A stretch of DNA of 64,000 nt, taken from assembly GCA_021324365.1 (NCBI GenBank), contig JAJPJE010000043.1, positions 1 to 64,000 on the forward strand, read 5' to 3'. The stretch is from Terriglobia bacterium. GTDB lineage: Bacteria > Acidobacteriota > Terriglobia > Terriglobales > Acidobacteriaceae. Positions 1 to 64,000 of this stretch are shown piece by piece (position 1 is the stretch's first letter; each line of letters starts with the position of its first letter). Position numbers and translations under genes: made by a program. The notes beneath the pieces were generated by a model. It did no database searches and was not told where the DNA came from. It saw only the letters and a list, made by a program, of their open reading frames with translations.

Positions 1-3000
1 GCTCCCGGCGAAAGCACGACCAGGTACGCGGTCACATTCGACGCGGGTGAGAAGGTTGTCGTATTCAAGGTTGAGGTAGACAAGAACGACAAGCCGGTCG
101 GGTAGAGGTTCAGGGTGGCAGTGCCATTGGCATAGCCTGGAGCTGATGCGGTCAGGGTTGCGGTGATGGCTGTTGTGCCAGTGTAATTCTGGCCCTCAAT
201 ATAGAACGCCGGCACGGCAAAGCTGTTCGCCGTCAGAGGCATCGTGATACTGGCGGTTCCAACCTTTGTCGGATCGGCCGTCAGCAGGAAGTGGGTGGGA
301 TCGCTGCTGGTCAAGGTCAGCGTCTCATTCGTTGGAGGTGCGGCTCCCAGAGTCAGACTATCCTGCACGATCAAGTTGTTCCCGATAATCTGGGTGCTAG
401 TCGAGAGCGCCGGCGCCGATACAGTCGCAGCGATCTGAACAGATTCGTTCGCTGGTGTGCTGTATCCCGCCGGAGTTGCTAAGGTCAGATTGCTGGCTCC
501 GGCAGCCAACGGTTTAAACGTCACCCCTCCGCCGGGCGTTAAATAGGAACCCACAGGAATACTGGTCGAAGATCCGGAGGCATAACCTACTGTTCCAACC
601 GTCGTGTCAGAGCTGCTGACTGTGACCGGAATAGCAGACGCCTGTGGTCCCACGTTGTAGCCGTAGGTGTAGAAGTTCAGCGATCCCGGCGTGAGCACGA
701 TGACGTACGCAGTCAGATTCGACGGTGGCGAGGATGTGGTGGTACTCAGGGTTGAGGTTGACAAGAACGATATGCCGGTCGGGTAGAGGGTCAGTGTAGC
801 AGTGCCATCCGACAATCCAGATGCAGTCGCCGTCAACGTTGCCGTGATCGCCACATTGCCGGAGAAATTCTGGCCCTCGATATAGAATGCCGGCACAGCA
901 AAGCTGTTGGCAGTCAGAGGCAGCGTGATACTGGCGGTTCCAACCTTTGTCGGATCGGCCGTCAGCAGGAAGTGGGTGGGATCGTTCGTGCTCAGAGTCA
1001 TCGTTTCGTTAGCTTGCGGTGGAGCTCCAAGCGAGATGCCTCCCTGTTCAATGAGATTGTTGCCGACGGTCAGAGAATTGACTGTGATTGCCGGAGCAGA
1101 GCTCACGCTTATCGTAGCTGCGAGGGAGTTGATTCCCGGAGAGCTGACAGTCAGGTTGGCTGTTCCAGAAGCTACACCGGTAATGACGATATTGGCGGAG
1201 AGTTGACCAGCGGGAATCGTGATAGTCGCGGGCACAGTTGCGACCGAAGTGTTGTCAACTGACAGATTGAAGGTGATCCCGTTCGGCGGTGGAGCGGCCG
1301 CCGAGATCGTTAACTGATCGCTGAACGTCCGCGTTGCGGGGAGAGTCACAGTCGTAGTGGCTAGAGAAGCCGTTACGGTGACTTGGACCGGCTGAGTATC
1401 GGGTGCAAAACCTGTAGCACTTGCGGTGATATGTGCAGTTCCGATACTCACGCCGGTCACCTGCGGATTAGCGCTGGCCACGGTCGATCCGGCAGGAACC
1501 GTTACGCTGGAAGTGACGGTTGCGATGCTCGGGTTGTCGCTCGTGAAGCTAACCACAACGCCTCCAGTCGGCGCGGGGGTAGAGAGGCTGAAAGCCAGAC
1601 TGCTGGTTTGGCTGGGTGCGACGACCAGACCCGTCGCCAAACTGATCAGACTGCTTGTGACCGTCACGGAAGCTGTCGCAGTGTTGTAGTTGGTTGCGGT
1701 CGCAGTGAGAGTGACGGGGCCGCCGGCAGCAATACCGTTGATTGCAAAAGTAGCTGTGGATCCGCCTTGCGGGATGGTGACGCTGGTAGGCGACACGGTT
1801 ACGAGGCTTGTGTCGCTGCTCGAGAGATTCACGGTCACGCCACCGCTGGCTGCTGGAGTGCTTAGGCTGACTGTTCCGCTGATAGAGCGGGCAACGCCGA
1901 CCAGCGGTCCCTCGGTTGAGAGCGTCATGTTGGACGCTTTGCAAACACCGGAACTGGCTGCCGTGTAAATCGACTGGATCTCAGCCAACGACAGTGACCG
2001 GTTATACGCTTGCAGTTCGTCGATGATGCCATTCCAAGTGCGGGGGAAGCCTGCGAAGGTTGAAGAACCTCCGATCATCCAGTTATTCGTCGAGTAGGCA
2101 ATCGTCTTTTGCTCGGCGAACGTGCCTTCCACCTGGCCGTTCACGGTGAGCGTGAACACCGACCCATCGTATTGAACGGTGACGAAATAGAACTGTCCGG
2201 GCGGGAAGCTATCGGTTGATGTGATCTGCTCCGAAGTGTCGTTGCCAAATACGAAGACAAACTTGTTGGTGAGAGCGCTCCAGTTCAGGCTAACTGAAAG
2301 AGTAACGTTATCGATGTCCTGATCGAAAATGACGCTCCCAAAGTTGTCATTATTAGGACCGGGCCCGTCAGGCCTGACCCATGCTGCCCAAGTAAATTGC
2401 TGGTTGGCCAGGCTGCTTGAAGGAGGAACCTCAAGCCTGCCATTTGTGCCAAAGCTGAAACCCTGGCCTACCAGGCCAGGAACATAGCTGACTGCATTCA
2501 CAACTGTGGGATTGTTGGCATTCAGCAGGTCGTTGGGGGTGCCGTCGCCGGTCCACCAACTCACCAATCCTGGCAGCGGCGCCACGCAGGTTGCAGCAGC
2601 CGCACTGATAGTAAACGCATTGCTGACCGCTGGACTTACTCCTGTACTGGAAGCTACAAGGGTGTAACCGACTCCGGCATTGTTGATCTGTAGACCTGGG
2701 AAAGTGGCGATTCCGTTGACCGCATTCACGGTGACAGTTCCGCCTAACGAGCCTCCTGCAGGATTGGTGCCGATTGCCAGCGTGATTGCGATGCTAGCGG
2801 TCGTGACAGTATTGCCGAAAGCATCCTGCACCGTTACCTGAGGCGAGGGAAGAAGGTCAAACCCGGCGATCGTGCCTGAAGGCTGGACTGTGAAAACGAG
2901 TTGGGCAGGCGAGCCCGAGACAATGTTGAATGCATTGCTCGTGGCTGAGGCAAGCCCCGTGGTCGAAGCGACCAATGTATATCCTGTGCCCATCTTGTTG

Positions 3001-5693
3001 ATACTTACGTTCGTGAAGCTAGCCACTCCATTCACGGCGTTCACCGTCAGCGTTCCGCTCAGCGTCCCGCTGCTCGGATTCGTCCCAATCGCGATCGTGA
3101 TCGGGTTCGAAGCGCCGGTGACGACATTGCCGCCCGCATCTTCCACACTCACCACCGTCGTAAACGCCGCACCCGAGGCTGAACTCGCCGGTGGCTGCGT
3201 CGTGAACACCAGCTTGTTCGCTGTCCCTGCGGTGATGTTGAACGCATTGCTCACTGCACCACTCAGACCGCTCGCACTGGCCGCCAGCGTGTAGCCGCTT
3301 CCAGCTTTATCGATCGACAGACCACTGAATGTCGCCACTCCATTCACGGCGTTCACCGTCAGCGTTCCGCTCAGCGTCCCGCTGCTCGGATTCGTCCCAA
3401 TCGCGATCGTGATCGGGTTCGAAGCGCCCGTGACGACATTGCCGCCCGCATCTTCCACGCTCACCACCGTCGTAAACGCCGCACCCGAGGCTGAACTCGC
3501 CGGTGGCTGCGTCGTGAACACCAGCTTGTTCGCTGTCCCTGCGGTCACGCTGATATTCAGCTGTGATCCCGTAATCGACGACACCGCGTCGGTCGCGGTC
3601 AGTGACTGCGTGCCAACCGTTCGCAGAGTCGCCTGGAAGTTGTGCGTGCCTTGGTCGGCACTGGTAAAGGTATAGCTCGAAGGTAGAAGCGCCTGCGCAT
3701 CACTCGATGTGAACTGAATCGTGCCGGTGTAGTTGGTAACTACATTCCCATTTCCATCCACTGCGGTTACGGTGAAGGTGCCAGCAACCCCGGCACCAAT
3801 TGGACTCGGGAATCCGCTGACCAGGAGTCGATTTGCTGCTGCAGGGTTAACTGTGATGGCAACCGTGCTGGGATCGCTGCTGAGGAAACCGTTGTTGACG
3901 ATCAACTGTAGAACATATGTTCCGGCCACGTCGGGTTTAAAGGTGGAGAAAGCTGTGTTCGCATTACTCAAGGATCCGGTGGTGATCGCGCTACCCGCCG
4001 GAACAGTATTCACGGTCCATGAGTAGGTCAGCGTCAAACTTTGAGGATCGCTCGAAGCGCTGCCATCCAAACTCACCGTTGAGCCGGCTGTGACCGTTTG
4101 TGGCGACCCCGCATTTGCAACAGGTTTAAGCACTTGCTGAGTGCTTATGTTTACGGTGCATGGCACGCTCGGATTTGAAACGCCGTTTGGTGCATCGCTC
4201 ACGATCAACTGCACAACGTACAGGAAATTGGGTTGGACCGCCGTGAAAGAAGGCTTTTCAGCTGTGGGATCGGAGAACGTTGCAGGAGGCGTACTGTTCT
4301 GCACGAACGACCATGAGTACGTAAGAGGCAGATTGTTGGGGTCCGTCGAGCCACTGCCATCGAGCATCACGAGTTGATCCACATGCACAGACTGCGCCGG
4401 GCCGCAACTCGCGATCGGCTGTAATGATTGCGTGTTGAACGTAAGTATCGCTGGCTGACTTTTTAGGTTTCGGCTATCGGTGACGACTAACTGCACCGTG
4501 TAGGAACCGAAGACGTCAAGTGTCGCTTTGGGCATCACGGCCGTTGGATTGTCGAGAGAAACATGGCTGCCCGGCGGCCCGGAAATAGTCCAAGCGTAGG
4601 TGATCGGGAATCCGTCTATATCTGTGGAACCGCTGCCATCAAATGTGATCGTCTGGTTGACGCTGGGTGTCGTGGTCAGTGGCGCAATTTTTGCAGTGGG
4701 AGGAGTCGCCGAGGTGCTGATCGTTACAAATGACGGAGCGCTGCTGGTGGTGCCGTTATTTACAACTAGTTGGAACTGGTAGTTCCCGAACTTGTCCGCC
4801 GTGAACGTGGGTGTGACGGCTGTAGGATCGGAGAGCGTTGCCGTGCTGCCTGCAGGCTTCTGAACGGCGCTCCACTGGAAGGTGAGCGGTTTTCCATTCG
4901 GGTCGCTTGATCCACTGCCGTCCAACTGAACCGTTGTGCCAACCGCGACAGTTTGATTAGGCCCCGCATTCGCTACCGGTGGCTGGCCCCCTGTAATCGT
5001 GAAGATGGCAGTCTCAACTTGCCGACTAGTCTGAATCGTCACAGTGACCGGACCTGGTGCGGCAGTGCTATCAATCTGGAAGCGCGCACTCGCGCTTGTC
5101 GGACTGGTAACTGTCAACGAACCGAAGGAGCCAGATGCGTTACCTGCTACAGAGATTCCCGCTCCTTTCGCCTGGGTCATTCCCTGGATAAAAGTCGAGA
5201 ACGTGCCGGCAAAGTTTACCGTGAGCGTACTGCCGGGAGTTGTACTGTTGGGATTTAGCACTACCGCCGCCGGCGGATTAATAGTGAGCGTCGAAGAATT
5301 AGAACTGGCAAATGCCAGACCTCCGGATGTCAGTCCAGAAATAGAAACCAAATATGGCGTTGGAGTACTAACTGAGATTGAGGCTGGCACCAGGAAAGAG
5401 ACTCTCCGCGTCGTTCCCATGAGGGTTGTGACAGCGGTCGCCACCGTCGTCGCGCTTGTTCCGCCGCCGGCCGGTGTCAGCGTAACTGTGACGTCCGAAG
5501 GGTTGATAGCTCCGCTGGGAAATGGACCACCAGTGACGTTGTTAACCGTCACACCCGCTTGTCCCGTAGCGGGAGTTGCGGCGGATGCCAGGCGGATAGA
5601 AGTGATTTGTGCCCAAGCTTGAATCGACGTTAATAAGAGCAGGATTGCGAGAGATTGGAATACAACTGAAGCAGTCCGAGAATGTGTCGACAT
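1..5693 (-). CDS. Giant secreted PKD/Ig-repeat and LamG-domain surface protein (C-terminus beyond window)
   Basis: One frame stays open from the ATG at 5693 to base 1, giving about 1897 residues without a stop, so the C-terminus is missing. The N-terminus is a signal peptide (hydrophobic core, then IQAWAQ). Four PKD/REJ-like modules start near residues 234, 329, 422 and 521, each with an LDGSGSxDP-type motif and a YxW strand. They are followed by a filamin/Big-like module near 618 and three ~104-residue Ig-like repeats (about 719-1020) beginning KLVFTTQPPA. A concanavalin/LamG-like domain (about 1044-1244) has WWTGDG and IIDELQAYNR motifs, and further Ig-like repeats fill the tail. Such architecture is typical of cell-surface adhesins or carbohydrate-binding proteins; the exact role is inferred. 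The plus-strand ORFs here are shadows of this Thr/Ser/Val-rich frame. It lies 107 bp after a PEP-CTERM gene on the same strand. Confidence 0.9.
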   Translation of the reverse strand, partial: MSTHSRTASVVFQSLAILLLLTSIQAWAQITSIRLASAATPATGQAGVTVNNVTGGPFPSGAINPSDVTVTLTPAGGGTSATTVATAVTTLMGTTRRVSFLVPASISVSTPTPYLVSISGLTSGGLAFASSNSSTLTINPPAAVVLNPNSTTPGSTLTVNFAGTFSTFIQGMTQAKGAGISVAGNASGSFGSLTVTSPTSASARFQIDSTAAPGPVTVTIQTSRQVETAIFTITGGQPPVANAGPNQTVAVGTTVQLDGSGSSDPNGKPLTFQWSAVQKPAGSTATLSDPTAVTPTFTADKFGNYQFQLVVNNGTTSSAPSFVTISTSATPPTAKIAPLTTTPSVNQTITFDGSGSTDIDGFPITYAWTISGPPGSHVSLDNPTAVMPKATLDVFGSYTVQLVVTDSRNLKSQPAILTFNTQSLQPIASCGPAQSVHVDQLVMLDGSGSTDPNNLPLTYSWSFVQNSTPPATFSDPTAEKPSFTAVQPNFLYVVQLIVSDAPNGVSNPSVPCTVNISTQQVLKPVANAGSPQTVTAGSTVSLDGSASSDPQSLTLTYSWTVNTVPAGSAITTGSLSNANTAFSTFKPDVAGTYVLQLIVNNGFLSSDPSTVAITVNPAAANRLLVSGFPSPIGAGVAGTFTVTAVDGNGNVVTNYTGTIQFTSSDAQALLPSSYTFTSADQGTHNFQATLRTVGTQSLTATDAVSSITGSQLNISVTAGTANKLVFTTQPPASSASGAAFTTVVSVEDAGGNVVTGASNPITIAIGTNPSSGTLSGTLTVNAVNGVATFSGLSIDKAGSGYTLAASASGLSGAVSNAFNITAGTANKLVFTTQPPASSASGAAFTTVVSVEDAGGNVVTGASNPITIAIGTNPSSGTLSGTLTVNAVNGVASFTNVSINKMGTGYTLVASTTGLASATSNAFNIVSGSPAQLVFTVQPSGTIAGFDLLPSPQVTVQDAFGNTVTTASIAITLAIGTNPAGGSLGGTVTVNAVNGIATFPGLQINNAGVGYTLVASSTGVSPAVSNAFTISAAAATCVAPLPGLVSWWTGDGTPNDLLNANNPTVVNAVSYVPGLVGQGFSFGTNGRLEVPPSSSLANQQFTWAAWVRPDGPGPNNDNFGSVIFDQDIDNVTLSVSLNWSALTNKFVFVFGNDTSEQITSTDSFPPGQFYFVTVQYDGSVFTLTVNGQVEGTFAEQKTIAYSTNNWMIGGSSTFAGFPRTWNGIIDELQAYNRSLSLAEIQSIYTAASSGVCKASNMTLSTEGPLVGVARSISGTVSLSTPAASGGVTVNLSSSDTSLVTVSPTSVTIPQGGSTATFAINGIAAGGPVTLTATATNYNTATASVTVTSSLISLATGLVVAPSQTSSLAFSLSTPAPTGGVVVSFTSDNPSIATVTSSVTVPAGSTVASANPQVTGVSIGTAHITASATGFAPDTQPVQVTVTASLATTTVTLPATRTFSDQLTISAAAPPPNGITFNLSVDNTSVATVPATITIPAGQLSANIVITGVASGTANLTVSSPGINSLAATISVSSAPAITVNSLTVGNNLIEQGGISLGAPPQANETMTLSTNDPTHFLLTADPTKVGTASITLPLTANSFAVPAFYIEGQNFSGNVAITATLTATASGLSDGTATLTLYPTGISFLSTSTLSTTTSSPPSNLTAYVIVLTPGSLNFYTYGYNVGPQASAIPVTVSSSDTTVGTVGYASGSSTSIPVGSYLTPGGGVTFKPLAAGASNLTLATPAGYSTPANESVQIAATVSAPALSTSTQIIGNNLIVQDSLTLGAAPPTNETLTLTSSDPTHFLLTADPTKVGTASITMPLTANSFAVPAFYIEGQNYTGTTAITATLTASAPGYANGTATLNLYPTGLSFLSTSTLNTTTFSPASNVTAYLVVLSPG
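187..984. repeat. ~117 bp direct repeat pair with 681 bp period
   Basis: The stretches 187-303 and 868-984 share about 117 bp with few differences. The last part, encoding FLLTADPTKVGTASIT, is identical. They belong to a longer 227-residue repeat unit in the tail of the giant surface protein, so further copies may lie beyond the left edge. Confidence 0.8.
3022..3546. repeat. Two near-identical ~213 bp direct repeats, 312 bp period
   Basis: The stretches at about 3022-3234 and 3334-3546 are nearly identical, with only a couple of mismatches seen (for example at 3116/3428 and 3149/3461). They encode consecutive 104-residue Ig-like modules of the giant surface protein. The near-identity at DNA level suggests recent duplication or gene conversion within the array. 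Confidence 0.85.
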
Positions 5694-5800
5694 AGACTTC
5701 TCCCCTGGCAAACCTTGTTTGAAGTCTTGGGGTTAAATCTGGCCTTCAATGTCGGAGTGCGTGTAAATGAATTGTCAGAACCTGCGTTAGAGCCGACGGC

Positions 5801-6376
5801 CTAAGTGTTTGAACTGCGTGCATTGACGAGCCTGCGGAGCCGAAAAACGCCGACAGGCAAGGCACTCACCAACAGCAAGAAACTCCCTGGTTCTGGCACC
5901 GGAGCAGACACTGTGTTCGCATAAATCACAGCGCTGTCCACCCCTCCGATCAAAGAACCGCTTGGGTCGGTGAGCACAACGGAGAATGTATCCGATAAGA
6001 AGACAGGATTAGCGTAGCCGCTGACGGAAACGCCCGACGTAGGTCCAAGCGTTCCAGTAAAAGTTGCCGAGGTAAATACCAAAGAAGTGTCAAATTGCGT
6101 ACCGTTGTATTGGGCGTTGGGCGCAAGCACAATTGGAACACTGCAATCGGGAGAGCACGCACCCATGAGATTCAATGTTCCCGTCAAAGTGAGGCCGGTC
6201 AGTACAGGGAATCCGAACAGAGGCTGGGCACCCGCTCCGGTGTAATTCGTGATGTCGAACTCGTTACCGAGAGGCTGGTCGAAACTCAGCACCCCGATAG
6301 CGACCTGGTCGGCGACGGCCGAAACTGTGACCAGCAAGAGCGCAAGAATTAATAGCAGGACCCGAGATAAGCGCAT
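5801..6376 (-). CDS. PEP-CTERM sorting-signal protein
   Basis: A 191-residue exported protein. It has an N-terminal signal peptide (MRLSRVLLLILALLL... to AVA) and ends with VPEPGSF, a hydrophobic segment and RLRR, the classic PEP-CTERM tripartite tail. Such tails are recognised by exosortase (EpsH family), and the proteins are processed and exported, often with exopolysaccharide. The middle is Gly/Thr/Ser-rich with two close cysteines (ACSPDC) and no recognised domain. The ATG at 6376 is chosen over an in-frame ATG 39 nt upstream because GGAGGC lies 6 nt before it. No exosortase gene is in the window. The gene precedes the giant repeat protein on the same strand, consistent with a joint cell-envelope role. 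Confidence 0.85.
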   Translation of the reverse strand: MRLSRVLLLILALLLVTVSAVADQVAIGVLSFDQPLGNEFDITNYTGAGAQPLFGFPVLTGLTLTGTLNLMGACSPDCSVPIVLAPNAQYNGTQFDTSLVFTSATFTGTLGPTSGVSVSGYANPVFLSDTFSVVLTDPSGSLIGGVDSAVIYANTVSAPVPEPGSFLLLVSALPVGVFRLRRLVNARSSNT

Positions 6377-6415
6377 ACAGGCCTCCACATCGTCGCCACG
6401 CAATTTGCATTTCAC

Positions 6416-6838
6416 GTTCCAAATCGGGAGATTGTATTTGCTTCAGGTTAGCTGTTTTAACCAGCTACTCTGCTGCAAAATTCTGCAACTTACGTTGAAA
6501 GAGGTCCACCGCGACTTACCACAGTGCGGCGATGCACAACGATTGGCTACGCTCGTAGCCGATTCTCGATGGACTGAAGAACCCTGCGAAATCTCCGAAC
6601 GCGGCCGTGTGCCGTGGTGGACAGCAACACCTCGACACTTCGAGGTTTCGCCCCCCCTGAACGTAAGATTTCCAACTGCCGATGAGCAGAGTCGTCAACG
6701 GCTGAACAGGCTCGGGAACACCGAGCTTGCGTGAAACTTTGCGTACCAATTTCTGAAAAATCGGCTAGGAATCCGCCTTAGAGTCGTTGAGTTCGTTTGT
6801 GAGGATTGGCTCAACCGATTGAAACAAAACAGTGGAGT
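6416..6838. other. Intergenic stretch without a supported gene
   Basis: This 423 bp stretch between the PEP-CTERM gene and the initiator tRNA contains only ORFs that look random: a 77-codon minus frame at 6516-6749 and the tail of a shadow plus frame. No hairpin, tRNA or known motif was recognised. It presumably holds the promoter of the PEP-CTERM gene. Confidence 0.6.
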
Positions 6839-6915
<77 letters not shown>

Positions 6916-7043
6916 TTTCGATACTAGCAGCGGGTTGGTAGCTCGGTCAAACTTCGCTAACATTTGTTATCACGAAATTAGCATTCGCGATCACGAACCG
7001 CATCTTCGTCAATCGATCCCGGTAAATTTCGCAAGGGACTTCC

Positions 7044-7586
7044 TCAGCTCTTCCCTTTTCGACGTTCGCATGCGCTGACAATCTGGGTTGGATCCACAGC
7101 ATCGTTGTCCACTTTCATTTCCACAACTTTGCCCTGCGGATCGATCAGATAGGTCACGCGGCGCGCCGCTTTGTATTTGGGATTGTAGATTCCATATTCC
7201 TTGGTGACGTCCCCACCCCAATCGCTCAGCAGCGGGAAGGTGACTCCGATCTGGTCGGCGAATGCCTTGTTCGCGAAGGGGCTGTCCATGCTCACACCCA
7301 GCACCTGGGTGTTCGAGGCTTCCAGCTTCTGCAGATTCTGCTGGAAACCTTGCATTTCCTTGGTTCAACCGCCGGTAAAAGCGAAAATATAGAACGCAAG
7401 AACAACGCTCTTTTTTCCATGGAAGTCGTGCAGCGAGATTTCCTTGCCGGTCTGATCACGTAAAGTAAAATCCGGCGCGGTGCTGCCTACCTTTACTTTC
7501 GGTGTCGGAGTTGACTGCTCCTGAGCCGAGGCAAAGCTGGCACCCAGCAGCGCCAACACAGCCAAAGTAGCGACGATCTTTCCCAT
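7044..7586 (-). CDS. Exported peroxiredoxin (AhpC/Bcp-like), probable selenoprotein with Sec74 at UGA
   Basis: A 180-codon thioredoxin-fold peroxiredoxin reducing peroxides, split only by an in-frame TGA at 7367-7365 (codon 74). Upstream it has a signal peptide (MGKIVATLAVLALLGASFASA), then VGSTAPDFTLRDQTGK and FYIFAFTGG. After the TGA the same frame continues TKEMQGFQQNL, VLGVSMDS, FPLLSD, YGIYNPKYKAARRVTYLID. Cysteine homologues carry FTGGCTKEM, so the TGA replaces the peroxidatic cysteine. The usual Pro seven residues earlier is Ile. A Cys near the C-terminus could be resolving. A stable hairpin correctly placed after the TGA (separate entry) supports selenocysteine. Alternatives are a pseudogene or a TGC/TGT-to-TGA sequencing error. 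No selA, selB, selD or tRNA-Sec gene was seen in this window. The reading frame is otherwise intact and well conserved. Confidence 0.8.
7317..7349 (-). promoter_or_regulatory. Candidate bacterial SECIS hairpin
   Basis: On the minus strand, GGTTTCCAGC (7349-7340) can pair with GCTGGAAGCC (7326-7317). This gives a 10-bp stem with one G-U wobble and a 13-nt loop (7339-7327) whose second base is G. The stem starts 16 nt after the UGA and the loop begins 26 nt after it. Known bacterial SECIS elements lie just downstream of the UGA, inside the coding region, with a loop G near the 5' side and similar spacing. Function is inferred from structure and position. Confidence 0.65.
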
Positions 7587-7824
7587 CCTCTCACCTCACA
7601 TTAGCGCCAAGCCTACTGCAGCCCACGGTTTCGGTCAAATCTGTCAAGAAGCGCCATTCCCAAATCTGTTCGAGTGTAACTTTCTGACCTCCGCACCATT
7701 GATTCTCCAGCGCAATCCGACTAGATTTTCCGCGGGGACAGTTTTCAACTCGCGATGGCTAGACAGGAATGGCCACAAGCTGCCATTCGGCATGCATTGT
7801 CATCTTTGAACTAGGACACCCGCC

Positions 7825-9612
7825 ATGGCTCTTCAAACGATTAATGACCTGTTTTTCTCAGTAGTGGATCGCAACTCCGAACGCGTCATGCTCTCACGGC
7901 AGTCAGGCGAATGGAAACCCATCTCCAGCCAGGAGATCTATCGCAATGTGATGGGAGTTGCTAGTGCTCTAGAGAAGTGGGGGATGAAGAAGGGCGATCG
8001 GGTTGCAATCCTCAGCGAGAATCGTCCCGAGTGGACGATTGCGGAGTTCGCAACCGCGGTTGTCGGCGGCGTGGTGGTTCCGATTTATCCCACCCAGACT
8101 TCCGAGCAGATTTCCTACATGTTGCGTGACTCAGGCGCTCGGCTCATTTTCGTTTCCACGCTCGATCAGATGAAGAAGGTTCGAGAGATTCAGGATCAGA
8201 CCGCACTCGAAAAGTCTGTCGCCATGGACTATTTGGGCGTGAATGAGTCTCATCCAATGGGAAGGCTGATGCAGGAGGGGCCAACGGCACGCGACATAGA
8301 ACGCGACGCGCGGGCAAAACAAATCAATGGGGCCGACGATCTAGAAACCATCATCTACACGTCCGGCACAACCGGTACGCCAAAAGGCGCCATGCTCACG
8401 CATGGCAATCTCACGTCAAATCTCCAGTGCTCTCTACAGGGCACGGAAATCGGTCCGACAGATACCTACATCTCGTTTCTTCCGCTGTCGCACATCACAG
8501 CGCGACACGTCGACTACGTAATGCTGCACCATGGCGTAGTCGTCGCGTACTGTCCGATGATTGACGATCTGCCCCGAACCTTGCAGGAAATCCGGCCCAC
8601 CATCATGGTGGGTGTTCCACGAGTCTACGAAAAGATGAAAGCTCAGGTGCAGAAGAAAGCAGCGACCGGACTAAAACATGTGATTTACAAATGGGGACTC
8701 AAGGTCGGCTGCGCTCATCGGAAGGAAATACTTTCCGATCGTCAACCGACCGACTGGGATTGGCGGCTCGCCAACAAACTGCTCTATAGGAAGCTTCGCG
8801 CCGCGATTGGCGGTCGCGTGAAGCTGTTTATTTCCGGAGGCGCCCCGCTCGGCCGCGAACTGGGCGAATGGTATGCCGACATGGGCATCCGCATCGACGA
8901 AGGCTATGGTCTCACCGAGACTTCTCCCGTCATCGCGGTAAATACCCCTAACGCTCACAAGCTCGGAACCGTTGGTATTCCCCTCAGCAATGTGGAGGTA
9001 CGAATTGCTGCGGATGGCGAAGTGCTTGTGAAAGGTCCTTCCATCTTTAAAGGTTATTGGAACCTGCCCGACGAAACTCGCAACGCTTTCGATGGCGAAT
9101 GGTTCAAGACCGGAGACATCGGCAACATCGACTCGGAAGGTTTCCTTTCTATTACGGACCGCAAGAAGGATCTGATCAAGACGTCGGGGGGGAAATTCAT
9201 CGCACCGCAACCTATCGAGAGCATGCTAAAGTCATACCCGCTGATTGCAGAGGCTGCGCTGCTCGGTGATCGCCGTAAATTCCCAGCGGTCGTGATCTGC
9301 CCGAACTTCCCTGCTCTGGAAGAATGGGCTTCCAGCAAGGGTCTGACCTTTGCGAATCGCGAAGATCTTGTCAGCAAGCCCGAAGTACGTACGCTCTACG
9401 ACGGCATCGTCGCCGGAGTAAACGCGGAACTCGCGCAATTCGAGAAGCTGAAGAAAGTGTTGCTGATCCCTGAGGAATTCACCATTGCCAGCGGCTTTCT
9501 GACTCCGACGATGAAGTTGCGCCGCCGGGTTCTCGAAGAACGTTATCGGGCGCAAATCGAACAACTCTACAGCGAACCCGCGTCCAAGGAGGAAGTAGTC
9601 AGGACAAGCTAG
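7825..9612 (+). CDS. Long-chain fatty-acid--CoA ligase (AMP-binding)
   Basis: A 595-residue member of the ANL adenylating superfamily that activates fatty acids to acyl-CoA through an acyl-adenylate. The P-loop motif YTSGTTGTPKGAM is near residues 177-190, the core motif GYGLTETSPV near 360, KTGDIG near 427, and the hinge/C-terminal region DRKKDLIKTSGGKFI near 445-460. There is no signal peptide. The length and the DRKKDLIKTSGGK form match the FadD15/FAA1-like long-chain group. It stands alone, 212 bp from the divergently read peroxiredoxin. It could feed the acyl-CoA dehydrogenases at 15.1 and 31.6 kb. Confidence 0.93.
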   Translation: MALQTINDLFFSVVDRNSERVMLSRQSGEWKPISSQEIYRNVMGVASALEKWGMKKGDRVAILSENRPEWTIAEFATAVVGGVVVPIYPTQTSEQISYMLRDSGARLIFVSTLDQMKKVREIQDQTALEKSVAMDYLGVNESHPMGRLMQEGPTARDIERDARAKQINGADDLETIIYTSGTTGTPKGAMLTHGNLTSNLQCSLQGTEIGPTDTYISFLPLSHITARHVDYVMLHHGVVVAYCPMIDDLPRTLQEIRPTIMVGVPRVYEKMKAQVQKKAATGLKHVIYKWGLKVGCAHRKEILSDRQPTDWDWRLANKLLYRKLRAAIGGRVKLFISGGAPLGRELGEWYADMGIRIDEGYGLTETSPVIAVNTPNAHKLGTVGIPLSNVEVRIAADGEVLVKGPSIFKGYWNLPDETRNAFDGEWFKTGDIGNIDSEGFLSITDRKKDLIKTSGGKFIAPQPIESMLKSYPLIAEAALLGDRRKFPAVVICPNFPALEEWASSKGLTFANREDLVSKPEVRTLYDGIVAGVNAELAQFEKLKKVLLIPEEFTIASGFLTPTMKLRRRVLEERYRAQIEQLYSEPASKEEVVRTS

Positions 9613-9687
9613 TGGCGCCTCGGCCCACCTAATGCCGCACCGACTTGCTCAATGACTCAATCGCGAAATCACCAATCGTCGCCAGTT

Positions 9688-10176
9688 TCACTGCACTCTT
9701 CTCGATCGCTGGCGATTCTTCTCTGCCCATTTATGACGCGCGCGCATAACTTCTGCGATGTCCTCGGGCTCCGGTTCAGGGAGCTCCGCCAGAACTTTGC
9801 GAAGTTTTCCATGACTTACTGCCACTTCCGGCACTTGTAGCGCTTCCTTGTATTTGCGATAGAAGTCGGAGGAATCCAACTCTGGCGGGGTAACTAATTT
9901 GCTGATTTCCGAACGAACCGCAGCCGCATCGAGCGGAGAAATCTCGGGGTGGACAAGCAATTCGTCTATGTCGACCATCAACTCGCTCATCGCGTGCAGC
10001 CAGCCGAACTCAGGATGGTTCAAGAGCAAGCGTAATAGTTCACCGGGGCTGCTCACACGTCCGAACTTCTTTTCATAATGCTCTTTGGTAACCTCGACGA
10101 GCTCCCGGTGAAGTTCTTTCAGGGTTCTTCCGGCATCTGCCACCGCGGCGTGCAGCTTAGTTTCAGTGTTAGCCAT
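9688..10176 (-). CDS. Conserved alpha-helical protein of unknown function, coupled to marR
   Basis: A soluble, charged protein of 162 residues predicted to be mostly helical, with segments LKELHRELVEVTKEHYEKKFG, LLNHPEFGWLHAMSELMVDIDELL and LRKVLAELPEPEPEDIAEVM. No family is recognised. The ATG at 10176 is the third of three tandem ATGs and has GGAG at suitable spacing. It overlaps the end of the marR gene by 8 bp, so translational coupling is likely. The longer open frame upstream only reflects marR read in another phase. It is the last gene of the doxX-marR-unknown operon. Confidence 0.75.
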   Translation of the reverse strand: MANTETKLHAAVADAGRTLKELHRELVEVTKEHYEKKFGRVSSPGELLRLLLNHPEFGWLHAMSELMVDIDELLVHPEISPLDAAAVRSEISKLVTPPELDSSDFYRKYKEALQVPEVAVSHGKLRKVLAELPEPEPEDIAEVMRARHKWAEKNRQRSRRVQ

Positions 10177-10663
10177 CATCATTCTCCACTGGCACTGACG
10201 GTGTCGAAGCGCGAATCTCGTCGAGGATGCCCAGCAAGCGCTGAATGTCAGTTTCTTGGATGCGCTGAAACCATTGTGCCGCCCATTGCGAAAGTACCGG
10301 GTGTAAAGTTTCCAGCAAGGCCAGCCCTCGCGCCGTGATCCGCGAACGCACGGATCGCCTATCTCCCGGGTCGCGCTTTCTGGAAATGAGTCCGCGCTTC
10401 TCGAGTCTACCAAGAAGTCGAGTGATATCGGGTTCGCGCTGCACGAGCCTCTCGCCAATTTCCTTGCAGCTCCAACCGGAATCGCCAGCCCCGCGAAGAA
10501 TGCGTAATACGTTGTACTGCGTCGCCGTAAGATCGTGCTTGCGCAATACATCTTCGATCGGTGCTGAAATGACGGCTACCGTCCTAAGCAGGCTTACCAG
10601 CGCCTCCTCCGGCTTCGTCGGAAACGGACGCTGCTGCTGTATTTCCTTCCGGATCCCACTCAT
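10169..10663 (-). CDS. MarR-family transcriptional regulator
   Basis: A 164-residue winged-helix regulator. The DNA-binding region includes LTATQYNVLRIL, WSCKEIGERL, EPDITRLLGRLEKRGLISRKRDPGDRRSVRSRITARG, the standard MarR recognition helix and wing. MarR proteins usually repress neighbouring genes and release DNA on binding small phenolic ligands or on oxidation; there is no cysteine in the visible DNA-binding motif. It follows doxX by 27 bp and overlaps the next gene, so the three form one operon. A palindrome upstream of doxX (11218-11234) is a plausible operator. Confidence 0.92.
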   Translation of the reverse strand: MSGIRKEIQQQRPFPTKPEEALVSLLRTVAVISAPIEDVLRKHDLTATQYNVLRILRGAGDSGWSCKEIGERLVQREPDITRLLGRLEKRGLISRKRDPGDRRSVRSRITARGLALLETLHPVLSQWAAQWFQRIQETDIQRLLGILDEIRASTPSVPVENDDG

Positions 10664-10690
10664 AAACGACCCACTGGTGACGAAGAAAAG

Positions 10691-11167
10691 TTACGAGCGT
10701 GCGGTAGCTCCGAGCACCGGCGCTTCCGATTTCGAAAGTAGTCGATCAAGAGATAAGGCACCCGCCCCACTGGCCATGATCATGATCGTCAGAGCTATTG
10801 CCAGAAGGTGATATTCGTAGCCTTCGCCCGGTTGATTGCCGTACCAGTTGGCGAAGAATCCGATGTGACGGTGAACCATCAGGACCGCAACCACCATATT
10901 GCAGAAGATTCCGAAAGCTGCGATTCGGCTCAGGAACCCAACAATCAGGCCCAGGCCGCCGAGGAATTCCGCCATGATTGCAAGGAACGCAAGTGGAGCC
11001 GGAATGCCCATCTTCGCGGTGAAAAAGCCCATGGTGCCGCTGAAACCGAATCCGCCAAACCAGCCCAGCACTTTCTGCGCACCATGCGCAAAGAACACGA
11101 TACCGAGAATCAAACGTGAAAGCGACAGTGCCACGCTGCTGTTGGTTCTAAGCAGTTTCTCAAACAT
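10691..11167 (-). CDS. DoxX-family membrane protein
   Basis: A 158-residue protein with four predicted membrane helices, beginning LSRLILGIVFFAHGAQKVLGWFGG, the DoxX signature, followed by GIPAPLAFLAIMAEFLGGLGLIVG. DoxX/DoxD-like proteins are small quinone-linked or redox-associated membrane proteins, and MarR-controlled DoxX genes are often induced by oxidants. It is the first gene of a doxX-marR-unknown operon, which suggests a stress-response role. The start has only a weak Shine-Dalgarno, and a perfect palindrome CGCCCCCGGGGGCG sits 16 bp upstream at 11183-11196. Confidence 0.9.
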   Translation of the reverse strand: MFEKLLRTNSSVALSLSRLILGIVFFAHGAQKVLGWFGGFGFSGTMGFFTAKMGIPAPLAFLAIMAEFLGGLGLIVGFLSRIAAFGIFCNMVVAVLMVHRHIGFFANWYGNQPGEGYEYHLLAIALTIMIMASGAGALSLDRLLSKSEAPVLGATARS

Positions 11168-11217
11168 AGGTCTCGTCTTTCCCGCCCCCGGGGGCGTTGC
11201 AAAATTTATTCGTTTAA

Positions 11218-11234
11218 AACAGATATTTTCTGTT
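11218..11234. promoter_or_regulatory. Palindrome upstream of doxX-marR, candidate MarR operator
   Basis: AACAGA-TATTT-TCTGTT is a perfect 6-bp inverted repeat with a 5-bp AT-rich centre, in the 158-bp divergent region between doxX and thiG. Its size resembles typical MarR sites. Assignment to this regulator is inferred from position only. Confidence 0.4.
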
Positions 11235-11325
11235 CGGGAAAAGATTCACGATCTTTGTGGCGGTCTTCGGTGATATGGGTCAAACTCGTCTGTATTCCAC
11301 GCCTTACGTTCATTAAAATACGTGT

Positions 11326-12099
11326 ATGACAGACGCTCTCACGATTGCCGGTCGCACTTTTCGCTCGCGGTTGATCGTTGGTACCGGAAAATACAAGTCG
11401 GGCCAGGAAACCGCGCACGCCATCGAATCCAGCGGCGCCGAGATGGTCACCGTGGCTGTTCGCCGCGTGAACCTCGATCGCTCCAAAGAGTCGCTGCTCG
11501 ACTTCATCGACCCGAAGCAATATTTCCTTCTGCCGAATACCGCTGGATGTTACACGGCGGACGAAGCCATCCGTACCGCTCGGTTGGGCCGCGAAGTCGG
11601 CCTGTCCGACTGGGTGAAGATTGAAGTAATTGGCGATCAGGCTACCCTGTATCCCGACACCCAGGCGACTTTGGAAGCGACCCGCGTACTGGTGAAAGAG
11701 GGCTTCACGGTTCTGCCCTACACGACTGATGACATTGTAGTTGCAAAAAAGCTGATTGAAGCCGGCGCATCTGCTGTCATGCCCCTGGGTGCCCCCATCG
11801 GCTCAGGGCTAGGCATTCAGAACACGGCCAACATTCGCATTCTGCGCGAAATGATTACGGAGGTCCCGCTGATCATCGACGCAGGCGTCGGGACGGCCTC
11901 CGATGCAACCGTCGCAATGGAACTCGGCGCCGATGCGGTCCTGATGAACACCGGCATTGCTCATGCTGGCGATCCCATCCTGATGGCCGAAGCTATGAAG
12001 CACGCAGTTCTCGCGGGACGCCAGGCGTACATCGCCGGACGCATGCCCAAGAAACTGTACGCAACGGCAAGCTCGCCACTGGAAGGCGTAGTCCGATAA
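11326..12099 (+). CDS. thiG: Thiazole synthase ThiG
   Basis: A 257-residue TIM-barrel enzyme forming the thiazole phosphate of thiamine from 1-deoxyxylulose-5-phosphate, dehydroglycine and ThiS thiocarboxylate. Visible hallmarks: [12 protein letters not shown] at the start, the Schiff-base lysine in WVKIEVIGD (about Lys98), [12 protein letters not shown], and the phosphate-binding [10 protein letters not shown]. Full family length. It stands alone here; thiS, thiF, thiO/H and thiC are not in the window, and no TPP riboswitch was recognised upstream. A strong terminator follows. Confidence 0.97.
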
Positions 12100-12159
12100 G
12101 TCAGACGGTATTGTGCAGATCGCAGGTTTTTGAGCGAGATAGGATGAAGACCAGAGGCG

Positions 12160-12187
12160 AAAGAGGCGGCTTTGATGCCGCCTCTTT
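12160..12187. terminator. Bidirectional terminator hairpin after thiG
   Basis: AAAGAGGCGGC and GCCGCCTCTTT form a perfect 11-bp stem around a 6-nt loop. It has A/T runs on both sides and lies between convergent thiG and the small secreted protein gene. Confidence 0.85.
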
Positions 12188-12197
12188 ACCACCAATC

Positions 12198-12512
12198 CTA
12201 CTTCGATGCCATCTCCACCGCATCAACGTGAACGGTGCCATTGTTCACGGAACCCTTTACGTTTACGTGATGTCCGATGTGATCTTTCAGTGCATCGGGA
12301 TTATCGACCTTCAGGATCTTTTTATCCTTGTCGTTGACGAAGACCATGGGCGAGCCGCTCTCGATGCACTTCTTCGCACACTCTTCTTTGCCAGGACCGG
12401 CATGAGCAGCGCACTTCTCATCGCTGACCCAACCAGTCATCGAGCTTTCGGCAGCAAATGCGAACGAAGCCACAAAGCAGCAGGCGAACGCCAGTGCCAG
12501 TAATTTCCTCAT
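12198..12512 (-). CDS. Small secreted protein of unknown function
   Basis: A 104-residue exported protein. Its signal peptide (MRKLLALAFACCFVASFAFA) is followed by MTGWVSDEKCAAH, GKEECAKKCIESG, PMVFVND and a C-terminal stretch HHVNVKGSVNNGTVHVDAVE that reads like a small beta-barrel. Three cysteines could bind metal or form disulfides. Similar short secreted proteins with a TGWVSDxxC start are common in acidobacteria (resembling the DUF5818 type, from memory). The ATG at 12512 is preferred over a TTG 6 nt upstream because AGGAG then has a 7-nt spacing. Confidence 0.75.
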   Translation of the reverse strand: MRKLLALAFACCFVASFAFAAESSMTGWVSDEKCAAHAGPGKEECAKKCIESGSPMVFVNDKDKKILKVDNPDALKDHIGHHVNVKGSVNNGTVHVDAVEMASK

Positions 12513-12652
12513 GTGCAATCTCCTTTTCTTTTTAATGACATCTGAATTGCCCGCGGGATGTTGAGCGCCCCACAGCGCTCGTCCGACGAAGTGGCTACCA
12601 GCTCTACACCTGGTTTTGTAAGATTCTGGCCTGAGAATAGCAGTTTTGCAAA

Positions 12653-13051
12653 CTACTTCAGCTGTGCGGAATTTGTTGTGGGAGGATTCGGTTGGCGGCG
12701 GGGCAACAGGTAGATGACTTCTCCTGGACGCGCGTATCCGAATTCTTCGCGGGCCGCTTTCTCCACGGCTTTCGGATCGGTGCGAAGGGCGTCAACTTCC
12801 TTGTTGAGACGATCGTTTTCTTTCTGCAGCGACTGCACTTCTGTCTGTGCCTCGCGGTACTCTGCTTTTTTGCTCTGATATACGACCATCCCATTCGCCC
12901 CAAAGATGACGTGGAACGCCATCCAAGCTGCGATCACCGCCACTGCCACGGTGGCCAATTTCCGGCGCCAGCGAAAGAGGAAGTCGTAAGCCCTGTGTAC
13001 GTCTTCGTTTGTCTCGAGTTGTTCAACGAACCGGTCTAGGTTTTCCCGCAT
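12653..13051 (-). CDS. FtsB/DivIC-family septum formation initiator
   Basis: A 132-residue bitopic membrane protein: a cytoplasmic N-terminus, one membrane helix (LATVAVAVIAAWMAFHVIFG, about residues 32-51), then a coiled coil (YREAQTEVQSLQKENDRLNKEVDALRTD) and the family motif VEKAAREEFGYARPGEVIYLLP. FtsB/DivIC bridges FtsL and FtsQ in the divisome. The N-terminal extension is longer than in E. coli FtsB. It stands alone rather than next to eno, a common partner elsewhere. Confidence 0.88.
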   Translation of the reverse strand: MRENLDRFVEQLETNEDVHRAYDFLFRWRRKLATVAVAVIAAWMAFHVIFGANGMVVYQSKKAEYREAQTEVQSLQKENDRLNKEVDALRTDPKAVEKAAREEFGYARPGEVIYLLPRRQPNPPTTNSAQLK

Positions 13052-13326
13052 GATTCCCCAACAACGGGCTCACTGGTTGATGAGCCGGGCGCACCGAGAG
13101 GTACGCGAAGTCTCGGTGCGACCCAATTTGTAGTGAACGTCTCTTCATCTTCTGCGTCAAGCAGAAGTTCCGTTATCGCACATGCAGGAATCAACTTTGG
13201 CAAACAATTTCAGATTGACATCGCAACTTTCACCACTCCGGTTGCATTGTGAACGCTCACCTCATTGAGATGCCGACGGCGATTGCTTGTGCCGTTTACT
13301 CGCAAAGTTCCTCGAAACAGGACAGA

Positions 13327-13671
13327 ATGGAAGTCATGATCGACTATTGCATCGTTCTCACGACCGCCGGGTCCGGGGAGGAAGCCGAGCGCATTGCGGC
13401 GGCGATGGTAGGAGCCAGACTCGCGGCTTGCGTGAATATAGTCTCGCCGATCACTTCCTTCTATCGCTGGAAGGATGCTGTGCAGAAAGAACAGGAATGG
13501 TTGTTGTTGATCAAGACGCGGGCCACTCTGTTCGAGGATATCTGCGGACGCATTCGAGAACTGCACTCCTACGAATTGCCGGAATGCATTCAGATTCCGA
13601 TAGCCAACGGAGGGGCGGACTACTTGAACTGGATCGCCGAGAATTCCAAGGCGAAAAATGAAAAGCGGTGA
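13327..13671 (+). CDS. cutA: Divalent-cation tolerance protein CutA
   Basis: A 114-residue trimeric ferredoxin-like-fold protein. Motifs: IVLTTAGSGEEAERIAAAMV, AACVNIVSPITSFYRWKDAV, EWLLLIKTRATLFEDICGRI and the family signature HSYELPECIQIPIANG. CutA is linked to copper and divalent-metal tolerance, but its biochemical role is unsettled. The ATG at 13327 is chosen because AGGA lies just upstream and the 26 residues before it do not match the family. Its stop lies inside a terminator hairpin. Confidence 0.95.
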   Translation: MEVMIDYCIVLTTAGSGEEAERIAAAMVGARLAACVNIVSPITSFYRWKDAVQKEQEWLLLIKTRATLFEDICGRIRELHSYELPECIQIPIANGGADYLNWIAENSKAKNEKR

Positions 13672-13689
13672 GCGCCAATCTCACCGCTT
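13663..13689. terminator. Bidirectional terminator between cutA and the zinc-ribbon gene
   Basis: AAGCGGTGAG pairs perfectly with CTCACCGCTT (10 bp) around a 7-nt loop. It lies exactly between two convergent genes and overlaps the cutA stop codon. Confidence 0.8.
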
Positions 13690-13707
13690 GTACTTCTTGG
13701 ATTTCAG

Positions 13708-13887
13708 CTACAACTTTTCGTAAAACGCGCAGCCCGAACAGGAAATGTACATCCCGCCGGGGACGCCGCGCTCCACATCCTTCACCCGCTTTACGATGCG
13801 GGTCGGCTTGCCGCATTTCGGGCAGTCGGTGCTCTTCGAGGTATCCATTTCCTTCTTGCGGTCAGCCGTCTTTGCAACCTTCGCCAT
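13708..13887 (-). CDS. Small zinc-ribbon protein
   Basis: A 59-residue protein with a basic N-terminus and two CxxC knuckles (DCPKCGKPTR and ISCSGCAFYEK). This resembles the C4 zinc ribbon found at the C-terminus of topoisomerase I and in stand-alone small proteins. It likely binds one zinc and perhaps nucleic acid. The ATG at 13887 follows GGAGAG with good spacing, so the upstream in-frame extension of six residues is not used. Confidence 0.75.
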   Translation of the reverse strand: MAKVAKTADRKKEMDTSKSTDCPKCGKPTRIVKRVKDVERGVPGGMYISCSGCAFYEKL

Positions 13888-14140
13888 AAGTCTCTCCTGA
13901 CACAATTTCCCCGCCAGGCGACGGCCTGCGGGACTGGAATGATTTCGGGAGTAATCAGATAATCTACTGGCTCAGAGGCCAAAGATGGGTCGCGCCAGGC
14001 GCAATTCCTCTACTCGCCGTTCCCTATAGATTTTACACTACCAGCCGAGCGGAATTGCGTCAGTCGCCGCAACCTTATTCGAAAACATACAATACCGGTT
14101 TCTCATTGGGCGCGTCACTCTCTGCAGCGCCCAGCGAACT

Positions 14141-14596
14141 ATGCCAAATCCAACTTCTGTTTCCCGACCCTCAACCCTCGATGCAGGCTTGCTGATTCTC
14201 CGAATTGGTGCCGGCTTTTCTCTATTTGCGCTATTCGGACTGGCAAAAGTCAAAGCTGCTATCGCTTTAACTGTTCACCATCAGCCGTGGCTATTCATCG
14301 AATTTCTCCGCCGTCTCGGCTTCCCGCTGCCCATGGTCGCCGCGTTCGTGCAAACCATCAATGAATCCTTAGGCGGGCTGTTCGTGCTGATCGGCTTCTA
14401 CACACGGATTGCTGCCGCCTTTCTGACGGTCGGATTTGCGGTTGCCACCTATTGCAGTGCACGCATTCATGAGCCGTCCGTCTTCATAGCCGCATGCTAT
14501 TGCCTGATGTTCCTGGTGCTCTCGCTTACCGGACCCGGAACAATTTCAATGGACGGCATGCGCGCCAGTGTTCTGGCCAGCTCGGCAAAGAGGTAA
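14141..14596 (+). CDS. DoxX-family membrane protein
   Basis: A 151-residue protein with about four membrane helices. LLILRIGAGFSLFALFGLAKVK and FVQTINESLGGLFVLIGFYTRIAAAFL match the DoxX family core. It probably works in or near the quinone/redox pool, but no specific function is known. It is followed by a cupin gene after 22 bp, so the two may be co-transcribed. It is a distant paralogue of the DoxX at 10.7-11.2 kb, without a regulator beside it. Confidence 0.85.
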   Translation: MPNPTSVSRPSTLDAGLLILRIGAGFSLFALFGLAKVKAAIALTVHHQPWLFIEFLRRLGFPLPMVAAFVQTINESLGGLFVLIGFYTRIAAAFLTVGFAVATYCSARIHEPSVFIAACYCLMFLVLSLTGPGTISMDGMRASVLASSAKR

Positions 14597-14618
14597 TCTA
14601 TTCTCAGGTGAGGACGCC

Positions 14619-14972
14619 ATGGAAAAGCTCCATAGCTGGAACAAAACTGAAGTCGAACAACTGAACCCGCTGTTCACACGTCAACTGATCACCGGCGAGC
14701 AGGTGATGCTCGCCCGGATCGTGCTGAAAAAGGGCTGCATCGTCCCTATGCATCAGCACCACAACGAACAGGTTTCGAGCACTCTTAAAGGCGCGTTGAA
14801 GTTCACGCTCGAAGGCCGCGAGGTGACGGTGCACGAAGGCGAAGTGCTCTGCATTCCGCCTAACGTTCCCCATATGGCAGAGGCCCTTGAAGACACTCTC
14901 GCCCTCGACGTCTTCACCCCTCCGCGCCAGGACTGGCTCGACAAAAAGGACGACTATCTGCGTGGAAAGTGA
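14619..14972 (+). CDS. Cupin-domain protein
   Basis: A 117-residue single-domain cupin. Motif 1 is visible as MHQHHNEQVSSTLKGALKFTL (His, His, Glu metal ligands) and motif 2 as PPNVPHMAEALEDT with the fourth His. The fold normally binds a divalent metal; the substrate is unknown. It starts at 14619 after a GGTGAGGA sequence. The longer frame upstream comes from the doxX tail in another phase. Co-transcription with doxX is likely. Confidence 0.88.
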   Translation: MEKLHSWNKTEVEQLNPLFTRQLITGEQVMLARIVLKKGCIVPMHQHHNEQVSSTLKGALKFTLEGREVTVHEGEVLCIPPNVPHMAEALEDTLALDVFTPPRQDWLDKKDDYLRGK

Positions 14973-15094
14973 AACTCTGCTGAGATTCGTTTTCGTTTGC
15001 GCCGAAAGCAAGCAGCCGAAATCCTGCCCGTTTGACCACTTCCCTCCCCTCTGATACCTTAGCCCGTTTTGTCCAGTAAGGAGACAGCACATTC

Positions 15095-16273
15095 ATGGCC
15101 CTGAAATTCAGGGGGGTTGATTTCATTGATTTCGACAGTCTTCTTTCGGAAGACGAAATCCTGGTTCGCGACAACACGCGCAAGTTCGTGGAAGAGAACG
15201 TCATTCCCGGCATCGAACAGTGGAATCGCGATGGTAAATTCCCTCGCGAGTTGATCCGGCCGATGGGCGAACTGGGGTTTTACGGTGCAAACCTGAAAGG
15301 CTACGGCTGCGCCGAAATGTCGAATGTCGAGTATGGCCTCGTCATGCAGGAACTGGAACGCGGCGATAGTGGCCTGCGATCCTTCGTCAGCGTGCAATCA
15401 GCGCTGGTGATGTATCCGATCTACGCCTTCGGCAGCGACGCACAAAAGGATCAATGGCTGCAGGCCATGGCCAAAGGTGAAAAGCTTGGCTGCTTTGGCC
15501 TGACCGAACCAGATGCCGGATCGAATCCCGGTGCTATGCGCACCCGTGCACGTAAGGACGGCAACGAATACGTTCTGAACGGCGAGAAAATGTGGATCAC
15601 TTCCGGTTCGATCGCCGATGTTGCAGTGATCTGGGCAAAAGTTGACGACGAACGCGGCAACGTTCGCGGGTTCTTGGTCGAAACCGATCGCCCGGGATTT
15701 AAAGCCGCTGACATTCACGGTAAATGGTCGTTGCGCGCCTCAGTAACCTCCAGCTTGTCTTTACAGGACGTTCGCATTCCCGCCTCCAACATTCTGCCCA
15801 AGACAGAGGGTCTGAAGAACGCGCTGATGTGCCTGAATCAGGCACGCTATGGCATAGCCTGGGGCGGCGTTGGTGCGGCCATGGCCGTTTACGATTGCGC
15901 GCTGCAGTATGCGCAATTCCGCAAGCAGTTCCGCGATCAGCCCATTGCCTCGCATCAAATGGTTCAGGAAAAGCTGGTCTGGATGATTAACGAGATCAGC
16001 AAAGCACAGCTACTCGTTCTTCATGTCGGTCGATTAAAAGACAAGAACAGGGCGGCCCACTATCACATTTCGATGGCGAAGCGAAACAATGTGGGGATAG
16101 CACTAGAGTGTGCGCGTATGGCTCGCGACATCCTTGGCGCGAACGGTATTGCCGACGAGTACCCAGTTTTCCGCCATATGGCCAACTTGGAATCGGTCAA
16201 GACGTACGAGGGTACAAATGATGTGCACACCCTGATCATTGGCCAGCAGATCACGGGTATTGACGCCTTCTGA
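15095..16273 (+). CDS. Glutaryl-CoA dehydrogenase (acyl-CoA dehydrogenase family)
   Basis: A 392-residue FAD enzyme that oxidises and decarboxylates glutaryl-CoA to crotonyl-CoA in lysine/tryptophan and aromatic breakdown. FAD/substrate motifs: LGCFGLTEPDAGSNPGAM, GEKMWITSGSIADVAVIWA and RQFRDQPIASHQMVQ-like sequence. The catalytic base is Glu in KTYEGTNDVH (about residue 371), and the C-terminus GQQITGIDAF is typical for this subgroup. It is electron donor to an ETF, such as that encoded at 27.8-29.7 kb. The start has GGAG 12 nt upstream. No glutaconyl-CoA or CoA-transferase gene is adjacent. Confidence 0.92.
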   Translation: MALKFRGVDFIDFDSLLSEDEILVRDNTRKFVEENVIPGIEQWNRDGKFPRELIRPMGELGFYGANLKGYGCAEMSNVEYGLVMQELERGDSGLRSFVSVQSALVMYPIYAFGSDAQKDQWLQAMAKGEKLGCFGLTEPDAGSNPGAMRTRARKDGNEYVLNGEKMWITSGSIADVAVIWAKVDDERGNVRGFLVETDRPGFKAADIHGKWSLRASVTSSLSLQDVRIPASNILPKTEGLKNALMCLNQARYGIAWGGVGAAMAVYDCALQYAQFRKQFRDQPIASHQMVQEKLVWMINEISKAQLLVLHVGRLKDKNRAAHYHISMAKRNNVGIALECARMARDILGANGIADEYPVFRHMANLESVKTYEGTNDVHTLIIGQQITGIDAF

Positions 16274-16427
16274 TGATTTTTAAGCTGCCACACCCTCTAG
16301 CCGTGTGTTGGCGTAACGTGGGAAGCAATACAACTGGGATAAGCAACCATCTAGGCTGGGGCTTCAATCGAATTCAGACTTGTCACGACTGAACCCCTGT
16401 TCAGCCGGAGAGGAAAGGGGCATCCTC

Positions 16428-17471
16428 ATGGCAACAGACACTACTCATCACGTCACCACGGAAACCAAGAAGGCCAAAGGTTTTGGCCAGAATATCGAAA
16501 GTGATCTCGCACTGGAATTCCTGCGCGTGGTCGAAAAGGCTGCCATCGCTTCGGCACGCACCATGGGACAGGGCGATCGTCACCTTGCCGATAAAGTTGC
16601 CACGGAAACCATGCGCGAGGTCATGGACACGGTTCCGATGCATGGCACTATTGTTATAGGCGAAGGGGAACGCGACGAAGCTCCTATGCTCTACATCGGC
16701 GAGAGCGTCGGTGCCGAGTTTCCTGACAACACCTCCGTTCCCGAGGTGGACATTGCAGTCGATCCTCTGGAGGGCACGAACCTGTGCGCGACCGGTGCAC
16801 CCGGATCAATTACCGTGCTCGCTGTTTCCGAACGTGGCGGACTGCTCCATGCGCCCGATTGCTACATGGAGAAAATTATCGTGAATGCACAGTGCAAAGG
16901 CTGCGTCAGCCTCGACGCACCTCCCGGAGAGAACCTGCGCCAGATCGCAAAAGCCATGAACCGCGATGTGGACGATCTCGTGGTCGTAGTGCTCGACCGC
17001 TCCCGGCACGAGAAGTTGATCAACGATATTCGCAAGGCTGGCGCACGGATTCGCCTGATCGGCGACGGTGATCTTTCCGCCGGCATTACTGCAGCAATCG
17101 AAGGGACTGGTGTGCAAGCCGTGATGGGATCCGGCGGCGCTCCGGAAGGCGTCATCACTGCCGCGGCAATCCGCTGCGTGAACGGCTATATGCTCGGACG
17201 ATTAGTTGTAAAGCCCGAACAGGAGCAGCGCCTCGCCCGAATGGGAGTTACTGATAAGAACAAAATCTACACCGCCGACGAACTCGCTCCCGGCAAGCAG
17301 TTGATCTTTGCCGCGACCGGCGTCACGGAAGGACCTTTGATGAAAGGCGTGCGCTTCTTCGGAGAGGGCGTGCGCACATCATCGCTGATCATGACGCTGG
17401 AGACAGGCAAAGTTCGCTTCATCGAAAGCATCCATCTCGAGAAGAAGCCAGGCGCAAGAGTGAAGTTCTAG
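16428..17471 (+). CDS. glpX: Class II fructose-1,6-bisphosphatase GlpX
   Basis: A 347-residue metal-dependent phosphatase of gluconeogenesis. Family motifs: [41 protein letters not shown] (metal ligands, near residue 110), [28 protein letters not shown] and [13 protein letters not shown]. Length is normal. The ATG at 16428 follows an AAAGGGG sequence; an upstream in-frame GTG/TTG extension is not family-like. It is the only fructose bisphosphatase in the window and fits the sugar-phosphate genes at 19-25 kb. Confidence 0.97.
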
Positions 17472-17498
17472 AGATCGTCCCTATGATCAAATAGAAGC

Positions 17499-17897
17499 AT
17501 GCAGCGCCTGAAGATCAAGACGCAACGCAAACGGCAGATCGTTGACATAACCGATCGGATTCAGTCTGCTTTGCAGAAGCAATCAGCCGCAACCGGCCTT
17601 TGTCAGCTAACGGTCCTGCACACAACGGCCGCTCTCACCACTGCCGATCTCGATCCCGGTACCGATCTCGATATGCTCGATGCATTCGAGGCACTGATCC
17701 CGAAGCTGCACTATCGCCATCCGCACAATCCCGCACACGTTCCCGATCACATTCTCTCCACCCTGATCGGAACCTCGCTTACTCAGCCTGTCGACTCCGG
17801 TGAATTGGTGCTTGGCACCTGGCAGCGCATTATCCTGGTGGAACTCGACGGCCCGCGCGAACGCGAGGTCGTTCTCACGTTTGTAGCGGAAGAGTAG
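17499..17897 (+). CDS. yjbQ: YjbQ/UPF0047 family protein (putative secondary thiamine-phosphate synthase)
   Basis: A 132-residue small beta-fold protein. Family motifs: LTVLHTTAALTTADLDPGTDLDMLDAFEALIP, then HNPAHVPDHILSTLIGTSLTQPV and LGTWQRIILVELDGPREREV. Members can complement thiE defects weakly, hence the name, but the physiological reaction is uncertain. It starts 27 bp after glpX and is probably co-transcribed with it. Confidence 0.92.
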   Translation: MQRLKIKTQRKRQIVDITDRIQSALQKQSAATGLCQLTVLHTTAALTTADLDPGTDLDMLDAFEALIPKLHYRHPHNPAHVPDHILSTLIGTSLTQPVDSGELVLGTWQRIILVELDGPREREVVLTFVAEE

Positions 17898-17913
17898 CGC
17901 AGCGTCTCGTCCG

Positions 17914-17932
17914 TGCGCGTCTAGTGCGCACC
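17914..17932. terminator. Weak hairpin between yjbQ and the asparaginase gene
   Basis: GTGCGC and GCGCAC form a 6-bp stem with a 7-nt loop between two convergent genes. There is no clear T tract, so the assignment is tentative. Confidence 0.4.
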
Positions 17933-17962
17933 AAGCCGAGAACCGATACCCGACGGCGGCCG

Positions 17963-19204
17963 TTACGGCGTATTGATCTTGTATGGATCCTTCGGCTGTG
18001 GCGGGAAAGTCAACGGATTACCCGGATACAACCCAACCAGATTCTCCAGCCGCTTCGCTCCGTCATGCACAGCGAATTTCGCTGGTTTCTCGGGGGTTCC
18101 TCCCCACATGCTCACGCCGGCATAGTCGCCATCCCGACGCAAGATGTAATACTTCATGCTGATGTAGCGCAGCTTCGTCGGAAATTTTTCGTAGGCATGA
18201 ACAATACGCCGTAGAACATCGAGGCCGGCCTCTTTCGCGCTCATGCCGTGCCGCATGTTTTCGATGATGGTGTGCGCCCCCGCGACTTTGATGTTCTCTT
18301 CGCCACTACCTGTCGCACCCGCCGAGCCAATATCAGGATCGGTATAGCAACCGGCACCGATAATCGGCGAATCTCCGCAACGCCCCGCCAGTTTCCAGGC
18401 AAGTCCACTGGTGGTGGTCATGCCCGAAATTTCCCCCTTCGTGTTCGCCGCGGAAACGTGAATGGTCCCTGTTGGCGGATTGAGCACGCGCTCGATGGCA
18501 GCCATGCGAAATTCAGGCTCGATCCCAAGTCGCGCCGCTTTTTCCGTCATCCAATCAATTCGCTGCTGCCAGACTTCGGCGCTTGACGTAGGCATCGCAG
18601 GCGTGTCCGGCGGAACCGGATAGCGCGGGTCGGCCAGTCCCGGTCCCCACCAGTCCTGGTTGGACATAGTCTCCTTCCACAACAACCAGACCTTTCGGGA
18701 CCGATCTGTCAGCAAATTCTCTTTTGGAAATCCCATCGCATAACCGAACTTCTCAGCGCCTTGGCCCACCAGCATCACGTGAGCGGTATGCTGCATCACT
18801 GCTTGCGCCAGCAGCGATACATTCTTGATGTTTCGAACGCCGCCAACCGATCCGGCCATACGGGTTGGACCATGCATGCAGCAGGAATCGAGTTCTACCA
18901 CTCCATCTTCGTTGGGAAGCCCGCCATATCCTACGCTGTCATCGTTGGGATCGTCTTCCTGCACCTTGCCCACCGCGATGGCCGCATCCAACGTATCGCC
19001 CCCGCTGCTCAGGATTTCATAGCCCTTGTCGATTCCATGGATCCCGTTCGCGCTGCTGATAATGATATTCTTGCGGGGAGCTGCCCCAATCCAGGTATAG
19101 GTCTTAGCGGCCTGCGTAGCCTGAACTCTGGTTGTTTGCGCTTCCAGACCCAGTGCGACGCTGCCGATGATCGTTCCCGCGATGAAATCCCGCCGTGATG
19201 ACAT
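17963..19204 (-). CDS. Tat-exported N4-(beta-N-acetylglucosaminyl)-L-asparaginase (glycosylasparaginase)
   Basis: A 413-residue Ntn-hydrolase that cleaves the Asn-GlcNAc link of glycoproteins, or a related asparaginase. The N-terminus MSSRRDFIAGTIIGSVALGL is a twin-arginine signal. The alpha part holds DTLDAAIAVGKVQEDDPNDDSVGYGGLPN. The likely autocleavage threonine is in TGTIHV near residue 246, followed by SGMTTTSGLAWKLAGRCGDSPIIGAGCYTD and GSAGATGSGEENI. The ATG at 19204 is chosen because it begins the twin-arginine signal and follows AAGGGGGG. It is probably activated in the periplasm by self-cleavage. Confidence 0.92.
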   Translation of the reverse strand: MSSRRDFIAGTIIGSVALGLEAQTTRVQATQAAKTYTWIGAAPRKNIIISSANGIHGIDKGYEILSSGGDTLDAAIAVGKVQEDDPNDDSVGYGGLPNEDGVVELDSCCMHGPTRMAGSVGGVRNIKNVSLLAQAVMQHTAHVMLVGQGAEKFGYAMGFPKENLLTDRSRKVWLLWKETMSNQDWWGPGLADPRYPVPPDTPAMPTSSAEVWQQRIDWMTEKAARLGIEPEFRMAAIERVLNPPTGTIHVSAANTKGEISGMTTTSGLAWKLAGRCGDSPIIGAGCYTDPDIGSAGATGSGEENIKVAGAHTIIENMRHGMSAKEAGLDVLRRIVHAYEKFPTKLRYISMKYYILRRDGDYAGVSMWGGTPEKPAKFAVHDGAKRLENLVGLYPGNPLTFPPQPKDPYKINTP

Positions 19205-19298
19205 TGCGCCCCCCTTCTCGTTACCGAAAAAACGGGAAAGCATAACACGATGCATCTGCAGCTAGAAATCTTGCGCGGCATCAAGTACATCTTGTTAC

Positions 19299-19781
19299 AT
19301 GGTGATTCTGGTCATGGGTGTCTCAGGTTCCGGAAAGACAACGATCGGTCAGTTGCTGAGCGCGCAGATGAACTGGCCATTTCTTGATGGCGACAGCCTC
19401 CACTCAGCAGCAAATGTTGCGAAAATGGCGGCCGGGATACCCCTGACCGATGAAGATCGCCGGCCCTGGCTCGAATCGCTCCATGAAGTCATCCAAGGCT
19501 GGATCACGCAGCACAAGAACGGTATTATCGCGAGCTCGGCCCTGAAAAAAACTTACCGGCAAATACTTGTAACCGGCCCGGATGTGAAAGTTGTTTATCT
19601 TCACGGCAGCTATGAGTTGATCTACCAGCGCATGCAACATCGTCCCGGTCACTACATGAAGGCCGACATGCTGCAGAGTCAGTTCGCCGCGTTGGAAGAA
19701 CCTGTGAATGCGATTGTCGTTGACATCACGCCGCCAGCGGATCAGATCGTCGCCGAAATCCGGCGGCGCCTGGCAATTTGA
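19299..19781 (+). CDS. gntK: Gluconokinase
   Basis: A 160-residue P-loop kinase phosphorylating D-gluconate to 6-phosphogluconate. The Walker A motif GVSGSGKTTIG starts near residue 7, followed by FLDGDSLHSAANVAKMAAGIPLTDEDRRPWL, the typical gluconokinase substrate region, then ASSALKKTYRQIL and HRPGHYMKADMLQSQF. Full family length. It ends 1 bp before the convergent potassium channel gene. Together with zwf downstream it points to oxidative pentose-phosphate use of gluconate. Confidence 0.95.
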   Translation: MVILVMGVSGSGKTTIGQLLSAQMNWPFLDGDSLHSAANVAKMAAGIPLTDEDRRPWLESLHEVIQGWITQHKNGIIASSALKKTYRQILVTGPDVKVVYLHGSYELIYQRMQHRPGHYMKADMLQSQFAALEEPVNAIVVDITPPADQIVAEIRRRLAI

Positions 19782-19782
19782 A

Positions 19783-20769
19783 TCAGCAATCTGATCGCTC
19801 CACTTGTTTCAGCTGTCGCGGTATCTCGATAGAAACCCGCTCTGTCTTACTGAGCAACTTCATGTCGATGAACATTTCACGATCCTGAGCTTCATACATG
19901 CGCACAAATTGCGCGCCGAACTCCACCTCGTCGGCTGAATACGAAGATCTGCTGTGTACGGTCTGGGCAAAGGTTTCATCCACCGCTGTAAGCAACACGA
20001 AAAACTCTACCTCGGCATCAAACATCATTTGCTTCGTCCAGCCGTACAGGGGGCTCGATTCGTCAATCGGATGCACGAGCGTCCAGTTTAGCGGGAAGAA
20101 AGTCACCATCCGCCGTTCCAGCGCGAGCGAATGGAAGCGGCGCTGGCGAATCCCTCCGGCGCAATCTTCAAAGCGGCTGAAGATCACCTCAGCCTGCACA
20201 TTCACCAGTTGATTCGAGCGCAAATTGACGACGCGGAATTCAAAAGCCGTGATGCCTCGGTAAGGCGCAATTACCGCCTTTTCGCTGTAGCCGATAGCCG
20301 CCACCGGCCGCGCAAAGCGGGAAAATACCAGTCCTGTACCCACGCCGAACATGATCAAAGCACAAATCGACTCGGCGAGCACGAGGACATTCGCAGCGAC
20401 TCCGACCGGAATGATGTTGCCATAGCCAATCGTCGAGAAGGTCTCCACACTGAAAAAGAAAGCGTGGAAAAAGTGGCCTCCCGGGATCGTCGATTGCAAA
20501 GCATCGGGACCGCAAAGCTCATATCCCAACGCAAATAGCGTATTCGCCAGCAGGTAGAGCGAAATGAACAGAGCAAAGAACCTCGGCCATGATATCGTGA
20601 GCAGCACGTGATAGCTGCCCAGGGTAGGCAATACGCGATGTTGTGTCCGGCGCACATTGAATGAGCCGTCGCGGTTCAGCAGGCGGAAGTGTCTTTGTTC
20701 AGTTACGACTGTGCCAAATCCAAGATCCTGTGGCACTTCTAGCTTCGGGTTTGCTGCTGGCGAGTTCAT
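19783..20769 (-). CDS. Inward-rectifier potassium channel (KirBac type)
   Basis: A 328-residue channel subunit. Two membrane helices (about 63-85 and 127-150) flank the selectivity filter TIGYGNIIPV (about 113-122), preceded by the pore helix FFFSVETFS. A Kir-type cytoplasmic immunoglobulin-like domain follows (FRVVNLRSNQLVNVQAEVIF, FFPLNWTLVHPIDESSPLYGW, VLLTAVDETFAQTVHSRSSY). It probably passes K+ as a tetramer in the inner membrane. The start follows GGAGAG. KdpD/KdpE-like sensors occur at 43.6-47 kb, but no kdpFABC is seen. Confidence 0.95.
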   Translation of the reverse strand: MNSPAANPKLEVPQDLGFGTVVTEQRHFRLLNRDGSFNVRRTQHRVLPTLGSYHVLLTISWPRFFALFISLYLLANTLFALGYELCGPDALQSTIPGGHFFHAFFFSVETFSTIGYGNIIPVGVAANVLVLAESICALIMFGVGTGLVFSRFARPVAAIGYSEKAVIAPYRGITAFEFRVVNLRSNQLVNVQAEVIFSRFEDCAGGIRQRRFHSLALERRMVTFFPLNWTLVHPIDESSPLYGWTKQMMFDAEVEFFVLLTAVDETFAQTVHSRSSYSADEVEFGAQFVRMYEAQDREMFIDMKLLSKTERVSIEIPRQLKQVERSDC

Positions 20770-21159
20770 CGGCTACTCTCCACGCACAAGTTAGTGCTTC
20801 CAATGCGATGCTGGACGGGAACGCAGGACCGTTCACCTATGGACTTCCGGTTCCACTTTCTGCATTCCCACGCCCCCTCCGTATATCTATACACTGTAGG
20901 AATCAATTGGTGCCGCACGAAGTGCGGACGTTCTTGACGGCTCTGATTGTGGGCAGAGACTGAATGTAACCTGAACTAGTACGCGCATCCTATCTTGATG
21001 CTGGCGTGGGACGAAGCAATGCAATGATGAACAATCCATTAAAAGAGATCGCGGCTCATCGCCGTGACAAAAAGGTCATGGAACAAAAGAAGCGTTACGC
21101 CAGTTAGAACATCAATTGCGACGGTGGGCTTCTTTGCTGATTAAGACGGAGCATAAGCG
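20770..21159. other. Intergenic region with a possible 27-codon ORF
   Basis: This 390 bp stretch lies between the K+ channel and zwf, which diverge. It presumably holds both promoters. The only coding candidate is a 27-residue, very basic frame (21024-21107, starting MMNNPLKEIAAHRRDKK). It has no clear Shine-Dalgarno. No hairpin terminator or RNA gene was recognised. Confidence 0.5.
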
Positions 21160-22736
21160 ATGAATGCTATTGTTCGAGCGACTCCCCTGCATCAGACCTC
21201 GGTTCCTCCTCTTCCTAAAGGCGACGCTTGTACGCTAGTAATCTTCGGAGCTACCGGAGACCTTACCCGTCGCAAGCTGATGCCTGCACTCTATGACCTA
21301 GCCTGCATTGGGTGCACAAACAATGAATTCGAGGTGCTGGGCATTGGGCGTACCGAAATGACAGACGCCGACTTCCGCAAAAAAGATGCGCGAGTCCGTG
21401 GCGTCCTCTAGAGATGCGCGTGACTTCACTCCCGACGACTGGGAGCGCTTTGCTGAACGACTGCATTACTTGGTTGGAAATCCGAACCAGAGCTCCTTTT
21501 ATCCGCAACTTGCCGCGAAACTCGAGGAGATGGAGAAAACCGGTTCCAGTCCTAATCGTCTGTTCTACGTGTCGGTTCCGGCTTCGGTCGCGCCGCCTAT
21601 TGTTGAAGGACTGGGTGATGCAGGATTGGCGAACAGCGACAACGGGTGGACTCGCATTGTCCTTGAGAAGCCATTTGGCCGTGACCTACAATCGGCACAC
21701 GATCTCAACGAAATCGTTGCGCGTGTCTTCGAGGAGCCAAGCGTCTATCGCATTGATCACTATTTGGGCAAGGAAAACGGTTCAGAACATCTTGGTCTTT
21801 CGATTCGGCAATTCCCTCTTCGAGCCAGTATGGAACCGCAATTATATCGATTACGTCGAGATCACAGCGGCGGAAACTCTTGGCGTAGAAAGCCGCGCGG
21901 CATTCTATGAGGAAACCGGCGCTCTCCGCGACATGGTCGCCAACCACCTGCTACAACTGCTCACATTGACCGCGATGGAGCCCCCAGTCGCGTTCGATGC
22001 GGATTCGGTCCGCGAACAAAAGGTGCAGGTCCTGCGCTCGATACGTCCGATGACACTCGATGAAGTGGCAGAGAGAACGGTGCGTGGCCAGTATGGTCCG
22101 GGCTCAATTGATGGGGAAGATGTCAAAGGCTATCATCAGGAACCGGGTGTTAAGCTCGACTCGCGCACGGAAACGTTTGCCGCCGTCTGCTTTCACATCG
22201 ACAACTGGCGCTGGGCGGGCGTGCCGTTTTATGTGCGTACCGGCAAACGTCTGGCAGAAACCATGACAGAAGTGCGAGTTCATTTCAAGCGCACGCCCCA
22301 GGCTCTCTTTGCGCGAAAGAATGGCGATCAGATCGAATCGAACGTGATCACGCTGCGCATTCAGCCGAACGAAGGCATTGCTATGGCCTTCGAGGCAAAG
22401 CTACCGGGCACTCAGATGCGCGCCAGCACCGTCCAAATGGATTTTTCGTATCAATCGGCATTCGGATCACGAACCCCGGTTGCTTACGAGACGCTGCTTC
22501 TCGATGCCATGCGCGGTGATGCCACTCTGTTCACGCGCCGCGACGAGGTGGAAGCTGAATGGCGCATCATCACGCCGATTGAAGATGCGTGGCAGAAGCT
22601 TCCGCCACCAGATTTCCCGAACTACGCAGCCGGAAGCGAAGGTCCTGCAGCGGCGAATGAACTCATTCACCGGAATGAGCATCGCTGGCGGCCCTTGGAA
22701 GCAAACGAAGCTGCGAAGGAACTCGCAGCGGATTAA
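21160..22736 (+). pseudogene. zwf: Glucose-6-phosphate 1-dehydrogenase with two +1 frameshifts
   Basis: The complete G6PDH coding sequence spans about 524 codons but needs two frame changes. Part 1 holds the NADP-binding GATGDLTRRKLMPALYDLA and ends at a TAG at 21411. The frame changes at a run of six A (21379-21384), where dropping one A gives FRKKMRESVASS. The second change is at four A (21774-21777), where dropping one A restores the active-site motif RIDHYLGKETVQN. The rest (FGNSLFEPVWNRNYIDYVEITAAE, FYVRTGKRL, VRVHFKRTPQALF) is intact to the C-terminus. Both changes are single extra A residues, so sequencing or assembly error is as likely as true gene decay. The sequence is otherwise well conserved. 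Confidence 0.88.
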
Positions 22737-22780
22737 GAAGAAGAACCTTTTCCTGTCATACTGATTATCAGCGGGGATTC

Positions 22781-25222
22781 TTGAGCGAAGGAAAGCGTAT
22801 TGCCCCCGGAGGGCCGGGACTCGAACCAAAGTGGACGCGCGGCGCAAAAGATGCCGTCGGCACTGCCTATTCCACCTCCAGCCACATTTGGTACACACTC
22901 TCCGGAGGCAGTGTAACCGAGGTCTACTATCCCACCATTGACTCTCCCCAAATCCGCGACCTCCAGTACCTGATTACCGATGGTGAGAGCTTTTTCCATG
23001 ACGAACGTCGCGACCTCGTGATGCATATCGAAGGTGTAAATGGAGCATCTCTCGGCTTTCGCATCATCAACAGCGACATTCACGCCCGCTACAGCATCGA
23101 GAAAACAGTCATCGGACATCCGCATCAGGACTGCTTGCTGGTGCATACAAAGTTACACGGCGATTCTATCTTTCTTCGGCGGCTGCAGTTGTACGCGATC
23201 TGCGCACCCCACCTCGACATTGGCGGCTGGCACAACAACGGTGAAGTGCTGAATTTCAAGGGGCGCAAGATCCTGATAGCCTACAAGAACAGCACCTGGC
23301 TTGCACTTGGAGCCACCGTTCCGTATCTACGCTGCTCGTGCGGCTATGTCTCTGTAAACGACGGTTGGACCGACCTGCACGACAACCTAATCCTCGACTG
23401 GGAGTACGATGCCGTCTTTGACGGCAACATCGCGCTCACTGGTCAATTGGACATCAGCAGGACGCGTGAGTTCACGCTAGGCATGGCTTTTGGAACCAGC
23501 CGTCACGACGCGGTCACCACGCTCATTCAGTCCCTGAGTATTCCGTTCGAGCACAACTACGAAAATTTCATCGCGCAATGGCAGCGGACTTCTAAACGAT
23601 TCACCCTCGTAGAAAAGCTCAAGGCAAACGACTCAGAGCTGTTCGAACGAAGCGTGAACCTAATTCTCGCTCACGAAGACAAAACTTACCCGGGAGCGAT
23701 GATCGCCGCTCTGAGCATTCCGTGGGGCGAGGACAAAAGCGACGACGAACTTGGCGGCTATCACCTTGTCTGGACGCGGGACATGGTTAGTTCCGCCACA
23801 AGTCTGCTGGCGGTTGGAGATCTGGCCACTCCACTGCGGGCCCTTATATACCTTGCTGTTTCGCAACGCGATGACGGTGGTTTTTATCAGAACTTCTGGA
23901 TCGACGGTCGCCCTTACTGGACTGGTGTTCAACTGGACGAAGCATCTTTCCCGATTATCCTGGCATGGCGATTACAACAGCATGAAGCATTGGGCAATTT
24001 CGATCCATACACCATGGTGCTGCGCGCCTGTGGCTACCTCATTCGGGAAGGTCCTGCTACTGCGCAGGACAGATGGGAGGAAGCCGCGGGGTACTCGCCC
24101 TATACCCTGGCAGTCAATATTGCAGCGCTGAACTGCGCGGCCGATTTTCTCGAATTACGTCGCGAAGACGAGAGTGCGGAATTCGTGCGCCAACATGCCG
24201 ATTTCCTGGAGGGGAACATCGAGCGCTGGACCGTGACAAACCACGGATCACTGGTTGCCGGGATTTCGCGCCATTACATTCGCATCAATCCCGCGACCGC
24301 TCCGGGAACCTGCATTAATGAAGATCCCGACTGCGCGACGTTGCGCCTGGCCAATCAACCTCCTGGCACACAATTCGACTTCCCTGCAAAGGACATCGTC
24401 GACGCAGGATTCTTGCACCTCGTACGTTACGGGATTCGCAAGCCCAACGATCCACTGATTGAAGATTCGCTTCGCGTCATTGATGCCGTGTTAAAAGTCG
24501 ATACGCCACTCGGCCCCTGCTGGCACAGATACAATCACGACGGGTACGGTCAACAATCCGACGGCTCTTCCTTCCAACGCTGGGGACGTGGTGGTCTGTG
24601 GCCGCTCTTGACTGGCGAACGCGGGCATTATGAACTGGCAGCCGGAAGAGACCCGCGGCCCTATCTCGATGCGATGGAAAATTTCGCCCATGGCGTGAGT
24701 CTTCTTCCCGAGCAGCTCTGGGATTTGCCTGACCTTCCTTCCAAGCGCATGTCTTTCGGTGGCCCTACTGGCGCGGCAATTCCCCTGCTTTGGGCGCACT
24801 CCGAATACATCAAGTTGCTGCGCTCTGCCGTCGACCGGCAGGTCTTCGATTGCCTGCCGCATGTTGCCGACCGGTATCTGAACGGTGGCAAAAAGACGTC
24901 CGGGACCATCGAGATGTGGAAGCACAACCGCCAGATTTGCACGATTAGGGCAGGAACTCGGCTGCGCATTCTTGCGGGGGAAGAATTTATCCTTCATTGG
25001 AGCGATGATGACTGGCGAAACCCGCAGGACACCCACTCGACATCAACGGCCGTTGGAGTCTTTTACGTAGACATCGCCACGCGTCTAGATGCGATTGCCC
25101 CGATTCGGTTTACATTTCATTGGCCGAGCAACGATCAGTGGGAGGGTAAAGATTACGCAGTGAAGCTCACGGCCGCTATCGTAACTGGCTCTGCAGCCGC
25201 CCAATCCAGCGGCCATCTTTAG
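22781..25222 (+). CDS. Glycoside hydrolase family 15 glucoamylase/glucodextranase-like
   Basis: An 813-residue cytosolic enzyme releasing glucose from alpha-glucan ends. An N-terminal beta-sandwich (about 1-270, YSTSSHIWYTLSGGSVTEVYYPTIDSP) precedes an (alpha/alpha)6 barrel. The likely general acid is Glu in RWEEAAGYSPYT (about 432) and the general base is Glu in WAHSEYIKLL (about 674). GGYHLVWTRDM and RPYWTGVQLDEAS are substrate-site motifs. There is no signal peptide, so the substrate is probably internal glycogen or maltodextrin. The start codon is TTG at 22781 with GGGGA 5 nt upstream, 44 bp after zwf, suggesting one operon. Its 3' end overlaps the convergent lacI-type gene by 47 bp. Confidence 0.93.
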   Translation: MSEGKRIAPGGPGLEPKWTRGAKDAVGTAYSTSSHIWYTLSGGSVTEVYYPTIDSPQIRDLQYLITDGESFFHDERRDLVMHIEGVNGASLGFRIINSDIHARYSIEKTVIGHPHQDCLLVHTKLHGDSIFLRRLQLYAICAPHLDIGGWHNNGEVLNFKGRKILIAYKNSTWLALGATVPYLRCSCGYVSVNDGWTDLHDNLILDWEYDAVFDGNIALTGQLDISRTREFTLGMAFGTSRHDAVTTLIQSLSIPFEHNYENFIAQWQRTSKRFTLVEKLKANDSELFERSVNLILAHEDKTYPGAMIAALSIPWGEDKSDDELGGYHLVWTRDMVSSATSLLAVGDLATPLRALIYLAVSQRDDGGFYQNFWIDGRPYWTGVQLDEASFPIILAWRLQQHEALGNFDPYTMVLRACGYLIREGPATAQDRWEEAAGYSPYTLAVNIAALNCAADFLELRREDESAEFVRQHADFLEGNIERWTVTNHGSLVAGISRHYIRINPATAPGTCINEDPDCATLRLANQPPGTQFDFPAKDIVDAGFLHLVRYGIRKPNDPLIEDSLRVIDAVLKVDTPLGPCWHRYNHDGYGQQSDGSSFQRWGRGGLWPLLTGERGHYELAAGRDPRPYLDAMENFAHGVSLLPEQLWDLPDLPSKRMSFGGPTGAAIPLLWAHSEYIKLLRSAVDRQVFDCLPHVADRYLNGGKKTSGTIEMWKHNRQICTIRAGTRLRILAGEEFILHWSDDDWRNPQDTHSTSTAVGVFYVDIATRLDAIAPIRFTFHWPSNDQWEGKDYAVKLTAAIVTGSAAAQSSGHL

Positions 25223-26339
25223 GAATTTTCAGCCGTGGCGCCGCCGCAGGTTCCATGATCTCCCGGAACTGCCCAAGCGCCGAGGCTAATACAACAGAAG
25301 GGCTCAAGGTGTTCGAAGCCGGAATTGGCCCCTTGGCCGCCAGGTGGTCTACCAGAACCCGCACAGCCGTGCGGCCCTGTTCATAAGGCTGCTGATAGAT
25401 AGACGCTGCGATCGTGCCGTCATTGAAGAATGGAATCATTTCGGGGAACAGGTCGGTCGTCACCAGCTTCACCCGGCCTGCGTGTTGGCTTTCCTTCAGT
25501 GCCCGGCACACGGGCAGTGAGTTTACGGTCGTCACATACAATCCCGCCAGACAGGGTTCCGAGCTCAGCAGGCGTAATGTTTTCTTGTACGTCTGCTCTT
25601 CGTTCTCGCGGCCTTCTATCACGGCAATCACCTTGCCGCCGGCGCAGAAGTTCGGAAAGGTGTCGCTGAATCCTTCTGTTTTCTTGCGATGGTCCTCGGT
25701 TTCCATCATGCCCGTAATGACCGCCGCGCAGGAGTTTGCGGGGAGGCACTTGCCTAGGAGTTCTCCTGCCATGCGCCCGTTCAGTGAGGGTTCGGCGAAG
25801 ACGATGGTGGAACGCAGCGAACCGGGTGCGTCGGTGGAAACACAGATAACGCGTACCCCGAGTGACTCAGCGCGATCAATCAGCGGAGTCATTTCGACCG
25901 GATTGCCCGGCGTGACAATCAGGCCGTTTACTTCTGCGTGCAGCAAGTCCGAAAAGACTGCCGCGTCCCCTTTGCCCAGTTCTTTGACTGGCCGGCATAG
26001 AAACTCGATTCCTAAATGGCTGAAGCGCTGCGCCTCGTCGAGTACGCCCTGCCATAACTGATCATAGAAAAAGTGAATTTCCCTGGGGACGCAGATGCCA
26101 ATCCGCAGGCTGGATTTGGCCATTGACAGCGCTCGCGCTGCTAGGTTAGGTGCATACCCCAGTTGTTCTGCCACTTCCAGAACCCGGCTGCGGGTCTCCT
26201 CGTTGATGCCCGACCTGCCATGTAACGCACGGTCAACGGTTCCGATGGAAACCCCGGCCAGTTCGGCGATTCTGTGGATCCCCACTTTTTCCGGTTTCAT
26301 GCGCGAATCGGGCGGCTCATCCAACATAGGACTCGGCAT
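25176..26339 (-). CDS. LacI-family transcriptional regulator
   Basis: A 387-residue regulator with an N-terminal LacI helix-turn-helix (IHRIAELAGVSIGTVDRALHGRSGINEETRSRVLEVAEQLGYAPN, about residues 20-65) and a periplasmic-binding-like sugar domain (LRIGICVPREIHFFYDQLWQGV, NGLIVTPGNPVEM, AAVITGMMETEDHR, KLVTTDLFPEM). It converges on and overlaps the GH15 gene, so it may control the zwf-GH15 genes or itself. The effector is unknown. Several in-frame ATGs precede the HTH (26339, 26327, 26300), and none has a good Shine-Dalgarno; the longest is given. Confidence 0.92.
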   Translation of the reverse strand: MPSPMLDEPPDSRMKPEKVGIHRIAELAGVSIGTVDRALHGRSGINEETRSRVLEVAEQLGYAPNLAARALSMAKSSLRIGICVPREIHFFYDQLWQGVLDEAQRFSHLGIEFLCRPVKELGKGDAAVFSDLLHAEVNGLIVTPGNPVEMTPLIDRAESLGVRVICVSTDAPGSLRSTIVFAEPSLNGRMAGELLGKCLPANSCAAVITGMMETEDHRKKTEGFSDTFPNFCAGGKVIAVIEGRENEEQTYKKTLRLLSSEPCLAGLYVTTVNSLPVCRALKESQHAGRVKLVTTDLFPEMIPFFNDGTIAASIYQQPYEQGRTAVRVLVDHLAAKGPIPASNTLSPSVVLASALGQFREIMEPAAAPRLKIPKDGRWIGRLQSQLR

Positions 26340-26350
26340 AATACCACTAT

Positions 26351-26364
26351 CGTTAACGTTAACG
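26351..26364. promoter_or_regulatory. LacI-type operator palindrome
   Basis: CGTTAACGTTAACG is a perfect 14-bp palindrome, 11 bp upstream of the lacI-type start codon and in the divergent region toward DUF2252. The central CG and inverted TTAACG halves resemble LacI/PurR-type operators. Autoregulation is inferred. Confidence 0.65.
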
Positions 26365-26430
26365 TCAAATAACCATTATCCAACCCAACACTTTGAAACC
26401 TGACCCGGTACGCGCTCTCCGCATGAGAAC

Positions 26431-27783
26431 ATGGTATCCCTCGAGAGTTCACGAATGATGAAAATACCGACCCTGCTCGGTTGTGAGCAGAGCAAACGGC
26501 TGGGCCAGAAACGACGCTCTAAAGTAGGGCGCTCAAAACACGCTACCTGGAATGCAAAGCGCCGCAACTATGATCCTGTTGACCTCCTGATCGCGGCGAA
26601 TCGCGATCGAATTCCTGCACTGCTGCCGATCAAGATGGGCAGAATGGCAACGTCTCCATTCGCATTTTTTCGTGGATCGGTCCCGTTGATGGCAGCGGAT
26701 CTTGCCACCATGCCGAATACGGATATCGATGTACAGATCTGCGGCGACGCGCATGTCCGCAATCTGGGAGCGTTTGCCGCACCGGATGGCAAGCTGGTCT
26801 TCGATATTAACGACTTCGACGAAACCATTCAGGGGCCCTGGGAATGGGATCTCAAGCGACTCGGAACCAGCTTGATCCTCGCGGGCCGTGAGGCCGGCAA
26901 CTCGGAGCGAGTCTGCCGCGAATCGGTTCGCAAGTTCACTGCCAGATATCGCGCAACAATTCATGCGCTGGCGAGCATGCCTTTTCTCGAAGCAGCGCGA
27001 CATCGAGTGCGCATCTCGGCCGACATCGCGCTCAAGTCTCTGTTGCACAAGGCAGAGAGAGCCACGCCTCTCCAAAGTCTGGAAAAGCTGACAGTGCCAT
27101 CGCGTAAGAGCCTTCGCCGCTTCCGAGAAACGAAGCCATTTCTGACGCATGTGAGCCGCGCCCTCGAACAAAACATATTGCAATCGCTTGTTCCCTATCG
27201 CGAAACCCTGGCGCCCGAACACCGCCACATTCTGGACTTCTACCGTCCAGCCGATGTTGCCTTCAAAGTAGTCGGCACCGGCAGCGTCGCTACCCGCGAC
27301 TACATTGTGCTGATGTTTGGCAACGGCCCTGCCGATCCCCTGTTCCTGCAGGTTAAAGAAGAGCCACGTTCCGCTTATGCTGCATATCTACCGCCTTCGC
27401 CAGCAATGAACCAGGGCCAGCGCGTAGTTGAAGGACAACGCCGCATGCAAACGCAGTCGGATTTACTGCTGGGATGGACTTCGTTTGACGGGCGCGATTA
27501 CCTGGTCCGTCAAATGAGCGATCACAAAGCTTCCATCGACAACAAGGATCTTCTCGGAAAAGGGCTGGCGTCTTACGCGCGAACCTGCGGCGAAGTTCTC
27601 GCCAAAGCGCACGCTCGCTCGGGTGATCCGTACGCCATTGCGGGTTACATCGGCACCGGAACCAAACTCGACAAGGCGGCAGAAAAGTTTGCCGTCGCTT
27701 ACGCCGGGCAGGTTACGACGGATTACGAATTGTTTAAGAAAGCAATCCGCTCGGGAAAGATTAAAGCCGCGCGAGCGACTTAG
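26431..27783 (+). CDS. DUF2252 domain protein
   Basis: A 450-residue protein of the DUF2252 family, whose members share distant similarity to kinase-like folds but have no known reaction. Characteristic motifs: KMGRMATSPFAFFRGSVPLMAADL, ICGDAHVRNLGAFAAPDGKLVFDINDFDET, WEWDLKRLGTSL, and the C-terminal GEVLAKAHARSGD. GDAHVRN and DINDFDE resemble an HxD-like catalytic loop and DFG-like metal site. The start is uncertain (26431 or 26455). It shares the promoter region with the divergent LacI regulator and overlaps the end of the convergent etfA by 4 bp. Confidence 0.88.
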   Translation: MVSLESSRMMKIPTLLGCEQSKRLGQKRRSKVGRSKHATWNAKRRNYDPVDLLIAANRDRIPALLPIKMGRMATSPFAFFRGSVPLMAADLATMPNTDIDVQICGDAHVRNLGAFAAPDGKLVFDINDFDETIQGPWEWDLKRLGTSLILAGREAGNSERVCRESVRKFTARYRATIHALASMPFLEAARHRVRISADIALKSLLHKAERATPLQSLEKLTVPSRKSLRRFRETKPFLTHVSRALEQNILQSLVPYRETLAPEHRHILDFYRPADVAFKVVGTGSVATRDYIVLMFGNGPADPLFLQVKEEPRSAYAAYLPPSPAMNQGQRVVEGQRRMQTQSDLLLGWTSFDGRDYLVRQMSDHKASIDNKDLLGKGLASYARTCGEVLAKAHARSGDPYAIAGYIGTGTKLDKAAEKFAVAYAGQVTTDYELFKKAIRSGKIKAARAT

Positions 27784-28850
27784 CGTGCTGTCGCTGTCGC
27801 TTCCTCCTTCTTCTCGCTGCCCGTCGCAAGCAGTTCATTCACCCGTTTCATCACTTCGAACGCATCGGAAACATAGAGGACGTCGGCCTTGCCGCGTGCC
27901 CACCCACAATTCGGGTCGAGATTGATCGCTCGCCGCTCGTGAATGAACCGCCATCCGACAACATGGGGTTCTTCGCCATGGCAGCAGGTCGAAAGTCCCT
28001 TCGGATGACGCGGCGTTGCACCGGTCTGGCCGACCTGGTTCAGGTGAGTCATGAAGCCAAGTACAGCCTGATTGTCTCCACTCTGATCCACTAGCGATTT
28101 GCTACCGCCAAGCGAAGCTTTCGAGAGTTCCAGAAACCTTAGGATCAGTGACTCTGCCTCTTCCCCATGCACTTTTCCGTCCGATTGCTTCTTTGTCCAT
28201 CCAGCACCGGCGACGAAAAGAAGGTCGGCATCCGGCCGTATCGTTTGCGCTTCGCTCTTGGGCGCCCGAGTGCCAGTCACGTTGGTTCTCCTTAGCTCTG
28301 CGGGGATCACAACTGGCATTTTTTCCATCGACGGTGCGCCGGGCTCCCCTGTCCACGGCTTATGGCATCCCGATTCGAGTAGAAGAAACCAGGGACGTGC
28401 ATCGCGGCGGATCACAGCTTCAATTCGTTGCCGGTAATACCAGCGGCTCGCGGTTAATGCGCCATCTCGGATTTCGAGACCCGTGATGTGAGTGTCCGCC
28501 TGACCGGCAAGCCGGTGTGAAACACCGGGTAATACCCGAGAGAACCGCCAAGTGGCTGGAGCGAGAACGAGTGTTGGTTGGACCGCGCGGCAGATCGCTT
28601 CAAGTGCAGCGGCATCACTTGCGTACCGTGGCTGGGCAAAATCAGGCCCGCTGACAGCAAGAACGCGCGTCGCCCCACTCGAACCGATGAACGCGGCTGC
28701 GGTATCGACGTTCTCGCCAATCAGGCCGATCGTAAGCGTTGCATTCATCTGCGCAGCGACATCAATCGCAAGTCCCAACACTTCATAGACGGCTTTGGGC
28801 AGTACGTTACATGACTCATCCACGTGTGCCAGAAACAGAATCTTTTCCAC
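27780..28850 (-). CDS. Electron transfer flavoprotein, alpha subunit (EtfA/FixB-like)
   Basis: A 356-residue FAD-binding ETF subunit. The N-terminal part begins VEKILFLAHVDE, typical of EtfA, with VLAPATWRFSRVLPGVSHRLAGQADTHITG. The C-terminal FAD domain is recognisable by LLFVAGAGW, GGSKSLVDQSGDNQ, HLNQVGQTGATPRHPKGLSTCCHG and NLDPNCGWARGKADVLYVSDAFEVM. It differs from standard EtfA at the usual VGISGAIQH region, so it is a divergent lineage. The GTG at 28850 is chosen because AAGGAGAGG precedes it, discarding a 22-residue extension. It follows etfB by 50 bp, and a partial copy of the GGACATTC-type repeat lies between. Confidence 0.85.
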   Translation of the reverse strand: MEKILFLAHVDESCNVLPKAVYEVLGLAIDVAAQMNATLTIGLIGENVDTAAAFIGSSGATRVLAVSGPDFAQPRYASDAAALEAICRAVQPTLVLAPATWRFSRVLPGVSHRLAGQADTHITGLEIRDGALTASRWYYRQRIEAVIRRDARPWFLLLESGCHKPWTGEPGAPSMEKMPVVIPAELRRTNVTGTRAPKSEAQTIRPDADLLFVAGAGWTKKQSDGKVHGEEAESLILRFLELSKASLGGSKSLVDQSGDNQAVLGFMTHLNQVGQTGATPRHPKGLSTCCHGEEPHVVGWRFIHERRAINLDPNCGWARGKADVLYVSDAFEVMKRVNELLATGSEKKEEATATAR

Positions 28851-28900
28851 GACCTCTCCTTGTTTATGTGGCGCGGCCATTCCTGTCCGCACTGCAGATC

Positions 28901-29710
28901 CTACTTTCCAATCCACTCCACAATTTCCTGTGCTATCTCCTCCACGGGCCGATTCTTCACGATTCGCGTCTGCCGTTGCTGCTTCGGTGGAGTGGTGCTT
29001 AGAAACCGCAACCCGCTGCCTGCCAATGCGGCCGCTTTCGCACGCTGCAGCGCCGGCATCACCGTCCGCATATTTGCCATTCCGACCTGCGGATTATTCC
29101 GCGGCTCCGGCAAATTCCCTGTCGCCCAGCCCAGCAAGGCAGGCGGCCCGCTGCACATAGAAACCTGGTGCCGTCCACCTTCAATACGCTCCAGCACTTC
29201 GAACGATCCGTCCGCCTGAGTCGTGATCTGATCCACTCCCTGGAACTGATCGGCAATTCCGAGCCTCTCGCCCACGAGTTGCATGGTGACTCCCGCGCCG
29301 CGGCTCGCTGACTCCCAGCCTCCGAAAACGAGCAGCCGTGAACGGTCAAGACCCGCGATCGATTGCACTTCATCGGCGAGGATGGCAGCGACTCCGTAAG
29401 CATCTCCAAATCCGCTCGCCGGACCATCGACAGCAACCAGTTCAAAGCTCACTTTCTGCGCGACCGTCATCATTACTTGCTGCAGCTTGGCCTTCGGTGC
29501 CACGCTAACCAGCCAAACCTTGCTTCCGGCAACTTTCGAAGCAAGATTTGCAGCCTCGTACAACGCATGCGATGCCCACGGATCGAGTACCGCAGGCAGC
29601 ATCATTTCGTTTTTCAGCGCCGGCCCACCAGGTGTTTCGATCGGCTCGAGTGTTTGCAGCGGATCAGGCACGATGCTTCCGCAAACCACAATGTGATAAC
29701 CATTTCTCAT
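28901..29710 (-). CDS. Electron transfer flavoprotein, beta subunit (EtfB/FixA-like)
   Basis: A 269-residue AMP/FAD-binding ETF subunit. Family motifs: IVVCGSIVPDPLQTLEPI at the start, VLDPWASHALYEAANLA (the LNPYDEYAVEEA position), GDAYGVAAILADEV, LLVFGGWESASRGAGVTMQLVGERL (the SxDxxTGQVGxxLAExLG position, here altered), then LERIEGGRHQVSMCSGPPALLGW. The changes at the nucleotide-binding motif suggest a divergent ETF. It sits between the FixC-FixX fusion (35 bp upstream) and etfA in one operon. Confidence 0.87.
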   Translation of the reverse strand: MRNGYHIVVCGSIVPDPLQTLEPIETPGGPALKNEMMLPAVLDPWASHALYEAANLASKVAGSKVWLVSVAPKAKLQQVMMTVAQKVSFELVAVDGPASGFGDAYGVAAILADEVQSIAGLDRSRLLVFGGWESASRGAGVTMQLVGERLGIADQFQGVDQITTQADGSFEVLERIEGGRHQVSMCSGPPALLGWATGNLPEPRNNPQVGMANMRTVMPALQRAKAAALAGSGLRFLSTTPPKQQRQTRIVKNRPVEEIAQEIVEWIGK

Positions 29711-29745
29711 CGCTCTAAGATCCTCGGTATTTCAACTGAAGCAGG

Positions 29746-31608
29746 TCAGTTCAACGTGGAATGTAACCCGCCGGCACCCGCGCGGAACTCAATATTTCCA
29801 TGCTCTCCGTCGACGCTCTGCCGACAATTCCAAAGACAAGCGCCACAGAAAACGCATTTTTCGCGATCGAATGCAGGAACCTCGTCATCGCCACGCGTGA
29901 GCGCCTGGCCCGAGCACATTTCAACGCACAGCTTGGGATTGCATTTGTGACACAGTTCCGGATGGAGAAACACGATGTGATTCGCATATCCCGCAGGCGC
30001 CTGCACTCCGCCTCCCATTAACAATGCATCCTGATGCGATATCAGCAGCTTGCCATCGAGCGGTATCCGGGGCCAGCCGCAGCGATCCATAATGCAGTCG
30101 TGTGCAGAAATGCCGGCCTCGGCGCACTGCTGAGCAATTTCTCGGAGCTCGTGCCTTGGAATGCGATCGCAATAGCGCTCTTCCAGTTCGCTCGTTGCTT
30201 TCGGCAAGGGCTGAAAATCGCGCGACAGTGAGAACCGCCCCTTCGTGAAGCCTGCCAATGCCATGCCCAGCATCCCGGTCACGACACCAGAAGCGAATCC
30301 GTTGCGCGAATCCCCAGCGATGCGCGCTTCCTCGCCTATCAAACTTTCACGTCGCCTGCGCACATACATCTCCTGCAGGTTTTCGCGCGTGAATGGCCTT
30401 CGCTGTTCCAGCAATTCGATCACAGCCTCGGCAAGCTGCACGCCGGTAGTCCAGGCTTCATCGACGCCGGAACCTGCGAGCACATTCGTGCTGCCGGAGC
30501 CTTCTCCAATGCGTGCGTAACCATTCCCCGCGAGAAATGGCTCGCCGTGCCGGCCCGATTCCTGCAGAGACTTTGCGCCCCAGGACTTCAGCGTACCTCC
30601 CTGCAGATGCCGCCATAAATAAGGATGGAGCAGGAAGTGCTGCAGATAGCGATAACCTGTTCGCACCGGGCTCTTGAACCATGAAGGAATGAATATGCCC
30701 ACAGAGGCCAGGCGATCCGGGTGTACGTATAGAAATCCGAAAATCTCAGGCTCAGGGAAGCCAATCGTATGAAATACCGTTCCCGCTTCGAGTCCAGACT
30801 CCTCACTCAGTTCGATCACCATCTTCATGCCGAGCGCGTACTCGCGCTGGTTGTGCCCGTCCGGCAGACCAAACTCTTGATCCAGTTGACGACCCACCAC
30901 CCCCACCGGTCCGTCGCCAATTACTGTGAGGGCCGCGTGCACATCCATGCCGGGAAGAAAACCGGCATCAGGGTTTCCCTGCAAGTCTGTTCCCTGATCT
31001 GCAAGGCGAACGCCTACGACGGTTTCATTTTCGACCAGCGGAGCGGCAACCGGTGTGCCCGGCCATATCTGCACCGTGCCCGATCCCATCAACTGTTCTC
31101 CCACCCACTGGTTGAATTGTCCCAGGCCCAGAATCAATCCGTCATGTTTCTGCATGAACCAAGGAATATATGGAAGTTCCAGCGCGTGATGGCGTACCGG
31201 GAGCGTCCAGCTGAAAGTTCGAATCAACTTATCAGCGAGACGTAGGGCGACCGAGCGATTGCTGGCTCCAATGGGATCAAGAAGATAGACAAGCTTTTCC
31301 GACTTGACTCGCGCAGCCATCGGAATGGCTGCTGCATCCAGACCAGGAAAGCTCTGTCGAATCCCGCGCGCGCGAGTAACCGCCCCGGAAACCCCGAACC
31401 CGAGTGCGTCCGCGCGCTCGTAACACATCACCTGCAATGGCAACCCCGGCGAGACGATGCTTTCCAGCTGCGGTGTGCCTTCCGGATTCATGATTTCCCG
31501 CGAGAGCGTTGTCAGGAATCCGCCCATAGCAGGGCCAAAGCCGACACAGGCGATGTCGACCACCATCTCGGAACGCGATACTTCTGTGGAAGTAGGAGGC
31601 GCACTCAT
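29746..31608 (-). CDS. FixC-like flavoprotein fused to FixX-like ferredoxin (ETF:quinone oxidoreductase type)
   Basis: A 620-residue protein. The N-terminal part is a FAD-binding oxidoreductase of the FixC/ETF-QO family (VDIACVGFGPAMGGFL near residue 17, ARIGEGSGSTNVLAGSGVDEAWTTGVQLAEAV near 385). The last ~80 residues form a ferredoxin of the FixX type with two cysteine clusters: C-x2-C-x4-C-x3-C (LCHKCNPKLCVEMC) and C-x2-C-x2-C-x3-C (CVFCGACLWNC, about 584-594). It probably passes electrons from the ETF to quinone or a ferredoxin. FixC and FixX are usually separate genes, so the fusion is notable. Its start overlaps the acyl-CoA dehydrogenase stop by 4 bp (ATGA), implying translational coupling. 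Confidence 0.88.
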   Translation of the reverse strand: MSAPPTSTEVSRSEMVVDIACVGFGPAMGGFLTTLSREIMNPEGTPQLESIVSPGLPLQVMCYERADALGFGVSGAVTRARGIRQSFPGLDAAAIPMAARVKSEKLVYLLDPIGASNRSVALRLADKLIRTFSWTLPVRHHALELPYIPWFMQKHDGLILGLGQFNQWVGEQLMGSGTVQIWPGTPVAAPLVENETVVGVRLADQGTDLQGNPDAGFLPGMDVHAALTVIGDGPVGVVGRQLDQEFGLPDGHNQREYALGMKMVIELSEESGLEAGTVFHTIGFPEPEIFGFLYVHPDRLASVGIFIPSWFKSPVRTGYRYLQHFLLHPYLWRHLQGGTLKSWGAKSLQESGRHGEPFLAGNGYARIGEGSGSTNVLAGSGVDEAWTTGVQLAEAVIELLEQRRPFTRENLQEMYVRRRRESLIGEEARIAGDSRNGFASGVVTGMLGMALAGFTKGRFSLSRDFQPLPKATSELEERYCDRIPRHELREIAQQCAEAGISAHDCIMDRCGWPRIPLDGKLLISHQDALLMGGGVQAPAGYANHIVFLHPELCHKCNPKLCVEMCSGQALTRGDDEVPAFDREKCVFCGACLWNCRQSVDGEHGNIEFRAGAGGLHSTLN

Positions 31609-33818
31609 GCCGGATAATCCAGTGCTTCGGGGATCATGATTTTGGAAATCGCCTCCGCAGCGCGGTCCTTAGCCAAACGGCATCCCGTAAGACAAATATC
31701 GAGCCTGCTGCGCAGCACCTGGAACTGCTGCAAGCCCGCACAACCGGCGCATGGCCCAGCCTTGCCCGCGTGAGAGCCGTCGGTGGCGATCACATCGAGT
31801 GCACACGCTGCGATCCCTGGCATGATACTCTCCAGTTCATCCAAGTCTTCGGCGCGATAACACGACTTATATCCCTCAGCATCCCACGCCGGATGGCGGT
31901 TATAGCCAAATACCAGCTCTGCGCAGATCCGTCCCGCTTCTCCGCTGGCCCGTGCCGTTTGCACATGGCACAGGTCGCTCATGAAGTTGAGCAGTCCGTG
32001 CAAACCGTCCGCCAGTGCGGCATCTTCACCTCCGCGTCTCTCCAGTTCAAGCACATCGAGAATCTGGCAACGTGCCGCAACCAGCCAGCACAACGCATCT
32101 GCCAGCGGAAATGTCACGCCTTGCCGGGCACTGTGATAGAGCTTCGACCCGTCTGCATCCGACGTGTGCTGCAGATGGTCGATACTCCACAACCACAACA
32201 GCATCGCCGTCGCCAGCGTGCATGCGCCCGTGCCGGGGTGTGTAGCGGCAATCTCACGCATCTCGCGTACCCAATTTCGGAACTGCGCCAGGAAAACAGG
32301 GTTCGTCATAGTCACCGACAACTGGCGACGCTGCACAGCCTCGGGCCCTTCGTAAGTGGCTTCGAGTTGCGAATCCATCCACTTGTGGCCGAGAAAGCCG
32401 GGGCAATCTTCCGTAATTCCATACCCGCCCATGAGGCTGACGGCCTCACGCATCATCTGCGAACCAAACCCCGTGTTCCACAACTTAGTGGCGGGACATA
32501 GCACGTCGGCCAGCGAATCCATTTGCACGAAGCGCAGCATCGGATCAGCTTCTAGCTTCGCTCTTTGTGCATCGTACGCTGGCAGATCCAGCAACTTCAC
32601 GGCCTCATCCCACGCTTCCCGAAAGATTTTCATTCGCGCACGAGCACCGGTAATTCCGCGCTGTGTCAACTGTTCGTCAATCTCACGCTCGATCGGGTCG
32701 AGTTCATCGAAGAGTCGTGAGGCTGCGAATCCCAGCGATGCGCTGGCCTCGCCTGCCGCCCACACGTCTACCAGTCGATGCAGCGCGTCTTCTCTCTGCT
32801 GAAGCCCAAGTTCATAACGGATGGATCCCGGCGTAGCCATTTCCGCGCCGCGAAAGCGCCCTCGCTGGTACCGAATGATCGGCTCAACGGCGGACAACAG
32901 CTTGGCAGCCGTCATCACGCCGACCGTCACTCGCGTTCTGCGGAATACAGCCTCGATGACTTCGCTATGGCTAAATCGCGGAACAATGACGCCATCCTTA
33001 ATGTCATAACCGCCCACAATGCGGCTGGCTGGAATTCGCAGGCTAAAGATCGGATCGCCGGTTGAAGAAAGCTGATGAACCAGTTTGCGGGTGGGAGTTC
33101 CGCGATCAAATGTTCCCGGATCACCTTCCTCCAGGATGACCATGCAGCTTCCCTTGATGCGTGGATCGGCAGAGTCGACGGCTGCCGTTACGAAATTCGC
33201 GAATCCAATATTCGTGATGAACCGGCCCCGTTTTTCGACATGCAGGATTGGCTCGTCTCCCGGATTCCACGATTCCACACGGAGCTTGCCATTCAGCATG
33301 CCCGTGTCTACGCCAACGTAGGGAATCGGTTCGGTCAGGCAAAAGGCTCCGCGCCAAGGTCTGCGCTCTTCTCCCGGCTGCGCCGGAGCCGCAAGTCGCA
33401 TGTAGTGATCTCGTTGTTCGGGCGTACCGCGCTCGTGGATCGGCGCCAACGCGAGACATCCTGCAAGACTTCCCGTTGCCGCTCCGCCATCTACCCAAGC
33501 CAGTTCGAATGCAACCAGAGCGAGCGCCAGATTCTTTGGTCCGGCAATGAAACCGCCCTGTTCAGGTTCCATGAAAACTGCCGTGATTCCCGATTTATCG
33601 AAGTACTCCAGCAGTTCCGACTTTTGCTCAGTCCATTCATGCGAATTGCGGCCTCCGGCAGCGACCAGCCGTGCCACGGGACCACGCGCAACAGCGCGCA
33701 CTGACTGGATCAGCATTTGCAAGTCATAGCGATCCGCGAATCGCCACTGGATTTGTCTCACCAAATCAGTGGGCAAGGTGTGGAGAGTCTCCGGAGCGGC
33801 GGAAATCGCGGTTGCCAT
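31605..33818 (-). CDS. Large acyl-CoA dehydrogenase (operon with ETF genes)
   Basis: A 737-residue protein. The central part has acyl-CoA dehydrogenase features: GITAVFMEPEQGG, AFCLTEPIPYVGVD, RFITNIGFANFVTAAVD, FSLRIPASRIVGGYDI, VSLMGGYGITEDCPGFLGHKWMDSQLEATYEGPE (Glu in TYEG near 491 is the likely base). A ~200-residue C-terminal extension, Cys-rich near the end (GPCAGCAGLQQF), has no recognised function. The protein is nearly twice the usual 380 residues. The start has AAAGGAAG upstream. It leads the operon ACAD, FixC-FixX, EtfB, EtfA, so it presumably hands electrons directly to this ETF. The substrate is unknown. Confidence 0.88.
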   Translation of the reverse strand: MATAISAAPETLHTLPTDLVRQIQWRFADRYDLQMLIQSVRAVARGPVARLVAAGGRNSHEWTEQKSELLEYFDKSGITAVFMEPEQGGFIAGPKNLALALVAFELAWVDGGAATGSLAGCLALAPIHERGTPEQRDHYMRLAAPAQPGEERRPWRGAFCLTEPIPYVGVDTGMLNGKLRVESWNPGDEPILHVEKRGRFITNIGFANFVTAAVDSADPRIKGSCMVILEEGDPGTFDRGTPTRKLVHQLSSTGDPIFSLRIPASRIVGGYDIKDGVIVPRFSHSEVIEAVFRRTRVTVGVMTAAKLLSAVEPIIRYQRGRFRGAEMATPGSIRYELGLQQREDALHRLVDVWAAGEASASLGFAASRLFDELDPIEREIDEQLTQRGITGARARMKIFREAWDEAVKLLDLPAYDAQRAKLEADPMLRFVQMDSLADVLCPATKLWNTGFGSQMMREAVSLMGGYGITEDCPGFLGHKWMDSQLEATYEGPEAVQRRQLSVTMTNPVFLAQFRNWVREMREIAATHPGTGACTLATAMLLWLWSIDHLQHTSDADGSKLYHSARQGVTFPLADALCWLVAARCQILDVLELERRGGEDAALADGLHGLLNFMSDLCHVQTARASGEAGRICAELVFGYNRHPAWDAEGYKSCYRAEDLDELESIMPGIAACALDVIATDGSHAGKAGPCAGCAGLQQFQVLRSRLDICLTGCRLAKDRAAEAISKIMIPEALDYPA

Positions 33819-34294
33819 AAAACTTCCTTTCGCAGGACGAACGCGATTTTCCGGGCGGCACGACCCAAGGGTCTAGGACGTATGTCATAGGGTCTTGTGA
33901 CCTCCATTGTCGAGATCACCCCAAGGACTCGGGTGATCTGTAATCGGTAATCTGAATGCACCTAATCCGACAGTTCTCGATCAACTAGCACCGGTATCAG
34001 AAATGTGATTTGAAGGGGTGCGCCTTTCAGGCGCGCCGTTCTGAGCCACAAATCCGTGGGACTTTAGCCCCTGAGGCAGAGTATCCATTTGTGCAACCGG
34101 TTCAAGTCACTCAACTCACAGACACAATGACCAGATTGCTCGATCGCCAGATCACCCCGATGATCGATTACTCGCTTCTGTTGTAGTGCAAACATATTAT
34201 TGACTCGACCACGCACGCGTGAGTGCGGTGATTTTTTCCCGGAAATCACCACTACGTCACAACGTTTTCGTGACGCAAATCACCGAGTGCCGCT
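33819..34294. other. Divergent intergenic region with hairpins
   Basis: This 476 bp stretch separates the acyl-CoA dehydrogenase operon from DAHP synthase. It contains a palindromic repeat-like segment (about 34019-34076: GCGCCTTTCAGGCGC, then GGGACTTTAGCCCC) and two adjacent hairpins near its right end (separate entry). The short frames here do not look coding. Confidence 0.55.
34227..34284 (+). promoter_or_regulatory. Possible leader with alternative hairpins before DAHP synthase
   Basis: GGTGATTT (34227-34234) can pair with AAATCACC at 34243-34250 or with an identical AAATCACC at 34277-34284. Between them CGTCAC (34255-34260) pairs with GTGACG (34270-34275). The two pairings are mutually exclusive and end 10 nt before the proposed start codon. 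This could be a control leader or merely a repeated protein-binding site. It is not a known riboswitch class. Confidence 0.35.
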
Positions 34295-35206
34295 GTGCAT
34301 CGACCTAAGTTGTCTCCCGGTAACGTGAACACTCCCTGGAATGGACATTTCTCTTCGTTCGACCTGGTAACGAAGAAGAGTCCGGACGCCCAGACAGTTA
34401 TCCGCGTCCGCGACATCGAGATCGGTGCTGGCGACTTCGTCGTGATGGCAGGACCGTGCGCCGTTGAGTCCGAGCAACAGGTTCTGCGCACGGCGGAGTC
34501 TGTCGCGCGCTCCGGTGCCCGCATCCTGCGTGGTGGCGCCTACAAACCTCGCTCCTCGCCCTATTCCTTTCAGGGACTCGGCATCGACGGACTCAAGATC
34601 CTGGCCAAAGCCCGAGAAGCTACCGGACTCGCGATTGTCACGGAGGTCATGTCCGAAACTGACGTACCCGTGATCGCGGAGTATACCGACATCATGCAAG
34701 TCGGCACCCGCAACATGGAGAACTATTCCCTGCTGGAAGCGCTCGGTAAATGCGGGCGCGCCGTTCTTCTGAAGCGCGGCATGACGGCGACCCTGCAGGA
34801 GTTATTGCGCTCTGCCCAGTGCATCGTGATGGCGGGCAATCCGGATGTCATTTTCTGCGAGCGCGGAATTCGCACTTTCGAGAAAGCAACCCGCAATACT
34901 TTCGACGTAAGTGCTGTTCCGGTATTGAAAATGGTTTCACATCTGCCGGTCATTGTTGATCCCAGCCATGCTGCCGGCTTGCGAGCGCTTGTACCAGTTC
35001 TCGCGCGCGCCGGAGTTGTTGTTGGAGCCGACGGCCTGCTGGTCGAAGTTCACCCGAATCCTGCAAAGGCGATGAGCGATGGGGAACAATCGCTAACCTT
35101 CGACCAGTTTGCGTCCATGATGCGCGATCTGCAGCCCTATATCGACCTTCAGGCGGAATATCGGGAAGTTCAGTCGGAATTGGCCGTTTCGGCAGGGGGT
35201 CGTTAG
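34295..35206 (+). CDS. aroF: 3-deoxy-7-phosphoheptulonate (DAHP) synthase
   Basis: A 303-residue TIM-barrel enzyme condensing phosphoenolpyruvate with erythrose-4-phosphate, the first step of aromatic synthesis. Motifs of the AroA-beta/KDO8P-like type: [89 protein letters not shown] and [22 protein letters not shown]. Only a short N-terminus precedes the barrel, with no ACT or chorismate-mutase domain. The start is uncertain: GTG at 34295 is given, GTG at 34325 is possible, and neither has a clear Shine-Dalgarno. It is followed after 5 bp by the exported-protein cluster, so read-through is possible. Confidence 0.93.
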
Positions 35207-35211
35207 CGAAA

Positions 35212-36609
35212 ATGCGGCCAATCAAACTCCCCTTCCTTTTGATCTCATGCCTGCTCTTCATATCCGCATCTTCATTTGGCGGTTCTGCTCTCAGCACTCC
35301 AGCCATCATCTACACCACAGCACCTAGATACGATTCCGAAGCGTGGCTTCGCGGCGCGGAACGATTTCCCGCCGGCGCGAAACTCTGGATCCACGACGCT
35401 AAGCGCCAACGCGAGCTGTTTCGCGAGTTCGCCGCCTCGGCCGATCCAAATGTCTCATTCGACGGCACGCGGGTTCTGTTCGCAGCCAAGCGCCGCATGA
35501 GCGATCATTGGCAGATATGGGAAGGCGCAACGGATGGCACCGACCCGAAGCAGATCACGGCCTGCAAATCCGATTGCATTACTCCGTTCTACCTCCCCGG
35601 CTCGCAATTTGTTTTTGCCGAGCGTAAAAACGGCCGCTTCGTAATCGAAACCGCCCCTTTGAACGAAGACCAGGCTGAGTATGGAATCCGCCCCGCCTTG
35701 AGTGCGCAGATCAACGCCGTTCCACTCACTTTCATCCCCGGCAATGCGCTTCCCACCGATGTTCTCCGCGATGGCCGCATTCTGTTCCAAGCTGCTTATC
35801 CTCTAGGTGCTGGTTCGAAAGCGGAACTCTATACCGTTTACAGCGACGGCAGCGGAGTGGAATCCTATCGCTGCGATCACGGGGCCGACCGCCACTCAGG
35901 CAGGCAGAACGATGCCGGCGACATCGTCTTCGTCTCCTCAAACCGTCTTGAACGCTTCACCTCGCCACTGGCACACGCGGATGCGATTAGTTCACCCGCC
36001 GGGCAGTTTGCAGGAGACGTAGTCCAATTGCCCTCGGGGGATTGGCTGGTATCTTGGCGTTCCAGTTCTGCCGAGCCGTATCGGCTCATGCAGTGGAGAC
36101 CCACCGCTCAAACACTACAACCCTTTACGTCGGAGAGCGGCTCGAATCTCGTCCAACCGGCAGTCATAGTAAAGCGACCCGTTCCCAACCGCCATCCATC
36201 CGGTCTGCACGAATGGGCGAACGCAAACATCCTTTGTCTTAACGCTTATACATCCAAAGATCATTTCGACCCAGGTTCAATCGCGAGCGTGAAGGTCTAT
36301 GCTGCCGCCACATCGGGCGAGCCGAAACTTCTTGGTTCTTCTCCCGTTGAAAGTGATGGATCTTTCTTCCTGCACGTCCCGTCCGACCAACCCATCCGCT
36401 TCGAACTACTCGACAGGAGAGGAAAAACGCTGAAGAAGGAATCAGGCTGGTTCTGGATGCGCCGCGGAGAGCAACGTATTTGCGTCGGTTGTCATGCCGG
36501 ACCTGAACGCGCTCCTGATAACGAAGTTCCCGAAGTTCTCCAGAAGTCGACTGATCCGCTCGACCTTACCTTGCAACCGGCCCACAGCACACGGACAGGA
36601 GGTCACTAA
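35212..36609 (+). CDS. Exported TolB-like propeller with one haem c site (HzsA-related)
   Basis: A 465-residue protein with a signal peptide (LPFLLISCLLFISASSFGGSA). Its WD/TolB-like propeller has blades ending in DGTRVLFAAKRR, GSQFVFAERK, DGRILFQAAYP, GDIVFVSSNRLE. A C-terminal haem-binding motif CVGCHAGPERAPDNEVP is at about 424-440. The propeller plus R-x-C-V-G-C-H-x-G-PE layout resembles proteins annotated as hydrazine-synthase A-related, found in many bacteria without anammox. One covalently bound haem is predicted, with unknown partner. It is the first gene of the 35.2-43.5 kb cluster; the next gene begins 1 bp after its stop. Confidence 0.82.
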   Translation: MRPIKLPFLLISCLLFISASSFGGSALSTPAIIYTTAPRYDSEAWLRGAERFPAGAKLWIHDAKRQRELFREFAASADPNVSFDGTRVLFAAKRRMSDHWQIWEGATDGTDPKQITACKSDCITPFYLPGSQFVFAERKNGRFVIETAPLNEDQAEYGIRPALSAQINAVPLTFIPGNALPTDVLRDGRILFQAAYPLGAGSKAELYTVYSDGSGVESYRCDHGADRHSGRQNDAGDIVFVSSNRLERFTSPLAHADAISSPAGQFAGDVVQLPSGDWLVSWRSSSAEPYRLMQWRPTAQTLQPFTSESGSNLVQPAVIVKRPVPNRHPSGLHEWANANILCLNAYTSKDHFDPGSIASVKVYAAATSGEPKLLGSSPVESDGSFFLHVPSDQPIRFELLDRRGKTLKKESGWFWMRRGEQRICVGCHAGPERAPDNEVPEVLQKSTDPLDLTLQPAHSTRTGGH

Positions 36610-36610
36610 T

Positions 36611-38230
36611 TTGTTCGGTCGAATTTTCGTCACTTTAATGCTTTCGTCCGCGCTGCTGGCCCAGTCGCCCAAAGGGTCTATTCAGTTTGAGGATGCCACT
36701 GCGAAAGCGGGCATCGACTTCACGCACAGTTTCGGGGCGCGCGATCTCGGCTCTCTGCTCGAAGGCACCGGTGGCGGCTGTGTCTGGTTCGATTACAACA
36801 ACGACGGAAAGCCCGACCTGTACGTCGTGTCCGGCAAGCCGCTGGGCCCCGGCATGCACCCGTATCCTCTGAAGGAACCGCCTGCTACTTCTCCTCACAA
36901 TCATCTCTACCGCAATGATGGCAACGGCAAGTTTACGGATGTTACCGATCAGGCAGGCGTCGCAGCAAACATTTACGGCATGGCCGCGATTGCCGCGGAC
37001 TACGACAATGACGGCTTTGTCGATCTCTTCGTCACCGGTTACGGTCAGGCAATCCTCTACCACAACAACGGGAACGGCACCTTCACCGATGTCACTGCCA
37101 AGACCGGCATTCACGTAGACCGCTGGTCCATCAGCTCTACTTGGCTCGATTACGACAAGGACGGTTGTGTCGACCTCTTCGTCGGTCGCTACGTGCAATT
37201 CGATCCCAAATACCGCAACTACTACGCTGCCGACAACTACCCCGGACCTCTCGACTATGAAGGCGATACCAATCGCCTGTATCACAACAATTGCGACGGA
37301 ACCTTCACTGATGTGACCGACAAGTCCGGCATTGGCGCCTTCAAGGGCCGCACCATGGGTGTGACCGCAGCCGACTTCGATGGCGACGGCTACCCCGACA
37401 TTTATGTCGCCAATGACAAGACCGAAAACTTCCTGTTCCGCAACAAGCACGACGGAACATTCGAGGAAATCGCTTCTGATTCCGGGACCGCCTTCGGGCA
37501 GAACGGCGAATCGACGTCAGCGATGGGCCCCGTGTTTGCCGACGTTGACGGCGATGGCCTCATCGACCTCTGGGTAACCGACTCCAAGTACAACCGCCTG
37601 CTGAAGAACATTGGCAAGAACAGGTTCGAGGACATCAGCGAGAAGGCCGGCATTTCGCAAGCGACCGCGCAATATACCAGTTGGGGCACCGGAATTTACG
37701 ACTTCGATAACGACGGCATTCCGGACATCATGATCTTCCACGGTGGCCTGATTCACCTCGTCCCGCAGGAACAATCCCTGTTTCGCGGACTCGGCAATGG
37801 TCTCTACCAAGATGTCTCGCGCCAGGCAGGTGCGGTGATGGACGTAAAGACTGTTTCGCGTGGCGCATGTTTCGCCGACTATGACAACGACGGCAAGATG
37901 GATGCCTTCCTCGTGAATCTTGGAGCGCGAGGCACGCTGTTTCACAACGTTTCCCAGAACACGAATCATTGGGTAGCGGTCAAGTTACGCGGCAAGAAGT
38001 CTAATCGCGACGGCATTGGCGCCTATCTTGAACTCACCGCCGGCGGAAAGAAGCAGGTGGCTGAGCGATTCGCTGGCTCCGGTTATCTTTCTCAGGACGA
38101 TGATCGCGTGCACTTCGGGCTTGGAGCATCGACCAGAATCGACAAGCTCACAGTCAAGTGGCCCAGTGGAAAAGAGCAGACAGTCCACAAACTGAAAATC
38201 GATCAGGTCAATATCGTGGAGGAGCCGTGA
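36611..38230 (+). CDS. Exported FG-GAP/VCBS and ASPIC/UnbV (CRTAC1-type) protein
   Basis: A 539-residue protein with a short signal peptide (IFVTLMLSSALLAQ). Seven calcium-binding D-x-D/N-x-DG-x-x-D loops (DYNNDGKPDLY, DYDNDGFVDLF, DYDKDGCVDLF, DFDGDGYPDIY, DVDGDGLIDLW, DFDNDGIPDIM, DYDNDGKMDAF) form a beta-propeller. The C-terminal ASPIC/UnbV domain has NHWVAVKLRGKKSNRDGIGA, GSGYLSQDDDRVHFGLG and KLTVKWPSGKEQTV. Function is unknown; such proteins are thought to bind ligands or scaffold outside the cell. The start is TTG at 36611 with AGGAGGT 7 nt before; the longer upstream frame runs through the previous gene. It ends in a GTGA overlap with the next gene. Confidence 0.9.
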   Translation: MFGRIFVTLMLSSALLAQSPKGSIQFEDATAKAGIDFTHSFGARDLGSLLEGTGGGCVWFDYNNDGKPDLYVVSGKPLGPGMHPYPLKEPPATSPHNHLYRNDGNGKFTDVTDQAGVAANIYGMAAIAADYDNDGFVDLFVTGYGQAILYHNNGNGTFTDVTAKTGIHVDRWSISSTWLDYDKDGCVDLFVGRYVQFDPKYRNYYAADNYPGPLDYEGDTNRLYHNNCDGTFTDVTDKSGIGAFKGRTMGVTAADFDGDGYPDIYVANDKTENFLFRNKHDGTFEEIASDSGTAFGQNGESTSAMGPVFADVDGDGLIDLWVTDSKYNRLLKNIGKNRFEDISEKAGISQATAQYTSWGTGIYDFDNDGIPDIMIFHGGLIHLVPQEQSLFRGLGNGLYQDVSRQAGAVMDVKTVSRGACFADYDNDGKMDAFLVNLGARGTLFHNVSQNTNHWVAVKLRGKKSNRDGIGAYLELTAGGKKQVAERFAGSGYLSQDDDRVHFGLGASTRIDKLTVKWPSGKEQTVHKLKIDQVNIVEEP

Positions 38231-40083
38231 TCCGCAAGCGCTTCCAACTGGCGATTGCGGTCGGCTTGCTGGTCGCAGCGGTTTTGGCTCTGGGTGCCTG
38301 GTCGGCCAGCGAGCAGGAGCGATACCTGAATCCTGTGGAGATGGCGTTCTCGCCTGATGGCAGATTCCTCTATGTAATCTGCGAGAACGCGGACCAGTTG
38401 CGCGTCGTCGACCTCGCGAGCGGTGCCGTGGTGAAGCAAATCACGGTTGGTAGAATGCCAACCGGACTCTCTCTTTCGCCGGATGGCAAGCAGATCTACG
38501 TCGCTAACTCCTGGTCCGACAACATCTCAGTCATCGATTCCGACACCCTGGAAGTCACACGCACACTTCCGGCAGGCTTTGAGCCCATCAGTGCGATTTC
38601 CGATCGCGACGGAAAGACCCTATATGCCGCCAACCGTCTGAGTAACGATATTTCAGTCCTCGATCTTGCCAGCGGCAAGGAAATCAAGCGCCTCGTAGCA
38701 GGCCGGGGAGCCAGTTATCTCTCACTCACCCCTGACGGCAAATACATCTACTGCACACATATTTATCCCAACATCGGCAAATTCCGTACGCCCCCGGAAT
38801 CCGAGATCACCGTCGTTGACACCCTCACCCAGGAAATTGTTGAGCGCAAGCCGCTCCATAGTATCGCCGGCGTTTTCCATGTCGCCACTTCTACTGACGG
38901 CAAGTTAAGCGTTGTTGCCGAGCTTCAACCCAAGAACCTCATTCCTCTTGCCCACGTCGAGCATGGCTGGGCATTCGTCGATTCCCTTGCCATCTTCGGC
39001 GAAGACGTAAACGGCATCGTCCAAGTGCCCATCGACGAACTGGAACGCTACTTCGCGCGACCCTTTGGCCTAGCGATTTCAAAGGACAAATCGAAGATCT
39101 TCGTCACTAGCGGCGGCGCAGCAACCGTCACCGTCATTGACACTCAACAGCTACTGGCGTTCGCAAGATCTCAGCACTCGTCTTTTGCAAACGATCTCTC
39201 CGCCTCGGCGAACTATGTTATTGCGCGAGTACCCGTTGGTCCGGATCCCCGCGGCGTGCTTCTTTCTCCCGATGGCAGCCGGTTGTATGTCGCCAATCGT
39301 CTCGGTGACACCGTCGACGTCATCGACACCAACCGGAACGAAGTTACCCGGTCCATCGACCTTGGCGGTCCGAAAACCATCACTGGGAAACGTAGAGGCG
39401 AGCGTCTTTTTTACAACGCAAAATTCGCCTTTCAGGGCCAATTCAGTTGCGCGAACTGTCATCTGGATTCGACCTTCGATGGCCTGAACTGGGATCTCGA
39501 ACCCGATGGTTTCGGCAAAGATATCGTCGACAACCGTTCCATAGAAGATCTCAGCGGCACCGAACCCTTCAAATGGAATGGCGGTAATCCCAACCTGCAG
39601 ACCGAGTGCGGCCCCCGGACCGAAAAATTCTTCTACCGTTCGCAGAGCTACAACGATAAGGAACTGGCCGACCTGGTTTCTTACATCTTCTCCATTCCGC
39701 TGCGACCCAACCGGTATCGCCTGCCTAATGGGCAACTCACGGCGGCGCAGGAGCGCGGCAAGGCCATCTTCGAACGTACCTTCACCAAGGCCGGTAAGCC
39801 GATTCCTGAAAACAATCAATGTGCCTATTGTCACAGCGGTCCGAAGTACACCAATCGCAGGCTCTTCGACGTAGGTTCAGGCAAGCCGACCGATCGCTCT
39901 CCCTTGATTGACACGGCGCACTTGCCGAATATCGCCTACTCGGCTCCGTATCTTCACGATGGCTCCGCACGGTCGCTCGAAGAGATCTGGACAGTATTCA
40001 ATCCGCATGACACGCACGGAGTGACCAACGATCTGACCAAGGATGAACTGAACGACTTGATCGAATACCTGAGGACACTATGA
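38227..40083 (+). CDS. Exported YVTN beta-propeller fused to di-haem (MauG/CcpA-like) cytochrome
   Basis: A 618-residue protein. A signal anchor (FQLAIAVGLLVAAVLALGAWSA) precedes YVTN-type repeats (FSPDGRFLYVICENADQLRVVDLASG, SPDGKQIYVANSWSDNISVID, LYAANRLSNDISVLDLASG, SPDGSRLYVANRLGDTVDVID). Two haem c sites follow, CANCH (about 408-412) and CAYCH (about 532-536). NIAYSAPYLHDGSARSLEE is a hallmark of the di-haem peroxidase/MauG family. It could oxidise a substrate or partner protein in the periplasm. The start is GTG at 38227, sharing GTGA with the upstream stop, and GGAGGAG precedes it. It overlaps the next gene by 4 bp (ATGA). Confidence 0.9.
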   Translation: MIRKRFQLAIAVGLLVAAVLALGAWSASEQERYLNPVEMAFSPDGRFLYVICENADQLRVVDLASGAVVKQITVGRMPTGLSLSPDGKQIYVANSWSDNISVIDSDTLEVTRTLPAGFEPISAISDRDGKTLYAANRLSNDISVLDLASGKEIKRLVAGRGASYLSLTPDGKYIYCTHIYPNIGKFRTPPESEITVVDTLTQEIVERKPLHSIAGVFHVATSTDGKLSVVAELQPKNLIPLAHVEHGWAFVDSLAIFGEDVNGIVQVPIDELERYFARPFGLAISKDKSKIFVTSGGAATVTVIDTQQLLAFARSQHSSFANDLSASANYVIARVPVGPDPRGVLLSPDGSRLYVANRLGDTVDVIDTNRNEVTRSIDLGGPKTITGKRRGERLFYNAKFAFQGQFSCANCHLDSTFDGLNWDLEPDGFGKDIVDNRSIEDLSGTEPFKWNGGNPNLQTECGPRTEKFFYRSQSYNDKELADLVSYIFSIPLRPNRYRLPNGQLTAAQERGKAIFERTFTKAGKPIPENNQCAYCHSGPKYTNRRLFDVGSGKPTDRSPLIDTAHLPNIAYSAPYLHDGSARSLEEIWTVFNPHDTHGVTNDLTKDELNDLIEYLRTL

Positions 40084-41144
40084 AAACACGCATTAGGTTA
40101 ATCGCGCTGTGTTTCAACCTTGCGCTCACCTGCGCTGCCATGGCTCAGGATATGCCACGCTTTCGCTGGGAGAACTTCACCACCGAGAACGGCCTGCCTA
40201 ATAATCACGTCTACTGTGTCCTGGTAGACGCCCCACGCATCTGGGCCGGTACCGACGACGGACTAGGCCTACTTCAAGATGGAAAGTGGAAAGTCTATCG
40301 ACCTGCTGACGGCCTCGCTCACCAGGCAGTGCTGGGCCTCGCACTCGACAAACGCACTGGCGACGTCTGGGCAGCAACCCTTGGTGGCATCAGCCGTATC
40401 TCCGCCGGACGCATCGACAGCTTTACGCAACTGAATTCCGGCCTCCCCAATGATGTTGTCTACGGCGTAGGAGTGCTTGGCGATTATGTCTGGGTTGCGA
40501 CCGCAGCCGGTGGCGGCCGACTGAATACGCGCACCAATCAATGGTCTCTTTACAACGAGCGCAACACGCCCATGTACGAAATCTGGACGTACGCGGTAAG
40601 CCCTGCGACTGACAAGGTCTACTACGCGGTCTGGGGCGCCGGGGTGTTGGAGTACGACGTCGCGACGCAACACTGGAAGGACTACAACGACCCGGACGGT
40701 GAAACCGAGATGGTGCTATTTAAAGACCAAGGGCTCATTCACGAGATCACCACGTCCGTCAGTTATGTCGACAAGATTCTGTGGGTAGCCACCTATTTTG
40801 GTGCCAGTCGCTACGACGGCCGCAATTGGCACAACTTCCTCACTAAGGACAGCGGCCTTCCCAGCAACTTCCTCAACCAGGTGAAAGCTATCGACGCAAA
40901 TCGCGCCTGGTTCAGTACTGACAAGGGTCTTGCCTACTACGATGGCGCCAACTGGGCCGTGTACCGTCCGGCGCTCGACACGCATAAGCCGGAAATGCTG
41001 ATTCGTGACGCCTCCGGACGAACTTTCAGCGTCCCGGTCGACACCGCCCCAGCGCATAACTACATCCTTGGTGTGGATTTTCAAGGTGACGACCTCTGGG
41101 TCGCCACCGCGGAAGGGTTAAGTCATGGAATTCGACAGAAGTGA
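40080..41144 (+). CDS. Exported ligand-sensor propeller (two-component regulator propeller type)
   Basis: A 354-residue exported protein with a signal peptide (LIALCFNLALTCAAMAQ). Repeats such as TENGLPNNHVYCVLVD, RIWAGTDDGLGLLQDGKW, DVWAATLGGISRI, NSGLPNDVVYGVGV, LWVATYFGASRYDGRNW and AWFSTDKGLAYYDGANW are the Reg_prop propeller repeats normally found in the sensor part of hybrid two-component systems. Here there is no membrane helix, kinase or receiver after the propeller, so it is a stand-alone sensor or binding module. It starts inside the stop of the cytochrome gene (ATGA). Confidence 0.88.
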   Translation: MKTRIRLIALCFNLALTCAAMAQDMPRFRWENFTTENGLPNNHVYCVLVDAPRIWAGTDDGLGLLQDGKWKVYRPADGLAHQAVLGLALDKRTGDVWAATLGGISRISAGRIDSFTQLNSGLPNDVVYGVGVLGDYVWVATAAGGGRLNTRTNQWSLYNERNTPMYEIWTYAVSPATDKVYYAVWGAGVLEYDVATQHWKDYNDPDGETEMVLFKDQGLIHEITTSVSYVDKILWVATYFGASRYDGRNWHNFLTKDSGLPSNFLNQVKAIDANRAWFSTDKGLAYYDGANWAVYRPALDTHKPEMLIRDASGRTFSVPVDTAPAHNYILGVDFQGDDLWVATAEGLSHGIRQK

Positions 41145-41156
41145 GGAGCTATTCAT

Positions 41157-41642
41157 ATGCAGGTAGAGGAAATTCTTGAAGCTATTGCGCACGCTCCTAT
41201 TGAGAAACGTGCGATCACCAATCATGCAGTCCTCAACGAAGCCTACGACTATTCGAAGCCCAGCTCATTCGTTCGCGGGATGCGCATTGATTTAAACGGG
41301 CTAGTGATCCTGCTGATTTCCGGCACGGCCAGCATCGACGAGTATGGCAAGACCGTGCACGTCGGCGATTTCCGCGCGCAGTGCCGCCGCACCTTCCACA
41401 ACATCACGGGCCTGCTTGAGTCGGAAGGCTGTACGTGGAAAGACATCGTTCGCACGACCTGCTATCTGCGTGACATCGACCGAGACTACGAAGCCTTCAA
41501 TGAAGAGCGCACAGCGTTCTACAAGCAGCAGGGACTTGATCCTGTGCCGGCATCCACAGGTATTCAGGCGAAGCTTTGCCGCCCCGATCTGCTGGTCGAA
41601 ATTGAAGCTATTGCAATGTTCCGCGAAACTCCAAAGGAGTAG
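41157..41642 (+). CDS. RidA (YjgF/YER057c/UK114)-family protein
   Basis: A 161-residue chorismate-mutase-like trimeric protein; the family hydrolyses reactive enamines/imines. Motifs: LVILLISGTASIDEYGKTVHVGDFRAQCRRTFHNITGLLESEGCTWKDIVRTTCYLRDIDRDYEAFNEER and PASTGIQAKLCRPDLLVEIEAIA, where the Arg of the catalytic CRPDLLVEIE region is present. About 30 residues longer than standard RidA, at the N-terminus. No signal peptide. GAGGAG precedes the ATG. It is the only cytosolic product in the exported cluster, suggesting imine or amine chemistry. Confidence 0.88.
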   Translation: MQVEEILEAIAHAPIEKRAITNHAVLNEAYDYSKPSSFVRGMRIDLNGLVILLISGTASIDEYGKTVHVGDFRAQCRRTFHNITGLLESEGCTWKDIVRTTCYLRDIDRDYEAFNEERTAFYKQQGLDPVPASTGIQAKLCRPDLLVEIEAIAMFRETPKE

Positions 41643-41645
41643 CCA

Positions 41646-43496
41646 ATGCGCCGCGTTCTGCTGGTTGGTATCGTTACTTTGATTATGCCCCTTGCCTGGG
41701 CTCAGTCAACCTTCACGTGTTCGTGCGGCAAGAATCCTCCGGGCAAGCCGAAAAACCGCGAGATGCGCCCTTATGCGGAAGAACCGGACGATCTGCGGCC
41801 TTACTCGAAGTTCACCACGCCCTACTACGAGCACTACACGACCCTGGTGGAATACAACGGCGGCGCGCGCGACGTCGCCGATCCGGATCCAAGCACCATC
41901 ACCGAGGTTCGCATCGGCTTTCTCGGCCCCGTCTACGATCACCCTGATCATGCCCTCGGTCAAAAGATGCTCAACGGCGTCAACATGGCCATCGAAGAAG
42001 CGAACGCCGCTGGCGGTTACGGCGGCAAGCCGTTCCGCCTGATGGTTCACAACGACTCAGCGACTTGGGGCGCGTCCAGCAACGAAATTATCAAAATGGC
42101 ATACGACGAAAAAGTCTGGGCCATGTACGGGTCGCTTAGCGGTGACTCTACGCATATCGGCCTTCGCGTCAATTTGAAGACCGAAGTACCCATGGTGAAC
42201 AGTGCCTCCACCGATCCCACTATCCCCGAAACCATCATTCCGTGGTACTTGGAGACTCTGCAGGATGATCGCGTTCAAGGCTATACCATCGCCCGCCGCA
42301 TCTACACCGAGCTAGGCCTGAAGCGCGTGGCGATTCTTCGGGTCAACGATCGCTACGGCCGCTTCGGTGTCTTGAAGTTCAAAGACGCCTCTCGGCGGCT
42401 TGGTCATCCCGTCATCATCGAGCAGAAGTTCATGCCCGGGGACACCGACTACACGCATCAGTTGAAGGTGATCAACGACTCGCGTGTCGACGCCATTGTG
42501 CTATGGACGGACGAAATCCCCGCCGGCAACATCCTGAAGCAAATGCGCTCGCTCGGCATGAAGCAGCCCGTTTTTGGCAGCCACCGTACGATGGGTGCTG
42601 ATCTGCTCAGGACCGCAGGGTCAGCCGCCGACGGCTTCGAAGCGGTGTATCCCTACGATCCCAGCAGCAAAGATTCGAAATGGCTCGATTTTCAGGCGCG
42701 CTACGAGGCAAAGTACCACGAGAAGCCTGACCACTTCGCTGCTCTTGCCTACGACACCATGCAAATCCTGCTGCACGCCATTTGCGAGGCTGGCTTAAAC
42801 CGCGGTCGTATTCGCGACGCGCTAACCGCCACAGAAACCTACGACGGCGTCACTGGCCACATGGTCTTCGATCCGAACTGCAAGGACATCCGCTCACTTT
42901 ACTGGGCCACTGTCAGCAAGGGACAAGTCGACTACCGTCCGGCTACGATGGAAAAAGCCTACGCACGAGTCGGCGAGGACGGCGTCCAATATGCCGGACC
43001 CAAACTTCCGGACCAGATTGCAACGAATCTAAAGCTTGTAGTCTTCGGGCCTGATGCTGACGAGTTAGTTCGATCGAATTCTTTGGTCAGCATGATAGGA
43101 GAACTGAATCGTCGCAACGCGCAACAGATTTCATTGCTTGGCATTGCTTCCAACGTACAGTGGGGAAAAGCGTCATCGGCTCTCGTCCAGGCGCTCTACG
43201 ATAAGCAGGCTATCGGCATCATCGCCACGGATCGCGCTTCGAGTCACCTTGCCGAACAGCTCGGAGTAAAGGCTTTCGTCCCGGTGATCGCGATCGCTGA
43301 CGATCGTTCGCTTACATCGACGAATATCCCTTGGATCTTCCGGCTTCCGGAAGGAGCCTCTCCCGATCAGGCGATTCGCATCTTTTCGGAAGCGATCGAT
43401 AGGGCCGGCGCCAATCGCGAAAAGATTCGCGACGTTCTCGCGTCTGGAAACACGATCGCGGGAGTGAGCTTCGAAAGCACCGGAGAACTTCGATAG
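41646..43496 (+). CDS. Periplasmic ABC-type substrate-binding protein with second partial domain
   Basis: A 616-residue exported protein (signal MRRVLLVGIVTLIMPLAWAQ, then a TCSCG cysteine pair). Residues about 85-430 form a branched-chain amino acid/LivJ-like periplasmic-binding domain (VRIGFLGPVYDHPDHALGQKMLNGVNMAIEEANAAGG, MVNSASTDPTIPETIIPWY, VAILRVNDRYGRFG, DHFAALAYDTMQILLHAI). Residues about 455-600 look like a second, incomplete binding domain (LVVFGPDADELV, LLGIASNVQWGKASSALVQALYDKQAIGIIATDRASSHLAEQLG, PWIFRLPEGASPDQAIRIF). No permease or ATPase gene is nearby, so it may be a sensor or scavenger rather than a transporter part. AAGGAG precedes the start. Confidence 0.87.
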   Translation: MRRVLLVGIVTLIMPLAWAQSTFTCSCGKNPPGKPKNREMRPYAEEPDDLRPYSKFTTPYYEHYTTLVEYNGGARDVADPDPSTITEVRIGFLGPVYDHPDHALGQKMLNGVNMAIEEANAAGGYGGKPFRLMVHNDSATWGASSNEIIKMAYDEKVWAMYGSLSGDSTHIGLRVNLKTEVPMVNSASTDPTIPETIIPWYLETLQDDRVQGYTIARRIYTELGLKRVAILRVNDRYGRFGVLKFKDASRRLGHPVIIEQKFMPGDTDYTHQLKVINDSRVDAIVLWTDEIPAGNILKQMRSLGMKQPVFGSHRTMGADLLRTAGSAADGFEAVYPYDPSSKDSKWLDFQARYEAKYHEKPDHFAALAYDTMQILLHAICEAGLNRGRIRDALTATETYDGVTGHMVFDPNCKDIRSLYWATVSKGQVDYRPATMEKAYARVGEDGVQYAGPKLPDQIATNLKLVVFGPDADELVRSNSLVSMIGELNRRNAQQISLLGIASNVQWGKASSALVQALYDKQAIGIIATDRASSHLAEQLGVKAFVPVIAIADDRSLTSTNIPWIFRLPEGASPDQAIRIFSEAIDRAGANREKIRDVLASGNTIAGVSFESTGELR

Positions 43497-43515
43497 GACG
43501 GGTGGCACGAACCCC

Positions 43516-43619
43516 CGCCCGCGTCTTGTGTGGTGCAGACATTTTGTCCGCGTAAATTGCTCTTGTGTTGCGCGGGCGCCCTCGCCCGCGCCTTGTGTGG
43601 CGGACATTCTTGTCCACAC
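43516..43619. repeat. Two copies of a small intergenic repeat plus GC hairpin
   Basis: The segments 43516-43552 and 43583-43619 are similar (CGCCCGCG, CTTGTGTGG, then a GGACATTnTTGTCC-like core), 67 bp apart. Related partial copies occur at about 28867-28893 and 58105-58131. They lie between convergent genes and have GGACA/TGTCC hairpin symmetry. Confidence 0.6.
43570..43591. terminator. GC-rich hairpin between convergent genes
   Basis: GCGCGGGCG and CGCCCGCGC form a perfect 9-bp stem around a 4-nt loop (CCCT), between the end of the exported cluster and the convergent histidine kinase. It lacks a T tract and is nested in the repeat pair. Confidence 0.55.
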
Positions 43620-45050
43620 TCATCCTGGAATCGTGAACGTGAACACCGAGCCCTTCCCCAACTGGCTGGTCACTCCGATGGTTCCCCCATGTGCCTCCAC
43701 GATCGCCTTCGCGATTGCCAGACCCATTCCTGTCCCCTGAACGCGGTATCGTTCGCTCTTGCCACGATAAAACTTGTCGAAGATCAGCACCTGCTCCATA
43801 TCATCGATGCCAGACCCTTGATCGGCAACGCTGACTTCAAGCTTGCCATCGAGCGTCGCTGCAGAAATCCTGATCGGCAATTCCGGCGGCGAATACTTTG
43901 CTGCATTCTCCAGCAGTTGGATCAGTACCTCGGTCACGCGTTTCAAGTCCATGCGGGCCGTAGCTTCGGCTGGAACGTGCACATCCACCACGTGCTTCCC
44001 CAACACCTGTTTCAACTCGCTGAGCGCTTGCTGAACTGCCTCTATGACTCTATGCGCCTTCAGGTCCAACTGGAGCTCGTGTGATTCCAGTTCCGAAACC
44101 TCTGCCGCTTCACCGACCAACCGATTCAATCGATCGCTCTCTTCGTTGATGACCGTCATCAATTCCTGGCGATCACCAGGTGCCAGATCGATGTTCGACA
44201 TGAGACTCGTAATTGAAGCCTTGATCGAGGTTAATGGCGTACGAAATTCATGTGTGACCGAATCGAGAATCGCGCTTCGCAATCGCTCACTTTCCCGCGA
44301 CGCCTCATTCTTTGCGAGTTTTTCCAATGCAGTTACGCGCTCAACAGCCACAGCTATGAGGCTTCCAATCGCATCCAACGTCTCCCGCGACAGAGATCCG
44401 GCAACACCAATCGTCCCAACAATGCGCACCCCAAGCTTCAGCGGTGTAAAACTAAGTCGCCGTTCGGTGTCAAAGGTCGGTTCTCCGCGTGCGATCACAC
44501 TCTTCAGATGGTCGGCATCCAGATCGCCGGTCTCCGGGCCTGAACGGTAGATGTCTCCTTTCCCAGGCAAATAGAGTGCCGCTGCCGATACTCCAAACGT
44601 ATTCACAATTGCCGTCGGCAAAGCGTTCAACAGTTCAAGAATGTTTTCGGACGTCAACATCTGCTGGCTGAATTGGTACAGTCGCTCAACTTCGCGGCGC
44701 CTCTGCACCGCCTCTTCCGTCTGCCGGCGCGCCCTATCCGACAACTGGCTCGCTACAATCGCGGTCGCCAGAAAAGCCATGAGCGCTACCCAGTTCTGCG
44801 TGTCGGCAATCGTGAATGTCCCTACCGGAGGAAGAAAGAAGTAGTTGAATGCTGCCGTCGCCAGGACCGCCAGGAATAGTGCGAACCTCAGGCCCCACCA
44901 TGCGGAAACCATCAGCACCGCAACCAGGAATGTGAGCGCTACGGTCGTGGGGTTTATATGTAACAGCACTTTGAACACGTACACCAGCACGATCACCGCC
45001 GCCGCGCACGCCACAAACCTCATCAGGACCTCATGAAGCGGTTTGTTCAC
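43620..45050 (-). CDS. Sensor histidine kinase equal to the C-terminal half of KdpD (DUF4118-GAF-HisKA-HATPase)
   Basis: A 476-residue protein. Four membrane helices of the KdpD DUF4118 type (VACAAAVIVLVYVFKVLL, TVALTFLVAVLMVSAWWGL, ALFLAVLATAAFNYFFLPP, WVALMAFLATAIVAS) are followed by a GAF-like domain. HisKA is at DSVTHEFRTPLTSIKAS (phosphorylated His) and HATPase at ELLENAAKYSP, VADQGSGI, GTGMGLAIAKAIVEAHGG. It lacks the N-terminal KdpD/USP domains, which are encoded by the divergent gene starting 57 bp away. The GTG at 45050 is preferred because AGGGG precedes it and it leaves a short intergenic space. No kdpFABC is in the window. Confidence 0.9.
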   Translation of the reverse strand: MNKPLHEVLMRFVACAAAVIVLVYVFKVLLHINPTTVALTFLVAVLMVSAWWGLRFALFLAVLATAAFNYFFLPPVGTFTIADTQNWVALMAFLATAIVASQLSDRARRQTEEAVQRRREVERLYQFSQQMLTSENILELLNALPTAIVNTFGVSAAALYLPGKGDIYRSGPETGDLDADHLKSVIARGEPTFDTERRLSFTPLKLGVRIVGTIGVAGSLSRETLDAIGSLIAVAVERVTALEKLAKNEASRESERLRSAILDSVTHEFRTPLTSIKASITSLMSNIDLAPGDRQELMTVINEESDRLNRLVGEAAEVSELESHELQLDLKAHRVIEAVQQALSELKQVLGKHVVDVHVPAEATARMDLKRVTEVLIQLLENAAKYSPPELPIRISAATLDGKLEVSVADQGSGIDDMEQVLIFDKFYRGKSERYRVQGTGMGLAIAKAIVEAHGGTIGVTSQLGKGSVFTFTIPG

Positions 45051-45106
45051 GCCCCTGATTGTAGCTGAGTCGACAAAGTTGATGACCTCGACGAAAATAG
45101 GGCGCA

Positions 45107-46243
45107 ATGAGCAAGACACCCGATCAGTGGCTGGAGGAGACCGTGCCGGAGAAAAAAGCCGGCATCTTCAAGCTGTTTCTAGGATACGCACCCGGCGTTG
45201 GCAAAACCTACAACATGCTAAGCGAGGCGATTCGCCGCAGCAGCCGTGGCGAGGATGTCGTAATTGGCGTCATTGAGACGCACGGGAGAAAGGGAGTCGC
45301 CGAACTCGCTGCCAAGTTGGAAACTGTTCCACGCCGCAAAATTGAATATAAAGGCACAATCTTTGAGGAGATGGACGTCGACGCCATTCTCGCGCGGAAA
45401 CCTGCTGTTGTTCTGATTGACGAATTGGCTCATACCAATATTGAGGGCAGTAAACATCGCAAGCGCTACGAGGATGTACTCGAACTGCTCGACGCCAACA
45501 TCGACGTGCTCTCTACCATGAACATCCAGCACCTGGAGAGCATTTCCCCCAGCGTGCAACACATCACTGGCATCGTCGTCCGCGAAACCGTACCTGATTG
45601 GGTGCTGCAGCGAGTAACCGAAATCGTCATGGCCGACCTCACTCCGGAGGCGCTGCAGACGCGTATGCGACGCGGCGATATTTATCCTCAGGATCGCGTC
45701 GAGCGTGCATTAGGAAACTTCTTCCGTCCGGGTAACCTGATCGCGCTTCGCGAACTTGCTCTGCGGCAGGTGGCGCAGGAGGTCGACCGCAGTCTCGAGA
45801 CCTACCTCGAAAAGGAAGAGCCAGAGCGCAATCTCGGCGTGCGGGAGCGTTTTGCAGTTTGCATCAGTTCGAATCCCGCCGCACAGCATCTGATCGCGCG
45901 CGCCGCCAGAATGGCGCATCGCCTCGATGCCGAACTGTTCGTCGTCTATGTCGATACGGGATTCGATGATACGGAAGCGAACCAGAAGTCCTTGCAGGCA
46001 AACATCCGTTTCGCACAAGATGTTGGAGCACAGGTCGTACGACTCAAGGCCACTACGGTGTCGGAAGCGGTTGCGCAATTCGTTCGCGAGAGGCACATCA
46101 CGCAGGTCGTCTTCGGACGCTCGGCAATCAAAGGGTGGCGCCGGTACTTGTACCTCAGCACGATCCACAAATTCTTGCGCGATGCTCCTCCTGTTGACGT
46201 TCATATCGTGACTCAGGAATCAGTGGCGAAGGCAGCGAAGTAA
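45107..46243 (+). CDS. KdpD N-terminal sensor half (KdpD domain plus universal-stress domain)
   Basis: A 378-residue soluble protein with the KdpD N-terminal domain (FKLFLGYAPGVGKTYNMLSEA with a Walker A, VIGVIETHGRKGVAELAAKL, VLIDELAHTN Walker B, DVLELLDANIDVLSTMNIQHLES). From about residue 245 it has a USP-like domain (FAVCISSNPAAQHLIARAARMAHRLDAELFVVYVD, VVFGRSAIKGWRRYL). There is no membrane segment or kinase domain: the half it lacks is on the opposite strand. It ends TAATG, overlapping the response regulator start by 1 bp, so the two form an operon. Truncated KdpD proteins of this kind probably sense nucleotides or ions and act with a separate kinase. Confidence 0.9.
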   Translation: MSKTPDQWLEETVPEKKAGIFKLFLGYAPGVGKTYNMLSEAIRRSSRGEDVVIGVIETHGRKGVAELAAKLETVPRRKIEYKGTIFEEMDVDAILARKPAVVLIDELAHTNIEGSKHRKRYEDVLELLDANIDVLSTMNIQHLESISPSVQHITGIVVRETVPDWVLQRVTEIVMADLTPEALQTRMRRGDIYPQDRVERALGNFFRPGNLIALRELALRQVAQEVDRSLETYLEKEEPERNLGVRERFAVCISSNPAAQHLIARAARMAHRLDAELFVVYVDTGFDDTEANQKSLQANIRFAQDVGAQVVRLKATTVSEAVAQFVRERHITQVVFGRSAIKGWRRYLYLSTIHKFLRDAPPVDVHIVTQESVAKAAK

Positions 46244-46950
46244 TGGAAAGCAAGAAACGCATTCTGATTGTCGACGACGAACCCCAGATTACACGTGTGC
46301 TGCGTACTTCCCTGAACAGCAGCGGCTACGACGTCCGCACCGCCAACAATGGACAAGAAGCCGCCGCGATGGTCCGGGAGTGGACGCCCGATCTCGTCAT
46401 TACGGACGTCGCGATGCCGCTGGTGAACGGCATCGACCTTACTCGCCGCCTCCGAGTTGACTATGACATGCCCATCATCGTCCTTTCGGTAAAAGGCGAA
46501 GAGAAGACCAAGGTCGAGGCGCTTGATGCAGGCGCTGACGACTACGTCACCAAACCGATCGGCATGAACGAACTGCTGGCGCGCGTGCGCCGCAACCTTG
46601 CCCGCGTTGAACTCGCGGAACCAGTAGCACAGGTCTTCGAAGTTGGCGATTTTCGGATCGACCAGGATGCATTTCGCGTCGCAATCCGTGGACAGGACGT
46701 CCGGCTGACGCCAAAGGAATTTGAACTCTTGTTGCACCTGGCGCGAAATGCCGGACGCGTTGTCACGCATCGCAAGCTATTAAACGCCATCTGGGGGCCC
46801 AACAGCGTGGAACAACCCGAACACCTGCGCGTGCTGGTTGGTCAACTCCGCAAGAAACTGGAAACCGAAGACTCTCCTCATTACATCATCACCGAGCCCT
46901 GGGTTGGATATCGGCTCGAACCGTCCGGTGAAAACGGCCGCGGTATTTGA
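46243..46950 (+). CDS. KdpE-like response regulator (OmpR/PhoB family)
   Basis: A 235-residue regulator. The receiver domain holds acidic residues in IVDDEPQ, the phosphorylatable Asp in DLVITDVAMP, and Lys in YVTKPIG. The winged helix (PKEFELLLHLARNAGRVVTHRKLLNAIWGPN, LRVLVGQLRKKLE, GYRLEP) matches KdpE best. It shares the TAATG junction with the KdpD-N gene. Its partner kinase is likely the divergent gene at 43.6-45.05 kb. Targets are unknown; the KirBac gene at 19.8 kb is a possible one. Confidence 0.92.
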   Translation: MESKKRILIVDDEPQITRVLRTSLNSSGYDVRTANNGQEAAAMVREWTPDLVITDVAMPLVNGIDLTRRLRVDYDMPIIVLSVKGEEKTKVEALDAGADDYVTKPIGMNELLARVRRNLARVELAEPVAQVFEVGDFRIDQDAFRVAIRGQDVRLTPKEFELLLHLARNAGRVVTHRKLLNAIWGPNSVEQPEHLRVLVGQLRKKLETEDSPHYIITEPWVGYRLEPSGENGRGI

Positions 46951-47047
46951 GTGCACGTAACCGCACCTATCAACCGATGACCAGCAACTGACAATCGGTC
47001 TTACACCGTTCCCCTCTACGGGTTTAATCTATTCGGTGGAGATCTCT

Positions 47048-48211
47048 ATGACTACTCTCGCCCCGCAAGCCGACGCGCCGCACAAACTGGCAGAACTTAA
47101 TCCCCCGAAGCGCCTTCTTTTTGGCCCGGGGCCTACGCAGGTTCATCCGCGCATTTATGAAGTCATGTCGAAGCCGATCGTCGGTCACCTCGATCCCTTC
47201 TTCTTCCAGGTCACCACCGAGATTCGCGATCTGCTCCAACCCGTCTTCGGTACGCAGAATCCATTCACGATCGCGATCTCCGGAACCGGCAGCGCGGGGA
47301 TGGAAGCTGCTGTCAGTAATTTCGTCGAGTCGGGGAGCAAGGTAGCTGTCTTCGCGAATGGCTATTTTGCCGACCGCATTTCCGAGATGGCGAGGCGCCA
47401 GGATGGCCACGTAGTCAGATTTGAGAAGCCGTGGGGCGAGGTCTATAGCGATTCAGAAGCCGTCGAATTTATCCGTCGCGAACGGCCTCAAGTGGTTGCG
47501 TATGTCACCGCCGAAACTTCTACCGGTGCATTTCAGAAAGGTAAAGCCATTTGTGATGCAGCCCACGAGATTGATGCTGTCGTGATCGCCGATTGCGTCA
47601 CTTCGCTCGGTGCCATGCCCGTCGAAGTCGACAAAACCGGGATTGATGTCGCTTACAGTTGCTCGCAAAAAGGCTTGAGCTGCCCGCCCGGACTCTCGCC
47701 GATCACCGTGTCGCCCCGCGCCCTCAGCCATCTCAAGAGCCGCAAAACCGTGAACCATAGCTGGTATCTTGATCTCACGCTCCTTGCCGACTATTACGAG
47801 GGCGCGCATCGCTACCATCACACCGCACCGATCACGCTGTTCTATGCCCTTCGGGAAGCGCTAAATCTGGTGGCCGAAGAAGGACTCGACCAGCGGCTGC
47901 AACGTCATTACCGTAATCACAAGCGCCTGGTTAAAGGACTCGAAGAAATGAGACTGCGTATGCACGTTCCCGAACAGCACCGCATCTGGAATCTGAACAC
48001 GCCGCTTGTTCCCGAAGGTGTGAATGACGCAAACGTTCGTGCACGCCTCTTGAAAGATCAGGGAATCGAAATCGCAGGAGGCTTCGGCCCACTTGCGGGA
48101 AAGGTCTTTCGCATCGGCATCATGGGTCCACTTGCAACTGAAGAAAAAGTCGACTTTTTCCTGCAGGAATTCCGCAAAGCTCTCGCCGCCGAAGGCTACA
48201 AACCGCATTGA
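47048..48211 (+). CDS. PLP-dependent alanine-glyoxylate/serine-pyruvate aminotransferase family
   Basis: A 387-residue class V aminotransferase. Motifs: RLLFGPGPTQVHPRIYEVMSKPIVGHLDPFF, ISGTGSAGMEAAVSNFV, VVAYVTAETSTGAFQ, VIADCVTSLGAMPVEVD and the PLP-lysine motif SCSQKGLSCPPGLS (Lys about 208). It most resembles alanine-glyoxylate or serine-glyoxylate aminotransferases; the true amino donor is not decided by sequence. The ATG at 47048 follows GGAG with good spacing; the upstream in-frame GTG is less favoured. It is read alone and ends at a strong terminator. Confidence 0.93.
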   Translation: MTTLAPQADAPHKLAELNPPKRLLFGPGPTQVHPRIYEVMSKPIVGHLDPFFFQVTTEIRDLLQPVFGTQNPFTIAISGTGSAGMEAAVSNFVESGSKVAVFANGYFADRISEMARRQDGHVVRFEKPWGEVYSDSEAVEFIRRERPQVVAYVTAETSTGAFQKGKAICDAAHEIDAVVIADCVTSLGAMPVEVDKTGIDVAYSCSQKGLSCPPGLSPITVSPRALSHLKSRKTVNHSWYLDLTLLADYYEGAHRYHHTAPITLFYALREALNLVAEEGLDQRLQRHYRNHKRLVKGLEEMRLRMHVPEQHRIWNLNTPLVPEGVNDANVRARLLKDQGIEIAGGFGPLAGKVFRIGIMGPLATEEKVDFFLQEFRKALAAEGYKPH

Positions 48212-48215
48212 TGGT

Positions 48216-48254
48216 GCCCGGGTTCGCGTCTTTCTGTCGGACGCGAACCCGGGC
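48216..48254. terminator. Strong bidirectional hairpin
   Basis: GCCCGGGTTCGCGTC pairs perfectly with GACGCGAACCCGGGC (15 bp) around a 9-nt loop. It lies between the convergent aminotransferase and LarA-like genes, fitting a shared terminator. Confidence 0.85.
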
Positions 48255-48257
48255 TCG

Positions 48258-49508
48258 CTACGATCTCACCCGATACAGTATCTCCCCTGCTCTCGGAATC
48301 ACCTTAACGCCCTCCGTCTCCCGGGCGCGCCATTGGTCCATCTTGATGCTCTTCGGATCGACATACCCCAGGTTCATCGCCCGGCAACGCTCTTCGGAAA
48401 TTCCCGTCGCAAGCGTCACTCGGATTCTCGGCGTCTCAATGCCCGATACGGCGTCGTAGGTTCCCTGTCCTTTCAGGTGTGTCGAATGCGCCAGCACTCC
48501 TCGCGGCACATCGGCAAACTTCGTCCACTGTTTCAAAAAGTAATCGCGGCAGTGATAGCCAATCTTCTCCAGACATCTCCCGTGCACATAACTGAACTCG
48601 GTGATCTGCGGCGCATAAATGATCACCTCACCACCATCTGCAATCGCCGGCTCGGCCTTATACATCCCTTTCGCTGCTGTCCACATATCGCGATAGAGTT
48701 CTGGCATTACCGCCAACACGCGCTGGAATGGCTTCTCGATCCAGTGAATATGCTTTTCCGAAGAAAGGTCCGCGGCCGACTTCCAGGCCTCCACTGCACT
48801 GCCGAAGTAAATTCCCGAGATTCCTTCCGGTGATACGACCAGTGCAAGACAGGAAATCGGAACGGAGATCTGAGCTGCGGCGCGATCAATCAGTTCCCTT
48901 ACCGGCGTCGACTGGGTTCCGATAATGTTGTAGCTGCCCAGCAGCGCACCCAGCCAGTGCGTCTGGTTGATCATGTCAGCGCCGCTGATACCCGGAAACA
49001 GATATTTGTTGCCTCCCGAAAATCCCACCACTTCGTGCGGAAACACCGGGCCGCAAATCAGCACCTGGTCGTAATCGAAGATTGCTCGATTGATCCGGAT
49101 CACGATGTCTTCCGAAAGCAGCCCATCAGAGACGCTCGCCACTTCGCTTGCTGGAATCCTTCCGATGTCCACGAATGTGTCTGGAAGGTTCCAGCGATGG
49201 TTGAGAACTTTGGAAGCTCCGCAGATGCCATCCTTCACCGGACACCCAATCATCTGTGACAGATCAGCATCCGTCATCAACTGGTGCGTTCCCAGAGCCA
49301 CCAGGTAATCGTGCGCTTTCACGCGTCCGGCAAACTCTCGCTCGAGCAGCTCGAACAGGAGCGGCATGGGCATGGTTCGCGTGCGGTCGGGAATGATCGT
49401 GAGAACACGCTTCCCTTCCACCTTCATCTCGCGGCACGCCCTGTGCACGGTTTCGCGAACTCCATTGCGCGTCAGCGTGCGTTCCACCACTCCCTTGCCG
49501 ATTACCAC
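48258..49508 (-). CDS. LarA-family (lactate racemase-like) protein
   Basis: A 416-residue member of the LarA/DUF2088 family, whose known enzymes use a nickel-pincer cofactor for racemisation or epimerisation of 2-hydroxy acids. Motifs: LTIIPDRTRTMP, VALGTHQLMTDADLSQMIG, SEDIVIRINRAIFDYDQVLICGPVFPHEVVGFSGGNKYLFPGISG, and FSYVHGRCLEKIG. The His-rich core HEVVGFSGGNKYLFPGISG is characteristic. The start is GTG at 49508 with GAGGAG before it, overlapping the lactonase gene by 7 bp, which indicates coupling. The nickel-cofactor genes larB/C/E are not in this window. The substrate is probably a sugar acid, judging from the neighbours. Confidence 0.85.
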   Translation of the reverse strand: MVIGKGVVERTLTRNGVRETVHRACREMKVEGKRVLTIIPDRTRTMPMPLLFELLEREFAGRVKAHDYLVALGTHQLMTDADLSQMIGCPVKDGICGASKVLNHRWNLPDTFVDIGRIPASEVASVSDGLLSEDIVIRINRAIFDYDQVLICGPVFPHEVVGFSGGNKYLFPGISGADMINQTHWLGALLGSYNIIGTQSTPVRELIDRAAAQISVPISCLALVVSPEGISGIYFGSAVEAWKSAADLSSEKHIHWIEKPFQRVLAVMPELYRDMWTAAKGMYKAEPAIADGGEVIIYAPQITEFSYVHGRCLEKIGYHCRDYFLKQWTKFADVPRGVLAHSTHLKGQGTYDAVSGIETPRIRVTLATGISEERCRAMNLGYVDPKSIKMDQWRARETEGVKVIPRAGEILYRVRS

Positions 49509-50689
49509 TTCTGCTCCTCGAGAGATCGACGTGACGGTAAGAAGACAATACAAGTCGGCGAACTGATTTCCACCTTTTGCCCGTTCGCTGTCAGTCGCCC
49601 AGTACTTAGATCTATTTTAAAATTGACAATCGTATCCGAGTCCTGATTTTCGGTCAGCAGCCACTTTCCGCTCGGATCAATCGCAAAATGTCGCGGTGTC
49701 TTCCCTTGTGTCGGCTCGATCTGTTCCATCTTCAGCTTGCCAGTCTTCGTATCGATCGAGAATACAGCAATGCTGTTGTTATCACCCCGATTCGAGGCGT
49801 AAAGAAAGCGTCCTGACGGATGCACTTCGATTTCAGCGGCGGTATTTTCGCCCTTGAAGTTCTCGGGCAGGCTGGAAATCGTCTGAATCTCCGTCAAACC
49901 ACCTTCCCTTTTGTTGTAGGAAAACACGATGACCTTCGATCCCATTTCCGTCATCAGGTACACGAATCGTTGATCCTTCGAAAACGCGAGATGCCTCGGC
50001 CCGTACCCGGCCGTAACTTTCGCCACGTGCGGTGTTCCAAGCTTACCCCTTACCGAATCGAACGGATATACAAACACCTCATCCAGCCCGAGGTCTGGCA
50101 CGAGAACAAACCGATTGTCAGGCGACACCACCGCCTCATGAGGATGCGGCCCCTCCTGCCTTTCCTTGTTGATGCTCGACCCGTGATGCTGAACAAAGTC
50201 GCTGGGCGGACCAATGCGCCCATCTTGCCCGATCGGAAACACCGAGAGATTTCCCCCAGTGTAATTTGCCGCGATCAGATATTTGCCGGTGTGATCCAGG
50301 GTGATATAAGCGGGATCGGCACCACACGAGATCAGTTGATTCAGGAACTTCAGTTTGCCATCCGGTTCGATGGCGAATGCGCTCACAGCTCCGCTTTTCT
50401 GCCCCTGGAACTCCTGCATCTCGTTGGCCGCATAAAGGAATTTCCCGTTCTGCGAGGTGATTACATAGGACGGTTGAGGCGTCTCGGCTGCTAATCCAAT
50501 GCTGCTCAACCTTCCAGTAGAAGCGTCAAAGTTGTAGGCGTAGATTCCCTTGCTGCCTCGAACCGTGTAGGTCCCAACAAAGAGAACCACGCCGGATGAA
50601 TTCGCCGCAAACGCGCCAGCAACAAACAACATGCTTCCAGCAATTAGTAAAAGCAAACTTCCGAAATGTACCGCTCGCATCAGAGTCAT
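49502..50689 (-). CDS. Exported lactonase-type beta-propeller (6-phosphogluconolactonase-like)
   Basis: A 395-residue protein with a signal peptide (LLLLIAGSMLFVAGAFA). It forms a seven-bladed propeller of the lactonase family: VLFVGTYTVRGSKGIYAYNFD, PSYVITSQNGKFLYAANE, PAYITLDHTGKYLIAANYTGGNLSVF, GPHPHEAVVSPDNRFVLVPDLG, YGPRHLAFSKDQRFVYLMTE, PRHFAIDPSGKWLLTENQDSD. The family includes Pgl-type 6-phosphogluconolactonases, but the signal peptide argues for an unphosphorylated lactone outside the cytosol. It lies between the MFS transporter and LarA-like genes in one operon. Confidence 0.9.
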   Translation of the reverse strand: MTLMRAVHFGSLLLLIAGSMLFVAGAFAANSSGVVLFVGTYTVRGSKGIYAYNFDASTGRLSSIGLAAETPQPSYVITSQNGKFLYAANEMQEFQGQKSGAVSAFAIEPDGKLKFLNQLISCGADPAYITLDHTGKYLIAANYTGGNLSVFPIGQDGRIGPPSDFVQHHGSSINKERQEGPHPHEAVVSPDNRFVLVPDLGLDEVFVYPFDSVRGKLGTPHVAKVTAGYGPRHLAFSKDQRFVYLMTEMGSKVIVFSYNKREGGLTEIQTISSLPENFKGENTAAEIEVHPSGRFLYASNRGDNNSIAVFSIDTKTGKLKMEQIEPTQGKTPRHFAIDPSGKWLLTENQDSDTIVNFKIDLSTGRLTANGQKVEISSPTCIVFLPSRRSLEEQKW

Positions 50690-50723
50690 AGATTCCGCTT
50701 TCTTCTAACTTTATTAAGGCACG

Positions 50724-52049
50724 TCAGTCCCCAGGAGACCCGCGTTCCCAGGCCCCAGTCGGCTCTGGAATTCTTCCAATCCGTCCGAGCAATACAGCGT
50801 ATCCGAATACTCCCAGCAGCAAAATCACGGTCGCGGTCGTAAATGCCGACGTGAACGAATGTGTCCGCACAACGATATATGGCGTCACAATTGGAGCCGA
50901 AATCGCCGAAATCTGTCCGCAGAAATTCGCGATTCCACCGATTGTTGCCACACCCTCGCGCGGCGCGATCAGCGACGGCACGGTCCACGCCACCGGTGCC
51001 GATGCAGCCAATCCACCTAATGCCAGGCTGATCCAGATCAATGCCATCTCAGGTGTGTGCGAGTGCCCAGCGCCCCAAATTCCAAGGCCCATGGCCATAC
51101 CGATGATCAGAACTGTCTGTCGTACCCGGTTGGCGTTCCACCCGCCCTGGATAAGCGCATCGACCAGCCAGCCGCCGACCAGCAGGTCCGTGAACGTCGC
51201 GAAGAACCACGGTACGGACGTATACAGAACGGAGTGCAGCAAATCAATGTGGAACGAAATCGACAGATAACTGGGAAGCCAGTTCAGCAGAAGATAGAAG
51301 CTGTAGTTGTAGGCAGCCCAGCCAAGCGCCAGTCCCCAGACCTTCCTCTGCCGCAGCAAAAACACCAATGCTGCTCCAGACCGCGCGTGCTTCCGGTTTT
51401 CCTTCTGCCCACCACCTTCTAGGATGTACTCTCGTTCTTCTTCCGAGAGCCTGTCGTCGTCACTCGGATTGCGATACACCAACCAAAAAAGAAGAAAATA
51501 TCCGAAGCTGATGACTCCTGTGGCGGCAAAACTCCAGCGCCAGCCAAAGTGCAATAACAGCACACCGAGAAACGGTACTCCTATGGCAGTCGACAGCTTC
51601 GCCGCTGAATCGGTGATGGCTGTGGCCAGTCCTCTCTCTTTTTCCGGAAACCAATAGCCTATTGCTTTAGCATTTGCGGGAAATGTCGGAGATTCACCTA
51701 CGCCCAGCAGGAAGCGTGCGCCGAAAAAGCCGCCAACTCCACTGGCTATCGCCGCGCCAAAGGAAGCCATGCTCCACAAAAATGTGCTGACTCTTCCCAC
51801 TCGCTTTACGCCGAAATGATCGAGCAGGAGTCCCGCCGGAACCTGCATGGCTGCGTAAGTCCAGTTGTACGCGCTGAGCAAGAATCCAAAGGCAACCAGC
51901 GAGATGCCGAATGATTCGTGCAGCGCATTTTGCGATACCGACAGATTGACGCGATCAAAAAAGTTAACCAGCACACCCAGGGATAGCAGAAAAGCTATGC
52001 GCCAGCGGCGGCGAGGAATCTGCACTGCCTTTGAAGTGGTCGCCTGCAA
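50724..52049 (-). CDS. MFS transporter, anion:cation symporter (sugar-acid) type
   Basis: A 441-residue transporter with about 12 membrane helices. MFS signatures: NFFDRVNLSVSQNALHESFGIS, GFLLSAYNWTYAAMQVPAGLLLDHFGVKRVGRVSTFLWS (motif A-like) and FLLGVGESPTFPANAKAIGYWFPEKERGLATAITDSAAKLSTAIGVP, typical of hexuronate/galactonate/phthalate carriers. It is first in the operon MFS, lactonase, LarA, consistent with uptake of a sugar acid or its lactone. The start shown is a TTG (52049); a GTG 24 nt later is possible. Confidence 0.9.
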   Translation of the reverse strand: MQATTSKAVQIPRRRWRIAFLLSLGVLVNFFDRVNLSVSQNALHESFGISLVAFGFLLSAYNWTYAAMQVPAGLLLDHFGVKRVGRVSTFLWSMASFGAAIASGVGGFFGARFLLGVGESPTFPANAKAIGYWFPEKERGLATAITDSAAKLSTAIGVPFLGVLLLHFGWRWSFAATGVISFGYFLLFWLVYRNPSDDDRLSEEEREYILEGGGQKENRKHARSGAALVFLLRQRKVWGLALGWAAYNYSFYLLLNWLPSYLSISFHIDLLHSVLYTSVPWFFATFTDLLVGGWLVDALIQGGWNANRVRQTVLIIGMAMGLGIWGAGHSHTPEMALIWISLALGGLAASAPVAWTVPSLIAPREGVATIGGIANFCGQISAISAPIVTPYIVVRTHSFTSAFTTATVILLLGVFGYAVLLGRIGRIPEPTGAWERGSPGD

Positions 52050-52141
52050 TGTGTGTCGGACCCAGGAACCCAGTGGCCATTCGCCATGTGAGTTGGTTCA
52101 GCCTAGACGAACCAGCGCCGGAATGGCAAATCGAAACGGCA

Positions 52142-52879
52142 TCATTTATGCGAAGACGATTTCAGCTTCCACTCGATCTTTCGCAACATCCCCAGCACAA
52201 CCTCCGCGTCTTCGGCATTCAACTTCAATCGCCGCACCAGTCGTCGCAGCTTCTCATTTGTCGAAGTACCGGCCCGAGGTTTCACATATCCGCTCGCCGA
52301 AATAAGTTCGTACATTGTTTTCGTAATGTTCTCCAGTTCGCGAGCTCTTGCCCTCGGTGGTTGTCGAGGACCAGAAGCCTCTGCCCGATCTCTGGCGAGG
52401 TCATATAAGCAGACTGCCACCGCCTGCCCCAGGTTCATGGAAGGATGCTGTTCCTCGGTCGGTATGCGCAGGATCCAATGGCAGTGCGTGAGGTCCTCAT
52501 TGGACAGGCCGCGCTTCTCAGAACCATAGAGCAAGGCAACGCGCCCCGACTTCAGTTCCGTACGAATCCGATTTGCAGCCGTCGGCAATGGAGCCAGTCG
52601 ATGTTGCAATTCACGGTTCCGGCCTGCAGTGGTACCAACCACCAGCGAACAGTCGGCCACTGCATCCGCAAGGCTTGTGAACTCCTCGGCAGCTTTGAGA
52701 ACTTCGGAAGCACCGATTGCCGACCGCGTTTCTCGAAATGCCTCTTCATAGGGATTCACGACTCGCAATTTTGAAAACCCAAAGTTGCTCATGGCGCGAG
52801 CGGCAGCGCCAATATTCAGTGGATTCCGGGTGGAAACGAGGACTACGACCAGGTGATCGGATTCGGTAGGCGTCAACAA
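52142..52879 (-). CDS. TrmJ-like RNA 2'-O-methyltransferase (SpoU/TrmH family)
   Basis: A 245-residue SPOUT-fold methyltransferase. Motifs: LVVVLVSTRNPLNIGAAARAMSNFGFSKLRVVNP (motif 1, including the Asn-Ile-Gly-Ala signature), LVVGTTAGRNRELQHRLAPL, VALLYGSEKRGLSNEDLTHCHWILRIPTEEQHPSMNLGQAVAVCLYDL (motifs 2 and 3, which form the SAM knot). This pattern is TrmJ/TrMet(Xm32)-like, methylating position 32 of tRNA anticodon loops. Start codons are TTG (two in tandem at 52879 and 52876). Confidence 0.92.
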   Translation of the reverse strand: MLTPTESDHLVVVLVSTRNPLNIGAAARAMSNFGFSKLRVVNPYEEAFRETRSAIGASEVLKAAEEFTSLADAVADCSLVVGTTAGRNRELQHRLAPLPTAANRIRTELKSGRVALLYGSEKRGLSNEDLTHCHWILRIPTEEQHPSMNLGQAVAVCLYDLARDRAEASGPRQPPRARARELENITKTMYELISASGYVKPRAGTSTNEKLRRLVRRLKLNAEDAEVVLGMLRKIEWKLKSSSHK

Positions 52880-52900
52880 GCTCCGTCATTCTACGACGAA

Positions 52901-52923
52901 GGGCCTGCAACTTGAGCAGGCCC
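52901..52923 (-). terminator. Hairpin after the FNR-like gene
   Basis: GGGCCTGC and GCAGGCCC form an 8-bp stem with a 7-nt loop, 32 bp after the end of the minus-strand FNR-like gene and before trmJ. No strong T tract follows. Confidence 0.55.
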
Positions 52924-52954
52924 TGGTCGGTGGTAGAGCACGCGGGGAGGAAAA

Positions 52955-53746
52955 TCAGTTGGCAGCCGATCGTTCCAGCGCTGCCTTGTCGCGAACCAGC
53001 AACGTCGAGCCGGTTAGTTCGGCGATGTGGTGTCTCTTGAAGTCGCCCAGGATTCGCGTGACGGTTTCTCTCGACGTCCCGATCAGCTGTGCGATCTCCT
53101 CATGTGTCAGAGCCAGTTTGACGCGAATCACTCCGCCTTCGATGACCTTGCCGTCGGCTGACCATTGCAGCAGCAGCCTAGCTAACTTTTCAGACGCCGA
53201 ATGCGCTAGCCCGATCGCACGAATCACTTCATACGCCGATTGGCAATCGCGGCTCAGGTGCGCCGCGGCTTGCAGACAGGCGTCACCGTGTTCCTTGATA
53301 AAGCGCAGGAAGTCGTCGCGACGGATAAATGCGAGCTGGCTGGGCTGCAGAGTTTCTACGGTGAACTCGTGCGGCTTACCGGAAACAGCCGAGTGGACGC
53401 CTAGGATTTCTCCCGGCTGCGCAATCTTCACGATCAAAGTTTTCCCGTCGCTATTGGTAGCCAGCAGTTTGGCCCGTCCTTGGCACAGGATGTAAACGCC
53501 CCGCGCCACCTGTCCTTCCGTGAAGACCAGCGCACCTTCCGGATACGAGGTGGCATGTTTCATTTCGTCTAGCGCTTTGAGTGAAGGCTGAGATAGTACG
53601 CAAAACGAATTCTCGTTGCGCAGTTGGCACGCCGAACAGTTATCTACGATCGGCAACCCATAAGGAGAACTGGCTTTTGCCTGTATATCGGCGACTGGTT
53701 GGAAATGGGGGACCCTGCCGGATACTACCACCATGCCACTTGCCAT
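52955..53746 (-). CDS. Crp/Fnr-family regulator with an N-terminal cysteine cluster
   Basis: A 263-residue regulator. The N-terminus contains Cys37, Cys40 and Cys49 in VDNCSACQLRNENSFC, followed by a cyclic-nucleotide-like beta-roll (EGALVFTEGQVARGVYILCQGRAKLL, VKIAQPGEILGVHSAVSGKPHEFTVETLQPSQLAFIRRDDFL), a dimer helix and a Crp-type HTH (LTHEEIAQLIGTSRETVTRILGDFKRHHI). The cysteine spacing (x2, x8) differs from E. coli FNR (x2, x5) but could still bind an Fe-S cluster, with another cysteine further on as fourth ligand. It may sense oxygen or NO. It stands alone with its own promoter region. Confidence 0.88.
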   Translation of the reverse strand: MASGMVVVSGRVPHFQPVADIQAKASSPYGLPIVDNCSACQLRNENSFCVLSQPSLKALDEMKHATSYPEGALVFTEGQVARGVYILCQGRAKLLATNSDGKTLIVKIAQPGEILGVHSAVSGKPHEFTVETLQPSQLAFIRRDDFLRFIKEHGDACLQAAAHLSRDCQSAYEVIRAIGLAHSASEKLARLLLQWSADGKVIEGGVIRVKLALTHEEIAQLIGTSRETVTRILGDFKRHHIAELTGSTLLVRDKAALERSAAN

Positions 53747-53997
53747 CTCACACCTTCCTTTAGGAAGCCGTTCGGCTTTCCCACTATGCGTAAAGGCACG
53801 ACAGTAGCCATAGGTGAGTTGTTGAAGTGTGCAAAGTCCAGCTGGATAACTATAGGCAATTCAGAGGCTTAGCTGCCGCTGCAAGGTCAGAGCGGATTTT
53901 GACGCCACTATCCTGTGGGTTATTTCGCGCACCAGTGTGTGATCTCAATCACTAATCGAAGTGACAATGACCTTTCGAGCGCAAAGCCGCCGGCGGC

Positions 53998-56004
53998 CTA
54001 CGCCCCCGATTTCAAACATCGTTCTACCGCCTTCAACAGCGAAACGCGGCTGAATGGTTTCTCCAGCAGCACCATGCCGGGCTGCGACAACTGTTGTTCG
54101 CCTATGAGCTCGCCGGTGTACCCGGACATGAAAACCACCTTAGGGGCGGTTGAGGACGCGGAAAGCTTCCGCAGCAGTTCCGGGCCACTCATTCCCTTCA
54201 TCACGACGTCGGTCAAGATCATGTCTACGTTGTTGCCGTTCGATCGTACGAGATTCAACGCTGCTCCGCCGTCAGACGCTTCAAGTACTCTGTAGCCACT
54301 TTCTTCCAGCATCTGCCGTGTGAGCGCGCGGATCAATTCATCATCTTCCACCAAAAGAATTGTTAAACCTTCTCCCCGCGCGGGAGTAGGTTCCGCCGCC
54401 TGTTCAGTTCCAATCGCCACCCTGTTCTCTGCACTTGGCAAGTAGATTTTGAATGTCGTACCGCGACCGGCTTCGCTGTACACGAATATATGACCGCCAG
54501 CCTGTTTTACGATGCCGTAGACCGTGGCAAGTCCGAGCCCAGTGCCTTTTCCCGCCTCTTTGGTCGTAAAAAATGGCTCGAAAATTCGTGCCACGGTCGC
54601 GTTATCCATGCCGATCCCTGTATCGCTGACGGCAAGCATGATGTACTCACCCTGATTCATGGCCCCATGCTGCCGTGCAAAGGCATCGTCAAAGCTGACG
54701 GCAGCCGTTTCCAGGACCAGCTTGCCCCCCTTGACCATCGCGTCACGGGCGTTCACAGCAAGGTTCATGACAATTTGATCGATCTGCCCAGGATCAGCCT
54801 CGATCAATGCAGAATCCACCCGATTCAGCAAAACCACTTCAACGTCGTCGCCCATCAACGGCCGCAATAATTTGATTGTTTCCCGCAGGCGTTCATTCAG
54901 ATCGAGCACCACCGGATTCGTCGCTTTCCGTTTGCTGAATGCCAGCAACTGCCGTGTAAGGGAAGCGCCTCGATCCGATGCTTTCCGAATATTCTCCACA
55001 TACTGCGTCAGTCCCGGGATGGCAGCTACGCGGTCGCGCAACAACTCCGAACAGGCAACGATGATGCCGAGAATGTTGTTGAAGTCATGTGCAACGCCGC
55101 CGGCAAGCCGGCCAATGGCTTCCATCTTCTGAGCCTGGCGGAGTTGATCTTCCGCTCTTTTTTGATCGCTAATGTTTCGTGCAATGGTCGACGCACCAAT
55201 CACGTTGCCGGCAGAGTCGCGAATCGGCGAAACGGTAATTGAAACATTCAAGAGGTTCCCGTCTTTGCTCACGCGCACCGATTCGAAAGAGCGAACGCTC
55301 TCTCCCTGCCGGATCTTCTCCAGGATCTCCGCGACCTCACTATGTCGCTCCCGTGGCACGATGGTGGCCAGGTGCCGGCCGATGATCTCCTCGGCCTTGT
55401 AGCCGTACATGCGCTCTGCACCGCGGTTCCAACTGGTGACATTGCCCTGCAAATCTTTGCCGATGATGGCATCTTCGGAAGAATCAACGATTGCGGCCAA
55501 CCGCGTGCGCGACTCCCACAACTCGCGGTCAGTCCGCTGCGCAAGTTCCTCATTCGCACGCCTTAGATCTTCCTCAATCTTCTTGCGCTCCGTAACATCG
55601 CGGATTGCGCTGAAAACCAGCGTGCCACTGTCGGTCTGCACCGGGCTAAGGCTGATCTCAACCGGAAACTCCGAACCATCGCGGCGCCTCCCAAACAGAT
55701 CCAGCCCAACGCCCATTCGCCGGATCTTGGGTGCCTCAACATAGCCCTCACGATATCCCCCGTGACACGCTCGATAACGTTCCGGTACCAGCAGTTCGAT
55801 TGAATTGCCAAGCAGCTCTTCGCGGGAGTAGCCAAATATCGTTTCGGCTTGCGCGTTCACCTGCACGATCTTGCCTGCGTCATCTACCGCGACCATCGCG
55901 TCCGGAACCACCTCCAGGATCTCCGGCGCGAGCAGCGCTTCAGCGCTGACTTTTGGAGATGGCTTCGCTGCTCTCTTACGGCGTGTGCTGGAAGAACCAG
56001 GCAT
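53998..56004 (-). CDS. Hybrid sensor kinase (PAS-PAS-HisKA-HATPase-receiver)
   Basis: A 668-residue cytosolic hybrid kinase without membrane segments. PAS 1 (about 28-145, ILEVVPDAMVAVDDAGKIVQVNAQAETIFGYSREELLG) and PAS 2 (about 170-285, AAIVDSSEDAIIGKDLQGNVTSWNRGAERMYGYKAEEIIG) precede the dimer domain with phosphorylated His in LAGGVAHDFNNILGI (NtrB-like, near 305). The ATPase domain has NLAVNARDAM, VSDTGIGMD and GKGTGLGLATVYGIVKQAGG. A C-terminal receiver has LLVEDDELIR, MILTDVVMKGMSG and a Lys in LLEKPFS. PAS ligands are unknown. The start is uncertain (ATG 56004 with AGGTGGGA before it, or GTG 56010). Confidence 0.93.
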   Translation of the reverse strand: MPGSSSTRRKRAAKPSPKVSAEALLAPEILEVVPDAMVAVDDAGKIVQVNAQAETIFGYSREELLGNSIELLVPERYRACHGGYREGYVEAPKIRRMGVGLDLFGRRRDGSEFPVEISLSPVQTDSGTLVFSAIRDVTERKKIEEDLRRANEELAQRTDRELWESRTRLAAIVDSSEDAIIGKDLQGNVTSWNRGAERMYGYKAEEIIGRHLATIVPRERHSEVAEILEKIRQGESVRSFESVRVSKDGNLLNVSITVSPIRDSAGNVIGASTIARNISDQKRAEDQLRQAQKMEAIGRLAGGVAHDFNNILGIIVACSELLRDRVAAIPGLTQYVENIRKASDRGASLTRQLLAFSKRKATNPVVLDLNERLRETIKLLRPLMGDDVEVVLLNRVDSALIEADPGQIDQIVMNLAVNARDAMVKGGKLVLETAAVSFDDAFARQHGAMNQGEYIMLAVSDTGIGMDNATVARIFEPFFTTKEAGKGTGLGLATVYGIVKQAGGHIFVYSEAGRGTTFKIYLPSAENRVAIGTEQAAEPTPARGEGLTILLVEDDELIRALTRQMLEESGYRVLEASDGGAALNLVRSNGNNVDMILTDVVMKGMSGPELLRKLSASSTAPKVVFMSGYTGELIGEQQLSQPGMVLLEKPFSRVSLLKAVERCLKSGA

Positions 56005-56085
56005 TCCCACCTACTATATCCGCCGGTCTACCAGCGGCAGAATATTCATTTGAGCGGGAGAACGGCACGAACGATGACAGAAATT

Positions 56086-56170
56086 TGGTGCCCGGAACAG
56101 GAGTTGAACCTGCACACCTTGCGGTACTGGATCCTAAGTCCAGCGCGTCTGCCAATTCCGCCATCCGGGC
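56086..56170 (-). tRNA. tRNA-Leu (TAG)
   Basis: An 85-nt minus-strand gene with encoded CCA (56086-56088). Acceptor stem GCCCGGA/TCCGGGC; the anticodon loop CTTAGGA gives anticodon TAG (reads CUN leucine codons). There is a short variable arm and a T loop GTTCAACTC. It lies 81 bp upstream of the hybrid kinase start on the same strand, as an isolated tRNA. Confidence 0.94.
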
Positions 56171-56325
56171 GTTGGCTCATTTTAACCCAGCCGTTTTGAA
56201 AAAGAATATTGGCCTGGTCCCGAAACGTTCCATACCGGCAGCTCTCGATTCGTGGCCCACACTACGGCAGGCCACGGGCATCGAATTGACTAAGCAAATC
56301 GAGAAAACTACGGGGATATCACGTC

Positions 56326-56808
56326 GTGTTACGGCGCGCTGGGATAGTTCTTCTGTTCTTAGCATTGACAACAGGGTTGGCAGAAATAGGTTGGTCGCAG
56401 ATTACGCAAGCACCACTGACGGCGCAATATCTGTTGCCGAGCCTGGGAACACGCTTCCACCATACCCGGATGGACTGCTCGCATTTCGTGAACTATCTCT
56501 ATAGAAAAGCTCACCTGCCCTATAGCTACGCGAATTCCCGGCAACTCTATAAGGGGATCGAGGGATTCGAACGTGTTTACGATCCGCTGCCCGGCGACCT
56601 GATCGTCTGGCGCGGGCACGTGGGGATTGTCACCGATCCTGGCGCGAACAGGTTTCTAAGCGTTCTCCGGTCTGGGGTGAAGACCGACAACTACTACTCG
56701 CCTTACTGGCGTAGACGCGGGAAGCCACACTTTCTAAGATACGTGGGCGTGGGCACCGCGCCCGTGTTGGCGCAGGGGGCCGTGCATTACGGCAGCGGCG
56801 CAGAGTAG
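56326..56808 (+). CDS. Exported NlpC/P60-family peptidase
   Basis: A 160-residue protein. A signal peptide (IVLLFLALTTGLAEIGWSQ) precedes an NlpC/P60-type core with nucleophile Cys in TRMDCSHFVNYLYRKA (about 51) and His in LPGDLIVWRGHVGIVTD (about 97-98). Members cleave peptidoglycan stem peptides or related amides. A third catalytic polar residue is not obvious. The start GTG (56326) lacks a close Shine-Dalgarno, so a start a little downstream is possible. It ends 6 bp before the convergent repeat-protein gene. Confidence 0.8.
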   Translation: MLRRAGIVLLFLALTTGLAEIGWSQITQAPLTAQYLLPSLGTRFHHTRMDCSHFVNYLYRKAHLPYSYANSRQLYKGIEGFERVYDPLPGDLIVWRGHVGIVTDPGANRFLSVLRSGVKTDNYYSPYWRRRGKPHFLRYVGVGTAPVLAQGAVHYGSGAE

Positions 56809-56814
56809 AAACTC

Positions 56815-57510
56815 TCAGTGGGCCAGGAAATGTCCGGCCACCAGCGCTGCTACTTCAATCACCGCAACCGAGATCCACATTGCTTCGCGAATTCGAGACC
56901 GGCGTAGCTGTCCTTGCTTTTCCAGCGTCAGAACGCGCGTAAACTCGTCTTCCTTCGCTGCTGGCTTTCGTAACGGCGCCGGACGCGGAATCCGGGGCTG
57001 CAAACGTGCAGTGCTGACCGGTATATCCGGATAGAAAACTTTTGGCGTGTCGATCAGATGCGACCATCGGGGTACCAGCAACAGCTCCGACGTTTGTTCC
57101 GGATTCACCGGCGACGACGTTATTACCATTGCCGGCATTCTCTCAGGAGAAACACGATCCGCCAGGTTTCGGATTAACGAACTCCACCAAGGATGAGACA
57201 TCTGATCGCTGATCAGCTCACCAACATCTACCGGGCGTGATTCGACTTGAAGCGGCGGCAAGGTTTCTGGAGAAATCACATCTCCAACGCTGGTGAACAC
57301 GGTTCGAAACCACGGCAACCCAAGCACATCACCCAGCAACATTCCCACATCCACCGGCTCCGACGTCACCTGCAGTGGAGGCAAATGCCCCGGTGCAAAC
57401 CGATCTTTGAGGCCTTGCAGAAGAGACCGCCAAAGAGGAACGCTCAGGCTGGCCGGCGGAGAGATATCGACTGGAATATCCAAATGCGACTCGGGAACCG
57501 ACTGATCCAT
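56815..57510 (-). CDS. Membrane-anchored protein with three 41-residue repeats, unknown function
   Basis: A 231-residue protein with an exact 41-residue period: repeats at about 24-64, 65-105 and 106-145, with a fourth partial one starting VPRWSHL. The repeat pattern is P-x-W-x3-L/F, D/G-x-(I/V/F)-x-P-E-x-L-P-P-L-Q-V-x-S-x-P-V-D-V-G. A basic, Pro-rich linker (LQPRIPRPAPLRKPAAK) leads to a C-terminal membrane helix (WISVAVIEVAALVAGHFLA), suggesting a tail-anchored protein with the repeats in the cytosol. No domain family is recognised. It probably forms an operon with the upstream exported protein gene 40 bp away. Confidence 0.8.
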   Translation of the reverse strand: MDQSVPESHLDIPVDISPPASLSVPLWRSLLQGLKDRFAPGHLPPLQVTSEPVDVGMLLGDVLGLPWFRTVFTSVGDVISPETLPPLQVESRPVDVGELISDQMSHPWWSSLIRNLADRVSPERMPAMVITSSPVNPEQTSELLLVPRWSHLIDTPKVFYPDIPVSTARLQPRIPRPAPLRKPAAKEDEFTRVLTLEKQGQLRRSRIREAMWISVAVIEVAALVAGHFLAH

Positions 57511-57550
57511 AGCTGGTGGTTCTATTCTACCCTGGACTGCGCAGATCGTC

Positions 57551-57970
57551 TCAGAGCACCGAAGGCATACTGATGTTCACTGAGTCGGACTCCGGTGCTT
57601 TCACCCGCACGATCATCGTTCCCGAAACCGACTGGTAACCCTTGCTGGTCACCTTAAACGTGTACTTGCCGTCTTTTATCTTCTTGAAATGAAAGCGACC
57701 TTCCGCGTCGGTCCTGGTCGCGTGCACGTGACCTGTGCCATCATCACGCAGTTCGAATAGCACCTTTCGAAGTGGCTGGTGATCTTTGGCAGACGTCACT
57801 ACTCCGCTGACCTGGCTTATATGCAAAGGCTTGTCGAGTTCAATAATATTGCGTTCAGAAGATAGCTTAGTGAAGCCGTAATACGGACCAGAGGTAAATC
57901 TATGTTCTCTGGCGAAAGTTGCGGTAGCGAGCAACAGCACAACCAGGCCCGTTGATAGGAAACGTCTCAT
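57551..57970 (-). CDS. Secreted protein with carboxypeptidase regulatory-like (Ig-fold) domain
   Basis: A 139-residue exported protein. Its signal peptide (FLSTGLVVLLLATATFA) is followed by a region FTSGPYYGFTKLSSERNIIELDKPLHI and one CarboxypepD_reg-like domain (ISQVSGVVTSAKDHQPLRKVLFELRDDGTGHVHATRTDAEGRFHFKKIKDGKYTFKVTSKGYQSVSGTMIVR). These small beta-sandwiches are common as accessory or adhesive domains and have no enzyme role on their own. It precedes the 41-residue-repeat gene in a likely two-gene operon. Confidence 0.85.
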   Translation of the reverse strand: MRRFLSTGLVVLLLATATFAREHRFTSGPYYGFTKLSSERNIIELDKPLHISQVSGVVTSAKDHQPLRKVLFELRDDGTGHVHATRTDAEGRFHFKKIKDGKYTFKVTSKGYQSVSGTMIVRVKAPESDSVNISMPSVL

Positions 57971-58110
57971 TCCGTTCGCCCCCGCAACAAGGTAACAAAA
58001 CCCACGACATTGTTGCTAGTGAGAGAGCGAAACATCTGAGTACGGTGGGAAGTGAGCGTCGCGGACGTTCCATCCACGTTAACGACCCTCTGCTACGCTA
58101 AGCGAGGTGG

Positions 58111-58130
58111 CACGGACACCCTCGTCCGTG
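58111..58130. repeat. Palindromic intergenic repeat
   Basis: A perfect 7-bp stem CACGGAC/GTCCGTG with loop ACCCTC, preceded by GAGGTGG. It resembles the GGACA..TGTCC elements elsewhere in the window. Confidence 0.6.
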
Positions 58131-58239
58131 AGTTGGCGCTTTGAAGGCACCAGGCTACGGAAAAATACGCCTCGCACTTTTTTGAAAGGGTGCAGCTTTA
58201 CGCTACGCCGACTGAAGAACCGTGCTTTTGTCATTCCAA

Positions 58240-58255
58240 GAGGACTTCAGTCCTC
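58240..58255. repeat. Palindromic intergenic repeat (ACTTCAGT type)
   Basis: GAGGACT and AGTCCTC flank TC. The flanks GTCATtccAAG before it and the GAGG after it resemble the copy at 60725-60738. Confidence 0.6.
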
Positions 58256-58299
58256 GAGGAATTTCGTCCGAACCTGTTCAACCAACCCTGAAACAAGCT

Positions 58300-60531
58300 C
58301 TACTTCAGCCCGTACACATCCAACTCCCCGCGTGGATTCGGTGTGGATGTATTGATCAGGTCGTGCCCGGTGCCGATGAAGACTTTGCCATTCGCCACGA
58401 TTGGCGATGTAAACTTGATTCCATAACCGGCAGCATCGCTGCTGTTCGTGCCGCTGTTGTAGAGTTCCTTCGAGAGGTCCGTGGCATCGTATGCGCGCAA
58501 GATCGCGGACGTCGGCGAAACTCCATTGGAGTTCTGCAGTGGTTGTTGATGATCTATGACCCACACAATTCCATTCGATCCCCCGCTCGAAGAGACGAAT
58601 GGCGTTGTCCCCATTACGCCCGCTGGAAATTCGCTGCTTGTGATCGCCGAATGAGTCGCTGAGGACAGCTTTCCGCTGGAATAAGTAAATTGCCGAATCG
58701 GCCCTGGGTCTGCTCCGATGTACACAGAACCGTTGTACCAGGCCCCGGTACTGAACAGTTGATCACTGGTGATCTGACCGTAATACGTGACTCCATTGAC
58801 TGGATCGGTACAGGCTGGCCCGGTATATCCGTTCGTTCCGTCCCAGAAGAACCATTGCGCCGCGCCAGTATCGTTTGTGTTCATCTTTCCCATGTTGTTG
58901 GTGTTCAGCAGATAAATGATCCCACTCTTGCCGCCCACCATGATCTGCGACGAACCTGGAACAATGCTGACGCCACCGCTCGCCAGGTCTGTATCTTTGC
59001 ACCAGTAATACGGCTGCTGATACGGAGTGAAGCTGTCGACCACCGTCAAGTTCCCGTTCAACTTCAGTGCGCTCACTCCCCAGGCGTCCGTGTTGTTGTA
59101 TGGACCATCTCCGGTGGTGACATAGATATTGCCGGCGCTGTCGGTTGCCGCTCCTGCTCCGCCCATCCAAATACCGCCCGCGCCAGGATACTTTCCATAT
59201 CCCGCGATGTTTGGCGAAGAATTGAACACAGCAATTTGCCCGAGGGTCGTCTTGTCATAGGCGAGCAGCCAGCCGGGTCCGCAACCCCCAAACCCAAAGA
59301 CGACTTCGTTCCCCGTAATCAATAACGAGCTGCGGTTCAGGCAGGACGTCGTAAGCTTCATCACTCCACCCGGTGCGATCGTGCTGGGCACCGACGCATT
59401 GATGGCTACCGGACTCCCGGATTTCTCATTTCCGGTGGTGATATCGAGCGCATGCAGACGGAACGTGCCTGTCCCGCCCGAGTTCTGCGCCGACACCACA
59501 TACATCGTATTCGTAGACAAGTCGATCGCAGGCGTCGCTGTCACCCCGATCCAAGGCTGCGGGTTACCGCCTTTCAGCGGCGTTTCTCCGCTTTGTAGCA
59601 ACGAGGTCTTCCAGAGCTGACCTACGGCGCTGTTGTCAGCGTCGAAGGCGTAAACGCTGTCGTATTCCGTCGCAACGAACACCACGTTGTGCTGCGAACC
59701 GCCGATCGTCAGATTCGAAACGTACAACGGCTGCGCGTAGATATATCCATCCACGTCATAGGAGAATAGGCGTCCGAAGGTGCCTGGAGCCACATTCTGC
59801 GGCGTCAGTATGGTTTCATTCGAATTCAGTCCGGAGCGCGCATTGTCTCCGTGCCATGTGGGGATGTTCACGCTAGACGGCGGTGGCGGCGTCACAGGAG
59901 TAACCGTCAAGGTAATGGAAAATGGTGTCGAAGTGGCCGCGGCATTGCTCGCCGTCGCCGTGTAGGTAGTCGTCACGGACGGGTTGACTGGCTGGCTGCC
60001 GTTCGGGCCGACCGAGCCGATTCCATTGTCGATGGTTACGCTTGTGGCGTTTGTAGAAGACCAAGCCAAAGTTGCATTTTGACCTTGCGTGATGGCGTCC
60101 GGTGTAAGCGTCAATTGCACGGTCGGAGTGGCCGGCGGTGGCGTCGTCGTGTTCACCGTAACGGTGGTGGAAGCCTTCGCGCTGCCGATAGTATTCGTGG
60201 CAGTCGCTGTGTACGTCGTCGTTGTGCTCGGGGTCACGGTCGTGGACCCACCAGCTGCTGGCTGCATCGTACCGACACCGTTATCGATTGTCACCGTCGC
60301 GGCATTACTGGACGTCCATGTCAGCGTGACACTCGTCCCTGCATTAACCGTGCTTGGCTGGGCTGAAAGCTGAATACTCGGCATCTGGTTCGAGACACTG
60401 GAGGTGGTCGTAGTACTGCTGGAGTCAGGACGCAACCCGCTGCATGCGCACAATGCGAGCACTCCAGCCGCAAGGATCATCGTTGCGATTGCACGTACAC
60501 GCCGGCCGACAAACTTCTTCCACTCTGCCAT
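58300..60531 (-). CDS. Lipoprotein with Ig-like domains and PQQ-type beta-propeller
   Basis: A 743-residue protein. A lipoprotein signal (ATMILAAGVLALCAC, likely lipid-modified Cys30) precedes two Ig-like/PKD domains (about 45-130 and 135-215, each with VTIDNGxGxxxP and TTTYTATATN), then a Pro linker and an 8-bladed PQQ-like propeller with WHGDNARSGLNSNETILT, FGRLFSYDVDGYIYAQPLYVSNL, VVFVATEYDSVYAFDADN, AGNIYVTTGDGPYNNTDAWGVSALKLN, GKVFIGTGHDLIN. The propeller type is seen in exported quinoprotein-like and pyrrolo-quinoline binding proteins, but no clear PQQ ligand set was confirmed. It is probably on the cell surface. A CDGP-type coding bias explains the shadow ORFs. Confidence 0.88.
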   Translation of the reverse strand: MAEWKKFVGRRVRAIATMILAAGVLALCACSGLRPDSSSTTTTSSVSNQMPSIQLSAQPSTVNAGTSVTLTWTSSNAATVTIDNGVGTMQPAAGGSTTVTPSTTTTYTATATNTIGSAKASTTVTVNTTTPPPATPTVQLTLTPDAITQGQNATLAWSSTNATSVTIDNGIGSVGPNGSQPVNPSVTTTYTATASNAAATSTPFSITLTVTPVTPPPPSSVNIPTWHGDNARSGLNSNETILTPQNVAPGTFGRLFSYDVDGYIYAQPLYVSNLTIGGSQHNVVFVATEYDSVYAFDADNSAVGQLWKTSLLQSGETPLKGGNPQPWIGVTATPAIDLSTNTMYVVSAQNSGGTGTFRLHALDITTGNEKSGSPVAINASVPSTIAPGGVMKLTTSCLNRSSLLITGNEVVFGFGGCGPGWLLAYDKTTLGQIAVFNSSPNIAGYGKYPGAGGIWMGGAGAATDSAGNIYVTTGDGPYNNTDAWGVSALKLNGNLTVVDSFTPYQQPYYWCKDTDLASGGVSIVPGSSQIMVGGKSGIIYLLNTNNMGKMNTNDTGAAQWFFWDGTNGYTGPACTDPVNGVTYYGQITSDQLFSTGAWYNGSVYIGADPGPIRQFTYSSGKLSSATHSAITSSEFPAGVMGTTPFVSSSGGSNGIVWVIDHQQPLQNSNGVSPTSAILRAYDATDLSKELYNSGTNSSDAAGYGIKFTSPIVANGKVFIGTGHDLINTSTPNPRGELDVYGLK

Positions 60532-60870
60532 GCGGTTTTTGACTCAGCTGCTCTGAACGGGGTTGCTCGCCCGAGCTGTCTCTGGATGTAACGTTTCGTT
60601 ACAGAATTCCGGGCTTATCAGACAAACCTTGTACGTCGAAGGCTGATTCAAGGGGCGCTTGGAATATTCATACAGGGGTGTTGCTGCGCGTGAAAGTTAA
60701 GCTCTTTATCCCTGTCATGGCGAGGAGACTTCAGTCTCTGAGGGTTCTCTATTCGAATCATGAATTGTTCGCAGCTGGGATTAGCCGCACAGTCAGGATG
60801 GCAAAATTTTCACCCAGTGGCGGGCTTTGTCGACCCGCAGGCGAGAAGGTTCTATTTCTGCCATATACCG
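60532..60870. other. Intergenic stretch with one palindromic repeat
   Basis: This 339 bp stretch lies between the Ig/propeller gene and a histidine kinase, both minus-strand. It contains GAGACT-TC-AGTCTC (60725-60738), similar to 58240-58255. Upstream of 60531 is the promoter of the lipoprotein gene. No other feature was seen. Confidence 0.55.
60725..60738. repeat. Palindromic intergenic repeat (ACTTCAGT type)
   Basis: GAGACT and AGTCTC flank TC, following GTCATGGCGAG. This is a second copy of the element at 58240-58255, about 2.5 kb away on the same side of the lipoprotein gene. Confidence 0.6.
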
Positions 60871-63192
60871 CTAATCCGCTGCTCCGCTGTGCACGCGATG
60901 CTGTTGCACGCCTGCAAACATGGCCTCGAAAACGGTGCCGGTATGGGCTCCGCGCGTCGCGGTTCGAAAACTGATGCTTCCACCATGTTTTTCGACGATA
61001 CCCTTCGAAACCCATAGCCCAAGCCCGGTGCCATGTTCTTTTTTGGTGCTGAAAAAAGCTTCGAATAGGCGATCGTGAATCGCCTCTGGGATTCCGGGGC
61101 CATTGTCTTCTACTCGAAGCACGGCAAGTTCCCGCATCCGTTTCGTACTGACCTTCACCACTCCTTGCATCGGTGCAGCATCAATTGCGTTGGTCAGCAG
61201 ATTGGAGACGACCTGCTTCACCTCGCCGGGGAAGCCATGGAAAACCGCGCCCTCTAGAGCCACCTCCACGACAACGCCCTTGGACTGTGCCCGCCGCTCA
61301 TACAAGCGCATCACTTGGCGAACCTCTTCAGCCAGGTCAATGGTGGTCGGTGCAACGGAATCTCGATAGAAGCCAAGCGTCTGCCGCGTCAAGTGCGCCA
61401 CCCGCGAAAGCTCTTGCTCTGCCTGTGTCAGGTATTCGCGTGCACCCGGCCCAACCGAGGGATCGTTCTGTAGCAGGTACAGAAGGTTCATCACGGCTTC
61501 CAGCGGATTATTGATCTCATGCGCCACGGTGGCAGCCAGCCTGCCTGTAGCTGCTAGTTTCTCGCTCTTGCGCAGTGCCTCCTCGCCAAGCTTCGATTGC
61601 GTCACATCAATGTTGACGCCGACCATTCGCTCAGGACGGTTCACCTGGTCTGTGAAAACTTTTCCTACACCCAGAAGGTGATGCGTTGATCCATCTGGCC
61701 AAATTACGCGGAACTCTTCGTAATAGTCCGATCGTTCTTGTATGGCCACGTGCATGCTTCGCTCTACCAGTCGGCGGTCGTCCGGATGAACAGCCTCGAG
61801 CAGGTCGTCGAGAACGACGTCGGCCGTCTCCGCTGGAAATCCAAAAAGACGCGCCTCGTTGCCGATGAGGTGAATACGCCCCGCAGGCAGTTCCCAGTCC
61901 CACATGCCCGCATCCGCAGTCCGAAGTGCCAGCATTACCCGTTCGTTCTGAATACGAATCAACTCCTGCGACTTGCGGCGCTCAGTCACATTCATGAAGA
62001 ACGTGGAGAGGCCCTCCGCGCTCGGGTAGGCATGAAGTTCGAACCAGTTGTCGAGCGGGGGGAAGAAAGCTTCGATATTTTGCGGCTTGCCGGTGCGGAC
62101 CGCTTCCTGGAATGCCTTGTCGAACTCGCCCCCAGGATAATCCGGAAATATCTCGGACAGTTTTTTGCCGATTAGCTCATCGCGCGGCCTGCCCAACATC
62201 TGTGCGCCGCGCTCATTGACATACACAAATCGGAAGTCATGGTCGAGGGCTACAAAACCTTCAGAGATCGATTCCAGCAGCCTCGCCGTCCGTTCTTGGT
62301 CGGCGAGTTGTTCACGCTCAGCGCGCCGGCGCTCGTGGTCGGTCTTCTCCAACTGGTTTGCAGTTCGAAGTACTAGGCCCGCCACGGCCACCACGCTTAC
62401 GACCACCAGCACTGCGGTTCCTGAGTCGACATCGAGGACACCAAATTTCTGCAGGTATACGCGCGCCCATCCGAAGATCGTCAGTACCAGAGTGGAAGCA
62501 AATAGCAGATTCCGGGCGGCAACTCCTCCAGGCCCGTCGCTGACAATCAGGGACATCAGCCCATACTGCGGGCGCAGACAGAACAATGCAAAGGAGAGAA
62601 CTGCGAAGATGACATTCGTCTCCAATGCCATGTCGCCGTGGAAGAACGGCACGCCGAACGCATAGCCGACAAGTCCCAGGAAAGAAATAAATGCGCAGCC
62701 ACCGGCCAAGACCTCAGAAATCGATGTTCCTCGATAACGCTTGTCGAGGAACAGCAACGAGAACCCGGCACAGGCAAATGCCATCGCACTCTGAATCGCA
62801 AATCGACCCAGCACCCCGGGAGCTCGAACCTTCAGAAGCATGCTGAGGAAGAACAACGTGTCGATGCCGAAATCGAGATGAAACAGGTGCTCGAAAACTG
62901 TGAGCAGTCCGATGGCACCTACGATGAGGCCGAGTCCTCTTCCCGCCACGGTGCGGATGCCGGATGTGCTTTTGTCATTCCGCAGAAGGAGTACTGCAAT
63001 CCCGGAAAGCAGGAACAGAATTGCCGTGTTGGGGAGCACTACCGTGCTGTCGCCAGGCAACGAAATCATACTGATGCGTTTGAGCGCCCAGCCTGCAAGC
63101 ACAATACTAGAGGTAGCCGCACACACAACCCCTGCCATAAGTGCGATCCAGGAGAAGCCGGAATAGTCGTTTGTTCGAAAAGGACGCCGCAT
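60871..63192 (-). CDS. Membrane PAS-domain sensor histidine kinase
   Basis: A 773-residue kinase. The N-terminal membrane region (about residues 12-270, roughly eight helices) is followed by a coiled coil, PAS 1 (about 300-420, LESISEGFVALDHDFRFVYVNERGAQMLG), PAS 2 (about 425-545, ALRTADAGMWDWELPAGRIHLIGNEARLFG), HisKA with His in LAATVAHEINNPLEAVMNL (about 565) and HATPase (LLTNAIDAAP, VEDNGPGIP, GTGLGLWVSKGIVEKHGG). There is no receiver and no adjacent response regulator. The sensory signal is unknown; the second PAS resembles light/redox-type PAS_3 folds. Confidence 0.92.
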   Translation of the reverse strand: MRRPFRTNDYSGFSWIALMAGVVCAATSSIVLAGWALKRISMISLPGDSTVVLPNTAILFLLSGIAVLLLRNDKSTSGIRTVAGRGLGLIVGAIGLLTVFEHLFHLDFGIDTLFFLSMLLKVRAPGVLGRFAIQSAMAFACAGFSLLFLDKRYRGTSISEVLAGGCAFISFLGLVGYAFGVPFFHGDMALETNVIFAVLSFALFCLRPQYGLMSLIVSDGPGGVAARNLLFASTLVLTIFGWARVYLQKFGVLDVDSGTAVLVVVSVVAVAGLVLRTANQLEKTDHERRRAEREQLADQERTARLLESISEGFVALDHDFRFVYVNERGAQMLGRPRDELIGKKLSEIFPDYPGGEFDKAFQEAVRTGKPQNIEAFFPPLDNWFELHAYPSAEGLSTFFMNVTERRKSQELIRIQNERVMLALRTADAGMWDWELPAGRIHLIGNEARLFGFPAETADVVLDDLLEAVHPDDRRLVERSMHVAIQERSDYYEEFRVIWPDGSTHHLLGVGKVFTDQVNRPERMVGVNIDVTQSKLGEEALRKSEKLAATGRLAATVAHEINNPLEAVMNLLYLLQNDPSVGPGAREYLTQAEQELSRVAHLTRQTLGFYRDSVAPTTIDLAEEVRQVMRLYERRAQSKGVVVEVALEGAVFHGFPGEVKQVVSNLLTNAIDAAPMQGVVKVSTKRMRELAVLRVEDNGPGIPEAIHDRLFEAFFSTKKEHGTGLGLWVSKGIVEKHGGSISFRTATRGAHTGTVFEAMFAGVQQHRVHSGAAD

Positions 63193-63397
63193 CTACAAAC
63201 GCCAGGAAATCAAGACGGACGCAAACGAGTATATCAGCGCAAAGTGCAAACTTTCGTGACAACCATCGTACACTCGATAACAGGAATAAGACACGGGACT
63301 GACCCGTGGGACATGTCCTTGTTGTGCCGTGGTTGCAGTCCGGCAGTTCAAAAACGATTTCTCCTCGGATGCGGAGCGCCCTGTTAGACTCGTCCAC

Positions 63398-63694
63398 ATG
63401 GCCATGCCTACTCAACCGAATATTCAGATCGTTAATGAACCGAATTATCGCGAGAACTATGCCAACAGCGTTCAGGTGCGGGTCAACGTTTGGGATTTCT
63501 TCCTCGTCTTCGGCACCATGCAGCAACGCAGCGAAGCCGAGGTGGAAATTCATAACTTCCAAGGCGTCTACCTTAGCCCGCAGCAGGCCAAGGCACTGAT
63601 GTCGATTCTGCAGCAGAACGTTTCCAATTACGAAAATACTTTCGGCGAAATCAAGCTGGATCCGAAGATGGCAACCGCCGGCCCAATCAACTAG
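63398..63694 (+). CDS. DUF3467 protein
   Basis: A 98-residue soluble protein of the DUF3467 family, with motifs YRENYANSVQVRVNVWDFFLVFGTM, AEVEIHNFQGVYLSPQQAKALMSILQQNVSNYENTFGEIKL. The function is unknown. The ATG at 63398 (or 63404) is used because the frame upstream is unrelated and the family begins here. It is divergent from the sensor kinase and precedes a glycosyltransferase-like gene. Confidence 0.85.
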   Translation: MAMPTQPNIQIVNEPNYRENYANSVQVRVNVWDFFLVFGTMQQRSEAEVEIHNFQGVYLSPQQAKALMSILQQNVSNYENTFGEIKLDPKMATAGPIN

Positions 63695-63815
63695 GGTCTA
63701 AATCTTCAACCGGTTCTGCCGGCATGGGGCAAGTCCGCGTGAGCGGACGCTTGAAGCTTTCACAAAGACTTGGCTTTGCGAGCATCGCTATTGCAATCTG
63801 CTTTCCCTGTAACCC

Positions 63816-64000
63816 ATGAAGACCGCGAAGATTCTTCGCTTCGACGCTCCTAATCAATCGGACGGCTACTTCGCCAGATGGTACGAATCTGATCTCGCGG
63901 TCTTCGTATACATTCTCTCGGCCGAAATCCTGCTCCACATCTCCCTTCTTACTTTGCCGTACTTTTGGGACGAAGCCGGCTACTACATTCCTGCGGCCCG
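63816..64000 (+). CDS. Glycosyltransferase 39-type membrane protein, N-terminal part only
   Basis: The frame beginning ATG at 63816 is open to the window end (about 61 codons). It starts MKTAKILRFDAPNQSDGYFA, then has a membrane helix (LAVFVYILSAEILLHISLLTLPYF) and WDEAGYYIPAAR. The Trp-Asp-Glu-Ala motif after the first helix is typical of GT39/ArnT-like dolichyl- or polyprenyl-phosphate sugar transferases, where the acidic pair is catalytic. The identification rests on this N-terminus only. Confidence 0.6.
   Translation, partial: MKTAKILRFDAPNQSDGYFARWYESDLAVFVYILSAEILLHISLLTLPYFWDEAGYYIPAA

Follow-up and report, generated by a model that had tools for sequence, protein, structure and literature searches.

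What a tightly packed run of genes for exported propellers, haem proteins and a binding protein might do is the question raised by a contig of a soil Terriglobia bacterium (Acidobacteriota; JAJPJE010000043.1), of which a stretch of 64,000 nucleotides (the window) was analysed. An earlier note on this DNA had listed six genes, seen no obvious transporter or enzyme among them, and proposed a system for periplasmic oxidation or sensing of amines or amino acids.

Gene content and conservation of the cluster

The ORF map places the six genes, A to F, on the plus strand at positions 35212–43496, in agreement with the earlier note, and confirms their tight spacing (A/B 1 bp gap, B/C and C/D 4 bp overlaps, D/E 12 bp gap, E/F 3 bp gap). 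A DAHP synthase gene, which had been missed, lies just before A, separated from it by 5 bp, and travels with the other six, so that the unit comprises at least seven genes. CxxCH motifs occur once in A and twice in C, giving the three haem sites in two proteins that had been reported. The features are as follows (HZS, hydrazine synthase).

34295–35206, +, DAHP synthase (B. subtilis-type), cytoplasmic, seventh cluster gene (TIGR01361)
35212–36609, +, gene A, HZS alpha-like exported propeller with a haem-c middle domain, 465 aa (PF18582, 5c2v_A)
36481–36495, +, haem site of A, CVGCH (residues 424–428), equivalent to haem alpha-I
36611–38230, +, gene B, CRTAC1-type FG-GAP and UnbV_ASPIC protein, TTG start at 36611 with AGGAGG just 5' of it
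38227–40083, +, gene C, fused HZS beta-gamma-like protein (YVTN propeller and di-haem domain), 618 aa from GTG 38227
39448–39462, +, haem gamma-I site of C, CANCH (408–412), invariant in 78 homologues
39574–39576, +, Trp450 of C, at the HZS gamma-His144 position, Trp in 77/78
39607–39609, +, Cys461 of C, at the HZS gamma-Cys165 position, Cys in 71/78
39820–39834, +, haem gamma-II site of C, CAYCH (532–536), invariant in 78 homologues
40015–40017, +, His597 of C, equivalent of HZS gamma-His332, His in 77/78
40080–41144, +, gene D, exported Reg_prop propeller, 354 aa (PF07494, 31.9 bits)
41157–41642, +, gene E, Rid-family protein, cytoplasmic, Ser133 at the catalytic Arg105 position (PF01042, 70.8 bits)
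41646–43496, +, gene F, exported binding protein of type I (LIV family), 616 aa including an additional C-terminal stretch (PF13458)

The families that had been named for B (CRTAC1/UnbV), C (YVTN/YncE propeller with a di-haem region), D (Reg_prop) and F (Peripla_BP_6) were all recovered. No permease, ABC transporter or PQQ enzyme, no regulator or kinase and no MauA or quinoprotein partner was found among the cluster genes, and a promoter/terminator scan gave signals at chance level.

The gene order is nearly invariant across 80 acidobacterial loci (L042–L121) and is the same in L026–L041. Because it is kept in these 80 loci and in about 13 related genomes, a chance arrangement is excluded. B is present at 70/71 loci, D at 77/78, E at 72/77 and F at 74/75. 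In a set of 99 related genomes, C, D and F are each encoded by 13, and these 13 are identical for all three genes; A is found in them and in one more (G082). For D, the match in distribution is with C counted at E <1e-100. E is encoded in 12 of the 13 cluster-bearing relatives vs 4 of the 86 others. Both the shared gene order and the co-variation of binding protein, Rid and di-haem genes, which the earlier note had proposed as checks, were observed, and the data support the view that the exported proteins would form one functional unit, syntenic across the Acidobacteriota. The distance matrices of all seven genes also correlate (r 0.71–0.93), as is expected for any co-inherited genes.

Homology of A and C to hydrazine synthase

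Gene A matches the Pfam model PF18582 (HZS_alpha) with 61.8 bits (cut-off 26.6) and chain 5c2v_A with E-values of 2.1e-15 in phmmer and 1.8e-31 in a profile search. In Foldseek, 5c2v_A (5.1e-23) is followed by TolB as second match (1.4e-10). The E-value for HZS alpha is thus lower by some 12 orders of magnitude, which rules out A as a TolB-like protein only; of its former description as a TolB-like haem-c protein the haem c stands, with TolB as the next fold match. Gene C matches the NCBIfam model NF052342 (hydrazine_BC) with 204.7 bits and both 5c2v_B and 5c2v_C in phmmer and profile searches, and its top Foldseek match is 5c2v_B (1.4e-31, TMt 0.84). The model of C is of low confidence around the haem gamma-I region (pLDDT <50 at 419–436 and 447–472). 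Neither protein reaches its NCBIfam equivalog cut-off (A, 65.3 vs 800; C, 204.7 vs 1250). Judged by these matches, A is almost certainly an alpha-like and C a fused beta-gamma-like protein, a pair within the HZS family that is not HZS itself. With A and C in this family and DAHP synthase an enzyme, the description of the cluster as lacking an obvious enzyme was wrong.

The haem environments are partly kept and partly lost. The alpha-I region reads CVGCHAGPER in A and CSGCHYGSYR in HZS, so that the equivalent of Tyr591, in HZS a ligand of haem alpha-I, is absent; at the ungapped position a Glu stands in 56 of 65. The second alpha haem (alpha-II) is absent, as A ends 37 residues past its only CxxCH, and one relative has a cytochrome c7 domain added to A. 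In C, gamma-His144 is replaced by Trp (Trp450; 77/78 homologues) and gamma-Asp168 by Thr. Without Tyr591, haem alpha-II and the gamma residues His144 and Asp168, the proteins cannot work exactly as hydrazine synthase does. The bis-His ligands of haem gamma-II are kept, with the His229 equivalent in 78/78 homologues and the equivalent of His332, the second axial ligand in HZS (PMC12607021), in 77/78. The gamma-Cys165 position holds Cys in 71/78 homologues, making Cys461 a candidate for a third covalent haem bond as in HZS; it holds Asp in six deep-branching ones, so this crosslink is not universal.

Compared with HzsABC of anammox bacteria (PDB 5C2V), the cluster thus has alpha, beta and gamma homologues by sequence and predicted fold, with the alpha-I CxxCH, both gamma haems, Cys165, His229 and His332. 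It differs in the substitutions and losses listed above, in its additional genes and in gene order, with beta and gamma fused (as in Scalindua) and alpha upstream rather than downstream. Homologues of HZS in three clades (I–III) with a core of alpha, CRTAC1 and beta-gamma genes and downstream binding-protein genes were described in December 2025 (Hagglund et al. 2025, PMC12758564). The cluster shares the order alpha, CRTAC1, fused beta-gamma with clades I and II, the downstream binding-protein gene, the missing Tyr591 and the Trp at His144 with clades I–III, and the missing haem alpha-II and C-terminus with clades II/III. Unlike these clades, by that paper's descriptions, it combines the Cys165 of clade I with the short alpha of clades II/III. 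The hzsABC-like genes of Phycisphaerae UBA1845 (bit scores 89–163 to HZS), proposed as possible novel anammox (PMC10732223), likewise include a fused hzsBC-like gene with an hzsA-like gene 5' of it; there the hzsA-like gene directly adjoins, and no CRTAC1 gene between them is described.

The earlier statement that no described system has this set consequently holds in part. The alpha, CRTAC1, beta-gamma and binding-protein core has been described, while the main text of PMC12758564 makes no mention of DAHP synthase, Rid or Reg_prop partners, and no earlier account of the full set was found in the literature on CRTAC1 operons, on Rid/chorismatase links or on hydrazine synthase with Acidobacteriota. 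These partners, the breadth in Acidobacteriota and the residue pattern are apparently new. Hydrazine synthase has so far been taken as unique to anammox; a large group of syntenic relatives in common soil and peat bacteria that keep part of the active site (Cys165, bis-His gamma-II) and have lost another part offers a route to the task of the ancestral enzyme. Matches to HZS models in soil metagenomes accordingly do not mean anammox.

Partner genes as clues to the substrate

Concrete clues to the substrate come from the genes that regularly accompany A and C: those for the binding protein, the other two propellers, the Rid protein and the DAHP synthase. The DAHP synthase scores 369.2 bits against TIGR01361 (cut-off 267.75); in its active site Cys55 is invariant and His225, Glu251 and Asp262 are nearly so, these being residues for the binding of metal or PEP. 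It is part of the cluster at 51 of the 67 loci with enough flank and is missing at 16, mostly of the Bryobacterales/Solibacter type, and is therefore not essential. It takes two cluster positions across lineages, in order/class-level relatives lying between E and F. Together with the intact residues and the six matches to the DAHP synthase family in the host genome, these two positions make the cluster copy look dedicated.

For E, the RidA assignment held at the level of the family (Ribonuc_L-PSP) and failed for the activity. Imine hydrolysis by Rid proteins needs Arg105, in place of which about 10% of RidA proteins have Ser (PMC4433059). In E this position is Ser133, invariant in 16 homologues, on which ground we reject an imine hydrolase, bearing in mind the RidA proteins in which Ser is natural. 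Outside the cluster, E orthologues lie beside a DAHP synthase gene in G081 (L131) and near prephenate dehydratase and UbiA genes in G008 (L130). E matches the FkbO/Hyg5 chorismatase model weakly (37.9 bits, far under the cut-off of 325). F belongs to the branched-chain amino acid binding family (PF13458, 151.1 bits; 4gnr_A, 8.4e-34) and order/class-level relatives have two separate binding-protein genes.

In PQQ-dependent alcohol catabolism, a propeller of TIGR03866 is paired with a binding protein of TIGR03863. The cluster resembles that system in combining a periplasmic YVTN propeller with a type-I binding protein; it differs in that C stays below the cut-off of TIGR03866, a PQQ-associated propeller model (140.9 vs 287.3 bits), in that F gave no match to TIGR03863, and in having no ABC transporter or PQQ enzyme.

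Possible functions of the putative complex

By homology, A and C would make an exported haem complex of the HZS family, accompanied nearly always by B, D, F and E and usually by the DAHP synthase. Our best explanation for the whole, to which we give about an even chance, is a periplasmic oxidoreductase of the HZS family whose substrate is a small compound, perhaps derived from shikimate. That the A/C complex is a redox enzyme is rather probable; the link of its substrate to the shikimate pathway is tentative. Electrons would enter at the bis-His haem gamma-II and reach haem gamma-I by way of the conserved Trp. Haem gamma-I, where the Cys responsible for the additional haem bond of HZS is retained, would be the site at which a small molecule is oxidised or reduced. 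The product may then cross the propeller and undergo a second step at the alpha-I haem. F would capture the substrate in the periplasm, and the DAHP synthase and Rid protein suggest a substrate or product derived from shikimate or chorismate and made or recycled in the cytoplasm. Counting against this explanation, we know of no substrate, product or activity for HZS-like proteins outside anammox. We consider improbable a further-reaching view in which the HZS fold has a second chemistry outside anammox, widespread in soil and peat Acidobacteriota: the periplasmic haem complex would form or cleave a nitrogen bond (possibly N-N or N-C) in a compound that derives from shikimate and is provided by the cluster's DAHP synthase.

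The amine or amino acid oxidation proposed earlier corresponds to a peroxide- or amine-linked oxidation of MauG/CCP type, in which the di-haem half of C would oxidise a partner or an amine, F bind an amine or amino acid and E remove imines. It agrees with the family of F, with weak matches of the cluster to MbnH (37.2 bits), MauG (22.8 bits) and CCP_MauG (33.1 bits), and with the di-haem fold and the inter-haem Trp of C, in 77/78 homologues as in MauG and CCP (PMC12758564 for the likeness). HZS gamma is nearer by far in score, which rules out plain MauG/CCP as the nearest family, and C carries a fused YVTN propeller. The second ligand of the low-spin haem is Tyr in MauG and Met in many CCPs; in C this position is His597, as in HZS. 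By eye, without alignment to MauG, C has Gln/Glu and Pro near the spots expected for the distal Gln103 and Pro107 of MauG and no Glu at the third, Glu113 (PMC6405878). The cluster has no MauA or quinoprotein partner, and the missing Arg of E removes the main support for the amine reading, which we consider unlikely. Of similarly low probability is a periplasmic complex for electron transfer, sensing or detoxification, with NO, hydroxylamine, peroxide or some redox metabolite as its target; the propellers and the binding protein would serve as scaffold and ligand sensor, and A would have no second catalytic step. The four propeller proteins, the binding protein that comes without a permease, the single His-type haem of A without Tyr591 and the cytochrome c7 domain in one relative fit such a role, against which stand the missing regulator or kinase and the retention of Cys165 and the HZS beta propeller, which suggests catalysis over plain electron transfer.

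Finally, it is very improbable that soil acidobacteria have a true hydrazine (N-N) synthase here. In favour, one operon encodes homologues of all three HZS subunits, with Cys165 and both His ligands of haem gamma-II retained, and a single octahaem HAO-family gene is present in the host genome; against this, Tyr591, haem alpha-II, His144 and Asp168 are lost, the scores fall far under the equivalog cut-offs, and the same conclusion was reached for the related clades (PMC12758564). An anammox-like pairing with an octahaem HAO-family protein is not required, as 8 of the 13 cluster-bearing relatives lack one; it is present in 5/13 of them vs 11/86 others (p = 0.034, without kinship correction).

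Hydrazine synthase-like proteins of the cluster

Sequence and predicted fold strongly indicate that genes A and C encode proteins of the hydrazine synthase (HZS) family known from anammox bacteria, A being alpha-like and C a fused beta-gamma-like protein. The six plus-strand ORFs of the earlier note were recovered with the same spacings (1 bp, two 4-bp overlaps, 12 bp and 3 bp), together with a seventh gene; start sites of the cluster genes are guesses.

34295-35206, plus strand, seventh gene, DAHP synthase, ending 5 bp ahead of A
35212-36609, plus strand, A, HZS alpha-like
36611-38230, plus strand, B, CRTAC1-type FG-GAP/UnbV protein (domain match), TTG start at 36611 preceded by AGGAGG
38227-40083, plus strand, C, HZS beta-gamma-like fusion, most likely GTG start at 38227
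40080-41144, plus strand, D, Reg_prop propeller (domain match)
41157-41642, plus strand, E, Rid-family protein (domain match)
41646-43496, plus strand, F, LIV-type binding protein (domain match and further search)

Protein A carries the HZS alpha middle domain (PF18582, 61.8 bits versus a cut-off of 26.6), and its sole PDB sequence match was chain A of the HZS structure 5C2V (E 2.1e-15; 1.8e-31 by profile). Protein C matched the HZS beta-gamma fusion model with 204.7 bits (E 2.1e-60; model cut-off 1250) and, in the PDB, chains B and C of 5C2V; its profile spans HZS beta residues 14-349 uninterrupted (200.7 bits) and aligns HZS gamma in two stretches, up to the last gamma residue. AlphaFold models of C and A had mean pLDDT values of 80.8 and 87.1, the low-confidence part of C being the gamma-I region. 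The best PDB fold matches were 5c2v_B for C (E 1.4e-31, TM 0.84 over target) and 5c2v_A for A (E 5.1e-23, TM 0.76 over query), with TolB second for A (1.4e-10). Inspection showed signal-like stretches at the N-termini of A, B, C, D, and F but not of E and the DAHP synthase.

Divergent from the cluster is an acyl-CoA dehydrogenase-like gene (31605-33818, minus strand), adjoined by an ETF-quinone oxidoreductase-like ORF with a ferredoxin-like C-terminus by eye (pair at 29746-33818, minus strand). The downstream boundary is a sensor histidine kinase (43620-45119, minus strand), divergent from a KdpD-like sensor domain ORF and response regulator (45107-46950, plus strand); by eye, this region (43620-46950) resembles a kdpD split in two.

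Catalytic residues and published homologues

Residues of C were counted over 78 homologues, with gamma chain numbers plus 39 equalling the paper numbering, as verified by script. Both CxxCH motifs are kept, as are the equivalents of His229 and His332, the ligands of HZS haem gamma-II (PMC12607021). The position of gamma-Cys165, the residue that adds a third bond to the haem of HZS (PMC12758564), is Cys in 71/78 and Asp in 6/78; gamma-His144 is replaced by Trp (77/78), gamma-Asp168 by Thr (72/78), and gamma-Glu122 by Asp (67/78). Protein A keeps its CxxCH motif but has AGPE in the Tyr591 region, versus YGSY in HZS, and it has no second haem domain. With the gamma ligands and Cys165 mostly kept, the gamma side, where electrons enter, looks like that of HZS; with Tyr591 and the second haem domain missing, the alpha side, where condensation takes place, looks different. 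Outside its haem motif, A has a conserved Cys221-Asp-His223 (RCDH, 35872-35880), of which Cys221 and His223 each occur in 60 of 65 homologues and are possible metal or haem ligands.

Four clades of non-anammox HZS homologues are described by Hagglund et al. (Genome Biol Evol, Dec 2025; PMC12758564): the alpha gene precedes a beta-gamma fusion gene, clades I and II carry a CRTAC1 gene in between, and two genes for substrate-binding proteins follow. They report Trp at His144; Tyr591 is missing from clades I-III and haem alpha-II from clades II and III. Paludibaculum fermentans is named as a member of clade I. A wider HZS-like family with other substrates had been suggested by Dalcin Martins et al. 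2023 (PMC10732223). Since these papers describe such homologues, the cluster is a variant of an already described HZS-like arrangement, its alpha-CRTAC1-beta-gamma order matching clades I and II and its binding-protein gene lying downstream, as in the published homologues. The earlier note's view that no described system has this gene set is only partly right; the terms 'Acidobacteri', 'DAHP', and 'RidA' are absent from the main text of PMC12758564.

Conservation and gene order

Among 100 genomes (host and 99 relatives; E-value limits for presence were our own choice), strong matches to C (E < 1e-100) occurred in 13 of the 99 relatives. D and F were confined to exactly these 13, PF18582 was found in them and in G082, and E in 12 of them and four others. 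Hitting the same 13 of 99 genomes by chance has a probability of 1.6e-16, and E co-occurs with the cluster at p = 2.5e-11, both values ignoring kinship and uncorrected for phylogeny or MAG gaps. The binding protein, RidA, and di-haem genes co-occur in this sample, one check named by the earlier note.

Gene order, a further check that it named, was near-constant around C in the best 80 of 426 related stretches; all 80 are Acidobacteriota MAGs or assemblies, including Acidobacteriaceae, Bryobacterales, Solibacter, Sulfotelmatobacter, Terracidiphilus, and others. Where flanks sufficed, C was accompanied by A in 68/70, B in 70/71, D in 77/78, E in 72/77, F in 74/75, and DAHP synthase (DAHPS) in 51/67 of these loci. 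Close relatives have the order DAHPS-A-B-C-D-E-F, and order- and class-level relatives A-B-C-D-E-DAHPS-F1-F2, followed in several by a GMC oxidoreductase. The pairwise distance matrices obtained for the seven genes are correlated (r 0.71-0.93), as expected from co-inheritance.

Twelve loci (L082, L085, L087, L088, L094, L096, and others) have an amidase-like gene (by eye) directly upstream of DAHPS, in many preceded by a further CRTAC1-type gene. The genome bin G033 has two cluster copies on contigs C101 and C30 (L028, L029), with C proteins 60 and 58% identical to that of the window; one copy may be a paralogue, or the bin may be mixed.

Putative role and related haem proteins

The earlier note cast RidA as an imine remover in amine oxidation; against this, E has Ser133 at the position of Arg105, which is needed for imine hydrolysis, although a minority of RidA proteins carry Ser (PMC4433059). 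The cluster DAHP synthase looks like a dedicated copy, as it retains its active-site residues and the host genome holds six matches to the family in total. Where orthologs of E occur without the haem cluster, they adjoin a DAHP synthase gene in G081 (L131:9897-11092) and, in G008 (L130:5419-8874), lie close to genes for UbiA and prephenate dehydratase; a chorismatase model matches E weakly. Combined, these features tentatively point to a chorismate- or shikimate-linked small molecule rather than amine oxidation. In the favoured reading, the cluster encodes a probable periplasmic oxidoreductase, well supported as a member of the HZS family, in which F would collect the ligand, gamma-I would carry out redox chemistry on it, and alpha-I would perform a second step.

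Among variants in relatives, A of G078 (L032:5383-7182) has a C-terminal cytochrome c7 domain and four CxxCH in total, and C of G044 (L038:8873-10921) a third CxxCH within an insertion. G082 encodes a more distant HZS-like pair with no CRTAC1 gene between (L040:10614-15340), consisting of an alpha-like protein with two CxxCH and, by eye, a formylglycine-generating-enzyme-like C-terminal part, and downstream of it a beta-gamma-like protein of 883 aa. The host genome also encodes one octahaem HAO-family cytochrome (G000:C9:90706-91542, L134; eight CxxCH in a 447-aa ORF), adjoined by a membrane protein gene; the distributions of this cytochrome and the HZS-like cluster overlap weakly.
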